Shown one piece after another: positions 1 through 64,000 of a stretch of DNA of 64,000 nt (position 1 is its first letter; each line of letters opens with the position of its first letter). Source of the stretch: Flavobacterium sp. (lineage in GTDB: Bacteria > Bacteroidota > Bacteroidia > Flavobacteriales > Flavobacteriaceae); NCBI GenBank assembly GCA_030591585.1, contig JAUVAS010000003.1:1-64000 (forward strand), written 5' to 3'. The position numbers and the translations under genes were made by a program. Below the pieces are notes generated by a model. It was not told where the DNA came from and did no database searches. It worked only from the letters and a program-made list of their open reading frames with translations.

Positions 1-128
1 AACAGCATAAAAGGTCTTTAAAAAAGAGATGAAAATTACCAAAAATGGTAAATATTTAGCAATTTGCACATTGCATACGTTCTTATAAATACTGATGTAG
101 TAAAGGATTTGGTTAGCCTTCTTTCGGT

Positions 129-1157
129 ATGCTTTTACCTAACAGGCACCAAAACACAGGTGATTACAGGTATGGCTTCCAAGGGCAAGAGATGGATGAT
201 GAGATAAAAGGCGAAGGAAATAGTTTAGATTTTACATTTCGTATGTATGGAAGTAGAGAAGGCAGATTTTTGAGTTTAGATCCGCTTTCTGCTCAATATC
301 CTCATAACTCTCCTTATGTTTTTGCAGAAAATAGAGTTATTGATGGAATAGAACTAGAAGGATTAGAATATCTAGATAAGGATAAGGCTATGGTGGAAGC
401 AATAAGTGGCACCTTATTTATTAAATTAGAAAACTTTAGTGAATTATCTCAAAAGAATATATTAAAATCTAATAGTCAATTATTCTATCACAATACAGAG
501 GGATTAGCTTATGGAGACTTAGCTTTAAGAGCTTCAATTATCCCCACTCCCGATCAGCTTCCGTCTGTAGCACCAGATGAAGAGGAAAATTTTAATAGAA
601 ATTCTTATCAGGAAAATTCTACTTACTATAGAAAAGTAAATGGCAAAGGAGGGGGCTTTAATTTAGTAAAGGAAAATTACTCTCAAACTCTAACTTCTAA
701 GGCACCGACAGTAAAAGCAGGTGCTGCTGGTCTTTTATTTCTTGTTGATTTAGCAGTGCAAGCGAAAAATGTAAGTAATAAATTAATAGTGACACGTGAT
801 CATTCTAAATTAGAATTCCAAACAAAGTCTTGGGAACATAGAGATTGGAATGATAATTTATTATCTGGAAATAGTGCGGTAGTTGATAAAGTTTACAGAG
901 ATCTAGAAACCGCTTTAAGTACACCAGGTCTTGTGCCTGATGAAGTTAGGTCTGATGTTAATGCTATGAGTAATTTATTTAATGTTGTTTTATTTGGAGG
1001 TAATGGAAATGAAGGAGAACAGATTACAGAATTAGGACTTAAAATTTATAGAGAAATATCAAATCCAGAATATGGCAAAAGTCTTGAGCTTTTAGAGATT
1101 AAATTAAAAGAATGGGAGAATAAGTCAAATGGCGGGAAAGAAGATGAAGAAAAATAA
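129..1157 (+). CDS. Orphan Rhs C-terminal tip: RHS repeat-associated core motif followed by a variable putative toxin domain
   Basis: N-terminus MLLPNRHQNTGDYRYGFQGQEMDDEIKGEGNSLDFTFRMYGSREGRFLSLDPL...SPYVFAENRVIDGIELEG is the Rhs core hallmark; no Rhs repeats upstream, in-frame TAG at 114-116. Confidence 0.85.
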   Translation: MLLPNRHQNTGDYRYGFQGQEMDDEIKGEGNSLDFTFRMYGSREGRFLSLDPLSAQYPHNSPYVFAENRVIDGIELEGLEYLDKDKAMVEAISGTLFIKLENFSELSQKNILKSNSQLFYHNTEGLAYGDLALRASIIPTPDQLPSVAPDEEENFNRNSYQENSTYYRKVNGKGGGFNLVKENYSQTLTSKAPTVKAGAAGLLFLVDLAVQAKNVSNKLIVTRDHSKLEFQTKSWEHRDWNDNLLSGNSAVVDKVYRDLETALSTPGLVPDEVRSDVNAMSNLFNVVLFGGNGNEGEQITELGLKIYREISNPEYGKSLELLEIKLKEWENKSNGGKEDEEK

Positions 1158-1170
1158 AGATAGCATAGCG

Positions 1171-1590
1171 ATGAATAGTAAGTATATATTTTTAACATTA
1201 ATGATATTTTCTATCAGCATAAATTGTGAAAAACCACGGCAGATAGAACAATGGAATATGCAGAAAATGTTTTATCAAGAAATAGATTTATTTAAAGAAT
1301 CTATTAAAAATGATCCATATAAATTGGTTCCCCTATATATTGATTTTGAGACCAATGAATTGTATTTTTTTATTAAAGATAAAAGGATAGATGCAAGCTT
1401 CACTTTATCTAACGTTGAAAACAAAGATTATTCTTCAATGAAAATATATTATTCAAATGATGAACGATTTATTGGTGATTACTTTATGAAAATCGACACG
1501 TTAATATCTTCTAATATTAGTCTAGACCTAAGAATAATTATAGAGAATAAAAATGTTTATTTTCTTGGACAAAGATTAGAGTTAAAATAG
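1171..1590 (+). CDS. Small lipoprotein, candidate immunity protein for the Rhs tip
   Basis: Follows the toxin tip directly; MNSKYIFLTLMIFSISINCEK lipobox-like signal; the ORF track start at 1129 overlaps the toxin, 1171 is more likely. Confidence 0.5.
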   Translation: MNSKYIFLTLMIFSISINCEKPRQIEQWNMQKMFYQEIDLFKESIKNDPYKLVPLYIDFETNELYFFIKDKRIDASFTLSNVENKDYSSMKIYYSNDERFIGDYFMKIDTLISSNISLDLRIIIENKNVYFLGQRLELK

Positions 1591-1830
1591 GTATAATAGA
1601 CAAAAATGAGACTGTTTTTATTGCTCCAGTTTTTGAGTAAGGTCAGCTTGGTAATGCAGTAAACTGGTGTTTTTGCAAATTCATTTAACAAATTAATTGT
1701 AAAACAGTTAGGAATACTCCATACTTATTTTTACATTTAAACTCTCCCTAATTAATTTTCTAGTTATTCTAGTTTTAGCACATGAGTTCATCGTAACTCA
1801 AAATCAATTTTTTATTTAAAGATTAATATT

Positions 1831-2730
1831 ATGGCTAAAGCATTTTCAGTTGCAAGTTGGAACGTAGAACATTTTGGCAACTCACGAAAAATTAATGGAA
1901 AAAAAGAAACTTCAAAACAAATTAAGAAAAGAATAGAGCGTGTGGCTAATTATTTAAAAGTAGTTAATGCTGATGTTACAGGGATTTATGAAGTTAGTGG
2001 GGCTCAAGTTTTCTCTATTTTTAGAGATATTTTTCCAAACCACCACTTTTTTATAACTGAAGGAAGACAAACACAGGAGATTTTAGTCATGGTAAAGCCC
2101 AATGTTAATGTTTTTATTACCCAAAAAACAGAATTTAAATCAGGCAGCAGTTATTTAAGACCCGGAGCCCTTGCAACGGTAACTGTTAGTGGAGTTAATT
2201 ATCCTATTCTATTTTTACATTTAAAATCATTGCCTAATCCAAAAGGATTTGGATTAAGAGATGATATGATAACCAAAGCAGTAGAGTTTAAAAGCAAGAT
2301 TTTAAAAAGTATGCGTCATCGTCTTAAAGAGGAACAAGGATTAAGCACATTGCCCCCAGTAAGCGCAGTTCCTCCAATTAATTATATTTTTTTAGGAGAT
2401 TTGAATATCATGGGTATGAACTATAGAGGTAGAGTTAATGATATTACTGCTATTGATGAAATGTCCAATTTAGATAAGCTTTGTCAAAGAAATAGTGTTC
2501 AAATGAGACGTCTAGATAAAACTTTTGATTTAACCTATCGAAAAGATGCCTCACTTGAGAGCGATTTAGATCATGTGGTTGCTTCGAACAATTTAAGTTT
2601 TAAACAATTTAATGGCAAGAGTGTCGAGGTTATGGGCTGGCCTAATGAATCTACTAATGCTAAACGAGATAAATGGAAAAGGGATTTTTCTGATCATGCA
2701 TTATTATATTTTGAAGTCCAAAAATTGTAA
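1831..2730 (+). CDS. Endonuclease/exonuclease/phosphatase (EEP) family protein
   Basis: SVASWNVEHFG, FLGDLNIMG, DLDHVV, SDHALLYFEV motifs. Confidence 0.8.
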   Translation: MAKAFSVASWNVEHFGNSRKINGKKETSKQIKKRIERVANYLKVVNADVTGIYEVSGAQVFSIFRDIFPNHHFFITEGRQTQEILVMVKPNVNVFITQKTEFKSGSSYLRPGALATVTVSGVNYPILFLHLKSLPNPKGFGLRDDMITKAVEFKSKILKSMRHRLKEEQGLSTLPPVSAVPPINYIFLGDLNIMGMNYRGRVNDITAIDEMSNLDKLCQRNSVQMRRLDKTFDLTYRKDASLESDLDHVVASNNLSFKQFNGKSVEVMGWPNESTNAKRDKWKRDFSDHALLYFEVQKL

Positions 2731-2752
2731 TTTTATTATATAAAAAGAAAAA

Positions 2753-3454
2753 ATGTCAAAACAAGAAACCCAAACATCAGACTATAGAATTAGAAAGCTT
2801 ATTGGAATCTTAGGTTTATCCTTACCCTTTATTTTACCAATTGCAGCATGGGAGTTTTTATCCTCAATAAGTCATTATTATTACCTTACACTTTCTTCCT
2901 TATTATTCATCATAATTTTATCCTCTTTTGGATTGTTCTTAATATCCTATAAAGGCTATAAAATTGATCCAGAAACAGAAAAAGTAAGTGATGACTTGGT
3001 GACTAATATTGCTGGACTAGCAGCTTTAATAGTCGTTTTTATTCCAACCTCATGCCTGGATAGTGCAAGCGATATTATTGCGGCATTTTGTAATACATGT
3101 GAGAACCCTTTATTTGGTCATACAAATAAGATAAAAGGAACTATACATTTAATAAGTGCAGGCGTATTTATCTTTTCAATGGGATGGATGTCTAAATATA
3201 AATTTACTAGAAGTGATAACCAAAGGAATAATAAAATCTACCGTTTTTGTGGCAATATTGTTTGGTCATCTATTGGGATTCTCATAATCTTAGTTATACT
3301 TGAAAAACTTAAAATACATTTTTGGATGGATACATACTATGTTTTCATTTTAGAAACTTGTGCAATTATTCCTTTTGGTATTTCATGGCTTGTAAAAGGA
3401 AAGGTTATAGAAGACGCTATTGAGATTAAGAATAAATTCTTAAAAAATAATTAA
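2753..3454 (+). CDS. Multi-pass membrane protein, unknown function
   Basis: Several hydrophobic helices. Confidence 0.6.
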   Translation: MSKQETQTSDYRIRKLIGILGLSLPFILPIAAWEFLSSISHYYYLTLSSLLFIIILSSFGLFLISYKGYKIDPETEKVSDDLVTNIAGLAALIVVFIPTSCLDSASDIIAAFCNTCENPLFGHTNKIKGTIHLISAGVFIFSMGWMSKYKFTRSDNQRNNKIYRFCGNIVWSSIGILIILVILEKLKIHFWMDTYYVFILETCAIIPFGISWLVKGKVIEDAIEIKNKFLKNN

Positions 3455-3532
3455 CTATTAGCTCACTACTTAATAAAGAATTGAATTTTTATCCGCCTTA
3501 TCATTTTCTTAAAAGAAAGCGATAATGTGTAG

Positions 3533-4729
3533 ATGTATTTTTATAAAAAAAATCCTGTTTGCTATTTCGCAGAAACTAATTTTAGACTCCAAAGAGACCA
3601 ATTTGGAATCTTATTAAAAGACCGTCTTTTCCACTTCTATATACTAGGTCGTACTGGAACAGGAAAAACCACACTTTTGCAAACAAAAATATCACAAGAT
3701 ATTTTTCAAGGACGAGGAATCTGTTTAATTGATGTTCACGGAGATTTAGTTGCTAAAGTGATGCGGAAAATCCCTAGCCATAGACAAAAGGATGTTATTT
3801 ATTTAGATGCCACTAATCCTGATTTAGAGCTTGGATACAATCCTCTTAAAAAGGTCTCTTATGAAAAACGTTCTCTGGTAACTTCAAATATTTTAGAAGT
3901 ATTTCAGAAATTATGGGGAACACAAGGGTGGGGAGTTAAGATGTCCCATATACTGCGGAATGTACTGCTTACCCTACTCGACCAACCTCGCACTTCATTT
4001 ACTGATATAATACGAATCCTTAACGATACAGAGTTCAGAAACAGTTGTATTCCAAACATTGTAAACGAAGAAGTAAAAACCTTTTGGGAAAAAGAGTTTA
4101 AGAACTATGGAAAGACAGACCTTATTCCTATCTATAACAAACTAGGCGGCATCCTCTCCTATCCGTCTGTAAAGAGAATTCTTGTTGATAATAAAAAACA
4201 AATATCTCTACGGTCGATAATCGACAATAGAAAAATATTGTTGGTAAACATTGCAAAAGGTTCTATCGGAGCTGAAGCGTCTTATATTCTGGGTTCACTC
4301 CTAGTAACATCACTATCTGCTGCTGCTTTTTCTCGTATTGATACACCCGAGGAGTTACGCCCATACTTTTTCATCTACCTTGATGAGTTTCAGAATTACA
4401 CCAACCTTTCCCTTGTAGAAATGTTATCAGAACTACGTAAGTTCCGAGTAGGAATTATTATGGCGCATCAATATATTTCACAATTAGATCCGAAAATTAG
4501 AGATGCAGTACTCGGTAACGTGGGGACAATAGTTTGTTTTCGACTTGGTCAAGCAGACGCCAAGTTTATGGAAAAAGAATTTTATCCCATTTTTGAATCA
4601 TCAGATTTTGTGAATCTCGCCAACTACGATATCTATTTAAAACTGATGATTAGTGGTAGTCCTTCAAAGGCTTTTTCCGCTTCAACCCTACTTCCTCATC
4701 AAATAAAAACACCTAACATTTTGCGTTAG
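3533..4729 (+). CDS. VirD4/TraG/HerA-superfamily ATPase (conjugative DNA transfer family)
   Basis: Walker A GRTGTGKTTLL; YFFIYLDEFQNYTN; DAVLGNVGTIVCFRLG typical of the coupling-protein/HerA superfamily. Confidence 0.8.
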   Translation: MYFYKKNPVCYFAETNFRLQRDQFGILLKDRLFHFYILGRTGTGKTTLLQTKISQDIFQGRGICLIDVHGDLVAKVMRKIPSHRQKDVIYLDATNPDLELGYNPLKKVSYEKRSLVTSNILEVFQKLWGTQGWGVKMSHILRNVLLTLLDQPRTSFTDIIRILNDTEFRNSCIPNIVNEEVKTFWEKEFKNYGKTDLIPIYNKLGGILSYPSVKRILVDNKKQISLRSIIDNRKILLVNIAKGSIGAEASYILGSLLVTSLSAAAFSRIDTPEELRPYFFIYLDEFQNYTNLSLVEMLSELRKFRVGIIMAHQYISQLDPKIRDAVLGNVGTIVCFRLGQADAKFMEKEFYPIFESSDFVNLANYDIYLKLMISGSPSKAFSASTLLPHQIKTPNILR

Positions 4730-4793
4730 TCTACCACCTAAATTTTTAATGGCTCATACTACTTGTAAATATGAACCTTTAAAAAAATAGACT

Positions 4794-5261
4794 ATGAAAA
4801 ACAAATTACCTATGCTCCACTGTTTAGGAAGCTATGTTGTAGAACTTTGTTATTCGCGACCACTGCTAAGTGAAATGTATAACGTTACATGCGCTGAAGA
4901 TGCCGAAAAGTATTTACGCCTTTTTATTAATCCTAAACAACTTGACTTGCGTGAATGCTTTTGGGTCATCTTAATGACAAATGCCAATCGTATTATAGCT
5001 ATTTCAGAAGTTGCCACAGGAACAAGTAAAGGAGTGCAACCTAATCCGAAATACATCTTTCAGTTAGCACTTTTAACAAATGCTAGTGCCATAATAGTTG
5101 CGCACTCACATCCTAGTGGAAATTTGAATATTTCTGTAAGTGATATCAAGGAAACCAGAAAGATCTCTCGAATTGCAAAAGCAATGGATATAACTCTACT
5201 CGACCACATCATTATTACCTCTGAATCATTCGTTTCACTGGCTCAAGAAAACAAGTTGTAA
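4794..5261 (+). CDS. JAB-domain RadC-family protein
   Basis: AHSHPSGNLNISVSD, SRIAKAMDITLLDHIIIT (JAMM motif). Confidence 0.9.
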   Translation: MKNKLPMLHCLGSYVVELCYSRPLLSEMYNVTCAEDAEKYLRLFINPKQLDLRECFWVILMTNANRIIAISEVATGTSKGVQPNPKYIFQLALLTNASAIIVAHSHPSGNLNISVSDIKETRKISRIAKAMDITLLDHIIITSESFVSLAQENKL

Positions 5262-5295
5262 CGAAAATTTATTCCCTTTTACCCTTAACCTATTT

Positions 5296-6084
5296 ATGCC
5301 CAAAACACCCATCACCTACTATGGCGGTAAGCTTAATTTATTAAAAGAAATTTTACCTCTCATTCCTAAGCATCGAATCTATACAGAATCCTTTTTTGGA
5401 GGTGGTGCAGTATTCTTCGCTAAAGAAAAAGTAGAATCAGAAATCATTAACGATACCAATAATATGGTGGTGAATTTCTTTGAGGTAGTTAAAACAGATT
5501 TTGATCGCCTAAAGCTAAAAATTGAAATGACCCTGTTTTCAAGAGCCAGTTATAGTGTTGCTAATATGATTTACAAAATGCCACACCTGTTTGATAAAAT
5601 TCAACAAGCTTGGTCATTCTACATTGCAACCAATATGGGATTTTCTTGCCAAATAGGCTCGTGGGGTTATGACAAGTACGGTAAACGAGTAAAGGCTTTT
5701 CAAAATAAGAAACTACTTTTTAACCAAGAGATGTTTGAGCGGTTAGAAAATGCACAGATTGAAAATAATGATGCTTGCAAAGTCATTCAAAGCCGAGATA
5801 TGGAAGATGCATTTCATTATGTTGATCCTCCATATATTGATTCTAATCAAGGACACTATGGTGGCTATACAGAAAGTAATTACAAGCTATTGCTTGATAC
5901 ATTAACTAATGTCAAAGGGAAATTCCTTTTGAGTTCCTATCCTTCAGAAATTCTTACTCAATACACCAAAAAAAATGGCTGGCATACTTTAGTCTTTGAC
6001 AAACCACTCTCAGCAAAAAAAGCAGTGAAGGGAAAATCAAGAGACAGGAAAATTGAAGTACTTACTTCTAATTACCCAATATAA
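5296..6084 (+). CDS. DNA adenine methylase (D12 class)
   Basis: ITYYGGKLNLLKEILPLIP, TESFFGGGAVFF, YVDPPYIDSNQGHY. Confidence 0.9.
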   Translation: MPKTPITYYGGKLNLLKEILPLIPKHRIYTESFFGGGAVFFAKEKVESEIINDTNNMVVNFFEVVKTDFDRLKLKIEMTLFSRASYSVANMIYKMPHLFDKIQQAWSFYIATNMGFSCQIGSWGYDKYGKRVKAFQNKKLLFNQEMFERLENAQIENNDACKVIQSRDMEDAFHYVDPPYIDSNQGHYGGYTESNYKLLLDTLTNVKGKFLLSSYPSEILTQYTKKNGWHTLVFDKPLSAKKAVKGKSRDRKIEVLTSNYPI

Positions 6085-6120
6085 GTCCTTAAAAGGATAT
6101 CCAACAATTTAATAGTAACC

Positions 6121-6140
6121 CCTGTCTGCCGACAGGCAGG
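6121..6140. repeat. 20-bp palindromic repeat CCTGTCTGCCGACAGGCAGG
   Basis: Near-palindrome; this type of sequence is frequently iterated in Bacteroidota intergenic DNA. Confidence 0.6.
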
Positions 6141-6177
6141 CTTTAAAAAAAGATACTCGCTTTCTCGGGTAAAAATT

Positions 6178-6414
6178 ATGAAAAAAGTAATTGAAAAAAC
6201 TGTCAATCTTGATTTGGTTGGCGTAAATGGAAATGCCTTTATGATTATGGGGGTGTTCCAACGACAAGCCAAACGTGAAGGCTGGAGTAAAGATGAAATT
6301 GATGCTGTACTCAAAGAAGCTAAAAGCGGAAATTATGACCACTTACTTGCAACGATTATCAATCACTGCGAGGTAAAAGACGATGAATTTAATACCGAAA
6401 GCCATGACCATTAA
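6178..6414 (+). CDS. Hypothetical protein
   Basis: ORF in same-strand mobile-element operon. Confidence 0.5.
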   Translation: MKKVIEKTVNLDLVGVNGNAFMIMGVFQRQAKREGWSKDEIDAVLKEAKSGNYDHLLATIINHCEVKDDEFNTESHDH

Positions 6415-7006
6415 ACAGCTAAAATTCATTCTTCATTTTTTAAAACAACATCAAGCTGTTTTAGAAAAAAAAGTTTCGCAGGAACTCCATGAAATGTTTA
6501 AAAACTTCTTTTCACGAAAAGAATTGATTGAAATTTTGGAGCATTCCTATTTCGACCAAGATTTAGAAAAGCATCGTGTTGATACTTTAGAAAATTCTGA
6601 CTTGTTAGAATTAATAGGTGATGATTATTTTCTGCTTTCCTATCTCATTGATAAAATAGAAAGTAACATAACTGCATCGCCTACTTTATCTCAAAAAGAA
6701 ATTGAAACATTTTTTGAGAGAATTGGTTCGGAGTTACATTACCTGTTTAGTAAACCTGTAGACAAGTGGGATGAATATGATAGCAGTAATTACTATTCTT
6801 TGCTTTTCAAACACGGAAAAACTAAACGTGTATTTGCCATTTTCACATCCGATGTCGAGGAGAAAGACAAGTACGTAGTAACTACAAAACCCTCTTTCTT
6901 TTTTGATACTGAAGATGAAGCAAAAATCGAACTGAAACACATCCTTAAAAAGAATAAATTCAAAAAGGATGACCTAAAGATTATGTCTTTATGGCAAATT
7001 ACCTAG
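6383..7006 (+). CDS. Hypothetical protein (paralogous domain with 7081..7449)
   Basis: FFSRKELIEILEHSY...LENSDLLELIGDDYFLLSYLIDK resembles FFTRKDLIQIIADKH...LENKELLTIIGDDMYIISYITKK. Confidence 0.55.
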   Translation: MNLIPKAMTIKQLKFILHFLKQHQAVLEKKVSQELHEMFKNFFSRKELIEILEHSYFDQDLEKHRVDTLENSDLLELIGDDYFLLSYLIDKIESNITASPTLSQKEIETFFERIGSELHYLFSKPVDKWDEYDSSNYYSLLFKHGKTKRVFAIFTSDVEEKDKYVVTTKPSFFFDTEDEAKIELKHILKKNKFKKDDLKIMSLWQIT

Positions 7007-7080
7007 ATCTACCGATAGTAGGTAGCAAATAAACAATTTAATATTAATCAGTACCCACTCGGTACAAAAACTCAGAAACT

Positions 7081-7449
7081 ATGGAAATAAACAAGAAACC
7101 ACTGATGAAACATTTCTCAGCAGTTTTAAGAAAGCGTGCATTATCAACAGTAGAACTCAACGAGCCTATCAATCCGCAAATCCTGAAATTCTTTACTCGT
7201 AAAGATCTTATTCAGATTATTGCAGATAAGCATGATGGAACAATTCCTAAAGAGTATAATCTTGTGGAATTAGAGAACAAGGAACTTCTTACCATTATAG
7301 GTGATGATATGTATATCATTTCATATATCACTAAAAAGTGGTGTGAAGAAACCCGGATGAAAAAAGCACTGTTAAAAAGTGTTGCACAGAGTACGTCTCA
7401 AAAACCAAGTGATAAAAAACCTCTTCCAACTGGAAAAGGGAAAAAATAA
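7081..7449 (+). CDS. Hypothetical protein (paralogous domain with 6383..7006)
   Basis: Shared FFxRKxLIxII...LENxxLLxxIGDD motif. Confidence 0.55.
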   Translation: MEINKKPLMKHFSAVLRKRALSTVELNEPINPQILKFFTRKDLIQIIADKHDGTIPKEYNLVELENKELLTIIGDDMYIISYITKKWCEETRMKKALLKSVAQSTSQKPSDKKPLPTGKGKK

Positions 7450-7453
7450 GGGT

Positions 7454-7891
7454 ATGGAAGACAACTATTTAGATTTGTTTGATAACAAACAAAAAGCAAT
7501 AGACCATGCCTTGTGGCTGAACTTCAAGTATCGAATTGCCAATATTACATTTGGTGTAATACACGGCCCCGATAATAATTGGGCGGTACTTGAAGAGGCT
7601 ACTTCACTGGAAATGGAAATGCCATTTTTGGATATACTCCCAAAAGATATGTCTGGTCTGTCTTATGACAAGATCAGGCATATTAGAATGGATAGGGAGC
7701 CACTACCACATTGGGAAGAATTAACAGGAATATTCTCTTGCTTAGACGGAGAAATACTTCGGTATTTGCTTCACGCTAAGATTCCACTTGAAAAGTTAAT
7801 TCGTTTTGAATTGGCTGGCAGAGGATTTGATAAGAACCATCGCTGGTGTGGATTTGATAAAGCCAATGAAATTTGGCTCACAAATAAATAA
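7454..7891 (+). CDS. Hypothetical protein
   Basis: ORF; ATG at 7454 (MEDNYLDLFDNKQ) more likely than the track start at 7379. Confidence 0.55.
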   Translation: MEDNYLDLFDNKQKAIDHALWLNFKYRIANITFGVIHGPDNNWAVLEEATSLEMEMPFLDILPKDMSGLSYDKIRHIRMDREPLPHWEELTGIFSCLDGEILRYLLHAKIPLEKLIRFELAGRGFDKNHRWCGFDKANEIWLTNK

Positions 7892-7895
7892 GCAA

Positions 7896-7930
7896 AAAAC
7901 GCTTTTCAAATGATTAGCGTTTTTTTTTAA
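7896..7930 (+). terminator. Rho-independent terminator
   Basis: aaaaaacgct...agcgtttttttttt hairpin with T-run after the stop at 7891. Confidence 0.6.
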
Positions 7931-7931
7931 T

Positions 7932-7948
7932 ATATGGCATCTATGCAC
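7932..7948 (+). repeat. 17-bp direct repeat, left copy: ATATGGCATCTATGCAC
   Basis: Identical to 11106..11122; flanks the DUF4297-like/HerA module. Confidence 0.9.
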
Positions 7949-8006
7949 CTAAAAAAAGAACTGTTTTTAGGAATCTATAGCTTAATGGAGTATTTTTGTT
8001 ATTATT

Positions 8007-9209
8007 ATGATAGTGACTAATGAAACAAAAAATGATGGTGGGTACTATTCAATCAAAGGGTTTGCTTATCAAATAGATAAAACTATTTTAGAGCTTTTAA
8101 ATACTGATGATGAAAACCAGAATATAAACATTGAGCAAATTCAGGATATTGATTCAAGTGATTCAGTTATACAAGTTAAATATAAAGAAACTGCTAAGCT
8201 AGTTCCGTCTCAAGTGAATAAGCCAATATCACAACTCATTGAAGAATTTAAAGTAGATAACACAAAAAAATACATTTTGTATGCTTATTTTGATGACTTA
8301 AATGGATATGAGGAAAAAGTAGATCAAGATAAAAATATTTCAAAGGATACTTTGGATGAGTTTTTAGGGAATCTAAAAAATGATTTTACAGAACTGGAAA
8401 AAATAGGCTTTGTTAATAATTTTTATTTAGATTTTTCTCCAGAGTTTCAATCTCAATTTAATTCTGTAATTATAAAATTAAAAGAACAGAGTTTTATTGG
8501 GAATACTGACGAAGAGGTAATGTTTTATTATGCAAATATCTCAGATTATTTATACAAATTAGTTACAAATAATCCAACAACAGAAATTCAAAATAGGACT
8601 TGTACTCAAAAAGAAATTTTTGATTATTTAAAAAATGGAAAAAACTTAATTTTTAATTCCAGTTTTAGAGAATATCAGGGTGATAAAAAATATTTTACTT
8701 TTATTAAAAAACAGCATTTTTTAAGTAGAAATGTAGACTATTTTGAGAGATTTATTATTGTGGAATTAAGTGGGGGTGAAAGCATAGCAACGATAAAAGA
8801 GACTATCCTTAAAATTAAGGGTAAATTTTATAATAAGTCTGGTTCTTGGAGATTTCAGAGAATTAAATCGCCAGCTCCATATATTTATTTAAAAAATATT
8901 TCAGATGATAGTTTAATTCAGTTAAAAACTGAATTATTAAATGAAAGTATAATTTTCAAAGATGGTTTTGATTTTGCTGGCGCTAATTTTTCTTTAGATT
9001 CAATAAAGCAAGATTCTACAACCCACAACAATCTTTGTTTAAAATTAGTAAATAATGAAGATATTTTACAACGATTAATAAGTGAAGATTTTCAACATCC
9101 AAAGGAAATTTATCAATTTTACACAAATGAAAGTATTATAATCGAACCTGATACTAAAAATATTGAAATACAAATAAAAAACATATCAGATATTAATTTT
9201 ATTCTTTAA
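8007..9209 (+). CDS. DUF4297/Cap4-like endonuclease-domain protein
   Basis: N-terminal GFAYQIDKTILELL...IEQIQDIDSSDSVIQVKYK resembles the GxxYQ...E(x)D...QxK pattern; adjacent HerA. Confidence 0.6.
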   Translation: MIVTNETKNDGGYYSIKGFAYQIDKTILELLNTDDENQNINIEQIQDIDSSDSVIQVKYKETAKLVPSQVNKPISQLIEEFKVDNTKKYILYAYFDDLNGYEEKVDQDKNISKDTLDEFLGNLKNDFTELEKIGFVNNFYLDFSPEFQSQFNSVIIKLKEQSFIGNTDEEVMFYYANISDYLYKLVTNNPTTEIQNRTCTQKEIFDYLKNGKNLIFNSSFREYQGDKKYFTFIKKQHFLSRNVDYFERFIIVELSGGESIATIKETILKIKGKFYNKSGSWRFQRIKSPAPYIYLKNISDDSLIQLKTELLNESIIFKDGFDFAGANFSLDSIKQDSTTHNNLCLKLVNNEDILQRLISEDFQHPKEIYQFYTNESIIIEPDTKNIEIQIKNISDINFIL

Positions 9210-9221
9210 CTAAAAAATATC

Positions 9222-11000
9222 ATGACAAATTCAACTGACCAAAAACTCGCTTTCGTAACTTCCGTTTATCCAAATAAAGTAAAAATTGAAGTAGAAAATC
9301 TTACTGCTTTTAAAGATAGTATAGATGACGCACTTGGTGATTTAAAAATTGGCTCTTACCTTGAAATTTCTGATAATGAAGGATGTAAACTTATTGCGAT
9401 TATTGAAAGCTATCAAATTGAACTAAAAGAAAGAATTACAGAAGATGAACAAGGTGTCAAAAGTAAAGAAACTTACAATGCTTACGTACTAGAAGCTAGT
9501 CCTCTTGGTACAATAAAAGGTGACGAGTTTACTAGAGGTGGGGATGCTTTAACTATTCCGCCAACAGAGGTAAAACCTGCAAGTGAAGAGGATATAAAAT
9601 TAATTTATGAAAATGGGTTTGAGCCACAAGAAAAGTTTTTATTTGCAAAATTAGCGCAAGATAAAAATATTGAAGTTCCTGTAAATGGGAATAAATTTTT
9701 TAATAAACATTTTGCAGTTGTTGGGTCTAGTGGTTCTGGTAAATCTCATACCATCGCAAAAATTATACAGAAAGCTGTTGCTGAAAAAAATGGGGAATTT
9801 GAACTAAATAATTCACATATTGTTATTTTCGATATTCACGATGAATATAAAACAGCTTTTCCAGAAGCTAATTTTTTAAATATTACTAACTTAACGCTTC
9901 CGTATTGGTTATTAAATAGTGAAGAATTAAGTGATCTATTTATAGAAAGTAATGAGCAAAATTCTCACAATCAAGTTTCTCAATTTCAGTTTGCTGTAAC
10001 GGAGAACAAGAAAAAACATAATTCAGCAGTAGATCAAAATAAAATATATTTTGATTCACCTCTGAAATTCAATATAAACGAAGTTATCCAATATATAAAA
10101 AATATAAACAGTGAAGTAATAGGTCGTTTAGATGGAGAAGGTGTTCCTAAAAAATCAGATGGGACATTAATTCAAAATAGAATTGACTGTTATTTTGACG
10201 AAGATATTATATTCTGTGAACAAACTACTCGTGCAGCAAACAAATCAAGTGCAGGCCCTTATAAAGGAGATTTTGAAAGATTTGTGTTAAGGCTCGAAAA
10301 TACAGTAGGAAATAAAAGGTTTAAATTCTTGTTTGACGATAATTCTATTGAATTGAAAGATATCTTGGAAAACTTACTGGGTTATAAATCAGGTGATAAA
10401 CACAACATAACTGTAATTGATTTAAGCGGTATTCCTTTTGAAGTTTTAAGTATAACAGTTGCACTTATTTCGAGACTTTTATTTGATTACGGATATTTCT
10501 ATAAAAAATATTTAAATGAGGGTGTTGATTTAGAAACTCCGTTGTTACTTGTATATGAAGAGGCTCATAAATATGTCCCAAAAAATGATTCTGCAAAATT
10601 TAGAGCCTCAAGAAATGCTATTGAAAGAATTGCAAAAGAAGGAAGAAAATATGGAGTGACACTAGGGATTGTAAGTCAAAGACCATCAGAAATATCAGAA
10701 ACTATTTTTTCTCAATGTAATAATTTTATTGCTATGAGGTTAACAAATCCAACTGATCAGAATTATGTAAAAAGATTACTACCTGATGCTCTTGGAAATT
10801 TAATTGATAGTTTGCCATCATTACAATCAGGAGAAGGATTATTACTAGGTGAATCAATAATAATGCCTTCATTGGTAAAAATAGAGAAGTGTGACCAAGA
10901 TAAACAACCATCTTCAAATGATGTAAAATATTTAGAAACATGGAAAGAAGAATGGAAAGAAGTTAAGTTTGATGAAATTATTAAAAAGTGGAAAGAATAA
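9222..11000 (+). CDS. HerA-family ATPase/helicase
   Basis: N-terminal HAS-barrel-like region; FAVVGSSGSGKSHTIAKII; PLLLVYEEAHKYVP; GRKYGVTLGIVSQRPSEI. Confidence 0.85.
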   Translation: MTNSTDQKLAFVTSVYPNKVKIEVENLTAFKDSIDDALGDLKIGSYLEISDNEGCKLIAIIESYQIELKERITEDEQGVKSKETYNAYVLEASPLGTIKGDEFTRGGDALTIPPTEVKPASEEDIKLIYENGFEPQEKFLFAKLAQDKNIEVPVNGNKFFNKHFAVVGSSGSGKSHTIAKIIQKAVAEKNGEFELNNSHIVIFDIHDEYKTAFPEANFLNITNLTLPYWLLNSEELSDLFIESNEQNSHNQVSQFQFAVTENKKKHNSAVDQNKIYFDSPLKFNINEVIQYIKNINSEVIGRLDGEGVPKKSDGTLIQNRIDCYFDEDIIFCEQTTRAANKSSAGPYKGDFERFVLRLENTVGNKRFKFLFDDNSIELKDILENLLGYKSGDKHNITVIDLSGIPFEVLSITVALISRLLFDYGYFYKKYLNEGVDLETPLLLVYEEAHKYVPKNDSAKFRASRNAIERIAKEGRKYGVTLGIVSQRPSEISETIFSQCNNFIAMRLTNPTDQNYVKRLLPDALGNLIDSLPSLQSGEGLLLGESIIMPSLVKIEKCDQDKQPSSNDVKYLETWKEEWKEVKFDEIIKKWKE

Positions 11001-11105
11001 TATTTAAGATTTACATCATTTACTATATTATATCCTTTAAGGAGTTTTATTGAGCGGGCTTTTCAAATAAAAAACACCAAATATTATTGATGTTTTCATT
11101 TAGTA

Positions 11106-11122
11106 ATATGGCATCTATGCAC
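11106..11122 (+). repeat. 17-bp direct repeat, right copy: ATATGGCATCTATGCAC
   Basis: Identical to 7932..7948; contains the stop codon of the serine recombinase gene 11115..12899. Confidence 0.9.
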
Positions 11123-12899
11123 GTAACTGTAAGATGTTCACTTTTTCTTCTTTCATATAGGTTCTAACTGTGTCCAACCAACCCAGCAAAGTTGGACAGA
11201 GTGCCTTTAAAGGGGTGTTTTGTCTTTTATTTACAAGGTTATTTTTAGGTTCGACTAGTGTGTTTTTAAGCAAGAAGGTTTTTCTTCCTTTTTCAAAAGC
11301 CAATAACCATTTTGGCTTATGTACACTTAAGATTTCCTCATCCCAAATTAGGTTCGACGGAAATCTACTAAGTAGGTCTTTCTTCTCTTGTTGGGTTCCT
11401 TTTTCCATAACAGTTATAAATCCAGAACATAAATCAAGTAATGCCTCTAACTCATCATAGTAGTCATTAAAGTGTGTTTTACTTGATTCAAAATCTTGTT
11501 CTTTGAAAATTATTTCCTGATAATCAGCCTTGAACTCCACCTCAGAGATAAGTTCTAAAGTAAACATTTCTCGAAGTTTTCTCTTTTGTTTTGCCAATGA
11601 ATCTTTCTGCTGGGTCTTTGCCTTAGAATACGTTTTCTGCTCCTCTAAGGCGCTATTTTTAAGCTCTGAGAGGTGTAATTTAGCCCAATCGCATAACTCT
11701 TTTGTTAGTACAAGTGAATCTTTAAAATAATTAATCAAAAAGGATTCTACTTTCTTTTCTTCAATACACTTTATTTTAGTTGATTTTTGCTTTCGCTTTT
11801 TTAGATTGTAGTAGTAAATATAGCTAAGGTATTTTGGATTTTTTAAGTTCTTTATTAGCTTTCCACAAGAAGGACAGTCCGTTTTACTGCGATAAGAAAA
11901 CTTTTTTTTACAATCACAGATCATTTGAAACTTATGGTCTGCTCCTATATGAGATCCATTTTCACCAATTAAGAATCCAGTATAGGTAGCAGTATGCTTT
12001 TGAACTTTTGGTGTTGTTCTTGAGCTAAGCATATTTAAGAGATAATAATGTTCCTCTCTACTAATTACCTTTGGCAAACTAGAGGTGAGCTCTCTATCTG
12101 TTACTCCTATTCCATCTTCATCTTTTGAGTAAAAGAAACCAGCGTATACAGGATTCTTTAAAATATGTTCCATTAATGAACGATTGACTAATTTTCCTCC
12201 CTGTTTTTTGTGCTTTGGAGTGGTTAGAAAAAGTTCCTCTCTAGCGTACTCTGTAATAGAAGTAATGGAGTCATTTCCCTTTAGGAAGCGTAAAAATAGT
12301 ATCTTTAATTTATCAAACTTCTCTGTATCAACAAACCAACCTCGATTTCCTTTTTCTTGGGATTTATCATTAATAAACCCAAGGGGTGCTTTTCCATTTG
12401 GCAACCCATTTTTATACCGTTTCTTAAGTCCACTTTTAACAAACATACTCTTATCGTCTGAGTCTTTTTTAGACATAGTAAATTCAATCTGAAGCATCAT
12501 CTTATCGGTTGGGTTGTTATAATAAACTCTTGAAGGAGTTCTAATATGATGCAACTTCCCCATATCCATTAAATAAATAACAGTTCCCGCATCAATAGGA
12601 TTTCGAGAAAGCCGATTGGCATGATAACAAAGCCAGGCCGTTACTTTTCCATTATTAGTAAGTTGTACCAGTTTTTTAAATCCTTCTCTTCCTGGACTAA
12701 ATGCAGATTTACGCTCACAAATAGCATCTTGAAAAACAATAAGATTCTGTTTTTCAACCACCTCGTTTAAATCGTCCAATTGCCTATCAATACTTTGAAT
12801 CTGTCTGTCTTCTGATTCTGAACTTTTACGTGCATACATACCATATACTATGCTGTTGTGTTTTAATGTATTCATAGTTTTTTTAATCCTCAAAATCAC
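11115..12899 (-). CDS. Large serine recombinase (resolvase + recombinase domain + Zn ribbon)
   Basis: YARKSSESEDRQIQSIDRQ, AWLCYHANRLSRNPIDAGTV, CDCKKKF...CPSCGK; coiled-coil C-terminal part. Confidence 0.9.
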   Translation of the reverse strand: MILRIKKTMNTLKHNSIVYGMYARKSSESEDRQIQSIDRQLDDLNEVVEKQNLIVFQDAICERKSAFSPGREGFKKLVQLTNNGKVTAWLCYHANRLSRNPIDAGTVIYLMDMGKLHHIRTPSRVYYNNPTDKMMLQIEFTMSKKDSDDKSMFVKSGLKKRYKNGLPNGKAPLGFINDKSQEKGNRGWFVDTEKFDKLKILFLRFLKGNDSITSITEYAREELFLTTPKHKKQGGKLVNRSLMEHILKNPVYAGFFYSKDEDGIGVTDRELTSSLPKVISREEHYYLLNMLSSRTTPKVQKHTATYTGFLIGENGSHIGADHKFQMICDCKKKFSYRSKTDCPSCGKLIKNLKNPKYLSYIYYYNLKKRKQKSTKIKCIEEKKVESFLINYFKDSLVLTKELCDWAKLHLSELKNSALEEQKTYSKAKTQQKDSLAKQKRKLREMFTLELISEVEFKADYQEIIFKEQDFESSKTHFNDYYDELEALLDLCSGFITVMEKGTQQEKKDLLSRFPSNLIWDEEILSVHKPKWLLAFEKGRKTFLLKNTLVEPKNNLVNKRQNTPLKALCPTLLGWLDTVRTYMKEEKVNILQLRA

Positions 12900-12905
12900 A
12901 AAAAA

Positions 12906-12956
12906 GGGATAACAACAAGATCTTAGGTCGCCAGACTTAAAAAGTGTTGTTATCCC
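12906..12956. promoter_or_regulatory. Inverted repeat upstream of the serine recombinase (GGGATAACAAC ... GTTGTTATCCC)
   Basis: Perfect 11-bp arms; a second IR GCCAGACTTA/TAAGTCTGGC starts inside and ends near 13009. Confidence 0.55.
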
Positions 12957-13051
12957 ATCTTTGCATACAAGAGTTCCTTATATGGTATATAATTCTTTCT
13001 AAGTCTGGCCTCAAATAAGTATATCTGTATTATTCTCTAAAGGCAATCGGC

Positions 13052-13249
13052 TTATTTGCGCATACTCACTTGTATTGCTGTAGCTGTTAGGGTAAGAATA
13101 AAAACGCCAAAGTCGTGTAAATCCTTTTCTGTGAATTCTTGTAAAGCATCTTCTCCTATATCTTTTTTTAAAACTTCTTTCAGCTTTGTTAAAGCACTTT
13201 CAGATAGTTCTATGTGATTAGGAATCATACTTTTCATTACAAGACACAT
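13052..13249 (-). CDS. Small hypothetical protein
   Basis: 65-aa ORF, plausible composition. Confidence 0.4.
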   Translation of the reverse strand: MCLVMKSMIPNHIELSESALTKLKEVLKKDIGEDALQEFTEKDLHDFGVFILTLTATAIQVSMRK

Positions 13250-13362
13250 AGTATCCTCAACACAAATAATAGGGTAGACAGATAGAAAATGTAATTAAGT
13301 AATAATAACTACATATTCCCTTGGACTACCTCTACATATATATGAAATGATAGATTTAAGAG

Positions 13363-13875
13363 ATGCTCTACAAACAAACAACACAAACTCCTAACATACT
13401 ATTTGATGTACACCTTAAAACACTCTCAAAGAGTGAACTTACTATCTTACTAACTGTTATTCGTAAAACAGTTGGAATGGTTGATCCATTAAATACGAAA
13501 CAGAGGTTAGAGCGTGCTTGGATATCACAGCGTTTGTTTTCAATCTGTACCGGACTCTCTACGCGTTCAGTATCATACGCTATTGATTCTCTTGTTAAGC
13601 GTCATTTAATAACAGTAACTAATAAGCAAAAACATCATTTAAATACAAAAGCCTCTCGTAGAGGTGTTTTTAAACTGTATTATTCAAGTAGTTTACTACT
13701 TGAACAGAGTCAAGAAAAAAGAAAAAGCAGTGAACTTACTTGTCATAATCCTGTGACTAAAGGTCACACAATTAAACTAACAGATAGTAAACTATCTTGC
13801 GCAAAAAAGTCACAAGGATTTAAAAAGATTCAAAAATTGAGTGATAGGGAGCGTATTCTGCAAATCTTACAATAA
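13363..13875 (+). CDS. Winged-HTH protein, possible replication initiator
   Basis: LSKSELTILLTVIRKTVG...LSTRSVSYAIDSLVKRHLITVTNK, phage Rep_O-like HTH pattern. Confidence 0.5.
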   Translation: MLYKQTTQTPNILFDVHLKTLSKSELTILLTVIRKTVGMVDPLNTKQRLERAWISQRLFSICTGLSTRSVSYAIDSLVKRHLITVTNKQKHHLNTKASRRGVFKLYYSSSLLLEQSQEKRKSSELTCHNPVTKGHTIKLTDSKLSCAKKSQGFKKIQKLSDRERILQILQ

Positions 13876-14080
13876 CAAAAAAGTCTTGTAATGAGTGGAA
13901 TAAAATTAAGTAATATCATAATATCACCTCTTATAAACACCTACTCCACAAATATCAGAGTAACCCGAAAAAAAATATGTATGATATACATATTCATCTC
14001 ACTACCATCTTATATGTAATCTATATTAAAATGTGAAAAGGCAATGCAGCATTTAGTAATCGCATTGTCTTTAACACATT

Positions 14081-14437
14081 ATGAGAAAATCACCTTATCA
14101 ATCTTTTTCAAAATATCGCGAACGTCATCATTTAAAACTCAATGACGTTGCTTTTCTACTAGAAATGGATCAAGGTAACTTATCTCGCTTTGAGGCTGGA
14201 AAAAATTCCAACCCCAAAGCCTTATTAGGTTATCACGTATTATTCGATTTGTCAATAGGCAATGATATTTTAAAAGATGTTATCCACAATAGTAAAGACA
14301 TTGTTCATCGTTGTTTTAATCTCCTAGAGATCTTAAAAGATAAACCAAAAACAATAAAAAATCAACTCAGAGCCAAAGGTATTGAAGAAATTATTAACAG
14401 ACTAACCCCAATGGATGAAGACTATGAAGACAACTAA
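14081..14437 (+). CDS. XRE-family HTH regulator
   Basis: LNDVAFLLEMDQGNLSRFEAGKNSNPKALLGYHVLFD. Confidence 0.75.
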   Translation: MRKSPYQSFSKYRERHHLKLNDVAFLLEMDQGNLSRFEAGKNSNPKALLGYHVLFDLSIGNDILKDVIHNSKDIVHRCFNLLEILKDKPKTIKNQLRAKGIEEIINRLTPMDEDYEDN

Positions 14438-14918
14438 TCCTGCCGTATTAGCGCTCTATCCTAACGCTATGGGAGTCTGCTATGCTGTTTTTGATTCTCC
14501 TAAAGACTTGATTGATTATGGAATTGAATACGTGCGACCAGTAAGTACTCAAAAATCACTACGTAAAGTTGAACAATATCTTGATTTCTACAACCCTGAC
14601 ATACTGCTACTCAGAGGGATTTCAAAACAGAGAGCTAAACATAGCAAACGCACCAAAAAGCTAATTGATCTTATTTGCGAGGTTGCAAAGAGAAAAGGTC
14701 TTCAAGTTCATCAATATAACAGAAGTCAAATTCAAAATGTCTTTAGTCAGTTTAAAGCCAATTCCAAATACCAGATTTCAAAAAAAATCACCGAATGGTT
14801 TCCTGAGTTGGAATCACTAGAATTACCTATACGGAAGCGCTGGATGAGTGAAAATCACAGAACTGGAATTTTTGATGCTATTGCTATTTCGTTGGTTCAC
14901 TTTTATATGAATGAGTAG
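14415..14918 (+). CDS. RuvC/RNase H-fold resolvase-like protein
   Basis: VLALYPNAMGVCYAVFD; ILLLRGISKQRA; HRTGIFDAIAISLVHFY (D..E/D..D pattern of a RuvC-like fold). Confidence 0.55.
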   Translation: MKTMKTTNPAVLALYPNAMGVCYAVFDSPKDLIDYGIEYVRPVSTQKSLRKVEQYLDFYNPDILLLRGISKQRAKHSKRTKKLIDLICEVAKRKGLQVHQYNRSQIQNVFSQFKANSKYQISKKITEWFPELESLELPIRKRWMSENHRTGIFDAIAISLVHFYMNE

Positions 14919-15066
14919 TTTTTAAAACCCTTTCTTGATGGAGGTGTTTTTTATTTAACACTTTGGAACTATGAGTGGTTTTGCAATTCTGTGTATCTAA
15001 AAAAAATATTGAACAGTATCTCGTAAATTGTGTAAGTTTAAAAAAAATAGTATTTCAATGAAAAAT

Positions 15067-15089
15067 AAGACCACATAAAATGTGGTCTT
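15067..15089. terminator. Bidirectional terminator hairpin AAGACCACA..TGTGGTCTT
   Basis: 9-bp perfect stem between convergent genes. Confidence 0.65.
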
Positions 15090-15108
15090 TAAACTCTATT
15101 GGAGTTAT

Positions 15109-15468
15109 TTAAGTTGTAATAAGCATTGGCTCAATCTCTGGAAATTTATTATATAAACTCACATAATCAGAGATAGAAGTGTAATACTCTTCCCAAGTTT
15201 GAGAAACCTCTTCAAATAGAATCATTAAATCTGGTTTTAAGTTTAAATCGAAAACCTCAAATTCCATATCGATCATCATATCCCACTGGTCTTGCTCTAT
15301 GGCAAAACTCTCTGGTCTATCTAATAGCTTACTTTGTGTTCTACTTAACTCAAAAGAAACTTTCTTTGATAAATCAATTTTTAAGATTTTTCCGAAAATA
15401 ACTTTCCCTAGTAATTCTCTGTCAAAAGTGTTCACTATTAATGAATTCTCATAAATCATTGCTTTCAT
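15109..15468 (-). CDS. Hypothetical protein
   Basis: ORF at the end of the minus-strand CARF/VWA/kinase operon. Confidence 0.5.
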   Translation of the reverse strand: MKAMIYENSLIVNTFDRELLGKVIFGKILKIDLSKKVSFELSRTQSKLLDRPESFAIEQDQWDMMIDMEFEVFDLNLKPDLMILFEEVSQTWEEYYTSISDYVSLYNKFPEIEPMLITT

Positions 15469-15594
15469 TGTAATTATATTAATTGGTTATTTATGCAGGC
15501 TATAATTAACCTCCAAAAATCACCAATTAATAATTAAAGAACTTTCTTACCATTTATCTTACTAGAATTAGAATAATTGTCAAGAGAAAAAGAG

Positions 15595-17151
15595 TTAGTT
15601 ATCCACAGATTGATTTGTAGAGAATTCATTAACTTTTTGTATTAAAAAGTCTAAAGTAATTTTGTCTGTAGGAAGGTGTTCTTGGTGTGATTTAGTTCTG
15701 TTGAGTATGAAATCAACGCATTTACCATCATTTAAAAGCTGAAACCATTTATCAGGCTCAATATTTCGAATATCTTTAGAAACATATTCCCAAAAACAAT
15801 ACGGTACTGTTGTTCCATTGCTAATCATTGTAGAATTAATTATTTTATCCTTTAATAGAATAAAACCAAATCCATGGTATTTTGTGTTTAAAATTTTTTT
15901 AAGAACTGTAGCAAGATTAGGATATTGAGGATTAGAAATTGTTCCATAAAGAATCCTAAAGGGTTGCCCCTGTTTAAAATTTTTCTTTACACGATCAGAT
16001 TCTTTTTGGACAGGATCAAATTCAATACCTTTTATTTCAATAATTTGAATTGTTCCAAAAGCTGTTGAAACTTCCTTATTAGGATAATTCAGTGCTTTTA
16101 TTTCTTGCTCTATTTTTTCAAAAGACATTTGAAATTGAAACTCTACTTGCCACAGATGCATCATAATAAACTTAGATATACTCGCACCCCAGCATCTGTC
16201 TAATGCATACGCTAATTTATGTAATATCAAATTTTGTTCAATAGCTCCATTTTCTGTAATCCATTTTTTTGTTTTTATAAGTGTTTTATTTCCAGGATAA
16301 AAATTTATTTTTGCCTTACCTTTTAATTTGTAAAAACCCTCATAGTACTGGTTAATAATTGTATTAGATAAAAAAAAGTCAAAACTACTCTTAACAAAAC
16401 TATCTACTTTTTTTGATTCCTTATCAGTAATTTCATAGGATAAAAGTTTATTTTCATAAACATATACCATGGCAGTAATACAGGCACTAACTATTGCGCG
16501 TTTCCAATTCTCAGTTAAATTCTTTTTTATATAATCATTTTCAATTTCATTAAAACCAACTATAAGAGGGATATCATGCATTTTCTTAATTAGGTTTGAT
16601 AAATTATATGAATGTGCACCACCTTTAGCATCAATTTGATTTACTTCATCCAATACTATTTGAATAGAGTTAGGCAAAGGATTGAGAAAGTATTTATTGA
16701 TAATTATCTGACTACAAGAAGATATATCTCTAGAACCATCTGTTTTATGCTCATCAAAGAATTCGAGAGCATTTGCCCCTCCACGTTCCTCTTTACTAAA
16801 ACCAAAAACTACAGAATTAGGCCAAGTAATTTTTGCTAATGCATCTTGTTTACTAGACATTAAAGTATGCTCAATCAATTCGATATCTTTCATATTTGGA
16901 GGAAGAATTGACCTAAAAAACAACTCTGCAAAATACTCGTCTAGATGTGGGTTCTTGTGTATGAGTGTTCTTTGTAGTGAACCTAATTTCTTTATATCAA
17001 ATCTTTTTGTGCCTTTTCTGTCTCTCTTATTTGCAACTTTATAAATATATTGAGCACTAGCAAAAGTAAGTGCGTTAAGCAGACCCCGTTTTTGCTTAAT
17101 AAATTGATCCGAAATTTCAACTCGATTGACTTCTATAATTGTTTTTTTCAT
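15595..17151 (-). CDS. MYG1/DHH-phosphoesterase-like protein
   Basis: TLIHKNPHLDEYFAELFFRSILPP, SVVFGFSKEERGG..LEFFDEHKTDGSRDISSCSQIIINKYF, VLDEVNQIDAKGG match the order of MYG1 motifs (H..FHCDE, VVDVG.., DHHQ, LSSAGLIY, VDAVDNG). Confidence 0.45.
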   Translation of the reverse strand: MKKTIIEVNRVEISDQFIKQKRGLLNALTFASAQYIYKVANKRDRKGTKRFDIKKLGSLQRTLIHKNPHLDEYFAELFFRSILPPNMKDIELIEHTLMSSKQDALAKITWPNSVVFGFSKEERGGANALEFFDEHKTDGSRDISSCSQIIINKYFLNPLPNSIQIVLDEVNQIDAKGGAHSYNLSNLIKKMHDIPLIVGFNEIENDYIKKNLTENWKRAIVSACITAMVYVYENKLLSYEITDKESKKVDSFVKSSFDFFLSNTIINQYYEGFYKLKGKAKINFYPGNKTLIKTKKWITENGAIEQNLILHKLAYALDRCWGASISKFIMMHLWQVEFQFQMSFEKIEQEIKALNYPNKEVSTAFGTIQIIEIKGIEFDPVQKESDRVKKNFKQGQPFRILYGTISNPQYPNLATVLKKILNTKYHGFGFILLKDKIINSTMISNGTTVPYCFWEYVSKDIRNIEPDKWFQLLNDGKCVDFILNRTKSHQEHLPTDKITLDFLIQKVNEFSTNQSVDN

Positions 17152-17162
17152 GTTTGTATGTA

Positions 17163-18020
17163 TTAACTTTTTGGTGACCTTCTAATAGAAATAAACGTAG
17201 CATCATCATTTGGCCAATCTTGACAGTTATCTTTTTGTACAATTTCACTTAAAAGATTAGTTCTAAATTCAGCTTTCCTATCATTAAACCCTGTTTGGTA
17301 AATAAAGGGGCTCTTCCTAAAAAAGAAATCTTGAAATTGGCTACTATTTTTTATTTGATTGTTTATAAACCCATCTGTAGAAATAAAGATATTGTGAAGT
17401 TTTTTCGCATCACCTGTTTTGATGAATTTTATACTATTTATTTGGTTTAAATTATATTCAGAAGCCTTTATCAATTTATTTGTGAAATATTTACCCTGCT
17501 CACTTGAAAGATTATAATGCTTCCTATTAATAAAAACATCTCCATCTCCGCAATGAAACACACAATAATACTTATCGGTAATTGCTAAAACTATAAATGT
17601 TGAAGAAAATAGATTTGATAATATAATACTTTGCTCACTTTTCCATGGACTAAATGCATTAAATAGTCTTCGGTATTGTCTAAGTAATGAATATTCAAAT
17701 TCTTTTTTGAAATTTTCTAAATTGAGATTCTTTCGCTCCAACAAACGCCGTACTATCTTGATAATAATATTACTAGCTATATGCGACCCTACCTGATTTG
17801 AAGAAAAACCATCTATGTTTTTTCCGCTAGAACATCCATCGGCAACAACTCCAACAATTAATCTTTTCCCAATATATACTCCTCCAGAATCTTGATTGCC
17901 AATACTTATGTTTTGATGAGAACTCCCTTGTTGGGACATTCCAAAAATATCAAAGGGTAACTTAGTAGCATTTTGACAATTTGATTGATAACTAATATGG
18001 TAATTAAAAAGAAATGGCAT
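17163..18020 (-). CDS. PP2C-type serine/threonine phosphatase
   Basis: GVVADGCSSGKNIDGFSSNQVGSHIAS; YYCVFHCGDGDVFIN; ISTDGF; WPNDDATFISIRR. Confidence 0.8.
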   Translation of the reverse strand: MPFLFNYHISYQSNCQNATKLPFDIFGMSQQGSSHQNISIGNQDSGGVYIGKRLIVGVVADGCSSGKNIDGFSSNQVGSHIASNIIIKIVRRLLERKNLNLENFKKEFEYSLLRQYRRLFNAFSPWKSEQSIILSNLFSSTFIVLAITDKYYCVFHCGDGDVFINRKHYNLSSEQGKYFTNKLIKASEYNLNQINSIKFIKTGDAKKLHNIFISTDGFINNQIKNSSQFQDFFFRKSPFIYQTGFNDRKAEFRTNLLSEIVQKDNCQDWPNDDATFISIRRSPKS

Positions 18021-19060
18021 TATATTTTTAAATTAAATTGTGTGATAAAATGAGATAACTCTTTCGGATCTTCTTTTGGAAAACCCATAACATCTTCTAT
18101 ACCCTCAATATGTTTGTACTTTTTAGATGTAATTTTGGGTATTTTTTTGTCTTTATTTAAACTGAAATATTTCCTTTCATTGTTTTTAAAAATATCTTCA
18201 AAAAAACATATTAAATATGGCTGAGTCATAGACAAGTATTCTATTCTATTCCACGTTTGATAGTAAAAATCATTTTTGATAATTAGAAGGTTATAATCGT
18301 TTCTTATTTTAGTATTCTCTTCTAAAGCAAATAATAAACTTATATTTTTCTCTTTCTTATAATACGAATCTGTTGGGGGGTCAGTCTGAAAAAAATAAGG
18401 GTTGGATCCTATCATCAGCTCATATGCAATAATACTTAATGAAAAAATATCGCTATCTGTTGAATAAACAAAAAATTTATTATTCCCAAAACCATCCATT
18501 TGCACCTTTGCATCTTTATATTCTTTTCTCTGAGAATTACTGTAAAAAGTACCTAATTGAGCAGAATCTATATCTACCAGAACAGGCCTTTTCTCTTTAT
18601 ATATTAATATGTTTTGAGGGTTAAGATCTCCAAGGATAATTCCAGCAGTATGTAAAATTTGGATATAGGTATATAACTCATCTATGATATTCAAAAAATA
18701 ATCATCTGACTTATTTGATTCTACAAAAGAACTTCTTGCAAGATCATAACTATACTTAGATATTTGTTGGCAACCATCAAAATATTTCATAACAAACCCA
18801 CAAAACTGCTTTGTTTTTAAATCATAAACGGGTACTTCAGGAAATGCTATAAAATTTTCAATCCCTCCAAAATCAAATTGACTAAATAATTGAATTAAAG
18901 AAAGTACCTTTTTTTCTTGATAAGGAGTTCTTTTTGAAGGGTGATATAACTTCACACATTTTTCTTTTTCCTCATTCTCCAAAAGAAAGATTTCTCCTTC
19001 TGCCCCTGACATGTTAGTTTGCTTTAATTGCAGTTTCTTATTATTAATTAGTACTATCAT
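18020..19060 (-). CDS. Serine/threonine protein kinase-like protein
   Basis: GAEGEIFLLENEEKEKCVKLY; ILGDLNPQNILIYKEKRPVLVDIDSAQLG; DIFSLSIIAYELMIGSNPYF. Confidence 0.8.
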   Translation of the reverse strand: MIVLINNKKLQLKQTNMSGAEGEIFLLENEEKEKCVKLYHPSKRTPYQEKKVLSLIQLFSQFDFGGIENFIAFPEVPVYDLKTKQFCGFVMKYFDGCQQISKYSYDLARSSFVESNKSDDYFLNIIDELYTYIQILHTAGIILGDLNPQNILIYKEKRPVLVDIDSAQLGTFYSNSQRKEYKDAKVQMDGFGNNKFFVYSTDSDIFSLSIIAYELMIGSNPYFFQTDPPTDSYYKKEKNISLLFALEENTKIRNDYNLLIIKNDFYYQTWNRIEYLSMTQPYLICFFEDIFKNNERKYFSLNKDKKIPKITSKKYKHIEGIEDVMGFPKEDPKELSHFITQFNLKI

Positions 19061-19063
19061 CTT

Positions 19064-20398
19064 TTATGTATTTAATGCATTACTAGAAAATAAACTGAAT
19101 GCTCTTCTAAGGGCTTGTTCATCATTTTGATCTATGGATATAGACTCATTAAATCCAAGTTCATTTTGTAATTCTTCAAGTGTCTCTTTAGGAAACTGAT
19201 TATTTGTAAGTCCAATTATTAAAGCTGTCTCAAGGTGTTTTTGTCCAAAATTTTCTTGCCCCCTTAACGTTTTGAAAATTTGACGAATTTTATTTATTTT
19301 AGCTTTTTTATGCCGAGAATATGCTTCTTGAATTTTCCATTTTCTATCAGTCCCTCTAATATATTTCTCAGTATTGTTAACATAAGTATCTTCTCCATCT
19401 GTGATAACTACTAAAATCAATTTATCCACCTCCATATTTTTTTTTGAAGGCATTATATACTTTTCCGAAACTAACCTTGTAGATTGCTCTATTACATCAT
19501 AAAGCGCTGTCATACCATCTGGGTAATAATTTTTAGGAGAGAGAATTTTGACTTCATCCATTTTATCTTTATCTAATATTACTGGAGCATTTAATGGTTG
19601 TATTTCGTGGTTAAAAATATATTGACATACTTTTAAATTTCTTTGTTGACAATCTCTACTACCCCGAAGTGCTGTAAGTGCTTTTATATGTGATTTTTTG
19701 ATGGTCTCTTGGACTTTTTTTACCGCTTGTTTATAATCTTCTGAAAATGGATTAGTTGCATTTTCTTGATTCTTCAAAAAAGGCCAAAGCATAGAGGAGG
19801 ATGCGTCTATTAAAACAAGAACATAAAGTATGGGTCGCTGCCTGATAATAGTTTCATATATTATTTCTTCTGAGTCTTGAGTACGCTTTTTCTTAATTTG
19901 TTCAAATCTTTCATTTGTTTGAAGCATCGATTCTAATGAATCGTGATATTGCTTGGGAATATTTTTTATACTCTTTAATTGGTAATTTCGTATTTCATGA
20001 AAATAATATTTGCAAATTTCTTTAAGTGTTAATAAAATTAAATTTGCACCATCTTTATCACTTACCTTTTTCTTATAAGCTAATCCCTGTCTTGCATCTT
20101 TAATTTTTTTAATTCCATATCTAATTTTAATGTAAATATTTTTTTTAGATGATTTGTATGTAAGTTTAGTATTTGGATACTCTCCGTGAAAAAAAGAATG
20201 GTCATAGGTTAAGTAACCCCAACTTTTTTTAAATTCTTTTGAATCTTCTTTAAGACCGCAATCATATAAACAAAAATGCTGAAGCATTGCAGTAGTAGCA
20301 TCTCGACAATCATTGATAACATCCTTTGGTTCTCTTTCTTTTCTTGAAGCAGAATGTAATTGTTCTAATATGATAAGTTCATAGTCACTTAATTTCAT
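19064..20398 (-). CDS. VWA-domain protein (TerY-P-triad-like)
   Basis: LVLIDASSSMLWPF (MIDAS DxSxS), PDGMTALYD, LILVVITDGEDTY; next to kinase and PP2C. Confidence 0.75.
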   Translation of the reverse strand: MKLSDYELIILEQLHSASRKEREPKDVINDCRDATTAMLQHFCLYDCGLKEDSKEFKKSWGYLTYDHSFFHGEYPNTKLTYKSSKKNIYIKIRYGIKKIKDARQGLAYKKKVSDKDGANLILLTLKEICKYYFHEIRNYQLKSIKNIPKQYHDSLESMLQTNERFEQIKKKRTQDSEEIIYETIIRQRPILYVLVLIDASSSMLWPFLKNQENATNPFSEDYKQAVKKVQETIKKSHIKALTALRGSRDCQQRNLKVCQYIFNHEIQPLNAPVILDKDKMDEVKILSPKNYYPDGMTALYDVIEQSTRLVSEKYIMPSKKNMEVDKLILVVITDGEDTYVNNTEKYIRGTDRKWKIQEAYSRHKKAKINKIRQIFKTLRGQENFGQKHLETALIIGLTNNQFPKETLEELQNELGFNESISIDQNDEQALRRAFSLFSSNALNT

Positions 20399-20483
20399 TG
20401 CTTATGTTTTTACGGTTAAATTGATGATCCTTTTTCAAGAGTATTTTTTTCTTTTTATTGCATATGTTTTTTATTCTCATACC

Positions 20484-21926
20484 TTAAATATTTAGTTTTT
20501 GAAGAACACTATCCCATGTTCTTTTATGGATTCCCAAAGCTTGGTACATTTTTGTTTTGTTTCCTTTAAATATCTTATATACCTTTTTATAATGAGCATT
20601 CTTTATATCCTCAATCTTTAAAGAGTGTGAACTTCCTTCAGGGAACTTAATGCGATTTGGAACAATGTCCATCGTAACTAATCCGTCCTCTTTTACATAG
20701 GTATAAAACCGCTGAATAAGATTCTCTAATTCTCTGAAATTCCCAGGAAAAGGATGCAAATCAATACAGCGCCTTACCTGTTTAGAAAAGTGTATTTTCT
20801 TTCTTCTTTTAAGTTTCCTCTTCCACTTGTCGATAAAAAAATTAAAGTATTGCTCACGTTCACCCATTGGCAGATCCATAAAGGAAACTGTCTCTATTTC
20901 TGCCACTGCCAAACGGTAATACAGGTCGTACCTAAACACTCCTTGTTCTGCTAATTCCCATAAATTTTTATTAGTTGCCGTAATAATGCGAACATCTACC
21001 TTCTTTTTTTGGTAACTCCCCATGGGAGAAACTTCTCCATCCTGAAGAACTCTAAGTAAGGTTTGCTGCAACTTTTTAGAGATATCTCCAATCTCATCTA
21101 AAAATAATGTTCCTGTATGTGCCTGCTCAAAAGCTCCTTTGTGATCTGAAATTGCTCCTGTAAACGAGCCTTTCACATGACCGAAGAGTCTACTTTGTAA
21201 TAACTCATCATTAAGAGCTGCACAGTTGATGGCTAAAAATATTTTATCTCTACGAGAAGATTCTTTATGAATATGTTTGGCAATCCATTCTTTTCCAGTG
21301 CCTGTTGGACCCAATATTAATGTCGTAATGGGATATGGGTCTGCAATCGCAGTGGCTAAATCATAGGTAGATTCAATACTTTTTGTTTTAAAAATATCTT
21401 TTGATTTTACAGGCTCTTTTTGAAGTTTCTCTCTAACCGCATGAGTATTACTAATATTCGAAGTATTAACCTCTACAATCTCCTTGGAATAAATTCCTGC
21501 TTTTCTGTGTCTGGGGGGAGCTACTTGGAATAATTTTATATTAGGAAATTCAAAGGCTAATAAATACCATGCCGTCTGCATCGCAGGGGTACCAGGAGAG
21601 ATAAAAATTTCTACATCCTGATCACTATATTTTAATAACAATGGGCGTAGTTTTTTTTGTAACTCTTGAATACTAATAACATTTTTAATTTCTAAAAAAG
21701 TAGGAATTACTTTTTTTTGATACTCCTTTTTTAAATATGCGCATAAATGAGTAAAATAGATATCTCCTTCATTTTCATTAGAAGAACACAAAAAAATATG
21801 GATGTCATAATCAAAGCCCCTCTGATATAACTCTCCATGAGTTCCATTTTCATTAACCCCACTTCTACGACCTTCTTTAAATGTGTAATCGTGTGTCTTG
21901 GCCTCCCATGATATTAATATTTTCAT
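20484..21926 (-). CDS. RtcR-like sigma-54-dependent activator with N-terminal CARF-like domain
   Basis: N-term IFISPGTPAMQTAWYLLAF (CARF-like); LILGPTGTGKEWIAKHIH, FGHVKGSFTGAISDHKGAFEQAHTGTLFLDEIGD, RYDLYYRLAV. Confidence 0.8.
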   Translation of the reverse strand: MKILISWEAKTHDYTFKEGRRSGVNENGTHGELYQRGFDYDIHIFLCSSNENEGDIYFTHLCAYLKKEYQKKVIPTFLEIKNVISIQELQKKLRPLLLKYSDQDVEIFISPGTPAMQTAWYLLAFEFPNIKLFQVAPPRHRKAGIYSKEIVEVNTSNISNTHAVREKLQKEPVKSKDIFKTKSIESTYDLATAIADPYPITTLILGPTGTGKEWIAKHIHKESSRRDKIFLAINCAALNDELLQSRLFGHVKGSFTGAISDHKGAFEQAHTGTLFLDEIGDISKKLQQTLLRVLQDGEVSPMGSYQKKKVDVRIITATNKNLWELAEQGVFRYDLYYRLAVAEIETVSFMDLPMGEREQYFNFFIDKWKRKLKRRKKIHFSKQVRRCIDLHPFPGNFRELENLIQRFYTYVKEDGLVTMDIVPNRIKFPEGSSHSLKIEDIKNAHYKKVYKIFKGNKTKMYQALGIHKRTWDSVLQKLNI

Positions 21927-22252
21927 GCCTCCTTAATTTAATGGTTAAACATTAACCAATAATTGCAAAAAACACCCAAACTCAGTTTATTTAATAACTG
22001 ATTGCTAGCTATTTAAGCTTGGTAACATCCTTGAATAACACTCTCTAGAAAAAGTTCTTTAAATTATTCTGGCTGTTTGTTTTGGTTTTTATGCAAATCA
22101 TTGCTCAAAATTAAAACTCCTACTTCGTTTGAAAGTGAGGAAAACCTCAGTAGCATCGTTGATCTTCCATCTAACTTCTTCAAGTCGCTAGAATTCTTTA
22201 AAGAGAACTTACTAACTCATTTTTCTTTAACCCTTTAAAGCTTTGTAAAGCC

Positions 22253-22417
22253 ATGAAAAAAAAATTCTTTTTAAGTATTGTTATCTTGAATCTATTGTTT
22301 ATTAATTGTTCTCCTGAAAAACTTTTAGAAGAGAAACTTGAAGAAACTCCAGTGACAATATGCTGTGGGGAAGTTGGTCAAATACCCGATGAACCCGATG
22401 ATGAAGACGATGATTAA
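22253..22417 (+). CDS. 54-aa lipoprotein with acidic C-terminus
   Basis: MKKKFFLSIVILNLLFINCSPEKLLEEKLEETPVTICCGEVGQIPDEPDDEDDD; not in the ORF track (short); followed by a hairpin terminator. Confidence 0.6.
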   Translation: MKKKFFLSIVILNLLFINCSPEKLLEEKLEETPVTICCGEVGQIPDEPDDEDDD

Positions 22418-22427
22418 TTGCCACTAA

Positions 22428-22452
22428 AAACCTCTCTAGGGAGGTTTTTTTA
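22428..22452 (+). terminator. Terminator AAAACCTCTCTAGGGAGGTTTTTTT
   Basis: Stem AACCTC..GAGGTT with T-run. Confidence 0.7.
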
Positions 22453-22510
22453 TATAAATGATTTGAATATTCCTATTTTTGTAAAATAATTTTAATCCCA
22501 CTTTTATCAA

Positions 22511-24514
22511 ATGGCAAAAAAAAAATTCAATATACCTCTTCTAAGAAACTTACTCTTAGGATTCTGTAGTATTGTTCTTTTTGCTTGTCAAGACAATGAT
22601 GTCAAAAAAGAAATAAAACATACTGATCACTATAAAGATAGTATTCAAACTTTAATTCTCTTATCAAAAAAAGCAAGCCCTAAAGAAGCTAAAGCTTTGC
22701 TTAATAAAGCTATTTTATTATCTAAAGAGAATAATAATGATTCTTTTGAATTTAAAATATTGAGTAGATTCGCCATTGTAGAATATAAATCTTTCCAATA
22801 CGAAAAATTTAAAGAGTATTCCCTAAAAATTATAGAACTATCACTTCAAAAAAAAGACAGTTCGTTTCTGGCAAAAGGATACTATAATTTAGGTAGCTAC
22901 TATAGTAAAACTAATAAAATAGACAGTGCATATTATTATTTTAATGAAGCTGAAACGGTATATAGTATTCTAGGTGATAGTACTAAAACAGGAAGTAGTT
23001 TGCTAAATATGGCTATCATTCAAACGGGAGTTGGTGACTACCAAGGAAGTGAAGAAACCACCATTAATGCATTGTCTTTTTTTAAAAACAATCAAAAAAC
23101 CAAAACAGTCTGCTCATTATATAATAACCTAGGGGTACTATCCTATGAGTTAAAACAGTACTCAGATGCTCTTTACTGGTACGAACAAGCCCTGATTTTA
23201 ACAAAAAGAGAGAATGCAAAAGCAGTAATTCTCAACAATATTGGAATCATCCATAGAGATCTAGAACATTTAAAGCAAGCTAAAATATTTTTTCAAAAAG
23301 CATTAGAAATACCTTTAGATTCCTATCCAAATATACTGGCTATGGTACTAGATAATCTGGGGTATATTGAATTACTTGAGAAAAATCCAAATGCCATTAA
23401 GAAATTAAAAAGAGCCCTAACAATAAGAGATACCCTGAATAATAATAGAGGACAAATTGTAAGTAAGTTGCATATAGCAGATTATTATTTATACAAAGGG
23501 GACACACTTGCAGCATTAAAATTATTAAACAACACCCTTTCTCAAGCAAAAAAAAGTAATGATTTAAAAAATAAACTTAAAATACTTCTGATGCTTTCTA
23601 AAGTTTCTACATCAGAGAAATACCTTCAACGCTATCTTTTAATAAAAGATAGCGTTAACTCCCTTGAGAGAAACTATAAATACCTTTTCGCTAAAATCAG
23701 ATACAGAACTCAAAAGCAAGAAAATAAATTTGAATTCTTGCAATCAAAATTTAATAACCAGACTGCAAATCTCGAAAGTCAAAAAGTGAAAAAGAAATGG
23801 TACGGCTCTCTATTAATAGCCTCATTAATACTTATTCTGATAGGGCTATTTTTAAATATTCAGCGCAGAAAAATACATAAACAACAACTCCTTATAGAAA
23901 AACTAAAAGCCCGTGCAAAAGAAAAACAATCTATTTCCGTATTTCTACACGATTCAATTGCTGGAGATATTCTATTGGGCTTGCAACAAAGCCAAACTAT
24001 AAAAGAGAAAATAAATTTGAAAGAGTTTGATTCTTTAATCACTATTTTTGAAAGAGCCTATGAAAAAGCAAGAAAAATATCACAAGATTTAAATCAACAT
24101 TATTTTCATAAAACTAAATTTAAACATAAAATACTCAATCTTTGTACCGAATATAGTTTTAATACCGGCATAAAAGTTACTTCCTTAAACCTTGAATCAA
24201 TCCCTTGGAATCAAGTTCAAAATGAAATTAAAATCTCCCTTTTTGAAATCCTTAAAGAAACCCTCAATAATATTTTAAAACACGCTAAAGCATCCAGTGT
24301 ATCTATCGCATTCTACAAAAAAGAAAAATTTATTACAATAGATATAAACGATGATGGAATAGGAATCGATAAAAAAAAGACAAACGAGGGAATAGGTCTT
24401 TTAAATATCAAGGAAAGAGTAACGGATCTAGAAGGAACTATTACTTTTAATTCAATCCAGCCAAAAGGAACTCAAATTAAAATTACAATACCACTGCTCT
24501 ATGAGAGACAATAA
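22511..24514 (+). CDS. TPR-containing sensor histidine kinase (LiaS/NarX-like HATPase)
   Basis: Lipobox-like N-term, TPR repeats, TM, HDSIAGDILLGLQQSQ H-box-like, DDGIGIDKKKTNEGIGLLNIKERV. Confidence 0.85.
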   Translation: MAKKKFNIPLLRNLLLGFCSIVLFACQDNDVKKEIKHTDHYKDSIQTLILLSKKASPKEAKALLNKAILLSKENNNDSFEFKILSRFAIVEYKSFQYEKFKEYSLKIIELSLQKKDSSFLAKGYYNLGSYYSKTNKIDSAYYYFNEAETVYSILGDSTKTGSSLLNMAIIQTGVGDYQGSEETTINALSFFKNNQKTKTVCSLYNNLGVLSYELKQYSDALYWYEQALILTKRENAKAVILNNIGIIHRDLEHLKQAKIFFQKALEIPLDSYPNILAMVLDNLGYIELLEKNPNAIKKLKRALTIRDTLNNNRGQIVSKLHIADYYLYKGDTLAALKLLNNTLSQAKKSNDLKNKLKILLMLSKVSTSEKYLQRYLLIKDSVNSLERNYKYLFAKIRYRTQKQENKFEFLQSKFNNQTANLESQKVKKKWYGSLLIASLILILIGLFLNIQRRKIHKQQLLIEKLKARAKEKQSISVFLHDSIAGDILLGLQQSQTIKEKINLKEFDSLITIFERAYEKARKISQDLNQHYFHKTKFKHKILNLCTEYSFNTGIKVTSLNLESIPWNQVQNEIKISLFEILKETLNNILKHAKASSVSIAFYKKEKFITIDINDDGIGIDKKKTNEGIGLLNIKERVTDLEGTITFNSIQPKGTQIKITIPLLYERQ

Positions 24515-25163
24515 TATTCATATCCTTTTGGTTGAAGATCACGATTTGATTAGTCTAAGTGTTCAAATGATTCTTAAAGAAACCTACAAAGAATTATTGA
24601 ATTTTAAAGTAGTAACAAATGCAGATGCAGCACTCGATTATTTAAAAAATAATTCCGTCGATATTCTTCTTCTTGATTTAATCTTAAACTCTAAAAATAC
24701 AAGAACACTAAAATCTGGAGATGAGTTGTTAAGGGAAATCTATCCTTGGCATCACAAACCCAAAACAATTATCCTCTCTAAAATAGATAGTTTAGATGTC
24801 CTAAATTACACCATAGAACAATTAGGAGCAGATGCCTATATTTTTAAGAGTAAATCCAGTCTACAAGAGATTATTCCCGCCATTAAAACTGTTTTAGAAA
24901 ATAAACACTACTATTCTCCAAAAATTAAAAAAATTCTTAACTACCAATTTGGACTCCTAGATCTCGATACCACAGACCGAATTCTTTTAAAAGAATTAAG
25001 CAATGGACTAAGTCAAAAACAAATAGTTACCTCCTTAGAAAACAGGAAGATATACATCTCCCTTTCTGCTGTTGAAAAAAGAGTTCGAAAACTCAAAATT
25101 AAATTCGATGCACACACTACTGCTCATCTAATTGCTATCGCAATAAGAAAAGGAATTATTTAA
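24501..25163 (+). CDS. LuxR/NarL-type response regulator
   Basis: ILLVEDHDL, DILLLDLIL, receiver domain + C-terminal HTH; overlaps kinase end. Confidence 0.8.
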   Translation: MRDNNIHILLVEDHDLISLSVQMILKETYKELLNFKVVTNADAALDYLKNNSVDILLLDLILNSKNTRTLKSGDELLREIYPWHHKPKTIILSKIDSLDVLNYTIEQLGADAYIFKSKSSLQEIIPAIKTVLENKHYYSPKIKKILNYQFGLLDLDTTDRILLKELSNGLSQKQIVTSLENRKIYISLSAVEKRVRKLKIKFDAHTTAHLIAIAIRKGII

Positions 25164-25299
25164 TCAACCCCTAAAACAGGGCTTTTTTATACCTGTTCTA
25201 CAATTTTTGCCCAATTACAAAAAACTAAACTACTGTAAAGCAGCAATGTAATTTTGGTTCTTGTTTTGAACATAGAGAGGAAATCTAAACACTCTCTAT

Positions 25300-25536
25300 A
25301 TGAAAACAAAAAAGAAGCCTTTAAAAAAATTGGATAGTAATCCAAATACAATGACCAAGGATAGAATTTGCTCTATGCAAATTCTAGAAAGCGAAAAATA
25401 CATTCGCTTTCTATTCGAACCTAGAACCAAGACCTACTTTATTTTTAACGGACGATTAAATGCAAGCCATTTTGCAAAGTCATACCAAATAGCACAGCGC
25501 TTTTACAACCAACTTATTTTAATTTCATTTAACTAA
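25300..25536 (+). CDS. Hypothetical protein
   Basis: ORF in operon. Confidence 0.4.
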   Translation: MKTKKKPLKKLDSNPNTMTKDRICSMQILESEKYIRFLFEPRTKTYFIFNGRLNASHFAKSYQIAQRFYNQLILISFN

Positions 25537-25610
25537 CTAATTGCACTCTAAGCTCTAGGGTGCTTTCTATTTAACAAAATCAAACCACACATTAATTAAT
25601 AATAATAAAT

Positions 25611-25877
25611 ATGAAAACAACATATACCTTTAAAGACATCTGGAATTACTTAACTCATTATAGATACACTCCTAGCTTTAGAAGAGGCAATAAAGATGCT
25701 TTTTATAATTCCCGAAACAATCTAGATTTATTAATTCCATTTAATCAACAATCATTTACTAAAGAAAATATCATCGAACTTTTTGATGCAGATAATGCCA
25801 CCCATTATCCCCCTGAAATTGAGTGGTGCAGATTTCAATTATTCACCTTTAAAACTAATAACAATGAAACTATTTAA
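25611..25877 (+). CDS. Hypothetical protein
   Basis: ORF overlapping the next gene start. Confidence 0.4.
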   Translation: MKTTYTFKDIWNYLTHYRYTPSFRRGNKDAFYNSRNNLDLLIPFNQQSFTKENIIELFDADNATHYPPEIEWCRFQLFTFKTNNNETI

Positions 25878-26994
25878 AAAAAGACCCGAAAATGAACTCA
25901 TAGTCACCCGATATATCGATACCGACTTATCAGATCATATCGAAAAAATGGATACTCAGCTTATTGTCAAACATCTAAAAACAGCACAACAACTCAGTGT
26001 CTTGAAGTTTGGGCAAATTTCTGAAAAAGCAAGCATCAAAGATTATATCCAAGGGCTTGTTTTAGACTATCAAAAACTTGTGGACTATTGCAACAATCGA
26101 CTTAACGGAAAATTACAACAGGCCAGGGAGGTCTCAGAAATAGCAGATATGAAAGCTCAAGCAAAAGATATCGCTCGGCAAATAGACGAGACCGAAGATA
26201 CCTTGGCGGTTATAAAAGCCAAATTTGATGATAGTGCAAAGGCTTATAAAGCAACCTTAAAAAAATGGCAATGGGTACTTATAGTACTTTATTTCTTAGC
26301 AGGCTTTGAGCTGGTTGCTAATATGGGAGCCTATAGCCTGCTTGGTGGAAATATTCTAGCCTCTGCCTCAATTGCCATTATAAGCGGCATCGTGGTTTTC
26401 TATTGGGCGCATATCACGCCCAAAATGGTACTGCGCTTTGGTGGAAATAATTGGAAAAAACAAACCTTGATATTTATTATTATGGCACTGCCCATCGGGG
26501 TTATTTTTTACTTTTTTAGTGCCATGCGCATCGATTACCTACTTGCCCTAAATCCCGATATGAAAGGTGTCTTTAGTGGAAATCCACTTGTACCTACTAT
26601 GGTTAACTTTTTTGCATATCTCATCGCCACCTACTTAGTTTTTGAATTTCGCCCTACTGAGGCCACTAGAAACCTGTATAAAAAATATACCGATGACCTA
26701 AAAGAAATAGAGCTTCTTACGGCAAAACGTAGTGACCTTATAGCTACGGGGAACCTATTAGAACCCGAGCTTCGAAAACGGCTGCTAGATTATAAAAATA
26801 TTCTTCTCCTAGGCCAGCAAACAGAACAGGATATAGAAACTCGAATGTTTGGCTGTTTTCACAGTTTTAAAACAGAACTCTTTATCCGTACCAATGGTAA
26901 ATGCGCCTCTCTATTTACCAATGACATCACAAAGGACTTAGCACCTCTAAAACTTAATTACCAAGATATTAACCATAAAATCAAAACCCTATGA
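25864..26994 (+). CDS. Membrane protein of mobilization region
   Basis: MKLFKKRPENELIVTRY start preferred over 25783; coiled coil and several TM helices. Confidence 0.55.
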   Translation: MKLFKKRPENELIVTRYIDTDLSDHIEKMDTQLIVKHLKTAQQLSVLKFGQISEKASIKDYIQGLVLDYQKLVDYCNNRLNGKLQQAREVSEIADMKAQAKDIARQIDETEDTLAVIKAKFDDSAKAYKATLKKWQWVLIVLYFLAGFELVANMGAYSLLGGNILASASIAIISGIVVFYWAHITPKMVLRFGGNNWKKQTLIFIIMALPIGVIFYFFSAMRIDYLLALNPDMKGVFSGNPLVPTMVNFFAYLIATYLVFEFRPTEATRNLYKKYTDDLKEIELLTAKRSDLIATGNLLEPELRKRLLDYKNILLLGQQTEQDIETRMFGCFHSFKTELFIRTNGKCASLFTNDITKDLAPLKLNYQDINHKIKTL

Positions 26995-27695
26995 AAACAT
27001 TTTTAATCCTTATGCTCCTTTTTGGCTCTTGCAGCTCTAACGATTCGCAGCTTATAGCCCTTAGTGTGCTAGCTGATAGAACAGAACCCAAGTACATACC
27101 CGTTCCCACCATAGAGGCTGTTTGGAGCCTTTGTGGTCTTAATGATAATTCAACCACTGGACTCAACTTTAGTTTTCAAAACATTGGAAACACGGATTAC
27201 AACACCCGTTATGTAGCTCAGTTAGAACCATATTCTATACTTGGAAATTCCTTACAACGACAAGCGGATGTTAAAAAACTGCAAAAGAAAATAGACACCT
27301 TAATTACACAGCAGAACCTAAAGGAGTATGACTTTCAAAATTCAAATATCTTTTTACCCCTTGTTAAGGAGTTAGAAGTTTTAAGTTCGACCCCAGCCAC
27401 TAAAAAAGTACTGCTACTCTATTCAGATTTGTCAGAATACTCAGATGTTTTTAATGTTTATGAAAGTTCTGAGCGAAAATTACTGCTCCGTGAGCATGAG
27501 AAAGTAGTGATGCAATTTCGCTCATTTCTTAACACCCCAGATTTAAGTGGTATCGATCTTTATATCATTTACTATCCTAAAACACCTGCCCAAAATAGAC
27601 TTTTTCAAAACCTATGCAAAGTCTACAAGGAAGTCTTTAATGGCACAGGACTCACTATTTATATAGGAATCGATAAACAGCTAAAAAATGAATAG
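26991..27695 (+). CDS. Putative lipoprotein of mobilization region
   Basis: MKTFLILMLLFGSCSSND lipobox. Confidence 0.6.
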   Translation: MKTFLILMLLFGSCSSNDSQLIALSVLADRTEPKYIPVPTIEAVWSLCGLNDNSTTGLNFSFQNIGNTDYNTRYVAQLEPYSILGNSLQRQADVKKLQKKIDTLITQQNLKEYDFQNSNIFLPLVKELEVLSSTPATKKVLLLYSDLSEYSDVFNVYESSERKLLLREHEKVVMQFRSFLNTPDLSGIDLYIIYYPKTPAQNRLFQNLCKVYKEVFNGTGLTIYIGIDKQLKNE

Positions 27696-27843
27696 CAGTG
27701 CAGGTAAGATACTTTCCACTGCCATTGGGCAACTCCTAAAGTCCGTATGGAAACTTCTTTTACTAATTGTCTATGGCAGTGCGAAAATAGTAGAAACAAT
27801 CGCAGGGTTTGTTTCAAAAATAACAGAAAAAATGTTGAACTAA
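27688..27843 (+). CDS. 51-aa membrane peptide
   Basis: MNSSAGKILSTAIGQLLKSVWKLLLLIVYGSAKIVETIAGFVSKITEKMLN; overlaps upstream stop, not in ORF track. Confidence 0.5.
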   Translation: MNSSAGKILSTAIGQLLKSVWKLLLLIVYGSAKIVETIAGFVSKITEKMLN

Positions 27844-27855
27844 AACTTAATTATT

Positions 27856-29286
27856 ATGCTAAAACTACTGATAGAAACACTCAATGATATCTTAAAAGGA
27901 AGTTTAGACTTATTTATTGATGGCATCGATAGCCTGACAGGCAATAACCAAAGCGGTGATGCAAGTTTCGGAAACCCAAACAATCTTATTTCAAAACGAA
28001 ATAAAGGGTGGTGTGTGGACGGAAAACGATTTTTAGATATCCAAACTAGTAGACGTAATTTTTGTGTGGTCGCTGGCTCTGGAAAAGGAAAAACACAGGT
28101 ACATATTTTTCCGACACTTCTAAATTCTGACTCCTCAATGGTTGTTAATGATAACAGCTCTGAACTTGCCGCTACAATTCCATACCTCCAATCCAAAGGA
28201 GTTAAAACTCTAGTGATGAATTTAACCAAAACCAGTGGTGTTTATCTAAATCCACTTGATAGCTGTCGTGGTGATATCTCTGCTATGCGTAAGATTACCA
28301 AAACACTTATGGGAAATGCTTCAAAACAGGCGGATTTTTTCTCGCTATCTGGAGAAGATTGTTTAACTCTTTTCATACAGTTTGTATTAGAATCATTGCC
28401 TCGCATTCACGCTAATCTAGGAAATGTTTATTTCCTTATTTTAGAATATCAAGGCTCACCAAAAGTTATTGAACGCCTTATGGCAAAAAAGGCCTCCGAA
28501 TCTGTTTGGCAAAAGTTTAAAGCACTTTCAGGAAATTCAGAACGCACCCTAAAATCAATAACTGCAACAAGTTTGTCAGCACTTTCTTGGCTTGGTGATA
28601 ATCCAACCCTTGCAGACATTACATCGCTTACCAATATTTCTTTTGAAGATTTTAGAGAATCACAGCATTGTCTGTTTATACAATCTCCCGCATCAGATGC
28701 TAAATTCTACGCCTCTATGGTTTCTTTGGTGTTTCAGAGTTTTTATCGCTTTGCTTTTTCTAGCTTACCTAGTGAAAAAGACTTGGATATCATGATGATT
28801 TTGGATGAATTTTCTTCCCTGATTGACGGTCTTCCAGACTACAGTCAAACAATTTCTAACAGCCGAAAGTTCAAGATTCCACAGTGTATAATTTTACAAG
28901 ATGAATCTCTACTTAGCCCCTATAAAGAACTAAAAGATAATATTCTTCAGAACTGTTTTGTGAAGTGTTATTACGGAGGACAAGATAAAAAAGCATTTGA
29001 ATTGGAACGGCTTTTAGGTAGCTATCAGTACATCGACAAGGACAGCAAGCAAAAGAAAAAACGCCCACTAATGCACGCCTCTGAAATTCGTGAATTAGAT
29101 AATCAGATTCTTGTACTGCCCAATGGACAAAAACCCTTAAAGGTAAGAGTTACTCCAGCCTATAAACAAAGACGCCTTAGAAAGCAATTGGCAATGGAAT
29201 TACAAGACAATCAAATAGGCGATGTTGCGAAATATACTATTCAATACATCGACCTAAAACCTTATCGTAAGGAAGATAAAAACTAA
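27856..29286 (+). CDS. Type IV coupling protein, TraG/VirD4-like
   Basis: NFCVVAGSGKGKTQVHIFPTLL; IMMILDEFSSLIDGLPDYSQTISNSRKFKIPQCIILQDESLL. Confidence 0.85.
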   Translation: MLKLLIETLNDILKGSLDLFIDGIDSLTGNNQSGDASFGNPNNLISKRNKGWCVDGKRFLDIQTSRRNFCVVAGSGKGKTQVHIFPTLLNSDSSMVVNDNSSELAATIPYLQSKGVKTLVMNLTKTSGVYLNPLDSCRGDISAMRKITKTLMGNASKQADFFSLSGEDCLTLFIQFVLESLPRIHANLGNVYFLILEYQGSPKVIERLMAKKASESVWQKFKALSGNSERTLKSITATSLSALSWLGDNPTLADITSLTNISFEDFRESQHCLFIQSPASDAKFYASMVSLVFQSFYRFAFSSLPSEKDLDIMMILDEFSSLIDGLPDYSQTISNSRKFKIPQCIILQDESLLSPYKELKDNILQNCFVKCYYGGQDKKAFELERLLGSYQYIDKDSKQKKKRPLMHASEIRELDNQILVLPNGQKPLKVRVTPAYKQRRLRKQLAMELQDNQIGDVAKYTIQYIDLKPYRKEDKN

Positions 29287-29299
29287 TAACAATAACTCT

Positions 29300-29491
29300 A
29301 TGAAAACAATAAAATATAAAATCAGTAAAAGATTAGCGGATACTATTTTTGGTGTAACTCTACTAATAGTAGCTGCTATCATTGTACAGCACATAGAAAT
29401 AAAGCAGTCTAAAGAAATGCAAGATATACTGTATCGATTGGAGACCCTTGAACAAACTAAGACTAATCTTAAGATTATGTGCGATGAGTAA
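29300..29491 (+). CDS. Small membrane protein
   Basis: One TM helix; operon context. Confidence 0.4.
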   Translation: MKTIKYKISKRLADTIFGVTLLIVAAIIVQHIEIKQSKEMQDILYRLETLEQTKTNLKIMCDE

Positions 29492-29768
29492 ACAAACTAC
29501 ACTTTTTAACCCTGGGAAAATTCTTGATTGGGCAGAACAAGGTCTTACTTCTTTTTCTCTGGTGGTGGAAAAACGCACTCAGAAAATGCTTAACCGTCTT
29601 TATAAAAAAGACCTAAGGCGTGATGCTGTTAAAAAAAGTGTTTCTAGGAGAAAAAAAGCTAGCAAAGAACTAACGAAAATAAAGGATTCTCAAGTAACTG
29701 AGCGTTTGCAAGAGTTAGACAATCTAGACCAAGAGGTATCACAAGACAATGAAATAGATAAAGACTAA
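29484..29768 (+). CDS. Hypothetical mobilization-region protein
   Basis: MSKQTTLFNPGKILDWAEQG; ATG at 29484. Confidence 0.45.
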   Translation: MSKQTTLFNPGKILDWAEQGLTSFSLVVEKRTQKMLNRLYKKDLRRDAVKKSVSRRKKASKELTKIKDSQVTERLQELDNLDQEVSQDNEIDKD

Positions 29769-29779
29769 AAACAATCCTT

Positions 29780-30142
29780 ATGAAATTAATAACAAAAGAA
29801 CTAATTACCAGATTCAGTGAAGTTGGAGACCAAACAGAGGTAAGCAACCCACGAATTGTTGCAAAATTCTTTGACCCTACAGATTCAGCAACGTGGTATG
29901 CCACTCAGTATAATTCGGAAAGGAATATTTGTTTCGGATATGTAACAGGATTATTTGAAGATGAGTGGGGAAATTTCTCTATTAACGAACTTGAATCTTT
30001 AAAACGCCCCTTTGGACTCTCCATCGAAAGAGATATTCATTTTAAGGAAACTTTCTTTAATGATTTAAATAAAGAACGCAGGTTAATTGGGCTTGAAAAA
30101 GATCAATCATCAAAGGATAAAACCGATGAGTTAGAACGATAG
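29780..30142 (+). CDS. DUF2958-like protein
   Basis: KFFDPTDSATWYATQYNSERNICFGYVTGLFEDEWGNFSINELE. Confidence 0.65.
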   Translation: MKLITKELITRFSEVGDQTEVSNPRIVAKFFDPTDSATWYATQYNSERNICFGYVTGLFEDEWGNFSINELESLKRPFGLSIERDIHFKETFFNDLNKERRLIGLEKDQSSKDKTDELER

Positions 30143-30144
30143 TA

Positions 30145-30546
30145 TTGGAGTTTAAATCTTTACATAGCTATTTAGATTTTTGCTTTTCAAATCAGGATTC
30201 GGTATCCGATTCGATGATTATTAAAGCCAAGAAGCAGTACCGAAAACTATATCTAGCTAGCTACAATACAAAATATCGAGAAAAGAATACCCAAATTACT
30301 TTTCGGATTTCCAAAAAGCAGTACAAGAAATTTGAGAAACTGGCAAAGAAAGATAAGGTGAAAGTCTCTTTCTATATAAAGCAGTTGATACTGAAAAACC
30401 ACAGCTCACATTTTGATTTAAAAAAACTTAAGCCTTTGCTATTACAAACCATTGATATAGCGGAAGAAGCAATAGAAGAAAATGAAAGGGTAGATACTTT
30501 GGAGTTATTAACTCTACTAGAGAAAATATACAAACTAATCAAATGA
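30145..30546 (+). CDS. MobC-like mobilization accessory protein
   Basis: ITFRISKKQYKKFEKLAKKDKVKVSFYIKQLIL (RHH-like) directly upstream of relaxase. Confidence 0.6.
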   Translation: MEFKSLHSYLDFCFSNQDSVSDSMIIKAKKQYRKLYLASYNTKYREKNTQITFRISKKQYKKFEKLAKKDKVKVSFYIKQLILKNHSSHFDLKKLKPLLLQTIDIAEEAIEENERVDTLELLTLLEKIYKLIK

Positions 30547-31079
30547 TTGTAAAAGCCATCTCACATAAAAGCACTAAGAAATCATCGATTAAAAAACTCA
30601 TTACATATATTTTTAATCCAGAAAAGATGAAAGATATCCAAAAGGGAAGAGAGCCTCTTATTGTTAAGCAATTCATTAGTAGCTATGACAAAGAGAAGTG
30701 GGCTGATGCTTTTAAAAAAAATGATAGGGCAAAAACATTTCAGCATACAAAACGAACCGTACTCAGACACGAAATTATAAGTTTTTCTCCCGAGAGTTCT
30801 AAATATTTATCTCGTGAAAAACTAAAAACCCTTGCTAAATATTATTTAAAACACCGGTCTCCTTATTCTATGGGTGTAGCCACTGTTCACTATGATAAGT
30901 CACTACACATCCATTTCATCATCTCTGGCGTTTCCATTGAAGGAAACTCTACTCGTGTTTCTCGTAAAGAATTCAAGGCTTTTAAAATCAAATTGCAGGA
31001 ATTTCAACAAGAGAAATTTCCAGAATTATCACATTCAGTAGTTCAACATTCTAAAAAAAAAGTCTCAACCTCAAATTAA
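30543..31079 (+). CDS. Relaxase/mobilization nuclease N-terminal part
   Basis: MIVKAISHKSTKKSSIKKLITYIFNP...HYDKSLHIHFIISGVSIEGNSTRVSRKEF (HxH relaxase motif). Confidence 0.8.
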   Translation: MIVKAISHKSTKKSSIKKLITYIFNPEKMKDIQKGREPLIVKQFISSYDKEKWADAFKKNDRAKTFQHTKRTVLRHEIISFSPESSKYLSREKLKTLAKYYLKHRSPYSMGVATVHYDKSLHIHFIISGVSIEGNSTRVSRKEFKAFKIKLQEFQQEKFPELSHSVVQHSKKKVSTSN

Positions 31080-31096
31080 CTTTTCAAGAAGAGCGG

Positions 31097-31393
31097 ATGA
31101 AACTAAAAGGAATTTTATCTGAAAAAGAAAAACTCTCTTTTATGGTGATGCAGATTGCAGGTGGATGTAAAAGTTTAGATGAATTATCCAATAAACTTGA
31201 ATCAGAGTCTCTAGAACCCTACTATAGAAAAGGAATTTTTGCAGGACTTTGGCTAGGTAATAGAAAATTTCGCCTGACCACCTTGGGTGTTGGGAAAGAG
31301 CATTTGAAAGAACTCACTAGAGAACAACAGCGTCTTGGCGAACTTTCAATATTAGAATCGAATATAAACTTGCCTTTGGATAAATCGAGATAA
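31097..31393 (+). CDS. Probable relaxase C-terminal part in the -1 frame
   Basis: Open reading frame extends back without stop to the A9 tract 31053-31061. Confidence 0.55.
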   Translation: MKLKGILSEKEKLSFMVMQIAGGCKSLDELSNKLESESLEPYYRKGIFAGLWLGNRKFRLTTLGVGKEHLKELTREQQRLGELSILESNINLPLDKSR

Positions 31394-31463
31394 TAGTTCT
31401 TATCTTAGAAACTTTTTTAGATAAAAAATTATTTTTACTCTCTAGGAATATTTTTATAGAAAC

Positions 31464-31829
31464 TTAAGTTAGGTTGAACCTTTTGGATAATGTTTTTTGT
31501 AACCCTTCATTTACACTATAAGACCCTTTTGAATCTATGTTCTTGTTTTCACTTGACGTTACTGATGTTTCATAATTAGGATAATTATCACTCTTACTCC
31601 TATTATTCTCCCACTGCATAGGACGGAGATTGACTAAATTAGAGTCGCCACCTTTTGAATCAGGGTAAACATGATCAATTTCCCATCCAAAACTTTCCTG
31701 TTTACCATACTTATCTCTTTGCATCCAAGCCCCTGCTACATCTTTACGATACTCATCAACATCGTAACCTTTAACTTTTGTTCCTTTATTCCAAACACTT
31801 TGAATTTCTTCATCACTAAAATCTGCCAT
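31464..31829 (-). CDS. HNH endonuclease
   Basis: GWEIDHVYPDSKGGDSNLVNLRPMQWENNRSKSD; start MADFSDEE near 31829 preferred over 31925. Confidence 0.8.
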   Translation of the reverse strand: MADFSDEEIQSVWNKGTKVKGYDVDEYRKDVAGAWMQRDKYGKQESFGWEIDHVYPDSKGGDSNLVNLRPMQWENNRSKSDNYPNYETSVTSSENKNIDSKGSYSVNEGLQKTLSKRFNLT

Positions 31830-31905
31830 AATTATTTGATATTTAAATGAGTATATCAAAATAGATGCCAAATAAAAAGACTGACAGTATGGCGCTTGAG
31901 GGATT

Positions 31906-32066
31906 CCAAAGGTCTCCTTTGGCAAGATAGCAAGTTTCTACATTAATGAAATGTTTGTAGCAACTTGCAATCTTGCTCTGCTCCTGTCCTAAAAGTTTTT
32001 ACTAAATACGACTTAGGTCAGAGCAGATCAAATGTCCTAAAAGTCCGCAGACGACTTAGGACATTT
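31906..32066. repeat. Cluster of four consecutive inverted repeats
   Basis: 31906-31922 CCAAAGG/CCTTTGG; 31922-31942 with 31956-31976 (19/21 paired); 31978-31992 with 32013-32026; 32030-32040 with 32056-32066 (AAATGTCCTAA/TTAGGACATTT, perfect). Confidence 0.75.
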
Positions 32067-32137
32067 TTCTCTAAAGGACATTTATTATTTGAGATAAACT
32101 ATAAAAAATTCCTCTTCTAGTTGCTGCTACTAAAATA

Positions 32138-33196
32138 TTATTGTTTCATTATTTTTTTTGTAAATAAGCCTTTATCAGTTTGTACATTTAAAAAGTATAT
32201 TCCTGCTGTTAGTTCATTCACATCAATTTCCTTAGATGTTGTCGTTTTAAGAAGTTGCCCCTGCATTGAATATATTTCTAGTAAAGTAATATCTATGTTG
32301 TTTTTGGTATTTACGAACAATCTATTCGATGTTGGATTTGGGAATATTGATATTTCACTCAAAGCATTATCATTGACGCTTAAATTTTCACAATCATCGC
32401 TAAATATTACTCCAGCATCATATTCCCAATTTGCAGGAATATTACCAACAATATCCGTATCAACCTCAATACATTCAAGACTAGGGCAATTTAATGTTCT
32501 TAATGCTCCTAAGTTTTGATTATTACCATTTGCAACATTTAACATTTCAAGATTTGGAGAACCATTTAATGTTACTGTAAATAAATTTATATTACTACTT
32601 AAGTCTAAATTAGTGATTGGGTTTTCTCTACAAAATAAATATTGCAGATCTGTGTTTAAGCTTAAGTCTATATTTGTTATTTGATTATTACTACAAGCAA
32701 GGTCACTTAATAATAAATTATTAGATACATCTAGTGAGGTTAAACTATTTGCACCACATTCTAACATATTTAATTCTGTATTTTGAGATACATTCAGTGA
32801 AGTAAGCTGATTAACATCTATTAATAAAAATTCTAATACTGTTAATGAGGTTAAATCTATATTTCCTAAAATATTATTAGATAGATTTAAAAATACTATT
32901 CCTGTATTCTGTAATAAATCAATAGAAGCTAGTTGATTAAAACTACAGTTCAATTCTTCTAAAGAGCTAAAATCTTCAATTCCAGTTAAATCCGAAATAT
33001 TATTATTATCAACCTCTAAAGCTGATACATTTTCAATATCTGCCGTTAAAACTTGACCGTTAATAATCCCATCAGTGTCTATCCCTAAATCTATTAAGGC
33101 TTGTTCAAAGTTAGAGTCTGGAATTGATGTGGTTTGTGAAAAAACAAATTGCGTCAATGCAATAAGTATTGTTGTAAAAAATAATTTTGTTTTCAT
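32138..33196 (-). CDS. Secreted leucine-rich-repeat protein with T9SS C-terminal sorting domain
   Basis: Signal peptide, LxxLxxxxNxLxxLD repeats, ISIFPNPTSNRLFV...LTAGIYFLNVQTDKGLFTKKIMKQ. Confidence 0.85.
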   Translation of the reverse strand: MKTKLFFTTILIALTQFVFSQTTSIPDSNFEQALIDLGIDTDGIINGQVLTADIENVSALEVDNNNISDLTGIEDFSSLEELNCSFNQLASIDLLQNTGIVFLNLSNNILGNIDLTSLTVLEFLLIDVNQLTSLNVSQNTELNMLECGANSLTSLDVSNNLLLSDLACSNNQITNIDLSLNTDLQYLFCRENPITNLDLSSNINLFTVTLNGSPNLEMLNVANGNNQNLGALRTLNCPSLECIEVDTDIVGNIPANWEYDAGVIFSDDCENLSVNDNALSEISIFPNPTSNRLFVNTKNNIDITLLEIYSMQGQLLKTTTSKEIDVNELTAGIYFLNVQTDKGLFTKKIMKQ

Positions 33197-33277
33197 AGTT
33201 ATATGATTTTAGGTGAATAATAAGGCAAACATATAAAAAATAACTTAATAATACACCTTATTTGATACTCCTTTTAA

Positions 33278-33553
33278 GTGGTTGCTAAAAAGAAGTATCT
33301 CTTAGTAATTTGTATTATGGTAACACACGAAAAATATATAGAACAAAACCTAGGGCGATTAGGTAAAAAGCTTCAAAAATTAAGAAGAGAGAAAGGATAT
33401 AAGAATTACGAGCAGTTTGCTTTTGATAATAATATTTCAAGGGCTCAATATGGCCGCTATGAAAAAGGGCAAGACCTCAGGTTTAGTAGCCTTTGCAAAG
33501 TTCTCAAAGCCCTTGATGTTAGCTTGGAGGAATTTTTTAAAGGCTTTGAATAA
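33278..33553 (+). CDS. XRE-family HTH regulator
   Basis: KLQKLRREKGYKNYEQFAFDNNISRAQYGRYEKGQ. Confidence 0.8.
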   Translation: MVAKKKYLLVICIMVTHEKYIEQNLGRLGKKLQKLRREKGYKNYEQFAFDNNISRAQYGRYEKGQDLRFSSLCKVLKALDVSLEEFFKGFE

Positions 33554-33567
33554 TTAATTTAGCTAAG

Positions 33568-34398
33568 ATGGCAATAAATGAATTCGCTTATAAAACAGAA
33601 TTTTTTAGTTTTAAATTTGATATATCATTAGATCAAATTATAAAAACAGTAGATGAAATAAATAGTGCTTATTTCAATAACTCAAACTTAGAAATAAGCT
33701 TTTCTTCTCTTGAAGAGTCCTTTATAAAGTTGACAGTTAAAGAATTTATTGAATTATACAATACATTCTTTCCTAATATTAATATGATTAGCTTTAATAT
33801 TCATAAGGATGTCACATCTTTTTCGATCAATTTTCAATACCGTAATCATTCTGTTGGTGCTAACGGAAATTTTTCTATTTATGCAGGTTCGATAGAAAAC
33901 AATAGGGCTATTGAAAAAATTATAAGAGAGAATCTTCCATTAGAGAGCCCAAAACAAATTGCTTTAGAAACTGAAATAGTGGTTTCTCCAATTTTCAATG
34001 CTCGGAATTTTAAAATAAAAGAAAAGTATTGTTTTGTATTGATGCCATTTACACTCAAATGGTCTAACCGTGTCTATAAACATCTAAGAGGAATCGTCAA
34101 TAATCTAGGATATAACTGTGAAAGAGCAGACAACTTATTTGGAAAAAATATTCTAGAAGATATTTGGTCAGCAATAAATGAAGCTGAAATTATTATTGCA
34201 GATGTAACAGCAAAAAACCCAAACGTATTCTATGAAATAGGTATTGCTCATACTTTAGGAAAAAAAGTGATATTAATTACCCAAAGTTCTGCAGATATCC
34301 CATTTGATTTTAAAGGATATAGGCATGTTATTTATGAAGATAATGTAGATGGTTTTAAGATTTTAGAAGATACTATTCCAAAGTATTTTAAGAGTTAA
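33568..34398 (+). CDS. Nucleoside 2-deoxyribosyltransferase/TIR-like fold protein
   Basis: CFVLMPF...NCERADNLFGKNILEDIWSAINEAEIIIADVTAKNPNVFYEIGIAHTLGKKVILITQ. Confidence 0.65.
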   Translation: MAINEFAYKTEFFSFKFDISLDQIIKTVDEINSAYFNNSNLEISFSSLEESFIKLTVKEFIELYNTFFPNINMISFNIHKDVTSFSINFQYRNHSVGANGNFSIYAGSIENNRAIEKIIRENLPLESPKQIALETEIVVSPIFNARNFKIKEKYCFVLMPFTLKWSNRVYKHLRGIVNNLGYNCERADNLFGKNILEDIWSAINEAEIIIADVTAKNPNVFYEIGIAHTLGKKVILITQSSADIPFDFKGYRHVIYEDNVDGFKILEDTIPKYFKS

Positions 34399-34461
34399 AC
34401 ATTATGAAAACTAATTTTAAATCTTATGAAATTACTACCTTCGTAGGTTCAAATTCAGCTT

Positions 34462-36480
34462 ATGAAAAATAAAGCATCGATTAACAATAGCAGTATAGAA
34501 TCTGCTGGACTTCCTAAAGATTACAAGGATGCTGTAGCTGAATTAATATGGAATGGATATGATGCAAAGGCAAAGAAAATTGATATTGGATTTGATACCA
34601 ACGATATTGATTCGATTAGTTCCTTAACAATTACCGATAATGGAGAAGGAATAAATTTTGAAACTTTAAATGAAACTTTTGGTTCATTTTTGGATTCATT
34701 AAAAAGAAATTCTTTTCAACGATCTTCATATAACAGAGGTAAAAAAGGGAAGGGAAGGTTTTCTTTCGCTACCTTTTCTTCAAAGGCCACTTGGCATACT
34801 ATTTATAAAAACAACGGAAAATATTTGTCTTATGATATTACCATTACTAAAGATAAAAAGGATGAATATGAAGACCTAAATAAGGCCATCTCTAAAACAT
34901 CTCAGACAGGAACACAAGTTAAATTAGAAGGACTATTTAATGTTAGCTCATACTCATTTAATTCTGAGGACTTCAAGTATTATTTAGCAAAAGAATTTGG
35001 GTGGTTTCTGTTTTTAAATAAAGATAATGGCTTTTCTCTCACTATTAATGGTGTTGATTTACAATATGAAAATATTATTGCTGAGAGTGAAGTAAAAGAG
35101 TTAACCATTAATGGTGAAAATAATATTTCTTATAAATTTCGAATAACATACTTAAGGTGGAATGATAGTATTGGTGATAAATACTATTATTATTTTCTTA
35201 ACGATGAAAAACGGGAAAAAGCAAAAAAACTAACCTCATTTAACAATAATGCTATTGAATTTCATCATAGCTTATATGTTGAATCCAATTATTTTAACGA
35301 TTTTCATATAAAGGAAGGTGTATCTGATAGTGATGTTTTTGAAAAAAATCAAAATCACCCCATTTTTAAAGTGTTGATAAAAGATTTGACAGAACTTATT
35401 ACTAAAAAACAAAAAGAATTTATCAGAGAGAATGCCGCAAATATGCTAGTTATAAAATATGAAGCTAAAGGTGTATTTCCAAAATTCAGTAACAACAAAT
35501 ATGACCAAGAAAGGAAGAAGGATTTAATTAGCGTTGTAAAAGAATTATATTGCGTTCAACCTAAAATATTTAAGGGGCTAAAAACTGAACAAGAAATTAC
35601 TTTCATTGGATTTTTGAATTTACTTTTAGATTCTGACGAACGTGAAAATATTATTTCAATCATAGAAGGAGTTACTCGTTTGACAAAAAATGAGAGAGAG
35701 GAATTAGTAGGTGTTTTGAAAAAAAGCAGCTTTTCAAAAATTATCGATACGATTAAATTAATTGAGAATCGCTTTAGATCTGTTGAAATACTAAAAACAT
35801 TAGTTTATGATTTAAAGAAATACACTAATGAAAGAGACCATATTCAAAAAGTGATAGAATCAAACTATTGGCTTTTTGGAGAACAATTCCATTTAACTTC
35901 AGCAGATAAGAATTTTGAAGTATTATTATCTAAATATTTACATATTATTGACGGGATAACTGAAAAACATAAAATTGATTCTTATGATTGGAAAAGACGT
36001 CCCGATATTTTTATGTGTAGAAAAAGGAATATTCCTGATATTAGTGATAATGAAACGATATTAGAGGAAAATATTATGGTTGAGTTAAAAAGGCCATCCG
36101 TTACTATTACTAAAAAAGAATTTAGACAAATAGATGATTACTTAGATATTATCTTGAAAGAAGATAGATTTAATAGTCAACTTCGGGTTTGGAAATTTTT
36201 TGTAATTAGTAATAAAGTAGATGATTATATTTTAAAACAATATGAAGCATTTAAAGATAAAGGAAAAAGATTTCTTGTTCAACAAGCGGGAAGATATGAA
36301 ATTTATGCACTTACTTGGGATGATTTATTTAGGCTTTTTGAAATTAGACACCAATATCTAATGGAAAAATTGGATTTTGATAAAAATGCAATTCAACAAG
36401 AGTTAAAACTCAAGGGCGTGGATTTCAGTAGAGGCTCTTCGAATCACTTAACATCGAAAGTGATAAATTTAAATTCATAA
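34462..36480 (+). CDS. GHKL (MutL/paraMORC-like) ATPase with C-terminal PD-(D/E)XK-like nuclease
   Basis: AVAELIWNGYDAKAKKIDIGF, ITDNGEGI, NRGKKGKGRFSFATFS; C-term RRPDIFMCR...IMVELKRP. Confidence 0.7.
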   Translation: MKNKASINNSSIESAGLPKDYKDAVAELIWNGYDAKAKKIDIGFDTNDIDSISSLTITDNGEGINFETLNETFGSFLDSLKRNSFQRSSYNRGKKGKGRFSFATFSSKATWHTIYKNNGKYLSYDITITKDKKDEYEDLNKAISKTSQTGTQVKLEGLFNVSSYSFNSEDFKYYLAKEFGWFLFLNKDNGFSLTINGVDLQYENIIAESEVKELTINGENNISYKFRITYLRWNDSIGDKYYYYFLNDEKREKAKKLTSFNNNAIEFHHSLYVESNYFNDFHIKEGVSDSDVFEKNQNHPIFKVLIKDLTELITKKQKEFIRENAANMLVIKYEAKGVFPKFSNNKYDQERKKDLISVVKELYCVQPKIFKGLKTEQEITFIGFLNLLLDSDERENIISIIEGVTRLTKNEREELVGVLKKSSFSKIIDTIKLIENRFRSVEILKTLVYDLKKYTNERDHIQKVIESNYWLFGEQFHLTSADKNFEVLLSKYLHIIDGITEKHKIDSYDWKRRPDIFMCRKRNIPDISDNETILEENIMVELKRPSVTITKKEFRQIDDYLDIILKEDRFNSQLRVWKFFVISNKVDDYILKQYEAFKDKGKRFLVQQAGRYEIYALTWDDLFRLFEIRHQYLMEKLDFDKNAIQQELKLKGVDFSRGSSNHLTSKVINLNS

Positions 36481-36608
36481 TATAAATTTGACCCCAGTAA
36501 AAGAAGAAAAATTCTACATGTGTAGCCCTTCAAAAACGCCCTATTCCCTAGAACGTTTTAAAAAATAAATTTGGAGACCTCCCAAAACAACAATACACTC
36601 AACGGAAT

Positions 36609-37736
36609 CTACCTATCAATATCTTGGTCTTTGTTTTTTTTAATTAATAATTCCCATTTTTTAGTGAGACCGTAGGTTCTTGCTTTTCTTGATTGATTCA
36701 TAATTTGCATAAAATCATCTTCAATTGAATTTTTGACTAACGAATAAGCACTTCTGGGTTTTAAACCTAAATGTTGTGCTATATCGTTTACAGAGACTTC
36801 TTTATTTTTAATAAATAGTGAAAACAATTGCCTCTGTTGCGGTCTTAACTCTCGCAATTTCTCTGTCTGATATTTAATAGGTGCATCTTTATCCAATTCC
36901 TTCAAACGGTCTGCCTTCTTTCTTACTGATCGAAAAGAAATAGCCATTCCTTCCAAAAAATAATCTAAAAATGGAGTAATGTCTGCTTCAGCCCTTCCAC
37001 CATAATAATTATGGCTTTTTCCAATGCTTAGTGCGCCATAATATCCTTGCAGATTTTTGGCATAATATTCTTCTAAGGAATAAATTCCTTTTAAGTCATA
37101 TCCCATTTTATGAAGAAGGAAAGTGCTAAGAAGTCTTGCTGTTCTTCCATTACCATCATAGTATGGGTGAATCGTGGCAAATTGATAATGCACCAAAGCA
37201 GAAAGTATCGGCGCAGGTAGTATTTTTTTATCCATTTCTTGATCGACCCATTCAAATAGACCTTTCATTAAAGGCTTGACGTCTTTAGCCTCTGGAGGCA
37301 TATAAACAATTCTACCAGTAGCCCCATCCTTGATTACATTTTGCCCCTCTCTATATGGAGTTGCCTTTTTAGAGCCTGTAAGAACCAAACTATGTGTAGT
37401 TTGCACCAATTTTTCTGTAATCTTTACTTTTTTCTTTAATTGCTCTTCAATATATTCTAAAGCTCTAAAGTAGTTTCTAACCTCACGCTCATCCCGTTCT
37501 CTCCCTGGAAAATCCCCTTTTTTTCCTTTGGCAACCTCTCCAACTTCTTCAGGAGTTAGCGCATTACCCTCTATCTGCGTAGAATAATGAGTTGACATAA
37601 GACGAGCTGTTTCTCTAAGTGATGCTATAAGGTTTGCAGTAATAGGAAGTACATTAATAGCCTCCCTATGCCTTTCTATTTCCAATAACCACTTTGTAAG
37701 ACTTGGCGTAATTCTATAATTAGGTGCAAATTTCAT
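36609..37736 (-). CDS. Fic family protein
   Basis: YQFATIHPYYDGNGRTARLLSTFLL (HxFxDGNGRxxR variant), STQIEGNALTPEEV. Confidence 0.9.
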   Translation of the reverse strand: MKFAPNYRITPSLTKWLLEIERHREAINVLPITANLIASLRETARLMSTHYSTQIEGNALTPEEVGEVAKGKKGDFPGRERDEREVRNYFRALEYIEEQLKKKVKITEKLVQTTHSLVLTGSKKATPYREGQNVIKDGATGRIVYMPPEAKDVKPLMKGLFEWVDQEMDKKILPAPILSALVHYQFATIHPYYDGNGRTARLLSTFLLHKMGYDLKGIYSLEEYYAKNLQGYYGALSIGKSHNYYGGRAEADITPFLDYFLEGMAISFRSVRKKADRLKELDKDAPIKYQTEKLRELRPQQRQLFSLFIKNKEVSVNDIAQHLGLKPRSAYSLVKNSIEDDFMQIMNQSRKARTYGLTKKWELLIKKNKDQDIDR

Positions 37737-37754
37737 ATCCTCAATATAACATTA

Positions 37755-37813
37755 ATGTAATTAAAATGCAAATAAAGTGTAATTAAAATGTAGTTAACTT
37801 GTGATTAAAAAAG
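37755..37813. promoter_or_regulatory. Three iterated boxes TGTAATTAAAATG / TGTAATTAAAATG / TGTGATTAAAAAA upstream of fic
   Basis: 37755-37767, 37777-37789, 37801-37813; 22- and 24-bp period. Confidence 0.5.
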
Positions 37814-37976
37814 ATAGTACAAAGAGACGTAAACGTTTTTTTAGGATTTTTCTAGGAAAAAAGGAGGTTTTTCCTATTTAAAAAAGGGGGTTTTTCCTTT
37901 GAAAAGAAAGTAAATATAATTGATATTTAGATTTTTATATAAAATTTATTTTTTCACTTAAACTAAAAATAGTCAT

Positions 37977-39233
37977 ATGAGCTTAATTAAAAATATTTGG
38001 AATAAAGTTAAAGGTTCGGAATCTGTCTTATATCCAACTTTTCAAATCAAAGCATCTAATGTAATCGGAGGAATAGAGAGCCGTCCAGTAAAAGCAAGGA
38101 AAAATTATTTTGAAATATCTTTAACAGAACAGTTTTTAAAGAATGGGAGAGAATATTGGAATCAGTATATTCCTCTAACAGTATTTTTAACCGAATTCAT
38201 TTATGCTAATAAAAGGAGTGCTTTTCCTTTTGTAATTGGTCCTGAGCTTCTTAAAAGTATCGAACAATTGGACGGCACAGAAAGTGTTAGGTATAAAAAC
38301 ACAAGAGTCGTTGGCCCCACTCCATATAGAGGGGATAATATCGTTATTTTTTCAGGCTTATTCCGAGTAAAAACAAAAAATTGGGCAGCACAAACTATTA
38401 GCCTTTTAGAAACGGTTGCTAAAGCTTTTGATACAACTAAATTATCTAGTTATTTAAATATTGCAGATCCTCTTTTAAATGGTATAGAGGGTTTTTTTGG
38501 TATGGGGAAAGATATGCAGTTTCGAATTGGGCAAAGAAATGAATTTAAAGATTCAGAAATTCATAGCTCTAACGTATTTGTCAGTGGCTATTGGTTAATG
38601 GTAAGAGAAGACCAAAAAAATGTTGATAAAAATAAGTTTTGGGTAAAAGATAATGAGCTTTATTACGGAACCACAAAAAGTAATATAAAGCCCTATAGAG
38701 GAAATGATTTTATCTTATATGAAATAAATGATTCTGAAAAAAGAAATGATTATGAAACATTTGATTTTCATCTTCACTGGGAAAATGCCAGAGATGCCGT
38801 AATTACTAAAAATAGTAAGCAAGCTGAAAGTGAATTCCAAATGCTAATGGTAGGTTTATATCAAAATCAAGATATTATTGAATCACAAAAAAACCAGTTA
38901 TTAATGATGTATTCAGGAATGTTTGAAAAAATAAAAGAAACATTCCTTAATAAGTCTTCAATAAGTGAAATAGCTAGTTCTCTAAAAAGCAATCGAGAAC
39001 TTTTAAAGAGCAGTGGAATTAGTATTGAATTAAGTAGTAAAGCAGTAGAACTCACAACAAAATTTGCCAATAAAACTTCATCTCTTTTTGAAAAAAATAA
39101 CTTTGTAATAGATCAAGATTTTATTGAAAGATCATTGGATAATTCAATATTAAATGAACCAGATGTATTAGATATAGATAATTTTGATTTGATATCTATT
39201 AACCCAAAAATAGAATTTTTTGAAACTAAATAA
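37977..39233 (+). CDS. Uncharacterized 418-aa protein
   Basis: Long ORF, operonic with a metzincin-motif protein. Confidence 0.6.
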   Translation: MSLIKNIWNKVKGSESVLYPTFQIKASNVIGGIESRPVKARKNYFEISLTEQFLKNGREYWNQYIPLTVFLTEFIYANKRSAFPFVIGPELLKSIEQLDGTESVRYKNTRVVGPTPYRGDNIVIFSGLFRVKTKNWAAQTISLLETVAKAFDTTKLSSYLNIADPLLNGIEGFFGMGKDMQFRIGQRNEFKDSEIHSSNVFVSGYWLMVREDQKNVDKNKFWVKDNELYYGTTKSNIKPYRGNDFILYEINDSEKRNDYETFDFHLHWENARDAVITKNSKQAESEFQMLMVGLYQNQDIIESQKNQLLMMYSGMFEKIKETFLNKSSISEIASSLKSNRELLKSSGISIELSSKAVELTTKFANKTSSLFEKNNFVIDQDFIERSLDNSILNEPDVLDIDNFDLISINPKIEFFETK

Positions 39234-39252
39234 TTGCTAACAAATTAAACTC

Positions 39253-39783
39253 ATGACTACTGTAGAATTACATTTTTTTGAAAACAAGAATCTTCTATTC
39301 AGTGAACCTCAGAAGAGTTTCCTAAACGAAATATCAAAAAAGATTCAATTACAAATTAACTCTGACGAATTTAGAACTAAAGTGTTGAATTTTAAATATA
39401 AAAAAGGTCGGCATTATCATCAGGACTTTAAACTCAATAAAGGAAAAACAAGAAATCAAATATTTGATATTTTCATGTCTGGAAAAGATCCTTATGATGA
39501 TACGGATAAGGTGCTAAATATTCATATAAAACCTTATATTAAGAAAATTAAAGTCCACGCAACAACTTATAAAAATGTTCGGTCTGTTTTTTTAAACACC
39601 CTATATTTGGATTATTGCATGAAAAATACAAAAACTGGCAATTCTAAAATGGCTGGAACACTCATCCACGAATACATACACATTATGGGGTTTTCTCATT
39701 ATACTAACAAGGCTAAGAAAAAAGATATGCCTACAGTTCCATGGGGTATAGGAAATATAATCAAGAAACTAATTGCTGGTTAA
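39253..39783 (+). CDS. Metzincin-motif zinc metalloprotease-like protein
   Basis: MAGTLIHEYIHIMGFSH = HExxHxxGxxH. Confidence 0.65.
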   Translation: MTTVELHFFENKNLLFSEPQKSFLNEISKKIQLQINSDEFRTKVLNFKYKKGRHYHQDFKLNKGKTRNQIFDIFMSGKDPYDDTDKVLNIHIKPYIKKIKVHATTYKNVRSVFLNTLYLDYCMKNTKTGNSKMAGTLIHEYIHIMGFSHYTNKAKKKDMPTVPWGIGNIIKKLIAG

Positions 39784-39890
39784 TAGAAAGAACAGAGAGA
39801 GACTACTTTCTCTTTTCTATTATAGAGGTTCTAGGGTCGTCATCTGCCGGAGAGTCATTTAACCTTAAAAAACTATTTGTAATGATGCCT

Positions 39891-41018
39891 TTATAAGGTT
39901 TGGGAATCTGTGATATTGTTTTCAAGAAACCTTTTTGGGTTTCTCTCAGCTATTAACCAAAACTCTTCATCATTTAAGTACCCTCTAACATCTAACCCAA
40001 ATCTTCTTTCAGAATAGTCTTTCTGAAGCATATAAAAATCAGAACCAAATAATATTCTGTTTTGTACTTGAGGTGTTTTTAATAAATTTCTTAAAAGCGG
40101 ATACAGTTTATTATCATAAACAGTAAAAGAAATGTCAGCATAAACATTATCGTATTTAACAATCATTTTTCTAATCAGTGAATACCAATTTCTTTCTTCC
40201 TTAAAATTTTCATCCGAAATATCCAAATAATTATTCCACTCTTCATTTCCTCCAAAGTGCGCTATATTTATTTTAAGCTGCGGAAATTTTTCTAACACAA
40301 ATTTATAATTGTCAGGGTGATTGAGGTATTTAGCAAAATCATAACTCTTGCTAGAATCTTTTTCATTATAAAAGCTAAACCTTTGCCTTGCTTTTTTAAT
40401 CATTTCATCTGTAGGTCTATAACGGAAATGGTTTTTATTTTTAGGTATACAATGTGTAGTAATTGGAATCTGATTTTCCTGAGCATACCGATAGACCTTA
40501 TCTAGTCTAGGGTCATCTGGGAAAAAACCCAATGCTGGATATAGTTTAATACCGGAAAAATTATGTTCTTCAATATGGTTTTTTACAATCTCAAAAACAT
40601 TTTCCCTTCTAGGGTCAGCACATACAAAAGGAAGGAAAACATCTAACCCTTTGTCCTTATACTTTTTCTTTAAAAAGGAAATATCTTCCAGTTGCTGCAA
40701 GTAATTCTTTTTAGCTTTACCAGCATTCATATAATCAAAATCTATTGTCAAAGGACAAAATTTTGCAGTCTTAGGATAATAACCTCTAAGTTCATTGAAT
40801 ATAGCATTTTGATCCTCCTTAATTGCGCTATATACAAAACCAGCCAATGAAGGAGCAAACCTCTTTACAATATTAAATAATCGTTTTGCAAGCCATTTTT
40901 TTCTAATCAAGGTAGTCGGTAAATACCATCCAATGAAATTCTTTGGCAAATAATCAATAGTAAAAACGTGGCAGTGAATATTATGTATATTGTATTCTAA
41001 TTTCTCTTTGGAATCCAT
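39891..41018 (-). CDS. Amidohydrolase-family (TIM-barrel metal hydrolase) protein
   Basis: NIHCHVF, GIKLYPALGFFP, PITTHCIP, KINIAHFGG, RILFGSDFY. Confidence 0.75.
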   Translation of the reverse strand: MDSKEKLEYNIHNIHCHVFTIDYLPKNFIGWYLPTTLIRKKWLAKRLFNIVKRFAPSLAGFVYSAIKEDQNAIFNELRGYYPKTAKFCPLTIDFDYMNAGKAKKNYLQQLEDISFLKKKYKDKGLDVFLPFVCADPRRENVFEIVKNHIEEHNFSGIKLYPALGFFPDDPRLDKVYRYAQENQIPITTHCIPKNKNHFRYRPTDEMIKKARQRFSFYNEKDSSKSYDFAKYLNHPDNYKFVLEKFPQLKINIAHFGGNEEWNNYLDISDENFKEERNWYSLIRKMIVKYDNVYADISFTVYDNKLYPLLRNLLKTPQVQNRILFGSDFYMLQKDYSERRFGLDVRGYLNDEEFWLIAERNPKRFLENNITDSQTL

Positions 41019-41023
41019 TTTAT

Positions 41024-42148
41024 TTAAGAATTAAATTGTCTTAATTTTTCTTTTAAAAAATCCTCAGTTGAATCAATTTTCATTTCAACCCAGATGGGAT
41101 AGTGATCAGACATTTGCCGGGTACGCCAATCTTTCTTATAATAAGTTTGCTTATTTGCATATGGAGGATCTCCATCTGCAATTCTTAACTGCTCTAATAT
41201 ATTTATATATGCTTGATAGGCAGGGTCATTAATTTGATCATCTCTAAAGACTGTTTCAAACATATTAAAAACACCTGCCTTATTTGTTGTTTCAAGTGCT
41301 GGAAACAGACTTTTATTGTAAAAGAAGATATGGTCGTAAATGTTATTTGAAGCTGCCGTTGTTGTATCCTGATCAATCAATTGTTCAACTTCAATAAAAT
41401 GATTATCCTTCAGTATTTGAAATGCTTCTGAATTATTCCTGTAAAGGTTCATATCTCCTAGAATAATAACATTATCTGACCAGAGCCTAATATTTGAGCT
41501 ACGGCTAAGACGTCTTTTCAATAAATCCATAAGAAATTTAATTTCGCTTTTTCGAATCTCCTTATCATCTTTTTTATTCCCAGGTTGCAGGTGAAGGGTA
41601 ATGAGTGAGAATTTTTTCCACTCAGCAGTAAAGCCTGTTAAATATGGAATTCTATTGAATTGTTTTAGATTGTGATCTTCACTAATCTTATGATGCAGAA
41701 TAATTTCTCCCGCTTGTCCTGAAAAGTTGCAACGCCTAGTATCATAAATAACTAAGGATCGTTCACTATTTGCCCCCTTATGATCACTAACGTCATTATA
41801 TAGGTATGACCAGTCTGAACCTAAAATTCTAAGTAATATTTTCAGTGGCTTCAAGTTTGCCCGACACTCTTGTATTGAAACAAGATCAAATTTTGAAATA
41901 ATCTCCGCGAGATAAAAATAGGGTTCACAGACTCTGTGTTTATAAGACCCAAAATCTTTAAGATTCCAACTGCAAAGCAAAAGGTTAGAATCCGTTTTTT
42001 TCTCTGGGATAGTCTTAAGTGCTTCTCTAAGAGCCAAAATATTTTCAATTGTCCTTCCTTTTTCATTATTGGTCATATTTGGAAAAATAAGGGAATAATT
42101 CTGCTTTTTGTCATCAGAAATATGACGAAGATCGTTGTACCAAGGCAT
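41024..42148 (-). CDS. Endonuclease/exonuclease/phosphatase family protein
   Basis: LLLCSWNLKDFGS, VSIQECRA, VIILGDMNLYRNN, MSDHYPIWVEM. Confidence 0.8.
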   Translation of the reverse strand: MPWYNDLRHISDDKKQNYSLIFPNMTNNEKGRTIENILALREALKTIPEKKTDSNLLLCSWNLKDFGSYKHRVCEPYFYLAEIISKFDLVSIQECRANLKPLKILLRILGSDWSYLYNDVSDHKGANSERSLVIYDTRRCNFSGQAGEIILHHKISEDHNLKQFNRIPYLTGFTAEWKKFSLITLHLQPGNKKDDKEIRKSEIKFLMDLLKRRLSRSSNIRLWSDNVIILGDMNLYRNNSEAFQILKDNHFIEVEQLIDQDTTTAASNNIYDHIFFYNKSLFPALETTNKAGVFNMFETVFRDDQINDPAYQAYINILEQLRIADGDPPYANKQTYYKKDWRTRQMSDHYPIWVEMKIDSTEDFLKEKLRQFNS

Positions 42149-42199
42149 AATAAATAGTTTTAAAACTGAATTCTAAAGTTAGAATTTAATTTTTATTTA

Positions 42200-42242
42200 G
42201 TAAAGGGAAAAAACCTATTTTTAAATAGGGTTTTTCCCTTTA
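42200..42242. terminator. Long hairpin AAAGGGAAAAAACCTATTT..AAATAGGGTTTTTCCCTTT
   Basis: 19-bp arms with one mismatch. Confidence 0.55.
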
Positions 42243-42400
42243 TCATATTGGCATACAATTCATTAATGTTTATTTAATATCACTCTAGGAGTTCTAGGGT
42301 CTCCCTAGCAGGAACGCATTATTTAAAAAAAGCTTGTGATTGTCATAATGCAACCCTGCCTTGACAAATATCTGTCAACTTGATACAATGATAATGAAAT

Positions 42401-42457
42401 GAATATTAAGGTTACTTTTTTGTACACCTCTTGTATGAAAAAGTAACCTTAATATTC
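42401..42457 (+). promoter_or_regulatory. Perfect 20-bp inverted repeat immediately upstream of a start codon
   Basis: GAATATTAAGGTTACTTTTT (42401-42420) and AAAAAGTAACCTTAATATTC (42438-42457); ATG at 42463. Confidence 0.8.
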
Positions 42458-42462
42458 TAAAA

Positions 42463-42942
42463 ATGAAAAAAAGATTTTCAGATGAACTTGCATTTTACTC
42501 AGTTTTTGAACATTTAATTTTAAATAAATTTTTATACTATCAGAATTATATTGAAAATAAAAATGATACTATAAGTTCAATAATTAAATTTTACCCTTGG
42601 AGTAATTCATTAAAAGAAAAAAATATAGAAATTAATCTTGGTGTTGGTTCGATAGATAAAAAAAGCGATAATTCTCAGTTCTATTTAAAAGGGGATAATA
42701 TCGTCATTGCTCATATGTTTTTTTGGCTAGAAAATCAAGGTTTTGAAGATCAATTGTCAGTATGTGTATTTGCTAACAATATGTATGGGATTTCATTTGT
42801 TATAAAAAAATATTGTCATCTTTCTGCTAAAATGGTTCATTACATTATTGAAGGGAATAAGTTTATTCCTCTTTTACATTTCAAAAAAATAATTACAGAA
42901 CTTGATAGGGTTTTTAATGTTTTAGAAACAAAATTCAAATAA
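42463..42942 (+). CDS. Hypothetical protein
   Basis: 159-aa ORF followed by hairpin terminator. Confidence 0.55.
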   Translation: MKKRFSDELAFYSVFEHLILNKFLYYQNYIENKNDTISSIIKFYPWSNSLKEKNIEINLGVGSIDKKSDNSQFYLKGDNIVIAHMFFWLENQGFEDQLSVCVFANNMYGISFVIKKYCHLSAKMVHYIIEGNKFIPLLHFKKIITELDRVFNVLETKFK

Positions 42943-42951
42943 TATTCTAAG

Positions 42952-42981
42952 AATGCTTATTTAAATAAGCATTCTTTTTTA
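42952..42981 (+). terminator. Terminator GAATGCTTATTTAAATAAGCATTCTTTTTT
   Basis: Perfect stem + T-run. Confidence 0.8.
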
Positions 42982-43105
42982 TAATTATTTTTTTATATCT
43001 TTATGCCTCTCCCCTCAAAGCAAAAATATTTTTTGTTTTTCCCTGTTTTAAAATATTATGACACCCTAAATTAAATTTTAAATTAGTGTAAATAACGAGA
43101 TTTTA

Positions 43106-45154
43106 ATGAAAATTAATAATAACTACATTCACGAAAATGAAATAATCAGTAATAATGAATTTTATCTGCAATTAAATGATTTGTTTTTGAAATTTTTAGA
43201 TGACTTCCCTGATTATATTGAATCTAATGAAGAATTCACAAATGGAGATTTTTTATATAAAGATAATGAAGAGTTAATAAAGCAATACTTAAGTAAATAT
43301 ATATACTTCAATAAATTATTGGATTATGATTATTATAATGAACTCTTATCAAAAATTTTTAATTTATCAGATCTTCCTAGAAATTTAATCTCAGAAAACG
43401 AAATTGACTTATTAAGGTTAATGTTTGGAGATGAAAAAAATGATGTTTCTGTTATACTTGGGAAAGTTGGATGGGGCAAGACTACATTAGTAAAATATGT
43501 GTTAAAATTTCTTCTTAAATATAAAAAAAAAGAATGTAAATTTATTCCAATTCATCTTGATTTTAACTTATATGTAAATAAATTAAACTCAGAAAACGAT
43601 AGAGTAAAATCTGTCAAATTGCTTTATAAATTATTAAGAAAAAAAGTTCTAAAAATAAATTCCAATACTCTTCATGTTGATAATGAAAATTATTGGACAT
43701 TTCTTAAATCTTTAGAAGATTTTTCTGAGTATAAACAAGAAGAGGCAACTCTTCTGAAAATCTATAAAGAAGATAAAATTGAGTACTTTAAATTAAGATC
43801 CAAATTGCTTAAAAAGAATAACGCAATTCTTTACTCTTTAAAGTATTTAAAACAGGAATATAATAGCAAAATTATTATTTTTATTGATAATATTGACCCA
43901 GTTAATGATATCCCGACTCAGGCAATATTAGTTGAATTATACAAAATTGTTAAGGTTTACAAAATTAAAGCAATTGTTTCATTTAGACCTAATACATACT
44001 CAGAAATTGAAAATAAAAAGGAAGGTGTATTTGATACTTTTACACCAAAGTCTATTACGCTTTGCAAGCCTAGAGCAAAATATATTTTCAAATCAAAATT
44101 GAAATATTTAAAAAAAAATGAAAAAGATGGAAAACTTCAAATCCTTTTTGGAAATAGAATTCTTAAATCAGAATCTACATTTGAACTGTTAGAATCATAC
44201 CTAATACTTTTGAAGAATAAACATGTCAGTAATTTTTTAGATAATATTTGTAGTGGAAATTTACGGGTATGGAGTAAAACTTTAAAAATTTTTTTTAGTT
44301 CTGGTTATTTGAAAGAACATAGATTATATTCAAATTATTTAAAATATAAGCTCCCAAAAGAAGAATATAAAGAATATTATAACCCTGAATGGATAGCGTT
44401 TTCATCAATTATTACTTCAAATCATACAATGTTTTTTCCATCATACGAGGGTGATAGGAGAAAAGATTTAATAATTAATCTATTTAACAACAAAACTTTT
44501 TCTTTTAACACTTCTATAATTAGACTAAACATTCTTCAGTTTTTTAACCATGAAGCATCAGAAATAAATACTCTTAAGAGGATTTATATGGAAGTATTTA
44601 AATGTTATAGTGAACAAGAAGATATTGAATATTCAATTAACTATGCTGTAAGGATATTGATTAATGCGGGGCTTATTAGCTCAAATAGAGTTTATAAAGT
44701 TGATGCTGATGAATCAATTAATTATATCCGTGATTTGAAAATTGAAGAAAGTGGACAGTATTATTTATCAGTATTAATAGTCCATTTAGATTATTTAAAA
44801 TTTATGAAGGATGATGTTCATATGCCAGAGGAATATTTAGATGAAATTTATGGTTCAAAAAAATCAAGATCAAATAAAAGAACTTTTTTAGATATAATTA
44901 AATTCCTCTCATTTTTAACTAAAACAGAATTTGAATTAATTGATGAATTAGATATTAAGTCGTTGAAACTATATATAAAATATTTCTCAATTGGGAGTGA
45001 ATTTATATTATTTACAAGTTTTATTCTAAATAGGTTATCAAAACTTCCTTTGTATAAAAATGAATTATCTTCTTCAAAAAAAATAAATAAAGAAGTATTA
45101 TTTCTCAAAAAATATATAAACGATTGTAAAAACAAAATTCAAAACAAGTTATGA
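43106..45154 (+). CDS. P-loop ATPase (STAND/KAP-like), 682 aa
   Basis: VILGKVGWGKTTLVKYVL; SKIIIFIDNIDPVND. Confidence 0.65.
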   Translation: MKINNNYIHENEIISNNEFYLQLNDLFLKFLDDFPDYIESNEEFTNGDFLYKDNEELIKQYLSKYIYFNKLLDYDYYNELLSKIFNLSDLPRNLISENEIDLLRLMFGDEKNDVSVILGKVGWGKTTLVKYVLKFLLKYKKKECKFIPIHLDFNLYVNKLNSENDRVKSVKLLYKLLRKKVLKINSNTLHVDNENYWTFLKSLEDFSEYKQEEATLLKIYKEDKIEYFKLRSKLLKKNNAILYSLKYLKQEYNSKIIIFIDNIDPVNDIPTQAILVELYKIVKVYKIKAIVSFRPNTYSEIENKKEGVFDTFTPKSITLCKPRAKYIFKSKLKYLKKNEKDGKLQILFGNRILKSESTFELLESYLILLKNKHVSNFLDNICSGNLRVWSKTLKIFFSSGYLKEHRLYSNYLKYKLPKEEYKEYYNPEWIAFSSIITSNHTMFFPSYEGDRRKDLIINLFNNKTFSFNTSIIRLNILQFFNHEASEINTLKRIYMEVFKCYSEQEDIEYSINYAVRILINAGLISSNRVYKVDADESINYIRDLKIEESGQYYLSVLIVHLDYLKFMKDDVHMPEEYLDEIYGSKKSRSNKRTFLDIIKFLSFLTKTEFELIDELDIKSLKLYIKYFSIGSEFILFTSFILNRLSKLPLYKNELSSSKKINKEVLFLKKYINDCKNKIQNKL

Positions 45155-45666
45155 AAAAATATATATTTGGATTAATCGGTATTTTAGTCATATTATTATT
45201 TATACCCCTTGTTTGGAAATATGAAGAACAAGTTATTTTTGATTGGCCGAACTTTACTGAAGAATATTATAAATCTTGGTTTGGGTTGATACAAATAATA
45301 TTAGGGTTTTCATTTTTTACTTTATTATATGAACATTTAAATAAGAAGAAAAATCATAATCGAATATTTTCTATTAAAAAAAGGATTGAAAATAAAACAG
45401 ATATTTTCTCTCAAGAGGATATATTAGATTCAGAATTTGAAAAAAACCTTAGAGAATTAGACGAATTGTTAATCATTTTTAATGACTCAGTAAATCAAGT
45501 TGAGCTTAGTGATGACAAATTAATTCTTTTCTTTGAATTTACTAAAGAGCTTAAGATTATGAATAGAAATTTAGTTCAAAACCTTAATAACAATGACGCT
45601 AGATTAATCTCTATTAATGACATTCAAAAACTAATAAAAGAATCTTCTGCAATTAAACAGGATTGA
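45151..45666 (+). CDS. Small membrane protein, overlaps the ATPase stop
   Basis: Two N-terminal TM helices then a cytoplasmic helical domain; ATGA overlap. Confidence 0.6.
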   Translation: MKKYIFGLIGILVILLFIPLVWKYEEQVIFDWPNFTEEYYKSWFGLIQIILGFSFFTLLYEHLNKKKNHNRIFSIKKRIENKTDIFSQEDILDSEFEKNLRELDELLIIFNDSVNQVELSDDKLILFFEFTKELKIMNRNLVQNLNNNDARLISINDIQKLIKESSAIKQD

Positions 45667-46202
45667 TAACCACAAACAAGTATTAGAGTTAACTTCTATA
45701 CTTTGATCTGTATTTCTTTCAAAGACAATGGTTTATAATAATTTAACTCCATAATTCTAATAAACAGAATCTATTAACTGCATGTTATATTAATCAACTT
45801 TATATATTTATTTATAAAAGAATTAATGACATTTCGTTCTATTTGTGAAATTATATACGACCAATAACTGATTACTTAAAAGGAATAATATAAAAACAGT
45901 TACTGTTCTTAACCTTTACTTTTTTAATCGGAATTTTGTTAATAGGGAATGTAACGGGAACTCACTTTGAAAGATCACTTTTGACCTGAGGACTGAACAT
46001 TTCAAAAGCAATCTTGGCACTCTTTATTTTTTATACTTTTTTGTATCTTTGAGAAAATAATCTTTTTTACTCCCCCTTTATAAGAAATAACTGTGTGTGT
46101 ATTCCCAATTCGTAATACGCTTCTTTTTTTTATTTAACAGATGAAAAAGAATGTTATCACATAATATTAGCTGATTAAGAAGTGCTGAGTTGGCAAATAA
46201 GT

Positions 46203-46246
46203 GAAAAAGCTATATAATTTTGCTTCTCAGTTAGCTTTTTTTAGAG
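46203..46246 (+). terminator. Orphan terminator-like hairpin AAAAAGCTA..TAGCTTTTTTT
   Basis: 9-bp arms then T-run, with no annotated gene upstream on this strand since 45666. Confidence 0.5.
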
Positions 46247-46358
46247 GTATAAGAAAAACGTTCTACGACAAAGACATGTATAAGTTCATTGCTCCTGATT
46301 TCCTTTGGCTAGACAAGTCTGTTAATTAATTCTATATTAACAAAATTTCAATTAAAAA

Positions 46359-49232
46359 ATGGAAGAAAAAATCCTTAAAATATTTGACACTAACACTGAG
46401 GCTATTGCTACTAATAGGGGGTTTTACTATCAATATTTATCTGTGTTGAAAAAGTGGATTGAAAATTATATTAATGAGGAAGACATTGAAACCTTTACAG
46501 AAGTTGATAATGATATCAAAGAAGTTGGCGAGAACTTAATATTCACCCAAATTAAATGCTATACATCTTCTTTTAGCTTGAATTCCCCTGAAATTAAAAA
46601 AGCAATTTTTGATTTTTTTATACTCTATTTGAAGTATCGTACAGTAAATGACAAAATCACATTCTGTTTCTCAACAAATTCAAGTATTGCTACAAGAGAA
46701 AAATTATTATCGAAATGGGTTAATGATTTGGAACTTAATGAAAGAGAACTACTGTCAATTTGTTCTAAAAAAATAAAAGAAATATTAATTAATGGAATTA
46801 ATAGAAGAAAAAATAAAAAATTACAAAATAATATTACAAAAATTAATAAAAATGAAATTAAAGAAATCAGTGAAACCTTTAAAAAATATATAAAAAAAAC
46901 AGATATCCAATCGTTTGTAAAAAGCATCAATTGGGAATTCAATAATGCTTCTCCTGAGGATTCTATAATTACAATTAGAAATAAAATCAGAATTTTACTA
47001 AAGCATCCAAAATTTGACAATAAGCCTACCTCTTTACTTTTTGGTGTATTATTATCAGAAATATATAAGAACTCTCAAAATAAGGATAAAAAAGATCGTT
47101 GCTTAAGTAAGCAAACAATATTAAAAATATTAGAACATACTGATGAAGAATTAAAAGGATATGTTGACAACAAATTTATCAAATTGTTACGGATTGATGT
47201 TGAGATTTTAATAACTGAAGTTGAACAAATAAAAGAACAAATAGAAGGGCAGGGTCTAGATATAAAATCCTTAAAAAACAAATACAGTCAATTTTCACAA
47301 AAGGAATATGCCAAAAACCTAACCTTACTTCCAGATTTATATACTATTGATTTTTGTGGATGGGAAGGGTTTTTAAATCAAACTAATTCAATTTTAAAAG
47401 AAAAAAAAATCGTTTCAATATATTCAGAAGGTGGAATGGGTAAAACCTCTTTTGCTAAAAAATATTTAAAGATTTTCACAGGATATGATCATATTATTTG
47501 GATAAATGCAGAACACTCCATTGACTCTTCTTTTACATCTGATGATTTACTACAAAGGAACTTAGGGATTGAATTTTCAACAAATGATGACATAGGTAAA
47601 AGATTTAATTATTTATTGAATGAATTAGGAAAAGTTAGTGGGGAAAATTTATTAATTGTTGATATCCAAGAATCTGAAGACGAAATAATATCATTAAAAT
47701 TAATATCATCAATACCAAATTGGGAGAAATTAATACTTACAAGAAGTCATTTAAAAATAATCCCATCCTTAAAATTGCCCAAAATAAGTTTTGACAATGC
47801 TAAAGAAATATATTTATCATTTTGTAGTAAGGAAATTATTGAAGATAGTCTTTTTAAAGATTTTTTTAATTACATCGATTATAATGTATTGGTCATAGAA
47901 CTAACAGCAAAAACAATAGAAAATAGTTTTGATTTAACTTTAGAAAAAATATTTTATTCTATTAAAGATCAAAGCATTGATGACAATAATTTTAATATCG
48001 ACATTGAAATTAGAGGTGAAGATAAATCTATTAAAATTTTTAATTTTTTAATTAAAAAATTTGGTGTTAATAATCTTATTCCTATCGAAAAAATTTATTT
48101 CAATTTTTTAACACTTTTACCATCAAATAATATTTTAATTGAAGATTTAATTTTGATTAATGGTACTGAGCTTTACAATGAAAATAAAATAACCATAATT
48201 AATATAATTAATTCTTTAGATAAAAAGGGACTTATAGAATTCTCGTCAGATAGAAAAAGAATAAATATTCACAAAATTGTTCGGGAAGTTACTATTTACA
48301 GTGAAAGAAAAGAATTAAACCCATTCTCATCAAGTATGCTTTATATAACATGGTTAACACATCGAATTGAAGAAGGTTATAATAGCCCGAATAAATCCTT
48401 TCGATTTTTAAAGTATGCTGAATCTATTTTAAACTCAGTAAAGGAAAAGTATAGAAAAAGCTTATATCAGCCATTATTGTTATTAGAGAATGAGCTTTTA
48501 TATTCAAATAGATTTTATATAAAAACAACAAATGAGCTTAATAAATCAATTGATTTAGTCAAGAGAGCTAAAATGTTTTCAGGGCTAGACACAAGGAGTC
48601 TTGCAGTAATGTATAGTAACCTTGGTCTAGCCTACGCTGATAATTATAACAATGAAAAAGCTATTAATTATTTTGAAAAAGCTTTAAATATTTTTAAGAA
48701 AAACGAAAATAATTGCTTAAATCTAATAATTATAGTATTAAATAATATTTCTTTAGTCTACTTGAATAACGGTGATTTAAAAGGATCAATGATGAATTTT
48801 AAAAAGGTCCAAAGTATTAGAAAAAAATATTCTCTCTATGATGACCAACAATTAGGAATTGAGCATAGAATACTTGCTAAATCATATAGAATTGAAGGTA
48901 ATTATGAAAAAGCAATAGAATTGTTAAATGAAGGCATTCAATTACATAAATCAATTAATCCTTTAAAAAGAAATGATTTTTACTTAGCAGCTTACTATAG
49001 TGAATTATCTAATTTATGCCTTTTAATAGAAAATATTGAAGACGCCATTTATAATCAAGAATTAGGAATTAAAATATTGGAAGAAATGGACTTACAAAAG
49101 AGTGAATATATTTTTTTTATGTACCAAATCATATTAAAATTATATCAATTCAGAGGGTTAAAAGACAAAGAGAAGAAAGTATTTAGTAAAATTAATTCAT
49201 TTAAAAATATTTATCATATAGAAAATATTTGA
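46359..49232 (+). CDS. Cap4/DUF4297-like nuclease - NB-ARC/STAND - TPR protein (Avs-like architecture)
   Basis: N-term GFYYQYLSVLKKWIENYI...ETFTEVDNDIK..LIFTQIKCY; VSIYSEGGMGKTSFAKKYLKIF...IIWINAEHS; C-terminal TPRs (LGLAYADNYNNEKAINYFEKAL). Confidence 0.7.
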   Translation: MEEKILKIFDTNTEAIATNRGFYYQYLSVLKKWIENYINEEDIETFTEVDNDIKEVGENLIFTQIKCYTSSFSLNSPEIKKAIFDFFILYLKYRTVNDKITFCFSTNSSIATREKLLSKWVNDLELNERELLSICSKKIKEILINGINRRKNKKLQNNITKINKNEIKEISETFKKYIKKTDIQSFVKSINWEFNNASPEDSIITIRNKIRILLKHPKFDNKPTSLLFGVLLSEIYKNSQNKDKKDRCLSKQTILKILEHTDEELKGYVDNKFIKLLRIDVEILITEVEQIKEQIEGQGLDIKSLKNKYSQFSQKEYAKNLTLLPDLYTIDFCGWEGFLNQTNSILKEKKIVSIYSEGGMGKTSFAKKYLKIFTGYDHIIWINAEHSIDSSFTSDDLLQRNLGIEFSTNDDIGKRFNYLLNELGKVSGENLLIVDIQESEDEIISLKLISSIPNWEKLILTRSHLKIIPSLKLPKISFDNAKEIYLSFCSKEIIEDSLFKDFFNYIDYNVLVIELTAKTIENSFDLTLEKIFYSIKDQSIDDNNFNIDIEIRGEDKSIKIFNFLIKKFGVNNLIPIEKIYFNFLTLLPSNNILIEDLILINGTELYNENKITIINIINSLDKKGLIEFSSDRKRINIHKIVREVTIYSERKELNPFSSSMLYITWLTHRIEEGYNSPNKSFRFLKYAESILNSVKEKYRKSLYQPLLLLENELLYSNRFYIKTTNELNKSIDLVKRAKMFSGLDTRSLAVMYSNLGLAYADNYNNEKAINYFEKALNIFKKNENNCLNLIIIVLNNISLVYLNNGDLKGSMMNFKKVQSIRKKYSLYDDQQLGIEHRILAKSYRIEGNYEKAIELLNEGIQLHKSINPLKRNDFYLAAYYSELSNLCLLIENIEDAIYNQELGIKILEEMDLQKSEYIFFMYQIILKLYQFRGLKDKEKKVFSKINSFKNIYHIENI

Positions 49233-49245
49233 AAGCAGTTTAATA

Positions 49246-50007
49246 ATGACTAAAAAAATAAGAAATGAAATCCCCCAAAGGAATAAAGTAAAGGCTAAAT
49301 TACAACAGGAAATAAACTCGATATGTCCATTTTGCGATAACGATGATGTAGGTCATTTTCAGATTCATCATATTGATAGTGACCCATTAAATAATGAAAA
49401 TTCAAACCTAATTTTATTATGCCCTTTGTGCCATTCAAAAATTACTAAAGGAGATATATCAATTGATCAAGTAATTAAAACTAAAAAACAATTAAAAAAC
49501 ATTAGTGGTAATATCAAATTCATTTCCGTTAGTGTTGATAGTAAAAATTGTGGGTGGGAACAAATTGAAAATATCCCTTACGCTTTTGAAGTAAGGAAAT
49601 TAACATCTCTTTTTCCAATATTCAATTTTAGCTTTATAAATCAATCTAACAATACAGTCTTACTAACTAATATTATTATTAAGACAAAACGATTACCCGC
49701 TGGTCTTTCAGGCCCCAATATTCCCCTTCCAAATATCTTGAGGCCGATTGTAAAGTATAAAATTAAATTACCTGAAGATGGAAAAGTTACAAATACTATG
49801 ATTTTAGAAGAACTAGAAATACCTCAAGGAAGAGCATTTAAATTCCAAGTTGAATTATATGATGTTTCAATGGAGAGATTTAAACCTCCTTTTAATAAAT
49901 TTATTTTAAGTTTAAAGTTCGGATTTAATAATGACTTCAATATTGATATCCCAAATATTTTATTAAACTCTAGAAGGGATAATTTACAACACGTTTCTAT
50001 TAGTTAA
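49246..50007 (+). CDS. HNH endonuclease-domain protein
   Basis: CPFCDNDDVGHFQIHHIDSDPLNNENSNLILLCPLCHSKITKG. Confidence 0.8.
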   Translation: MTKKIRNEIPQRNKVKAKLQQEINSICPFCDNDDVGHFQIHHIDSDPLNNENSNLILLCPLCHSKITKGDISIDQVIKTKKQLKNISGNIKFISVSVDSKNCGWEQIENIPYAFEVRKLTSLFPIFNFSFINQSNNTVLLTNIIIKTKRLPAGLSGPNIPLPNILRPIVKYKIKLPEDGKVTNTMILEELEIPQGRAFKFQVELYDVSMERFKPPFNKFILSLKFGFNNDFNIDIPNILLNSRRDNLQHVSIS

Positions 50008-50172
50008 TTATTGTTTTATTTATTCGAAGAAAATAATGTCTTATGATCTCTTGATTTAATAACACATTGACCATAATAGAAGTTTTTTTAACTATTTTTT
50101 TTTATTTTATAAAATTATTGTTTACTCATTTATAAATTAATTATCTACTTTAGATGTCTATTTTAGACGCCA

Positions 50173-53100
50173 ATGATATACTTCCATTTATGCCAAAATT
50201 TTATTAATAAATCTAACAGAGAGGTAGATTCTTTTGTTAAAAAATTTATTATTGAAAATAAAAATAGAAAATCTGTAAAAGGTCTTGGAAAGGTAACACC
50301 ATTTAATGGCGGAATCTATATTATTAATTTTAAAAAACCTTATTACGGAAACATAGTGCTTCAAGAAAAACATCTTGAATTTGAAAAAAAAGAGCATACT
50401 GTTTACTTTATCCGGAGTTTTTTTAAAGAAAACCTTCAGGAATTTGTTGAAGTTAGAAGCGGAAGATGGCTAAACTACAACCCCTTAGAGGAGTATGAAT
50501 TACTGGCTTTTAAAGAAGTGCTTAAGAACAAAAAAGACAATACGGTTTCTTTAGAAAAACCCCCAAATGATTTAATTGATTGGCAAAAAAACTATGAACT
50601 TAAAGTTGATTATAATATTTATGAAACTGAAAATTGGGTAAAATTTGCTTTAGACAATTCAATTGACTCAGGAATGAAATTAGATGAGGTTAAGGTTTTT
50701 AGACTTGCTCTCTTGGAAATAATAAACGAAAATTCAACCTCAATTGAAATTCTTAAAAAGGAACAAAATTACCAAACCATCTCTTCTGTTTTTAATGAAG
50801 AAATTGGCGTGATTTATAATAAAATAAATGTTGAGGGTAAGACAATTTTCCAATTAATTGATGGTGCCAATATTAAATCACAAAAAGAAAATTGGAATAT
50901 TATTAAAAGCAATAACTACAACTTTAATAATCAATTAAACACAATAAATGACATTAGTAGAATGTCTGTAAAAGCCTATCCTAACTGGTCATTAAACAAT
51001 GCTGATTTATGGGCCAAAGTTCAAAAAAATGGTCAATATGGTAATTTATCTTTGTTACCCGAACAGACTAATTTTCTTAAGAATTTCAAATTTCCAAAAT
51101 ATATTAACGGTCAAGCAGGAAGTGGAAAATCTACAATGTTATATTATCTTTTTTCTAACATTTATTATTATAAATTTATTAATGAAATAAAGGGAGATAT
51201 TGTTTTTCTAACTGAAAACGAAAAATTATTAGAACACACACAAGGCTCTGTAGTTGACTTATTGTACAATAACCCTGAATTTGACATGTCTTCAGAGCCT
51301 GAGGCTATTGCAGATGCTGATAATCATTTCCATCCATTCAAGGAGTTTTTATTAAGTTTTTTACCCGATGGTTGTTCAGAATTTGATTCTAATAAGTATT
51401 TAAACTTTTCAAAATTTAAATTACTTTATGAAGAATCAAATATTCCTGAACATATTATATCTAATTTTTCTGCGGAATTGGTTTGGTTTACATTAACAAC
51501 TTATGTTAAAGGGAATAGTCTAGATTATAATATTACAAGTGATAATTATGAAGATAAAATGCCTAAAAAAGGGAAAGAGCTTATCTCTAAAGAAGATTTA
51601 AAAAAAATGGAGAAAGTTGTCATCAATCCTTTCTATAATAAATTAATGGAAGAAGGATACTGGGACAAAATCAAACTTATCCAATATTTAAATGAGAATG
51701 TAGAAATTGATAAAAAATTTGAAGTTATATTTTGTGATGAAGCCCAAGATTTTTCTAAAGTTGAATTGAGATTTATCATACAATTGTCCTCTTATAACGA
51801 TTTTGACCTTTCTGACGTTGAACAATTTCCAATTGTATTTGCTGGAGATGCACATCAAACAGTTAACCCTACAGGGTTTCGTTCAGAAGTTTTAACATCA
51901 ATGATTTACGAAGAATTATCTGATAAGGAAAATAACTATAATTTAGATTCAAGTAAACTTGAATTCACTCCCCAGTTCAATTATAGATCCTCTCAAACTA
52001 TTGTTAACTTATCTAATGCAATTCAATTCCATAGAAAAGAAAAATTAAATGCCGATATAAAAAACCCTCAAATATCTAAAAGACCCTTATTAAATCGATT
52101 TGAACACCTAAATGTATTTGTGAGCTTTGATACTTTTAAGGAAAACCAAGTTTTACAAAACAAAATTGGATATAAAACAATAATAGTCCCTGTAAATAAT
52201 GAGGAAATAACTGAATACAAAAAGAAAAATAAAATATTAGAAAAATACAATAATATTATTTCAGCAGTAGATGCTAAGGGGTTAGATTTTAATGAGGTTG
52301 CGCTTTATGGGTTTGGAGAGCATCGAATTTTTAACAAAAATATTGGGACATATGAAAAGAGATTCTTTTTTAACAAACTATACGTTGCTATAACTAGGGC
52401 TCAAGCAGAGCTTGTAATTATAGATAGTGAAAAGTCTAAATCTGAGTTTTGGGAGCCAATAGTTGAAAATTATTTAAAGTCTAAATGGTGTAGAGACACT
52501 TCGCCTAAATTAAGCGAATTTGAGGATTTAATTATCTTTGATTCAAATGAAGTAATTTTAAGTTCAGAGAATGTATTAGAAAATGATGCTATAAGACAAA
52601 AAGAGCATGGAATCCTAGAAAAAAATATACCTTTACTTTCCATCGCTGCGAACCATTTTCTTAAACTTCGGAATCAAAAAGAATATTATTTATGTCTAGG
52701 TACTATCGAAGAAATTAAAGAAAACTGGGGCAAGGCTTCAGAGTTTTATTCTAAAAAAATAACAGGCGATTTAGGATATTTTAATGCAATGAATGTTCTT
52801 TGGCTGGGGAAACTCTTTGAAGATTTTTTAAATCTTAATGAAAAGAATTTATACAATTCAAATAGCAACGATATTCATGTAAAAATCATTATCTCCAAAT
52901 TATTTAGAGATGGTGAATTATCATTTTCTGATTTAAAAATATTGTCAGAGAAATCAAATGTCTTAAGAAGGGTAATAACTATAATTAGTTGGAGGAAAGA
53001 TGTTATTAATGAGTTTATTTCATTTCTAAATAGCACGAGTGATGATGATGAAATTCTAATATTATGCGATTTATTAGAAGAAATTTGCAGTAAAAACAAC

Positions 53101-54738
53101 GAAGGCGATGCATTGCTAAAAGTAAGTGACAAATACTACAGTCTAGGTAAATATCAAAATGTTATCAGCTTACTTGAGTCATTATCAATTGAAGATAAAA
53201 CTTATTATAAATCAAAACTCCAATTAGCTAAAAGAAAAGAAAATATTGAGGAAATAATTATTTATTCTGGACATTTAGCAATTCAATCAAAAAACCCTAA
53301 AAAATACATCTCTTGCATATTAGAGAACTATTCACTTAAATCAAATAAAGGATTAAATATTAATAACATTTATTATGATTTATATGGATATCTAGCTCAT
53401 ATTTACTCACAATCGCAACACTCAAAAATTATAGAGCTATCTAAAAAAGTAGAAAAATCCTTTGATGATAGCAAAAGGAATATCGCATTAGCAAATGCTT
53501 ATTATTTTTTATTATCACGCGGAACCAACAACTCAACATTTAACTTCTGTTTAGAAAGGTGGGTTAAGAGTTTATCTAAAGAAGGCGTAAGTATTAAAAA
53601 AATTAATAATCTATATAAAAGTTTAATTACATCATTGAATAATGATAAACTAGAATACATAGCTTTCACAAAGAAGGAGATTGATTTAATTAAAACAATT
53701 CCAACAGAAATTAAAAGGAAAACACCTAATCATTTTGAGAATTTGGACATCATCAATTTTAGGAAATTTAAAAATCTAGAAATTAGAAATTTAGGGTTAG
53801 TGAATTTAGTTGTTGGTGATAATAATATAGGTAAGACATCATTTCTTGAATCTTTACTATTTACAAATGACAAAAAGACTTTAATTAAAAGGCTTGCTTA
53901 TGCATATATAGATAGAGCAAATATTTCTCCAGAAAAGCACACAACTTCTGATGGAGTTAACTTATTTTATTCCTTAAATAAAACCTTTTTAAAAGAATAT
54001 ATTAATTGCAATTCTAAAGACGATATTATTAGTTATAAAATTTACGATAAAAGAGAAACTTGGAATTTTAATTTGAATTTTTTCAATGAGATTAACAATA
54101 ATGATAGCCTTTTACTGAATTTTGAAAAATTGGATTTTAATATTTTGAAAAATCTTTCATATGAAGATGGTATAAGTTTACCATATATGCCTTTTGGAAA
54201 AGGATTTGGCTTAGAATTGGCTTCTGTATATGATTCAAAAATCCGACCCGATAGAGATTTAGAAAAACACTTTTTAAACCATTTAAAAACATTTATCCCA
54301 AAAATAAAACAAATATTTATTAATTCCGAAGGTAATATTGATATTAGAGATGATGAATATTCTGAAGACAGACCATTAAGTCAATATGGGGATGGAGCAA
54401 ATAAATTATTTAGAATACTATTATTATTAACTATTCATAAAGGAAAAACCTTATTGATTGATGAAATTGATGCAGGTATTCATTATACTAGATTTAAAGA
54501 GTTTTGGAGAATTTTATTACGTATCTCAAAAGTTGATAATACCCAATTAGTAGTTACAACACATAATGAAGAATGTATAAAATACTTTAATGATGTTTTA
54601 AATGAACAGGAGTTTGGTGAAAATTATCAAAAAATCTCAAGAGTTGTTCAAATGAAAAAAGTAAATGAGCTTAAAATACGTTCATTCGAATATGAAAGTT
54701 TTAATCTTGCAATGGAGGATAGTTTTGAATTAAGATAA
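50173..54738 (+). CDS. Fusion: UvrD-like SF1 helicase + helical linker + OLD/RecF-type AAA ATPase (1521 aa)
   Basis: GQAGSGKSTML, VIFCDEAQDFS, FAGDAHQTVNP, FNYRSSQTIVNL, DAKGLDFNEVALYG, KLYVAITRAQAELVI; then NFRKFKNLEIRNLGLVNLVVGDNNIGKTSFLESL, SQYGDGANKLFRILL, KTLLIDEIDAGIHY, QLVVTTHNEE. Confidence 0.85.
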   Translation: MIYFHLCQNFINKSNREVDSFVKKFIIENKNRKSVKGLGKVTPFNGGIYIINFKKPYYGNIVLQEKHLEFEKKEHTVYFIRSFFKENLQEFVEVRSGRWLNYNPLEEYELLAFKEVLKNKKDNTVSLEKPPNDLIDWQKNYELKVDYNIYETENWVKFALDNSIDSGMKLDEVKVFRLALLEIINENSTSIEILKKEQNYQTISSVFNEEIGVIYNKINVEGKTIFQLIDGANIKSQKENWNIIKSNNYNFNNQLNTINDISRMSVKAYPNWSLNNADLWAKVQKNGQYGNLSLLPEQTNFLKNFKFPKYINGQAGSGKSTMLYYLFSNIYYYKFINEIKGDIVFLTENEKLLEHTQGSVVDLLYNNPEFDMSSEPEAIADADNHFHPFKEFLLSFLPDGCSEFDSNKYLNFSKFKLLYEESNIPEHIISNFSAELVWFTLTTYVKGNSLDYNITSDNYEDKMPKKGKELISKEDLKKMEKVVINPFYNKLMEEGYWDKIKLIQYLNENVEIDKKFEVIFCDEAQDFSKVELRFIIQLSSYNDFDLSDVEQFPIVFAGDAHQTVNPTGFRSEVLTSMIYEELSDKENNYNLDSSKLEFTPQFNYRSSQTIVNLSNAIQFHRKEKLNADIKNPQISKRPLLNRFEHLNVFVSFDTFKENQVLQNKIGYKTIIVPVNNEEITEYKKKNKILEKYNNIISAVDAKGLDFNEVALYGFGEHRIFNKNIGTYEKRFFFNKLYVAITRAQAELVIIDSEKSKSEFWEPIVENYLKSKWCRDTSPKLSEFEDLIIFDSNEVILSSENVLENDAIRQKEHGILEKNIPLLSIAANHFLKLRNQKEYYLCLGTIEEIKENWGKASEFYSKKITGDLGYFNAMNVLWLGKLFEDFLNLNEKNLYNSNSNDIHVKIIISKLFRDGELSFSDLKILSEKSNVLRRVITIISWRKDVINEFISFLNSTSDDDEILILCDLLEEICSKNNEGDALLKVSDKYYSLGKYQNVISLLESLSIEDKTYYKSKLQLAKRKENIEEIIIYSGHLAIQSKNPKKYISCILENYSLKSNKGLNINNIYYDLYGYLAHIYSQSQHSKIIELSKKVEKSFDDSKRNIALANAYYFLLSRGTNNSTFNFCLERWVKSLSKEGVSIKKINNLYKSLITSLNNDKLEYIAFTKKEIDLIKTIPTEIKRKTPNHFENLDIINFRKFKNLEIRNLGLVNLVVGDNNIGKTSFLESLLFTNDKKTLIKRLAYAYIDRANISPEKHTTSDGVNLFYSLNKTFLKEYINCNSKDDIISYKIYDKRETWNFNLNFFNEINNNDSLLLNFEKLDFNILKNLSYEDGISLPYMPFGKGFGLELASVYDSKIRPDRDLEKHFLNHLKTFIPKIKQIFINSEGNIDIRDDEYSEDRPLSQYGDGANKLFRILLLLTIHKGKTLLIDEIDAGIHYTRFKEFWRILLRISKVDNTQLVVTTHNEECIKYFNDVLNEQEFGENYQKISRVVQMKKVNELKIRSFEYESFNLAMEDSFELR

Positions 54739-54749
54739 TAGGTTCTGAT

Positions 54750-55400
54750 ATGATTAAAATTTTTTGTGAGGGCATTACTGACCAAGTATTTATTGCTGAT
54801 TGTATAGAACATTTTTATAATATTACCTTTCAACGTGAGACTAAACATAATAACAAAGATAAATTAGATATATTAATTGCAAACCAAATTCAAATAGTAG
54901 AAATTGGAGGATGTTCTAAATTAAATTCTGAATTATATATTGCTGAATTAGTAGATAATCATGAAAAAGGTGGAAGGAATATCGTGATTTTTGATGCTGA
55001 TTATAATGAAAAACCTAATGGCAACAAAGGTTATAAATCTTGTAAGCAAAAGCTTGAGGATATTATCAGAAATAAGAAATTAAAATTTGATTATTATATA
55101 TGGCCAGACAACAAAAATGATGGTGAAATAGAAAACTTATTAAGAACATTAATTCCTCTTGACAAAGAGTGTATTTATAATTGTATTGATTCTCATCAAA
55201 CCTGTTTAAATGGATTACCTTTAAATAATCTTAAAATTTCTGAATTAAAAGAACGGGTTGGATATTATCTTTATACATGTAATTTAAAATCACGACCTAA
55301 AGAAAGAGATTATAAAAATATAGAATATTGGGATTTAGACGAATCTAAAAGTGATAGCTTAAAGCTTTTTAAAACTTTTATAGATACACTTGGATTATAG
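54750..55400 (+). CDS. TOPRIM-domain (DUF3226/OLD-nuclease-like) protein
   Basis: IKIFCEGITDQVFIADCI; NIVIFDADYNE; YYIWPDNKNDGEIENLLRTLI; 12 nt after the ATPase stop. Confidence 0.65.
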   Translation: MIKIFCEGITDQVFIADCIEHFYNITFQRETKHNNKDKLDILIANQIQIVEIGGCSKLNSELYIAELVDNHEKGGRNIVIFDADYNEKPNGNKGYKSCKQKLEDIIRNKKLKFDYYIWPDNKNDGEIENLLRTLIPLDKECIYNCIDSHQTCLNGLPLNNLKISELKERVGYYLYTCNLKSRPKERDYKNIEYWDLDESKSDSLKLFKTFIDTLGL

Positions 55401-55483
55401 TCAAAGCTACTCCAAGATTAATATATTATTCTAATAATGCTCAAAAGATATAGATAATTACTATCCTTTATAAAAACTACAAA

Positions 55484-55873
55484 CTATTTCTTTTTTACTC
55501 TCTCCAGTTCTGCTAATCTGTTTTTCATTTTCATTTCTAATAAGCCAACCAGTCTGTTTTTCTCTAAATAACTCTCTAAGATAGCTTCAATGATTTTTTG
55601 ATCATATTCCCCTAAAGATTCTATTCTATCGAGTTTCTCTTTTAATGATACATTATCACTATTTGGATCTGAAAATAGCTCTGAAGGACTTATACTTAGG
55701 CCTTTGGCTATCTTTTCTACAGAACCGAGTCCTGGCTCCACTTTCCCATTTTCTATTCGACTAAGGGTAGTCTGTCTAATCCCTGCATTTTCAGCTAAAT
55801 CAAGTTGTGACAATCCTTTTAATGCCCGGAAGTGTTTTATATTATTACAGAAGATTTCTTGCAGTTCTGCCAT
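55484..55873 (-). CDS. XRE-family HTH regulator
   Basis: LKGLSQLDLAENAGIRQTTLSRIENGKVEPGLGSVEKIAKGL. Confidence 0.85.
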   Translation of the reverse strand: MAELQEIFCNNIKHFRALKGLSQLDLAENAGIRQTTLSRIENGKVEPGLGSVEKIAKGLSISPSELFSDPNSDNVSLKEKLDRIESLGEYDQKIIEAILESYLEKNRLVGLLEMKMKNRLAELERVKKK

Positions 55874-55980
55874 ATCTATTTTCTTTGTTATGCCAAATAT
55901 AAGGTAATATATTTAACATTATGTGTTTTTGGTATATTTTGTTGTTTATATTACTTATTAAGCATATATTTGTAATCATT

Positions 55981-56121
55981 ATGCTCAACAACACATCTTT
56001 TAGCGCATCTAAAGATACTAAATATTCTGATTTACAACTTCGGAATATTAGAAAACGTCTATTGTTTTATGCGGTATTAGAATATGAACGCTACTTATCT
56101 TCTATATGCCCAACGCAATAA
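55981..56121 (+). CDS. 46-aa protein coupled to the serine recombinase
   Basis: MLNNTSFSASKDTKYSDLQLRNIRKRLLFYAVLEYERYLSSICPTQ, overlaps recombinase start by 16 nt. Confidence 0.45.
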   Translation: MLNNTSFSASKDTKYSDLQLRNIRKRLLFYAVLEYERYLSSICPTQ

Positions 56122-57659
56122 TATATACTCGAGTCTCTACGGATGAACAAGCTAATAAAGGGTATAGTCTTCCTCATCAAAAAAGTGTTCTCGAAATGTA
56201 TTGCCAACATAAAGGTATTAACATACTTCGTCATTATAGAGAAGACTTTTCTGCTAAGAATTTTAATCGTCCTGCATTTAATGAATTGGCAGCTTATATA
56301 AAGGTAAATCGCAAGTCTGTTGATTGTCTTCTTTTTACTCGATGGGATAGATTCAGTAGAAATCAGGAAGAAGCTTATCGAATTATTCGGGAGTTTAGAA
56401 ACTTGGGTGTTGAAGTTAATGCTATTGAGCAGCCCCTTGATTTATCTCAACCAGATTCTAAAGTAATGCTCGCAGTCTATTTAGTTATACCAGAGGTAGA
56501 GAATGATAAAAATAGTATTCGTACTAAAGAAGGATTACGAAGAGCTATGAAAGAAGGTTGTTTTGTAGGCTTAGCTCCTCGTGGTTATGTTAATGCTAGA
56601 AATGGGGAAGGGAAGTCTACTTTAGCAATCAAAGAAGTTGTTGGAGCTGTTATTAGAAAAGCATTTATTGATTATTCTAAAGGTGTTCTTTCTTCAGAAG
56701 AAGTTCGAATGAAATATTTTCACAATGGTTTAAAGGTTTGTAAACAAACAATGCTTAATATTTTAAGGAATCCTGTTTACAATGGCAAGATACTTATCAA
56801 AGAATGGAAGAAAGAAGATGAGGTTATTGTAGAAGGGCTTCATCCTCCTATTATTGATGAAGAAACTTTTGATACTGTGCAAAGGCTTATATCTGGGAAA
56901 GTACAACCAAAAGTTCACAAATATTCTGAAATAGATGAGAGGCTTCCATTAAGAGGTTTTTTATTATGTAAAAAATGCGGAAGGTCGCTTACAGGAAGTG
57001 CATCAAGGGGTGGAAGTGGAATTCGACACTTCTATTATCATTGCCACCCTAAATGTAAAGAACGTTATAAAGCTGATGAGGTAAATTCTCTTTTTGAAAA
57101 AGTCCTAAGTGAATTTGTTATTAAAGGTGATGTAAAGAAAATGTACCGAGATATTCTTGACACTACTTTTCACGGAGAAAGAAAAAACAGGGAACTAAGA
57201 ATTAAGCAAATTCAAAACGAAATTAATAAATTATCTGCTCGTCTAGAATCCATAGAAGATAAGTTTTTTGATGACCTTATTGACCCTAGTACTTATAATT
57301 CTGTGAAGCGAAAAAATCAGAAAAAAATCAATGATTTAAAAGTAGAACTTACCAGTATTAAAAGCCTAAAAAAAGACGTTGAAGATTATCTGAAAATTGG
57401 AATATCCTTTCTTCACGGTATTGATAAATTATACAAAAGTTCAGACGCTCGCTATAAAAAAAAGATTGTCGGTTCGATATTCCCTGAAAAACTCGTCTTT
57501 TTGAAAAATAGATATCGAACCGCTTTTATCAATGAGTTCATCTCGCTAATCATTAGTAAACATAAGCCTTTCAAAAGATTGGAAATAAAAAATCCCCGCC
57601 AAAATGACGGGGAGTCTAAGAAAGCTCCTCTTCTTGGACTCGAACCAAGGACACCCTGA
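56106..57659 (+). CDS. Large serine recombinase/integrase whose 3' end reads into tRNA-Asn
   Basis: IIYTRVSTDEQANKGYSLPHQ, FTRWDRFSRNQEEAYRI, CKKCGRSLTGSAS; C-term ESKKAPLLGLEPRTP encoded antisense to the tRNA. Confidence 0.9.
   Translation: MPNAIIYTRVSTDEQANKGYSLPHQKSVLEMYCQHKGINILRHYREDFSAKNFNRPAFNELAAYIKVNRKSVDCLLFTRWDRFSRNQEEAYRIIREFRNLGVEVNAIEQPLDLSQPDSKVMLAVYLVIPEVENDKNSIRTKEGLRRAMKEGCFVGLAPRGYVNARNGEGKSTLAIKEVVGAVIRKAFIDYSKGVLSSEEVRMKYFHNGLKVCKQTMLNILRNPVYNGKILIKEWKKEDEVIVEGLHPPIIDEETFDTVQRLISGKVQPKVHKYSEIDERLPLRGFLLCKKCGRSLTGSASRGGSGIRHFYYHCHPKCKERYKADEVNSLFEKVLSEFVIKGDVKKMYRDILDTTFHGERKNRELRIKQIQNEINKLSARLESIEDKFFDDLIDPSTYNSVKRKNQKKINDLKVELTSIKSLKKDVEDYLKIGISFLHGIDKLYKSSDARYKKKIVGSIFPEKLVFLKNRYRTAFINEFISLIISKHKPFKRLEIKNPRQNDGESKKAPLLGLEPRTP
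57596..57614 (-). terminator. Terminator of tRNA-Asn, hairpin CCCCG..CGGGG
   Basis: On minus: CTCCCCGTCATTTTGGCGGGGATTTTTTATTT; lies inside the recombinase ORF. Confidence 0.65.
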
Positions 57660-57698
57660 TTAACAGTCAGGTGCTCTAACCAGCTGAGCTAAAGAGGA
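57625..57698 (-). tRNA. tRNA-Asn (GTT)
   Basis: Minus strand TCCTCTT TA GCTC AGCTGGTTA GAGC A CCTGA CTGTTAA TCAGG GTGTC CTTGG TTCGAGT CCAAG AAGAGGA G folds as a cloverleaf. Confidence 0.95.
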
Positions 57699-57821
57699 AT
57701 TTATCTTTGTGTATTTTAATTCTAAGAACGTAATGCTGCCTTTTTAACTTTCTATCGTTTCGTAGGCGGGTGCAAATATAAAATTAATTTTTATCTGCAA
57801 CAAACAATTTTTTATTTTTTC

Positions 57822-59147
57822 TTACTTAAATAACCATCGGTAAATATCGTTCCCGTTTGCAAACAACACCAATGAGATTAATAATATAAATCCTGCCATC
57901 TGTGCGTACTCCATCACCTTTTCGTTTGGCTTGCGCCCTGTTGCCATTTCGTATAATAAAAACACTACGTGACCTCCATCTAATGCAGGTATTGGCAAGA
58001 TATTCATAAAAGCTAATATAATCGAAATCAAAGCTGTTGTATGCCAAAAAGCTAACCAGCTCCACTCGCCAGGAAATAAATTAGCAATCGCCCCAAAGCC
58101 TCCAACTTGAGTGGCGCCTTCTTTGGTAAACACATATTTAAATTGACTTACATAATCTCTTAAAATATTGTAGCCATACATAGTTCCGCCACTTAGACTT
58201 TCCATAAAGCCATATTTCACTTCTTTATAAGCTCCTATATATTCTTTTCCGAAGTTGTTTATCCCAATAGTTCCTTCTTCCGAAGGAGTTACCAAAATAG
58301 TTTGCTGAGCTCCGTTTCTTTCAATTACAATAGTTATTTCTTTATTAGGGTTTGCTTTAATATTTTCTGAAAGCGTATTCCAATAAGGAGTGGGCATTCC
58401 ATTTATTGAAATAATTTTATCATTCACTAACAACCCCGCTTTACCTGCAGGCATCTCTGGAATAACGGTATCTAAAACGGTGGTTCTTATGGGCTGAAAT
58501 GGCTGAAGCTCTCCTGCCTTAAACATTGTCATCCCAACATCTTCAGGGACCAATAAAGTTTCTACCGACCCACCTGCATGCTGAACTGTAATTGAATTTA
58601 CATCTCTTAAAAACAAATAACGGTTTAGGTTGTTCATGTTTTCAAACGCTGCACCATTCAGTTTTAATACTTGATCTCCATCTTGAAAACCTAAATCTTT
58701 AAAGGTTTGAGATACAGAAAACCCATTAGGTAACTCATCATTGGTCACTATTTTCTGTCCAGAAAAATAAAAGATGCTAATATAAATTACAAACCCAACA
58801 ATAATATTTACGGTAACTCCTCCCAACATAATAATGAGTCGTTGCCAAGTAGGTTTTGATCTAAACTCCCAAGGCTGAGGTGGTAAAGCCATTTGTTCCT
58901 TGTCCATACTTTCATCAATCATCCCAGATATTTTTACATACCCTCCAAGTGGCAACCAACCAATTCCATAGGTGGTTTCACCAATTTTCTTTTTGAATAA
59001 AGAAAATTTTATATCAAAAAATAAGTAGAATTTCTCCACCCGAGTTTTAAATATTTTGGCAGGAATAAAATGCCCCAACTCGTGAAGAACTATCAATAAT
59101 GAAAGGCTTAATAAAAGCTGAATCGCTTTAACAGCAAATGGACTCAT
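57822..59147 (-). CDS. rseP: RIP metalloprotease RseP (site-2 protease, PDZ domains)
   Basis: LLIVLHELGHFIPAKIF, WLPLGGYVKISGM, NILPIPALDGGH. Confidence 0.93.
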   Translation of the reverse strand: MSPFAVKAIQLLLSLSLLIVLHELGHFIPAKIFKTRVEKFYLFFDIKFSLFKKKIGETTYGIGWLPLGGYVKISGMIDESMDKEQMALPPQPWEFRSKPTWQRLIIMLGGVTVNIIVGFVIYISIFYFSGQKIVTNDELPNGFSVSQTFKDLGFQDGDQVLKLNGAAFENMNNLNRYLFLRDVNSITVQHAGGSVETLLVPEDVGMTMFKAGELQPFQPIRTTVLDTVIPEMPAGKAGLLVNDKIISINGMPTPYWNTLSENIKANPNKEITIVIERNGAQQTILVTPSEEGTIGINNFGKEYIGAYKEVKYGFMESLSGGTMYGYNILRDYVSQFKYVFTKEGATQVGGFGAIANLFPGEWSWLAFWHTTALISIILAFMNILPIPALDGGHVVFLLYEMATGRKPNEKVMEYAQMAGFILLISLVLFANGNDIYRWLFK

Positions 59148-59212
59148 AGTCTATAAAATTAACGTGCAAAAATAGAAAATTAATGTTATAAACAGCGCTT
59201 ACAAAAAGTTAA

Positions 59213-61150
59213 TTACTGTTTTAGCAAAGTTTTATGAATCTTACCATAATTTGTTTCGAAATACACATAGTATAATCCTGAAGTCAATTCGCTAATATCA
59301 ATCGTATCTGAAAATGATTGTTTCTTAATTAATTCCCCTAAAACCGAATAGATATTTATACTTTCTATTTCGACTGAAACAGGCTTGTTAATATAAATTT
59401 CGTTTTCTGAAGGGTTTGGATATATAACAATGTCATTGGCAATAGAAAACTCATTGGTTCCAAGAATCACACTATTATTTTTAGAAATTAAATGACGTTC
59501 ATTATCAAAATCAATCAATCCTACCTCAAAATCAATCGTTTCAATAAATTCTTGTCCGTTAGTCGTATTGTCTAAAATTATATCTATCTCTTCTCCACCA
59601 GTACCAACTATTTTTAAAGGCAACGGTGCCTCAAAAAAGGTAACGGAACTATGACTTTGAGTCTGGTTAGCAACTATTCTTATTTCAGTAGTGTTTATTC
59701 TATTCCACTCGATAGTGTATGTTGGATATCCTTCTCCATAAATCCAATCGTTGAAAAATTCGGATAAATCCTCTCCACCTATTTCTTCCATTTTTGCTTG
59801 AAAATCTGGAGTTTTTGCATATCCAAAAGCAAAATTAGGATCTACCAAATAGGCCTGTACAGCTTCAAAAAATATTGCTTCTCCCATTTCTCTACTCAAC
59901 ATATGCAACACCATAGATGGTTTGTTATAGCTTAACCTACTACTAAATACTCGACCTACATTGGTGGTATCTTGTGCTGGAACATAAACCGAACCATCTG
60001 TATAAGAAGTAGCGCTATTTATTTTATCAATTCTCCAAGATTTAAAATTGGATTCTCCGTCTAAATGTTTAATTGTTAAACCAGATAAATAAGTAGCAAA
60101 ACCTTCGTTTAACCAGATGTCTTGCCAACTACCGCAAGTAATTTTATTGCCAAACCATTGATGAGCTAACTCATGAGCCACTAAACCTCTTGAAAAACCT
60201 CCCATAAAAGAGACCGTTGTGTGTTCCATTCCACCTCCCCAACCAAACTGAGCGTGACCGTATTTTTCGTCTGAATAAGGATACTCTTCAAATAAATCTG
60301 TAAATAGGTTAATGATATCTACCGTTACTGGTGTATTGGCTTGGGCATAACTTAAATCTTCTGGATAAACATAGTTTACTACATCAAAAGGATTTCCGTC
60401 GTTATCAACCACGTGTGAATAAATTTCATAATTAGTAACCGCTATAGCAATTAAATAAGCTGGTATTGGATATTGATGCTTAAAATGAGTGGTTTTATTG
60501 CTTCCGTTTACCACCTGACTTAGCTCTAAACCATTACTTACTGCAAAATATTCTTCGTTAGACGGGTTGAATTGTGGTGTTGTAATATATACATCTATCG
60601 CATCTATTTTATCGTTTAAATCTTGTTTACAAGGCCACCATCCTAAAGCACCATAAGGCTCTGAAAGTGTCCAAATCACCGGATCTCCATTATGTGTAGA
60701 TTGCTCAAAAGACCCAAACCCAGAGCTAATTGGGTTTCCTGAATAACTAATGGTTAAAGAGTCTAACACGCCTTCATTTTGTGTGACGGGAAATGTTATT
60801 ACAACTTCATCATCACTATTTTGCGTGAAGGCTAATGAGCTTCCTCTTTGCATTACTTCAGAAACTATCATATTATCAGAAAGTTCAAATGTAATTTCAT
60901 TTAAATCTTCTTTTGCTTCAAAATAAGAGGTTATATCACCTTCAATAAAAGCTACATTAGGATTTACAATTAAATCTAAGCGATGGTATTTTAAATCATA
61001 ATTGCCTGTATTTATGTTTCTGGTACCATTGAGTTTTTTTTCTGCTGCTCTCGTTTCATTTTCAACAGTTGTAGTAAAATCCTTTAAATAATCTTGTGCG
61101 TTTACAACAAAAGATAAAAGGAAAATAGGAATGAAGAGTGCCTTTTTCAT
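59213..61150 (-). CDS. M1 family aminopeptidase with T9SS sorting domain
   Basis: GGGMEHTTVSFMGG, VAHELAHQWFGNKITCGSWQDIWLNEGFATY; C-term IVIYPNPSENEIYIN. Confidence 0.93.
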   Translation of the reverse strand: MKKALFIPIFLLSFVVNAQDYLKDFTTTVENETRAAEKKLNGTRNINTGNYDLKYHRLDLIVNPNVAFIEGDITSYFEAKEDLNEITFELSDNMIVSEVMQRGSSLAFTQNSDDEVVITFPVTQNEGVLDSLTISYSGNPISSGFGSFEQSTHNGDPVIWTLSEPYGALGWWPCKQDLNDKIDAIDVYITTPQFNPSNEEYFAVSNGLELSQVVNGSNKTTHFKHQYPIPAYLIAIAVTNYEIYSHVVDNDGNPFDVVNYVYPEDLSYAQANTPVTVDIINLFTDLFEEYPYSDEKYGHAQFGWGGGMEHTTVSFMGGFSRGLVAHELAHQWFGNKITCGSWQDIWLNEGFATYLSGLTIKHLDGESNFKSWRIDKINSATSYTDGSVYVPAQDTTNVGRVFSSRLSYNKPSMVLHMLSREMGEAIFFEAVQAYLVDPNFAFGYAKTPDFQAKMEEIGGEDLSEFFNDWIYGEGYPTYTIEWNRINTTEIRIVANQTQSHSSVTFFEAPLPLKIVGTGGEEIDIILDNTTNGQEFIETIDFEVGLIDFDNERHLISKNNSVILGTNEFSIANDIVIYPNPSENEIYINKPVSVEIESINIYSVLGELIKKQSFSDTIDISELTSGLYYVYFETNYGKIHKTLLKQ

Positions 61151-61281
61151 AACAAAGAGAATTAAATTAAAAACTTATTTTTTATTTTTCAGTAACTGTA
61201 AAAATAGAAAACGTAATCGTATTAAAATGTGACATTTGTCACTTACCTTTGTAGCTATTAATCTTCAGTTTTAGTAAAAAT

Positions 61282-61953
61282 ATGCTTTCCTTTTTTTCGA
61301 GATATAAATTTTTAGGGGTAGTGCTTTTTGTGCTCTCATCAATTGTCATTACAATCATATATCAAATTCTAAGACCTAATGAAATACTTCCTGTTTTTCA
61401 ACCTGCTGAAGTAAATTACGAATTGGTAGACAGTACCATTCAACACGTAAAAAAGTACCATACCATTGCCGGTTTTTCATTAATCAATCAAAACGGAAAA
61501 ATCATCACTCAAGAAAATTATAAAGATAAAATCTATGTAGCAGATTTCTTTTTTACCACCTGCCTAACCATTTGCCCTATTATGACTGATAATATGGTGG
61601 TGATTCAAGAAAAATTAAAAAACGATTCTGAAGTGATGTTGCTTTCACATTCGGTTACTCCTGTTATTGACAGTGTGGCACAACTTAAAAAATACGCACT
61701 AGAAAAAGGGGTTGATGACACTAAATGGAACTTAGTTACAGGCGATAAAAAACAAATCTACACATTAGCTCGAAAATCGTACCTCGCAGTAAAAGAAGAT
61801 GGAAATGGGGATGAATACGATATGATCCATACCGAAAACTTCATCTTAGTGGACAAAAAAAAACGTATTCGAGGGTTTTATGACGGCACTAAAAATGAGG
61901 ATATTGAACAACTTTTAAAGGATATTGAGACTCTTAAAAAGGAAGATAAATAA
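61282..61953 (+). CDS. SCO1/SenC family protein
   Basis: VADFFFTTCLTICPIMTDNMVVIQ, YDMIHTENFILVD. Confidence 0.9.
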   Translation: MLSFFSRYKFLGVVLFVLSSIVITIIYQILRPNEILPVFQPAEVNYELVDSTIQHVKKYHTIAGFSLINQNGKIITQENYKDKIYVADFFFTTCLTICPIMTDNMVVIQEKLKNDSEVMLLSHSVTPVIDSVAQLKKYALEKGVDDTKWNLVTGDKKQIYTLARKSYLAVKEDGNGDEYDMIHTENFILVDKKKRIRGFYDGTKNEDIEQLLKDIETLKKEDK

Positions 61954-62064
61954 ATATCGAAGGCTTCTGTTTTATGCCTAAAGAACTTTTCTGAATTATT
62001 ATATATAAGATAATTCAATCTTTTATTAAACTACATTTTCCTATGTCGTTTTGATAGTTTACAT

Positions 62065-62325
62065 TTGTTGTTTAAAATCAATCTAAATAACACAATGACG
62101 TCAATAGCTTCATTAAAAATTGGGCAACGTGCTATCATTAAAGACTTTTCTGTGGAAGCCATTCCTTTGAAACTACTTGAAATGGGGTGTTTGCCAGGAA
62201 ATGAAGTGTCTTTAATTCAGTCTGCTCCATTTAGCGATCCATTATACCTTATCATTAACGGAAGTCATCTAGCCATTAGAAAAGAGATGGCTTCACAGAT
62301 TGAAATTGAACTCCTCCATGGCTAA
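62065..62325 (+). CDS. feoA: Ferrous iron transport protein A
   Basis: LKIGQRAIIKDF..LKLLEMGCLPGNEVSLIQSAPFSDPLYLIINGSHLAIRKEMA; start possibly 62095. Confidence 0.88.
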   Translation: MLFKINLNNTMTSIASLKIGQRAIIKDFSVEAIPLKLLEMGCLPGNEVSLIQSAPFSDPLYLIINGSHLAIRKEMASQIEIELLHG

Positions 62326-64000
62326 ACAAATAAATGTTGCCCTCATTGGAAACCCAAACACAGGGAAAACTTCTGTTTTTAATATCCTAACTGGCCTTAA
62401 TCAAAAAGTAGGGAATTACCCCGGAATTACAGTTGAAAAAAAACAAGGAACTTGTAAGCTCCATCGCAACCTCAAAGCCCATATCATTGATTTGCCGGGC
62501 ACTTATAGCCTTAATGCTTCTTCGCTCGACGAAAACGTAGTCATAGAATTATTGCTAAATAAAAAAGACAAAGACTATCCAGACGTTGCAGTTATTATTG
62601 CCGATATAGAAAATCTAAAACGAAACTTACTTCTTTTTACACAAATTAAAGATCTAGGAATCCCTTCTATTTTAGTAATCAATATGGCAGATCGTATGAA
62701 ACGAAAAGCGATTACATTAAATGTTGAAAAATTAGAAAAAGAATTAAACACTAAAATTGTCCTACTAAGCGCTCGTAAAAACAGTGGGTTTGATAAACTA
62801 AAAGAACTTATTTCTAACTACAGATCGCTCTCTGTTGAAGCGTGTGTAAATGCTTCAAGTATTGCTCCAGAATATTTTGAAAGACTTCGGAAAGCATTCC
62901 CAAATGAAGACCAGTATAAGCTTTGGTTGGTAATCACTCATGATATTAGCTTCGGAAAACTAAACAGAAATGTGATAAAAGGAAAAGTCCCTTTTCATAC
63001 AAAATCCGTAGGAAACCTGAAGCGTTTAAAGCAAAAAGAAACCATTGTTCGCTATCAATTTATTAATAAAGCACTAAAAGAAACATTAATTATTGACAAA
63101 GCAAATGCCAAAGATTTACGTAGTAAGTTAGACAGAGTGCTCACTCATAAAACATGGGGTTATGTAATTTTCTTCGCTATACTATTTGTAATTTTTCAAG
63201 CTATTTTTGATTGGAGCACTTATCCAATGGATTTTATAGACCGTTCTTTTACTTCCTTGAGTGAATGGCTAAAAAACACTTTACCTGTCGGAGCATTTTC
63301 AGACTTAATAACCGAAGGTATTATACCTGGATTGGGCGGAATTGCAATATTTATCCCTCAAATAGCATTTCTGTTTCTTTTTATATCCATACTCGAAGAA
63401 AGTGGATATATGAGCAGAGTGGTGTTTTTAATGGATCGTATTATGCGTAAATTTGGATTAAGCGGAAAAAGTGTTGTCCCTTTAATTGCTGGTACGGCTT
63501 GTGCTATTCCGGCTATTATGGCTACTAGAAATATTGAAAATTGGAAAGAACGCCTAATTACTATTCTAGTAACTCCATTTACTACCTGCTCGGCGAGGCT
63601 TCCTGTTTATTTGATTATTATCGCAATTGTAATTCCTGAAGGGCGTGTACTCGGCATATTTAGTTATCAAGGATTAACATTACTAGGCTTGTATTTTCTA
63701 GGGTTTAGCTCTGCAATTCTTGCGGCTTATACTTTAGATAAGTACCTACATATAAAAAGTAAATCATTTTTTGTAATTGAAATGCCCAATTACAAACTGC
63801 CAATGGCAAAAAATGTGCTGATAACAGTATTAGAAAAAACGAAAGCATTTGTTTTTGGAGCGGGTAAAATAATTTTAGCCATCTCTATTGTTTTATGGGT
63901 ACTGGCATCTTATGGCCCGGGTGATTTTAATAATGCTGAAAAAATTATACAACAACAATCCGTTTCAGAAAACCTAACACAAGAAGAAGTTGATATTAAA
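62318..64000 (+). CDS. feoB: Ferrous iron transporter B (truncated by window end)
   Basis: VALIGNPNTGKTSVFNILTGLNQKVGNYPGITVEKKQG; IIDLPGTYSL; NMADRM; gate domain. Confidence 0.93.
   Translation, partial: MAKQINVALIGNPNTGKTSVFNILTGLNQKVGNYPGITVEKKQGTCKLHRNLKAHIIDLPGTYSLNASSLDENVVIELLLNKKDKDYPDVAVIIADIENLKRNLLLFTQIKDLGIPSILVINMADRMKRKAITLNVEKLEKELNTKIVLLSARKNSGFDKLKELISNYRSLSVEACVNASSIAPEYFERLRKAFPNEDQYKLWLVITHDISFGKLNRNVIKGKVPFHTKSVGNLKRLKQKETIVRYQFINKALKETLIIDKANAKDLRSKLDRVLTHKTWGYVIFFAILFVIFQAIFDWSTYPMDFIDRSFTSLSEWLKNTLPVGAFSDLITEGIIPGLGGIAIFIPQIAFLFLFISILEESGYMSRVVFLMDRIMRKFGLSGKSVVPLIAGTACAIPAIMATRNIENWKERLITILVTPFTTCSARLPVYLIIIAIVIPEGRVLGIFSYQGLTLLGLYFLGFSSAILAAYTLDKYLHIKSKSFFVIEMPNYKLPMAKNVLITVLEKTKAFVFGAGKIILAISIVLWVLASYGPGDFNNAEKIIQQQSVSENLTQEEVDIK

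Follow-up and report, generated by a model that had tools for sequence, protein, structure and literature searches.

What does an operon do that joins a VWA protein, a Ser/Thr kinase and a PP2C phosphatase to a 518-aa protein of an undescribed family, and is it controlled by the CARF-sigma54 activator encoded next to it?

Gene content and order of the locus

Five consecutive genes were found on the minus strand of the window (the whole stretch of 64,000 nucleotides of Flavobacterium sp. DNA that was analysed), at the place where the first-pass annotation had put them. The features, with the evidence on which each rests, are as follows.

20484..21926, minus strand: CARF-AAA+(sigma54)-HTH transcription activator, RtcR_PspF2-like, 480 aa (Pfam, PADLOC, motifs, L054 relative)
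20399..20483, minus strand: gap of 85 nt between the activator and VWA genes, straddled by a 19-nt direct repeat
19064..20398, minus strand: VWA-domain protein, 444 aa, MIDAS D198-S200-S202, T297, D334 (alignment with L054 and L056)
18020..19060, minus strand: YegI/TerY-P-type Ser/Thr protein kinase, 346 aa (PF00069, BLASTP with E. coli YegI, alignment)
17163..18020, minus strand: PP2C-family phosphatase, 285 aa (PP2C_2, E. coli PphC, alignment)
15595..17151, minus strand: 518-aa protein of an undescribed family (relatives in L054, L055 and L056; no database family)
15109..15468, minus strand: 119-aa ORF, 126 nt downstream of the 518-aa gene, outside the cassette as counted

The gaps between the five genes measured 85 nt, 3 nt, -1 nt (the genes overlap by one base) and 11 nt; the first two had been given correctly at the outset, the third as about 0, and the last, put at 12 nt, is corrected here. 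The direct repeat lies at 20393-20411 and 20453-20471, with 60-nt spacing. The 119-aa ORF had no family match in domain and family profile searches.

Relatives of the 518-aa protein were then used for comparing gene order. A scan of genome contigs with one sequence, made first, returned none of them. Three full-length relatives were found, two of them in Bacteroidota (L054, 45%, and L055, 45%, both from a class-wide draw of 394 other genomes) and one in an Anaerolineales MAG of the Chloroflexota (L056, 42%, found by scanning 84,980 species genomes with a pattern). No relative was present in a phylum-wide draw (395 other genomes), among 129 more genomes from the class of the Chloroflexota relative, or in plasmids, phages and viral contigs. 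The family is rare and patchy across genomes, a distribution that suggests horizontal transfer.

The L055 contig starts inside the 518-family gene, and the comparison of gene order rests on L054 and L056. Both carry the VWA, kinase and PP2C genes followed by the 518-family gene (525 aa in L054, 528 aa in L056) in the same order as the window. The four-gene block is conserved across two phyla, and the arrangement goes beyond chance. In L054 the CARF-sigma54 activator comes immediately after the 525-aa gene, at the 3' end of the cassette, and is encoded on the other strand in convergent orientation, and in L056 an activator is present at neither side of the cassette. Since the activator is missing in one locus and differently oriented in the other, we take the four genes as the core and the activator as an added control layer; of the five-gene unit proposed in the first-pass annotation, the four-gene block, whose genes are indeed conserved together, stands and the activator as a part of the conserved core does not.

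The identities proposed for the three enzymatic and metal-binding members held, with catalytic and metal residues intact in the relatives. The kinase matched PF00069 (1.3e-11, Pfam) and was homologous to E. coli YegI (BLASTP 4e-11), with K37, E49, D145, N150 and D163 kept in the aligned sequences of the three loci. The phosphatase matched PP2C_2 (7.8e-18, Pfam), was homologous to E. coli PphC (1e-6), and showed all the conserved metal motifs ADG, GDGD, TDG and DDA in the alignment. The 444-aa VWA protein of the window had no Pfam match to VWA; its MIDAS motif (DxSxS...T...D) is present and conserved in the two relatives, to which it is 36% (L054) and 43% (L056) identical, and the L056 relative gave a weak PF00092 match. 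The Bacteroidota relative alone shares its N-terminal extension of about 180 aa, which the Chloroflexota protein lacks.

The gene content of TerY-P, that is VWA, PP2C and Ser/Thr kinase in one operon, is present, and the locus shares with both CoCoNuT-associated and stand-alone antiphage TerY-P triads a mobile or defence setting and intact catalytic motifs. In TerY-P the kinase carries a zinc ribbon at its C-terminus, or an OB-fold in the stand-alone defence form, as part of a fusion protein (PMC11090510). The present kinase differs: no C-terminal zinc ribbon was found, the C-terminal ~55 residues being free of Cys and too short a tail for a normal OB-fold, and the Pfam scan gave no second domain. 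For lack of a zinc ribbon and of a second domain we call the triad TerY-P-like and not canonical TerY-P. A further difference is the fourth gene, of a new family. The E. coli yegI-pphC-yegL cluster likewise has a homologous kinase and phosphatase and a VWA gene, but YegI is longer with further domains, the VWA proteins could not be aligned by BLASTP, and that locus has neither a 518-aa partner nor a CARF activator.

The combination of an activator with a triad is not new, because Type II CoCoNuT superoperons are known to contain both RtcR-like CARF proteins and TerY-P triads (PMC11090510). Among the CoCoNuT Type II/III-A genes, no McrB-like GTPase, McrC, CnuH or CnuE was found in the operon and its immediate flanks. 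What is new here is that a fourth protein, whose family is undescribed, is constantly present and that McrBC/CoCoNuT genes are absent; no description of the VWA-kinase-PP2C-518 unit was found in the literature searched.

The 518-aa family and its comparison with MYG1/DHH proteins

The 518-aa protein had no match in Pfam, NCBIfam, PADLOC or PHROGs, or in the PDB by sequence. In the four-member alignment, H65, H69, D71, E72, D133, E134, H135, E169, N171, D174 and H180 are invariant, and this His/Asp/Glu cluster is typical of a metal site. The N-terminal half carries the motifs H65-K-x-x-H69-L-D71-E72, D133-E-H135 and SCSQ145-148 besides E169, N171 and D174, and the C-terminal half (240-518) is conserved with GFG...DK...WFQL...NRxKxHQE. 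AlphaFold reached a pLDDT of 34 with one sequence and 45 with four, too low for a usable model, and Foldseek matches of those low-confidence models were meaningless.

The first-pass annotation had read a MYG1/DHH-like order of motifs in this protein. Since a PF03690 scan of 61 genomes was empty, with the controls also silent, members of the MYG1 family were taken from plasmid records; the comparison set consisted of nine bacterial MYG1 proteins, with a hand-written family consensus used only as bait. None of the four members of the 518-aa family matched PF03690 or PF01368 at E<=10, and HMMER between MYG1 and the family gave nothing in either direction, the sub-threshold alignment of MYG1 members falling on motif I. 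Motif I was also the best local match in hhalign, with a non-significant E of 0.26-0.29. DHH proteins seemed to be enriched among the weak HMM matches, but a rank test rejected this (p=0.84).

A custom profile-profile alignment, run without supervision, spanned residues 2-76 of MYG1 and 57-144 of the family and paired THxGxFHxDE with IHKNxHLDE, RTRD with LMSSKQD, DVGG with VFGF, and RFDHH with FFDEH. It scored 22.4 against a column-shuffle mean of 12.8 (sd 1.9), with 2 of 1,200 shuffles as high (p about 1e-3); with other gap settings 0 to 3 of 100 shuffles were as high. The z value was 5.5, compared with 4.3 for the true pair NrnA-RecJ and 1.2 for NrnA-MYG1. The general DHH profiles NrnA and RecJ gave z of about 0 and -0.9 with the family, which would therefore be MYG1-like if it is DHH at all. 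We treat this alignment as suggestive because the test was chosen after MYG1 had been proposed and the settings were our own.

IHKNxHLDE, VxFG and [FY]DEH follow one another in an order and at distances that resemble those of THxGxFHxDE, DVGG and RFDHH in the MYG1/DHH superfamily. The family differs from it in lacking an HMM match, in having Phe/Gly in place of the motif-II Asp, in reading DEH for DHH, where the position of the second His varies among the four members (K/H/H/G), and in an extra C-terminal region of ~270 aa. The sequence does show the motif order noticed at first, but neither HMMER nor hhalign gives it significance; the proposed motif alignment was reproduced by the profile comparison, in which motif I and DEH align and the motif-II Asp is absent. 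On these motifs the MYG1/DHH reading is suggestive, and we lean slightly towards a MYG1/DHH-type domain in the 518-aa protein.

The CARF-sigma54 activator and its possible promoters

The activator was confirmed as a CARF-sigma54 protein. Its AAA+ core matched PF00158 (Sigma54_activat, 5.5e-62, Pfam), and a Walker A GPTGTGKE, a GSFTGA loop, a Walker B FLDEI and a CARF motif SPGTPAM (of the SPGTxxM type) were identified. The match to PADLOC PDLC01995 spans the whole length of the protein. Ordinary NtrC-type proteins score as high via the AAA domain, so that a whole-protein score against the CARF-sigma54 model is not diagnostic of CARF, and for this reason the N-terminal 170 residues were scanned alone; they matched PADLOC RtcR_PspF2 (1.8e-14) and Csx1/Csm6 (9.9e-8). 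The protein has the features of the RtcR_PspF group, namely CARF, a sigma54 AAA+ domain with a GAFTGA-type loop, and HTH, in the same CARF-AAA+-HTH order. An RtcR ortholog was ruled out by the NCBIfam equivalog NF038308 (252 bits against a cut-off of 650), and no RtcA or RtcB was found among the ORFs adjoining the activator gene. The locus departs from those of RtcR and other RtcR_PspF activators in this lack of an adjoining rtcBA and in its cargo, a kinase-phosphatase cassette in place of RNA repair or restriction-modification (R-M).

The relative in L054 (7319-8740) is 39% identical overall and 36% in the CARF domain. At least three clearly full-length matches to this type of activator were present among 396 genomes, in a list swamped by AAA-only matches. 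Two Bacteroidota relatives, in L060 and L061, stand divergent from Type I R-M operons, an arrangement described earlier for such CARF-sigma54 proteins (PMC4012209). RpoN is encoded in the host genome of the window, and no rpoN match was found in the L056 genome.

A search of the window gave no sigma54 promoter better than chance, and a promoter inside the 85-nt gap was rejected, no credible -24/-12 elements being found there. The intergenic region of L060 contains a near-perfect -24/-12 sigma54 promoter facing hsdM, TTGGCACTGGGCTTGCA, which scored 13.9 of 14.5 on our own scale, with 0 of 300 shuffles as good.

Candidate functions of the cassette

TerY-P modules are found dispersed among defence loci. 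The operon of the window is surrounded by HerA-DUF4297 defence genes at 8007-11000, a D12 methyltransferase gene at 5296-6084, a serine recombinase gene at 11115-12899 and, at 27856-29286, a gene for a conjugative coupling protein; a TPR histidine kinase/response regulator adjoins the operon region. Homologs of the coupling protein and of two of its neighbours are present in L054 (E 1e-29, 3e-4 and 2e-10), and the L054 cassette is flanked by relaxase and tyrosine-integrase genes, from which we conclude that the cassettes of the window and of L054 ride a mobilisable element.

Probably the cassette is a virus-defence or stress system of a new kind. Our full reading, which we hold tentatively and at somewhat less than even confidence, is that of a mobile defence or stress cassette, CARF-induced and phospho-gated, with a metal-dependent DHH/MYG1-like effector. 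The CARF domain would bind a nucleotide or RNA-fragment signal arising from infection or nucleic-acid damage, and the ligand-bound activator would turn on sigma54-dependent transcription; the CARF domain of RtcR binds tRNA halves with a 2',3'-cyclic phosphate (PMC7790460). The metal-dependent VWA protein would scaffold the kinase and PP2C, which may phosphorylate a target and reverse the modification, the 518-aa protein being the likeliest target. This last protein would be a nuclease or phosphoesterase of DHH/MYG1-like type that depends on metal, and its destruction of nucleic acid would end the infection or the cell. In yeast, MYG1 is a 3'-5' RNA exonuclease with antiviral function (PMC10089162), a precedent that makes the guess at the effector attractive if the MYG1 link holds. 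In favour of this reading are the conserved four-gene block, the homology of kinase and phosphatase to YegI and PphC, the CARF domain with rpoN in the host, the R-M operons and the L060 promoter beside the activator's relatives, the mobile setting near HerA-DUF4297, the pairing of RtcR-like CARF proteins with TerY-P in CoCoNuT superoperons and the MYG1-like motif order. Against it stand the lack of a better-than-chance sigma54 promoter in the window, the absence of the activator from L056 and its different position in L054, the low AlphaFold confidence, and the failure of the MYG1/DHH link in HMMER and hhalign, with the motif-II Asp missing and the second His of DHH variable.

We know of no targets of TerY-P kinases and phosphatases. 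Across phyla the triad is accompanied by one constant partner, which is therefore the obvious candidate for substrate or effector, and the locus makes this question directly testable for a TerY-P-like triad. It also extends the cargo of CARF-sigma54 activators to a cassette that is neither restriction nor CoCoNuT. In a bolder form, which we think rather unlikely, the 518-aa protein would found a new antiviral family of MYG1/DHH-like nucleases with a kinase-phosphatase-VWA on/off switch and, in sigma54-containing hosts, also RNA-damage-sensing CARF induction, so that a transcriptional and a phosphorylation layer would gate one nuclease.

The 518-aa protein may instead be a structural sensor, adaptor or phospho-substrate of a new fold and no nuclease, the TerY-P-type switch acting on it or on another target of the cell in stress and not in antiviral defence. 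We regard this as possible, if doubtful: the lack of a significant family or hhalign match, the missing motif-II Asp and the unrelated conserved region 240-518, which makes up half of the protein, all favour it, whereas invariant H65, H69, D71, E72, D133 and H135 are typical of a metal site and the MYG1 profile alignment beats nearly all shuffles, with a z above that of NrnA-RecJ. An activator that is an independent neighbour, as defence-island cargo, and does not control the four-gene cassette would fit its convergent position at the other end in L054, its absence from L056 in a genome without an rpoN match, the failure to find a convincing sigma54 promoter in the window and the control of R-M systems by its relatives. 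Against this, in each of the two complete loci from Bacteroidota the activator adjoins the cassette, though its type appears rare, and it is co-directional with the cassette across the 85-nt gap in the window, and we judge its independence unlikely.

Least probable to us, indeed quite improbable, is that the cassette genes serve the mobile element's own transfer or maintenance control and not defence. The coupling protein and neighbours common to the window and L054, the L054 relaxase and the histidine kinase/response regulator next door speak for such a role, but the Chloroflexota cassette lies among different genes and is thus not bound to the transfer machinery of any one element: the L056 neighbours include a DNA polymerase B, an SNF2/methyltransferase protein and, 139 nt downstream of the cassette, a caspase-like gene encoding Peptidase_C14 and Lcl_C.

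Sigma54 promoter beside a Type I restriction-modification operon

In the Bacteroidota locus L060, a relative of the CARF-sigma54 activator is encoded divergently from a Type I restriction-modification (R-M) operon:

L060:8036-9496, CARF-sigma54 activator, divergent from the R-M operon
L060:6370-7845, hsdM, gene of the R-M operon
L060:4306-5253, TIR-domain gene, part of the R-M operon

A near-perfect sigma54 promoter, TTGGCACTGGGCTTGCA, lies between the activator and hsdM (L060:7938-7954, minus strand) and points to hsdM, which gives direct sequence support for sigma54-inducible restriction. In L061, another Bacteroidota locus, a CARF-sigma54 activator is divergent from an entire set that starts with the gene for a 914-aa fusion protein (L061:5908-8652), in which an N6-adenine methylase is joined to a Type I specificity-like domain and, at the C-terminus, a histidine-kinase-type ATPase. 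An uncharacterised 312-aa gene comes next in this set, and then hsdMS.

Repeats near activator genes

In the window, a 19-nt direct repeat (20393-20411 and 20453-20471; 89% identity, 60-nt spacing) straddles the activator-VWA gap, with one copy covering the VWA start codon; it may be an operator or a chance product of AT-rich DNA. Immediately upstream of the activator gene of L054, a Bacteroidota locus, a perfect 15-nt inverted repeat, TAATCAATAAATGAT (L054:7263-7299, 7-nt loop), is a possible enhancer or autoregulatory site.

Known and possible defence-type genes

The operon in the window has known defence cargo as neighbour, the HerA and DUF4297 anti-phage pair (8007-11000), which adjoins a serine recombinase. 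Elsewhere in the window, a 1521-aa protein carries a Schlafen/UvrD (GajB-like) helicase stretch (residues ~500-765) and an AAA_21/AbiLi-type ATPase (residues 1190-1521), and with its neighbours possibly forms a fused defence system:

49246-50007, HNH gene, adjoining
50173-54738, 1521-aa protein gene
54750-55400, DUF3226 gene, adjoining

A weakly nucleoside-deoxyribosyltransferase-like gene (33568-34398) followed by a GHKL-ATPase gene with a weak HSDR_N_2-type match (34462-36480) looks like another uncharacterised defence-type pair. In the Chloroflexota locus L056, a caspase-domain and Lcl_C gene (L056:11685-12965), on the same strand and 139 nt downstream of the four-gene cassette, could be an additional effector.
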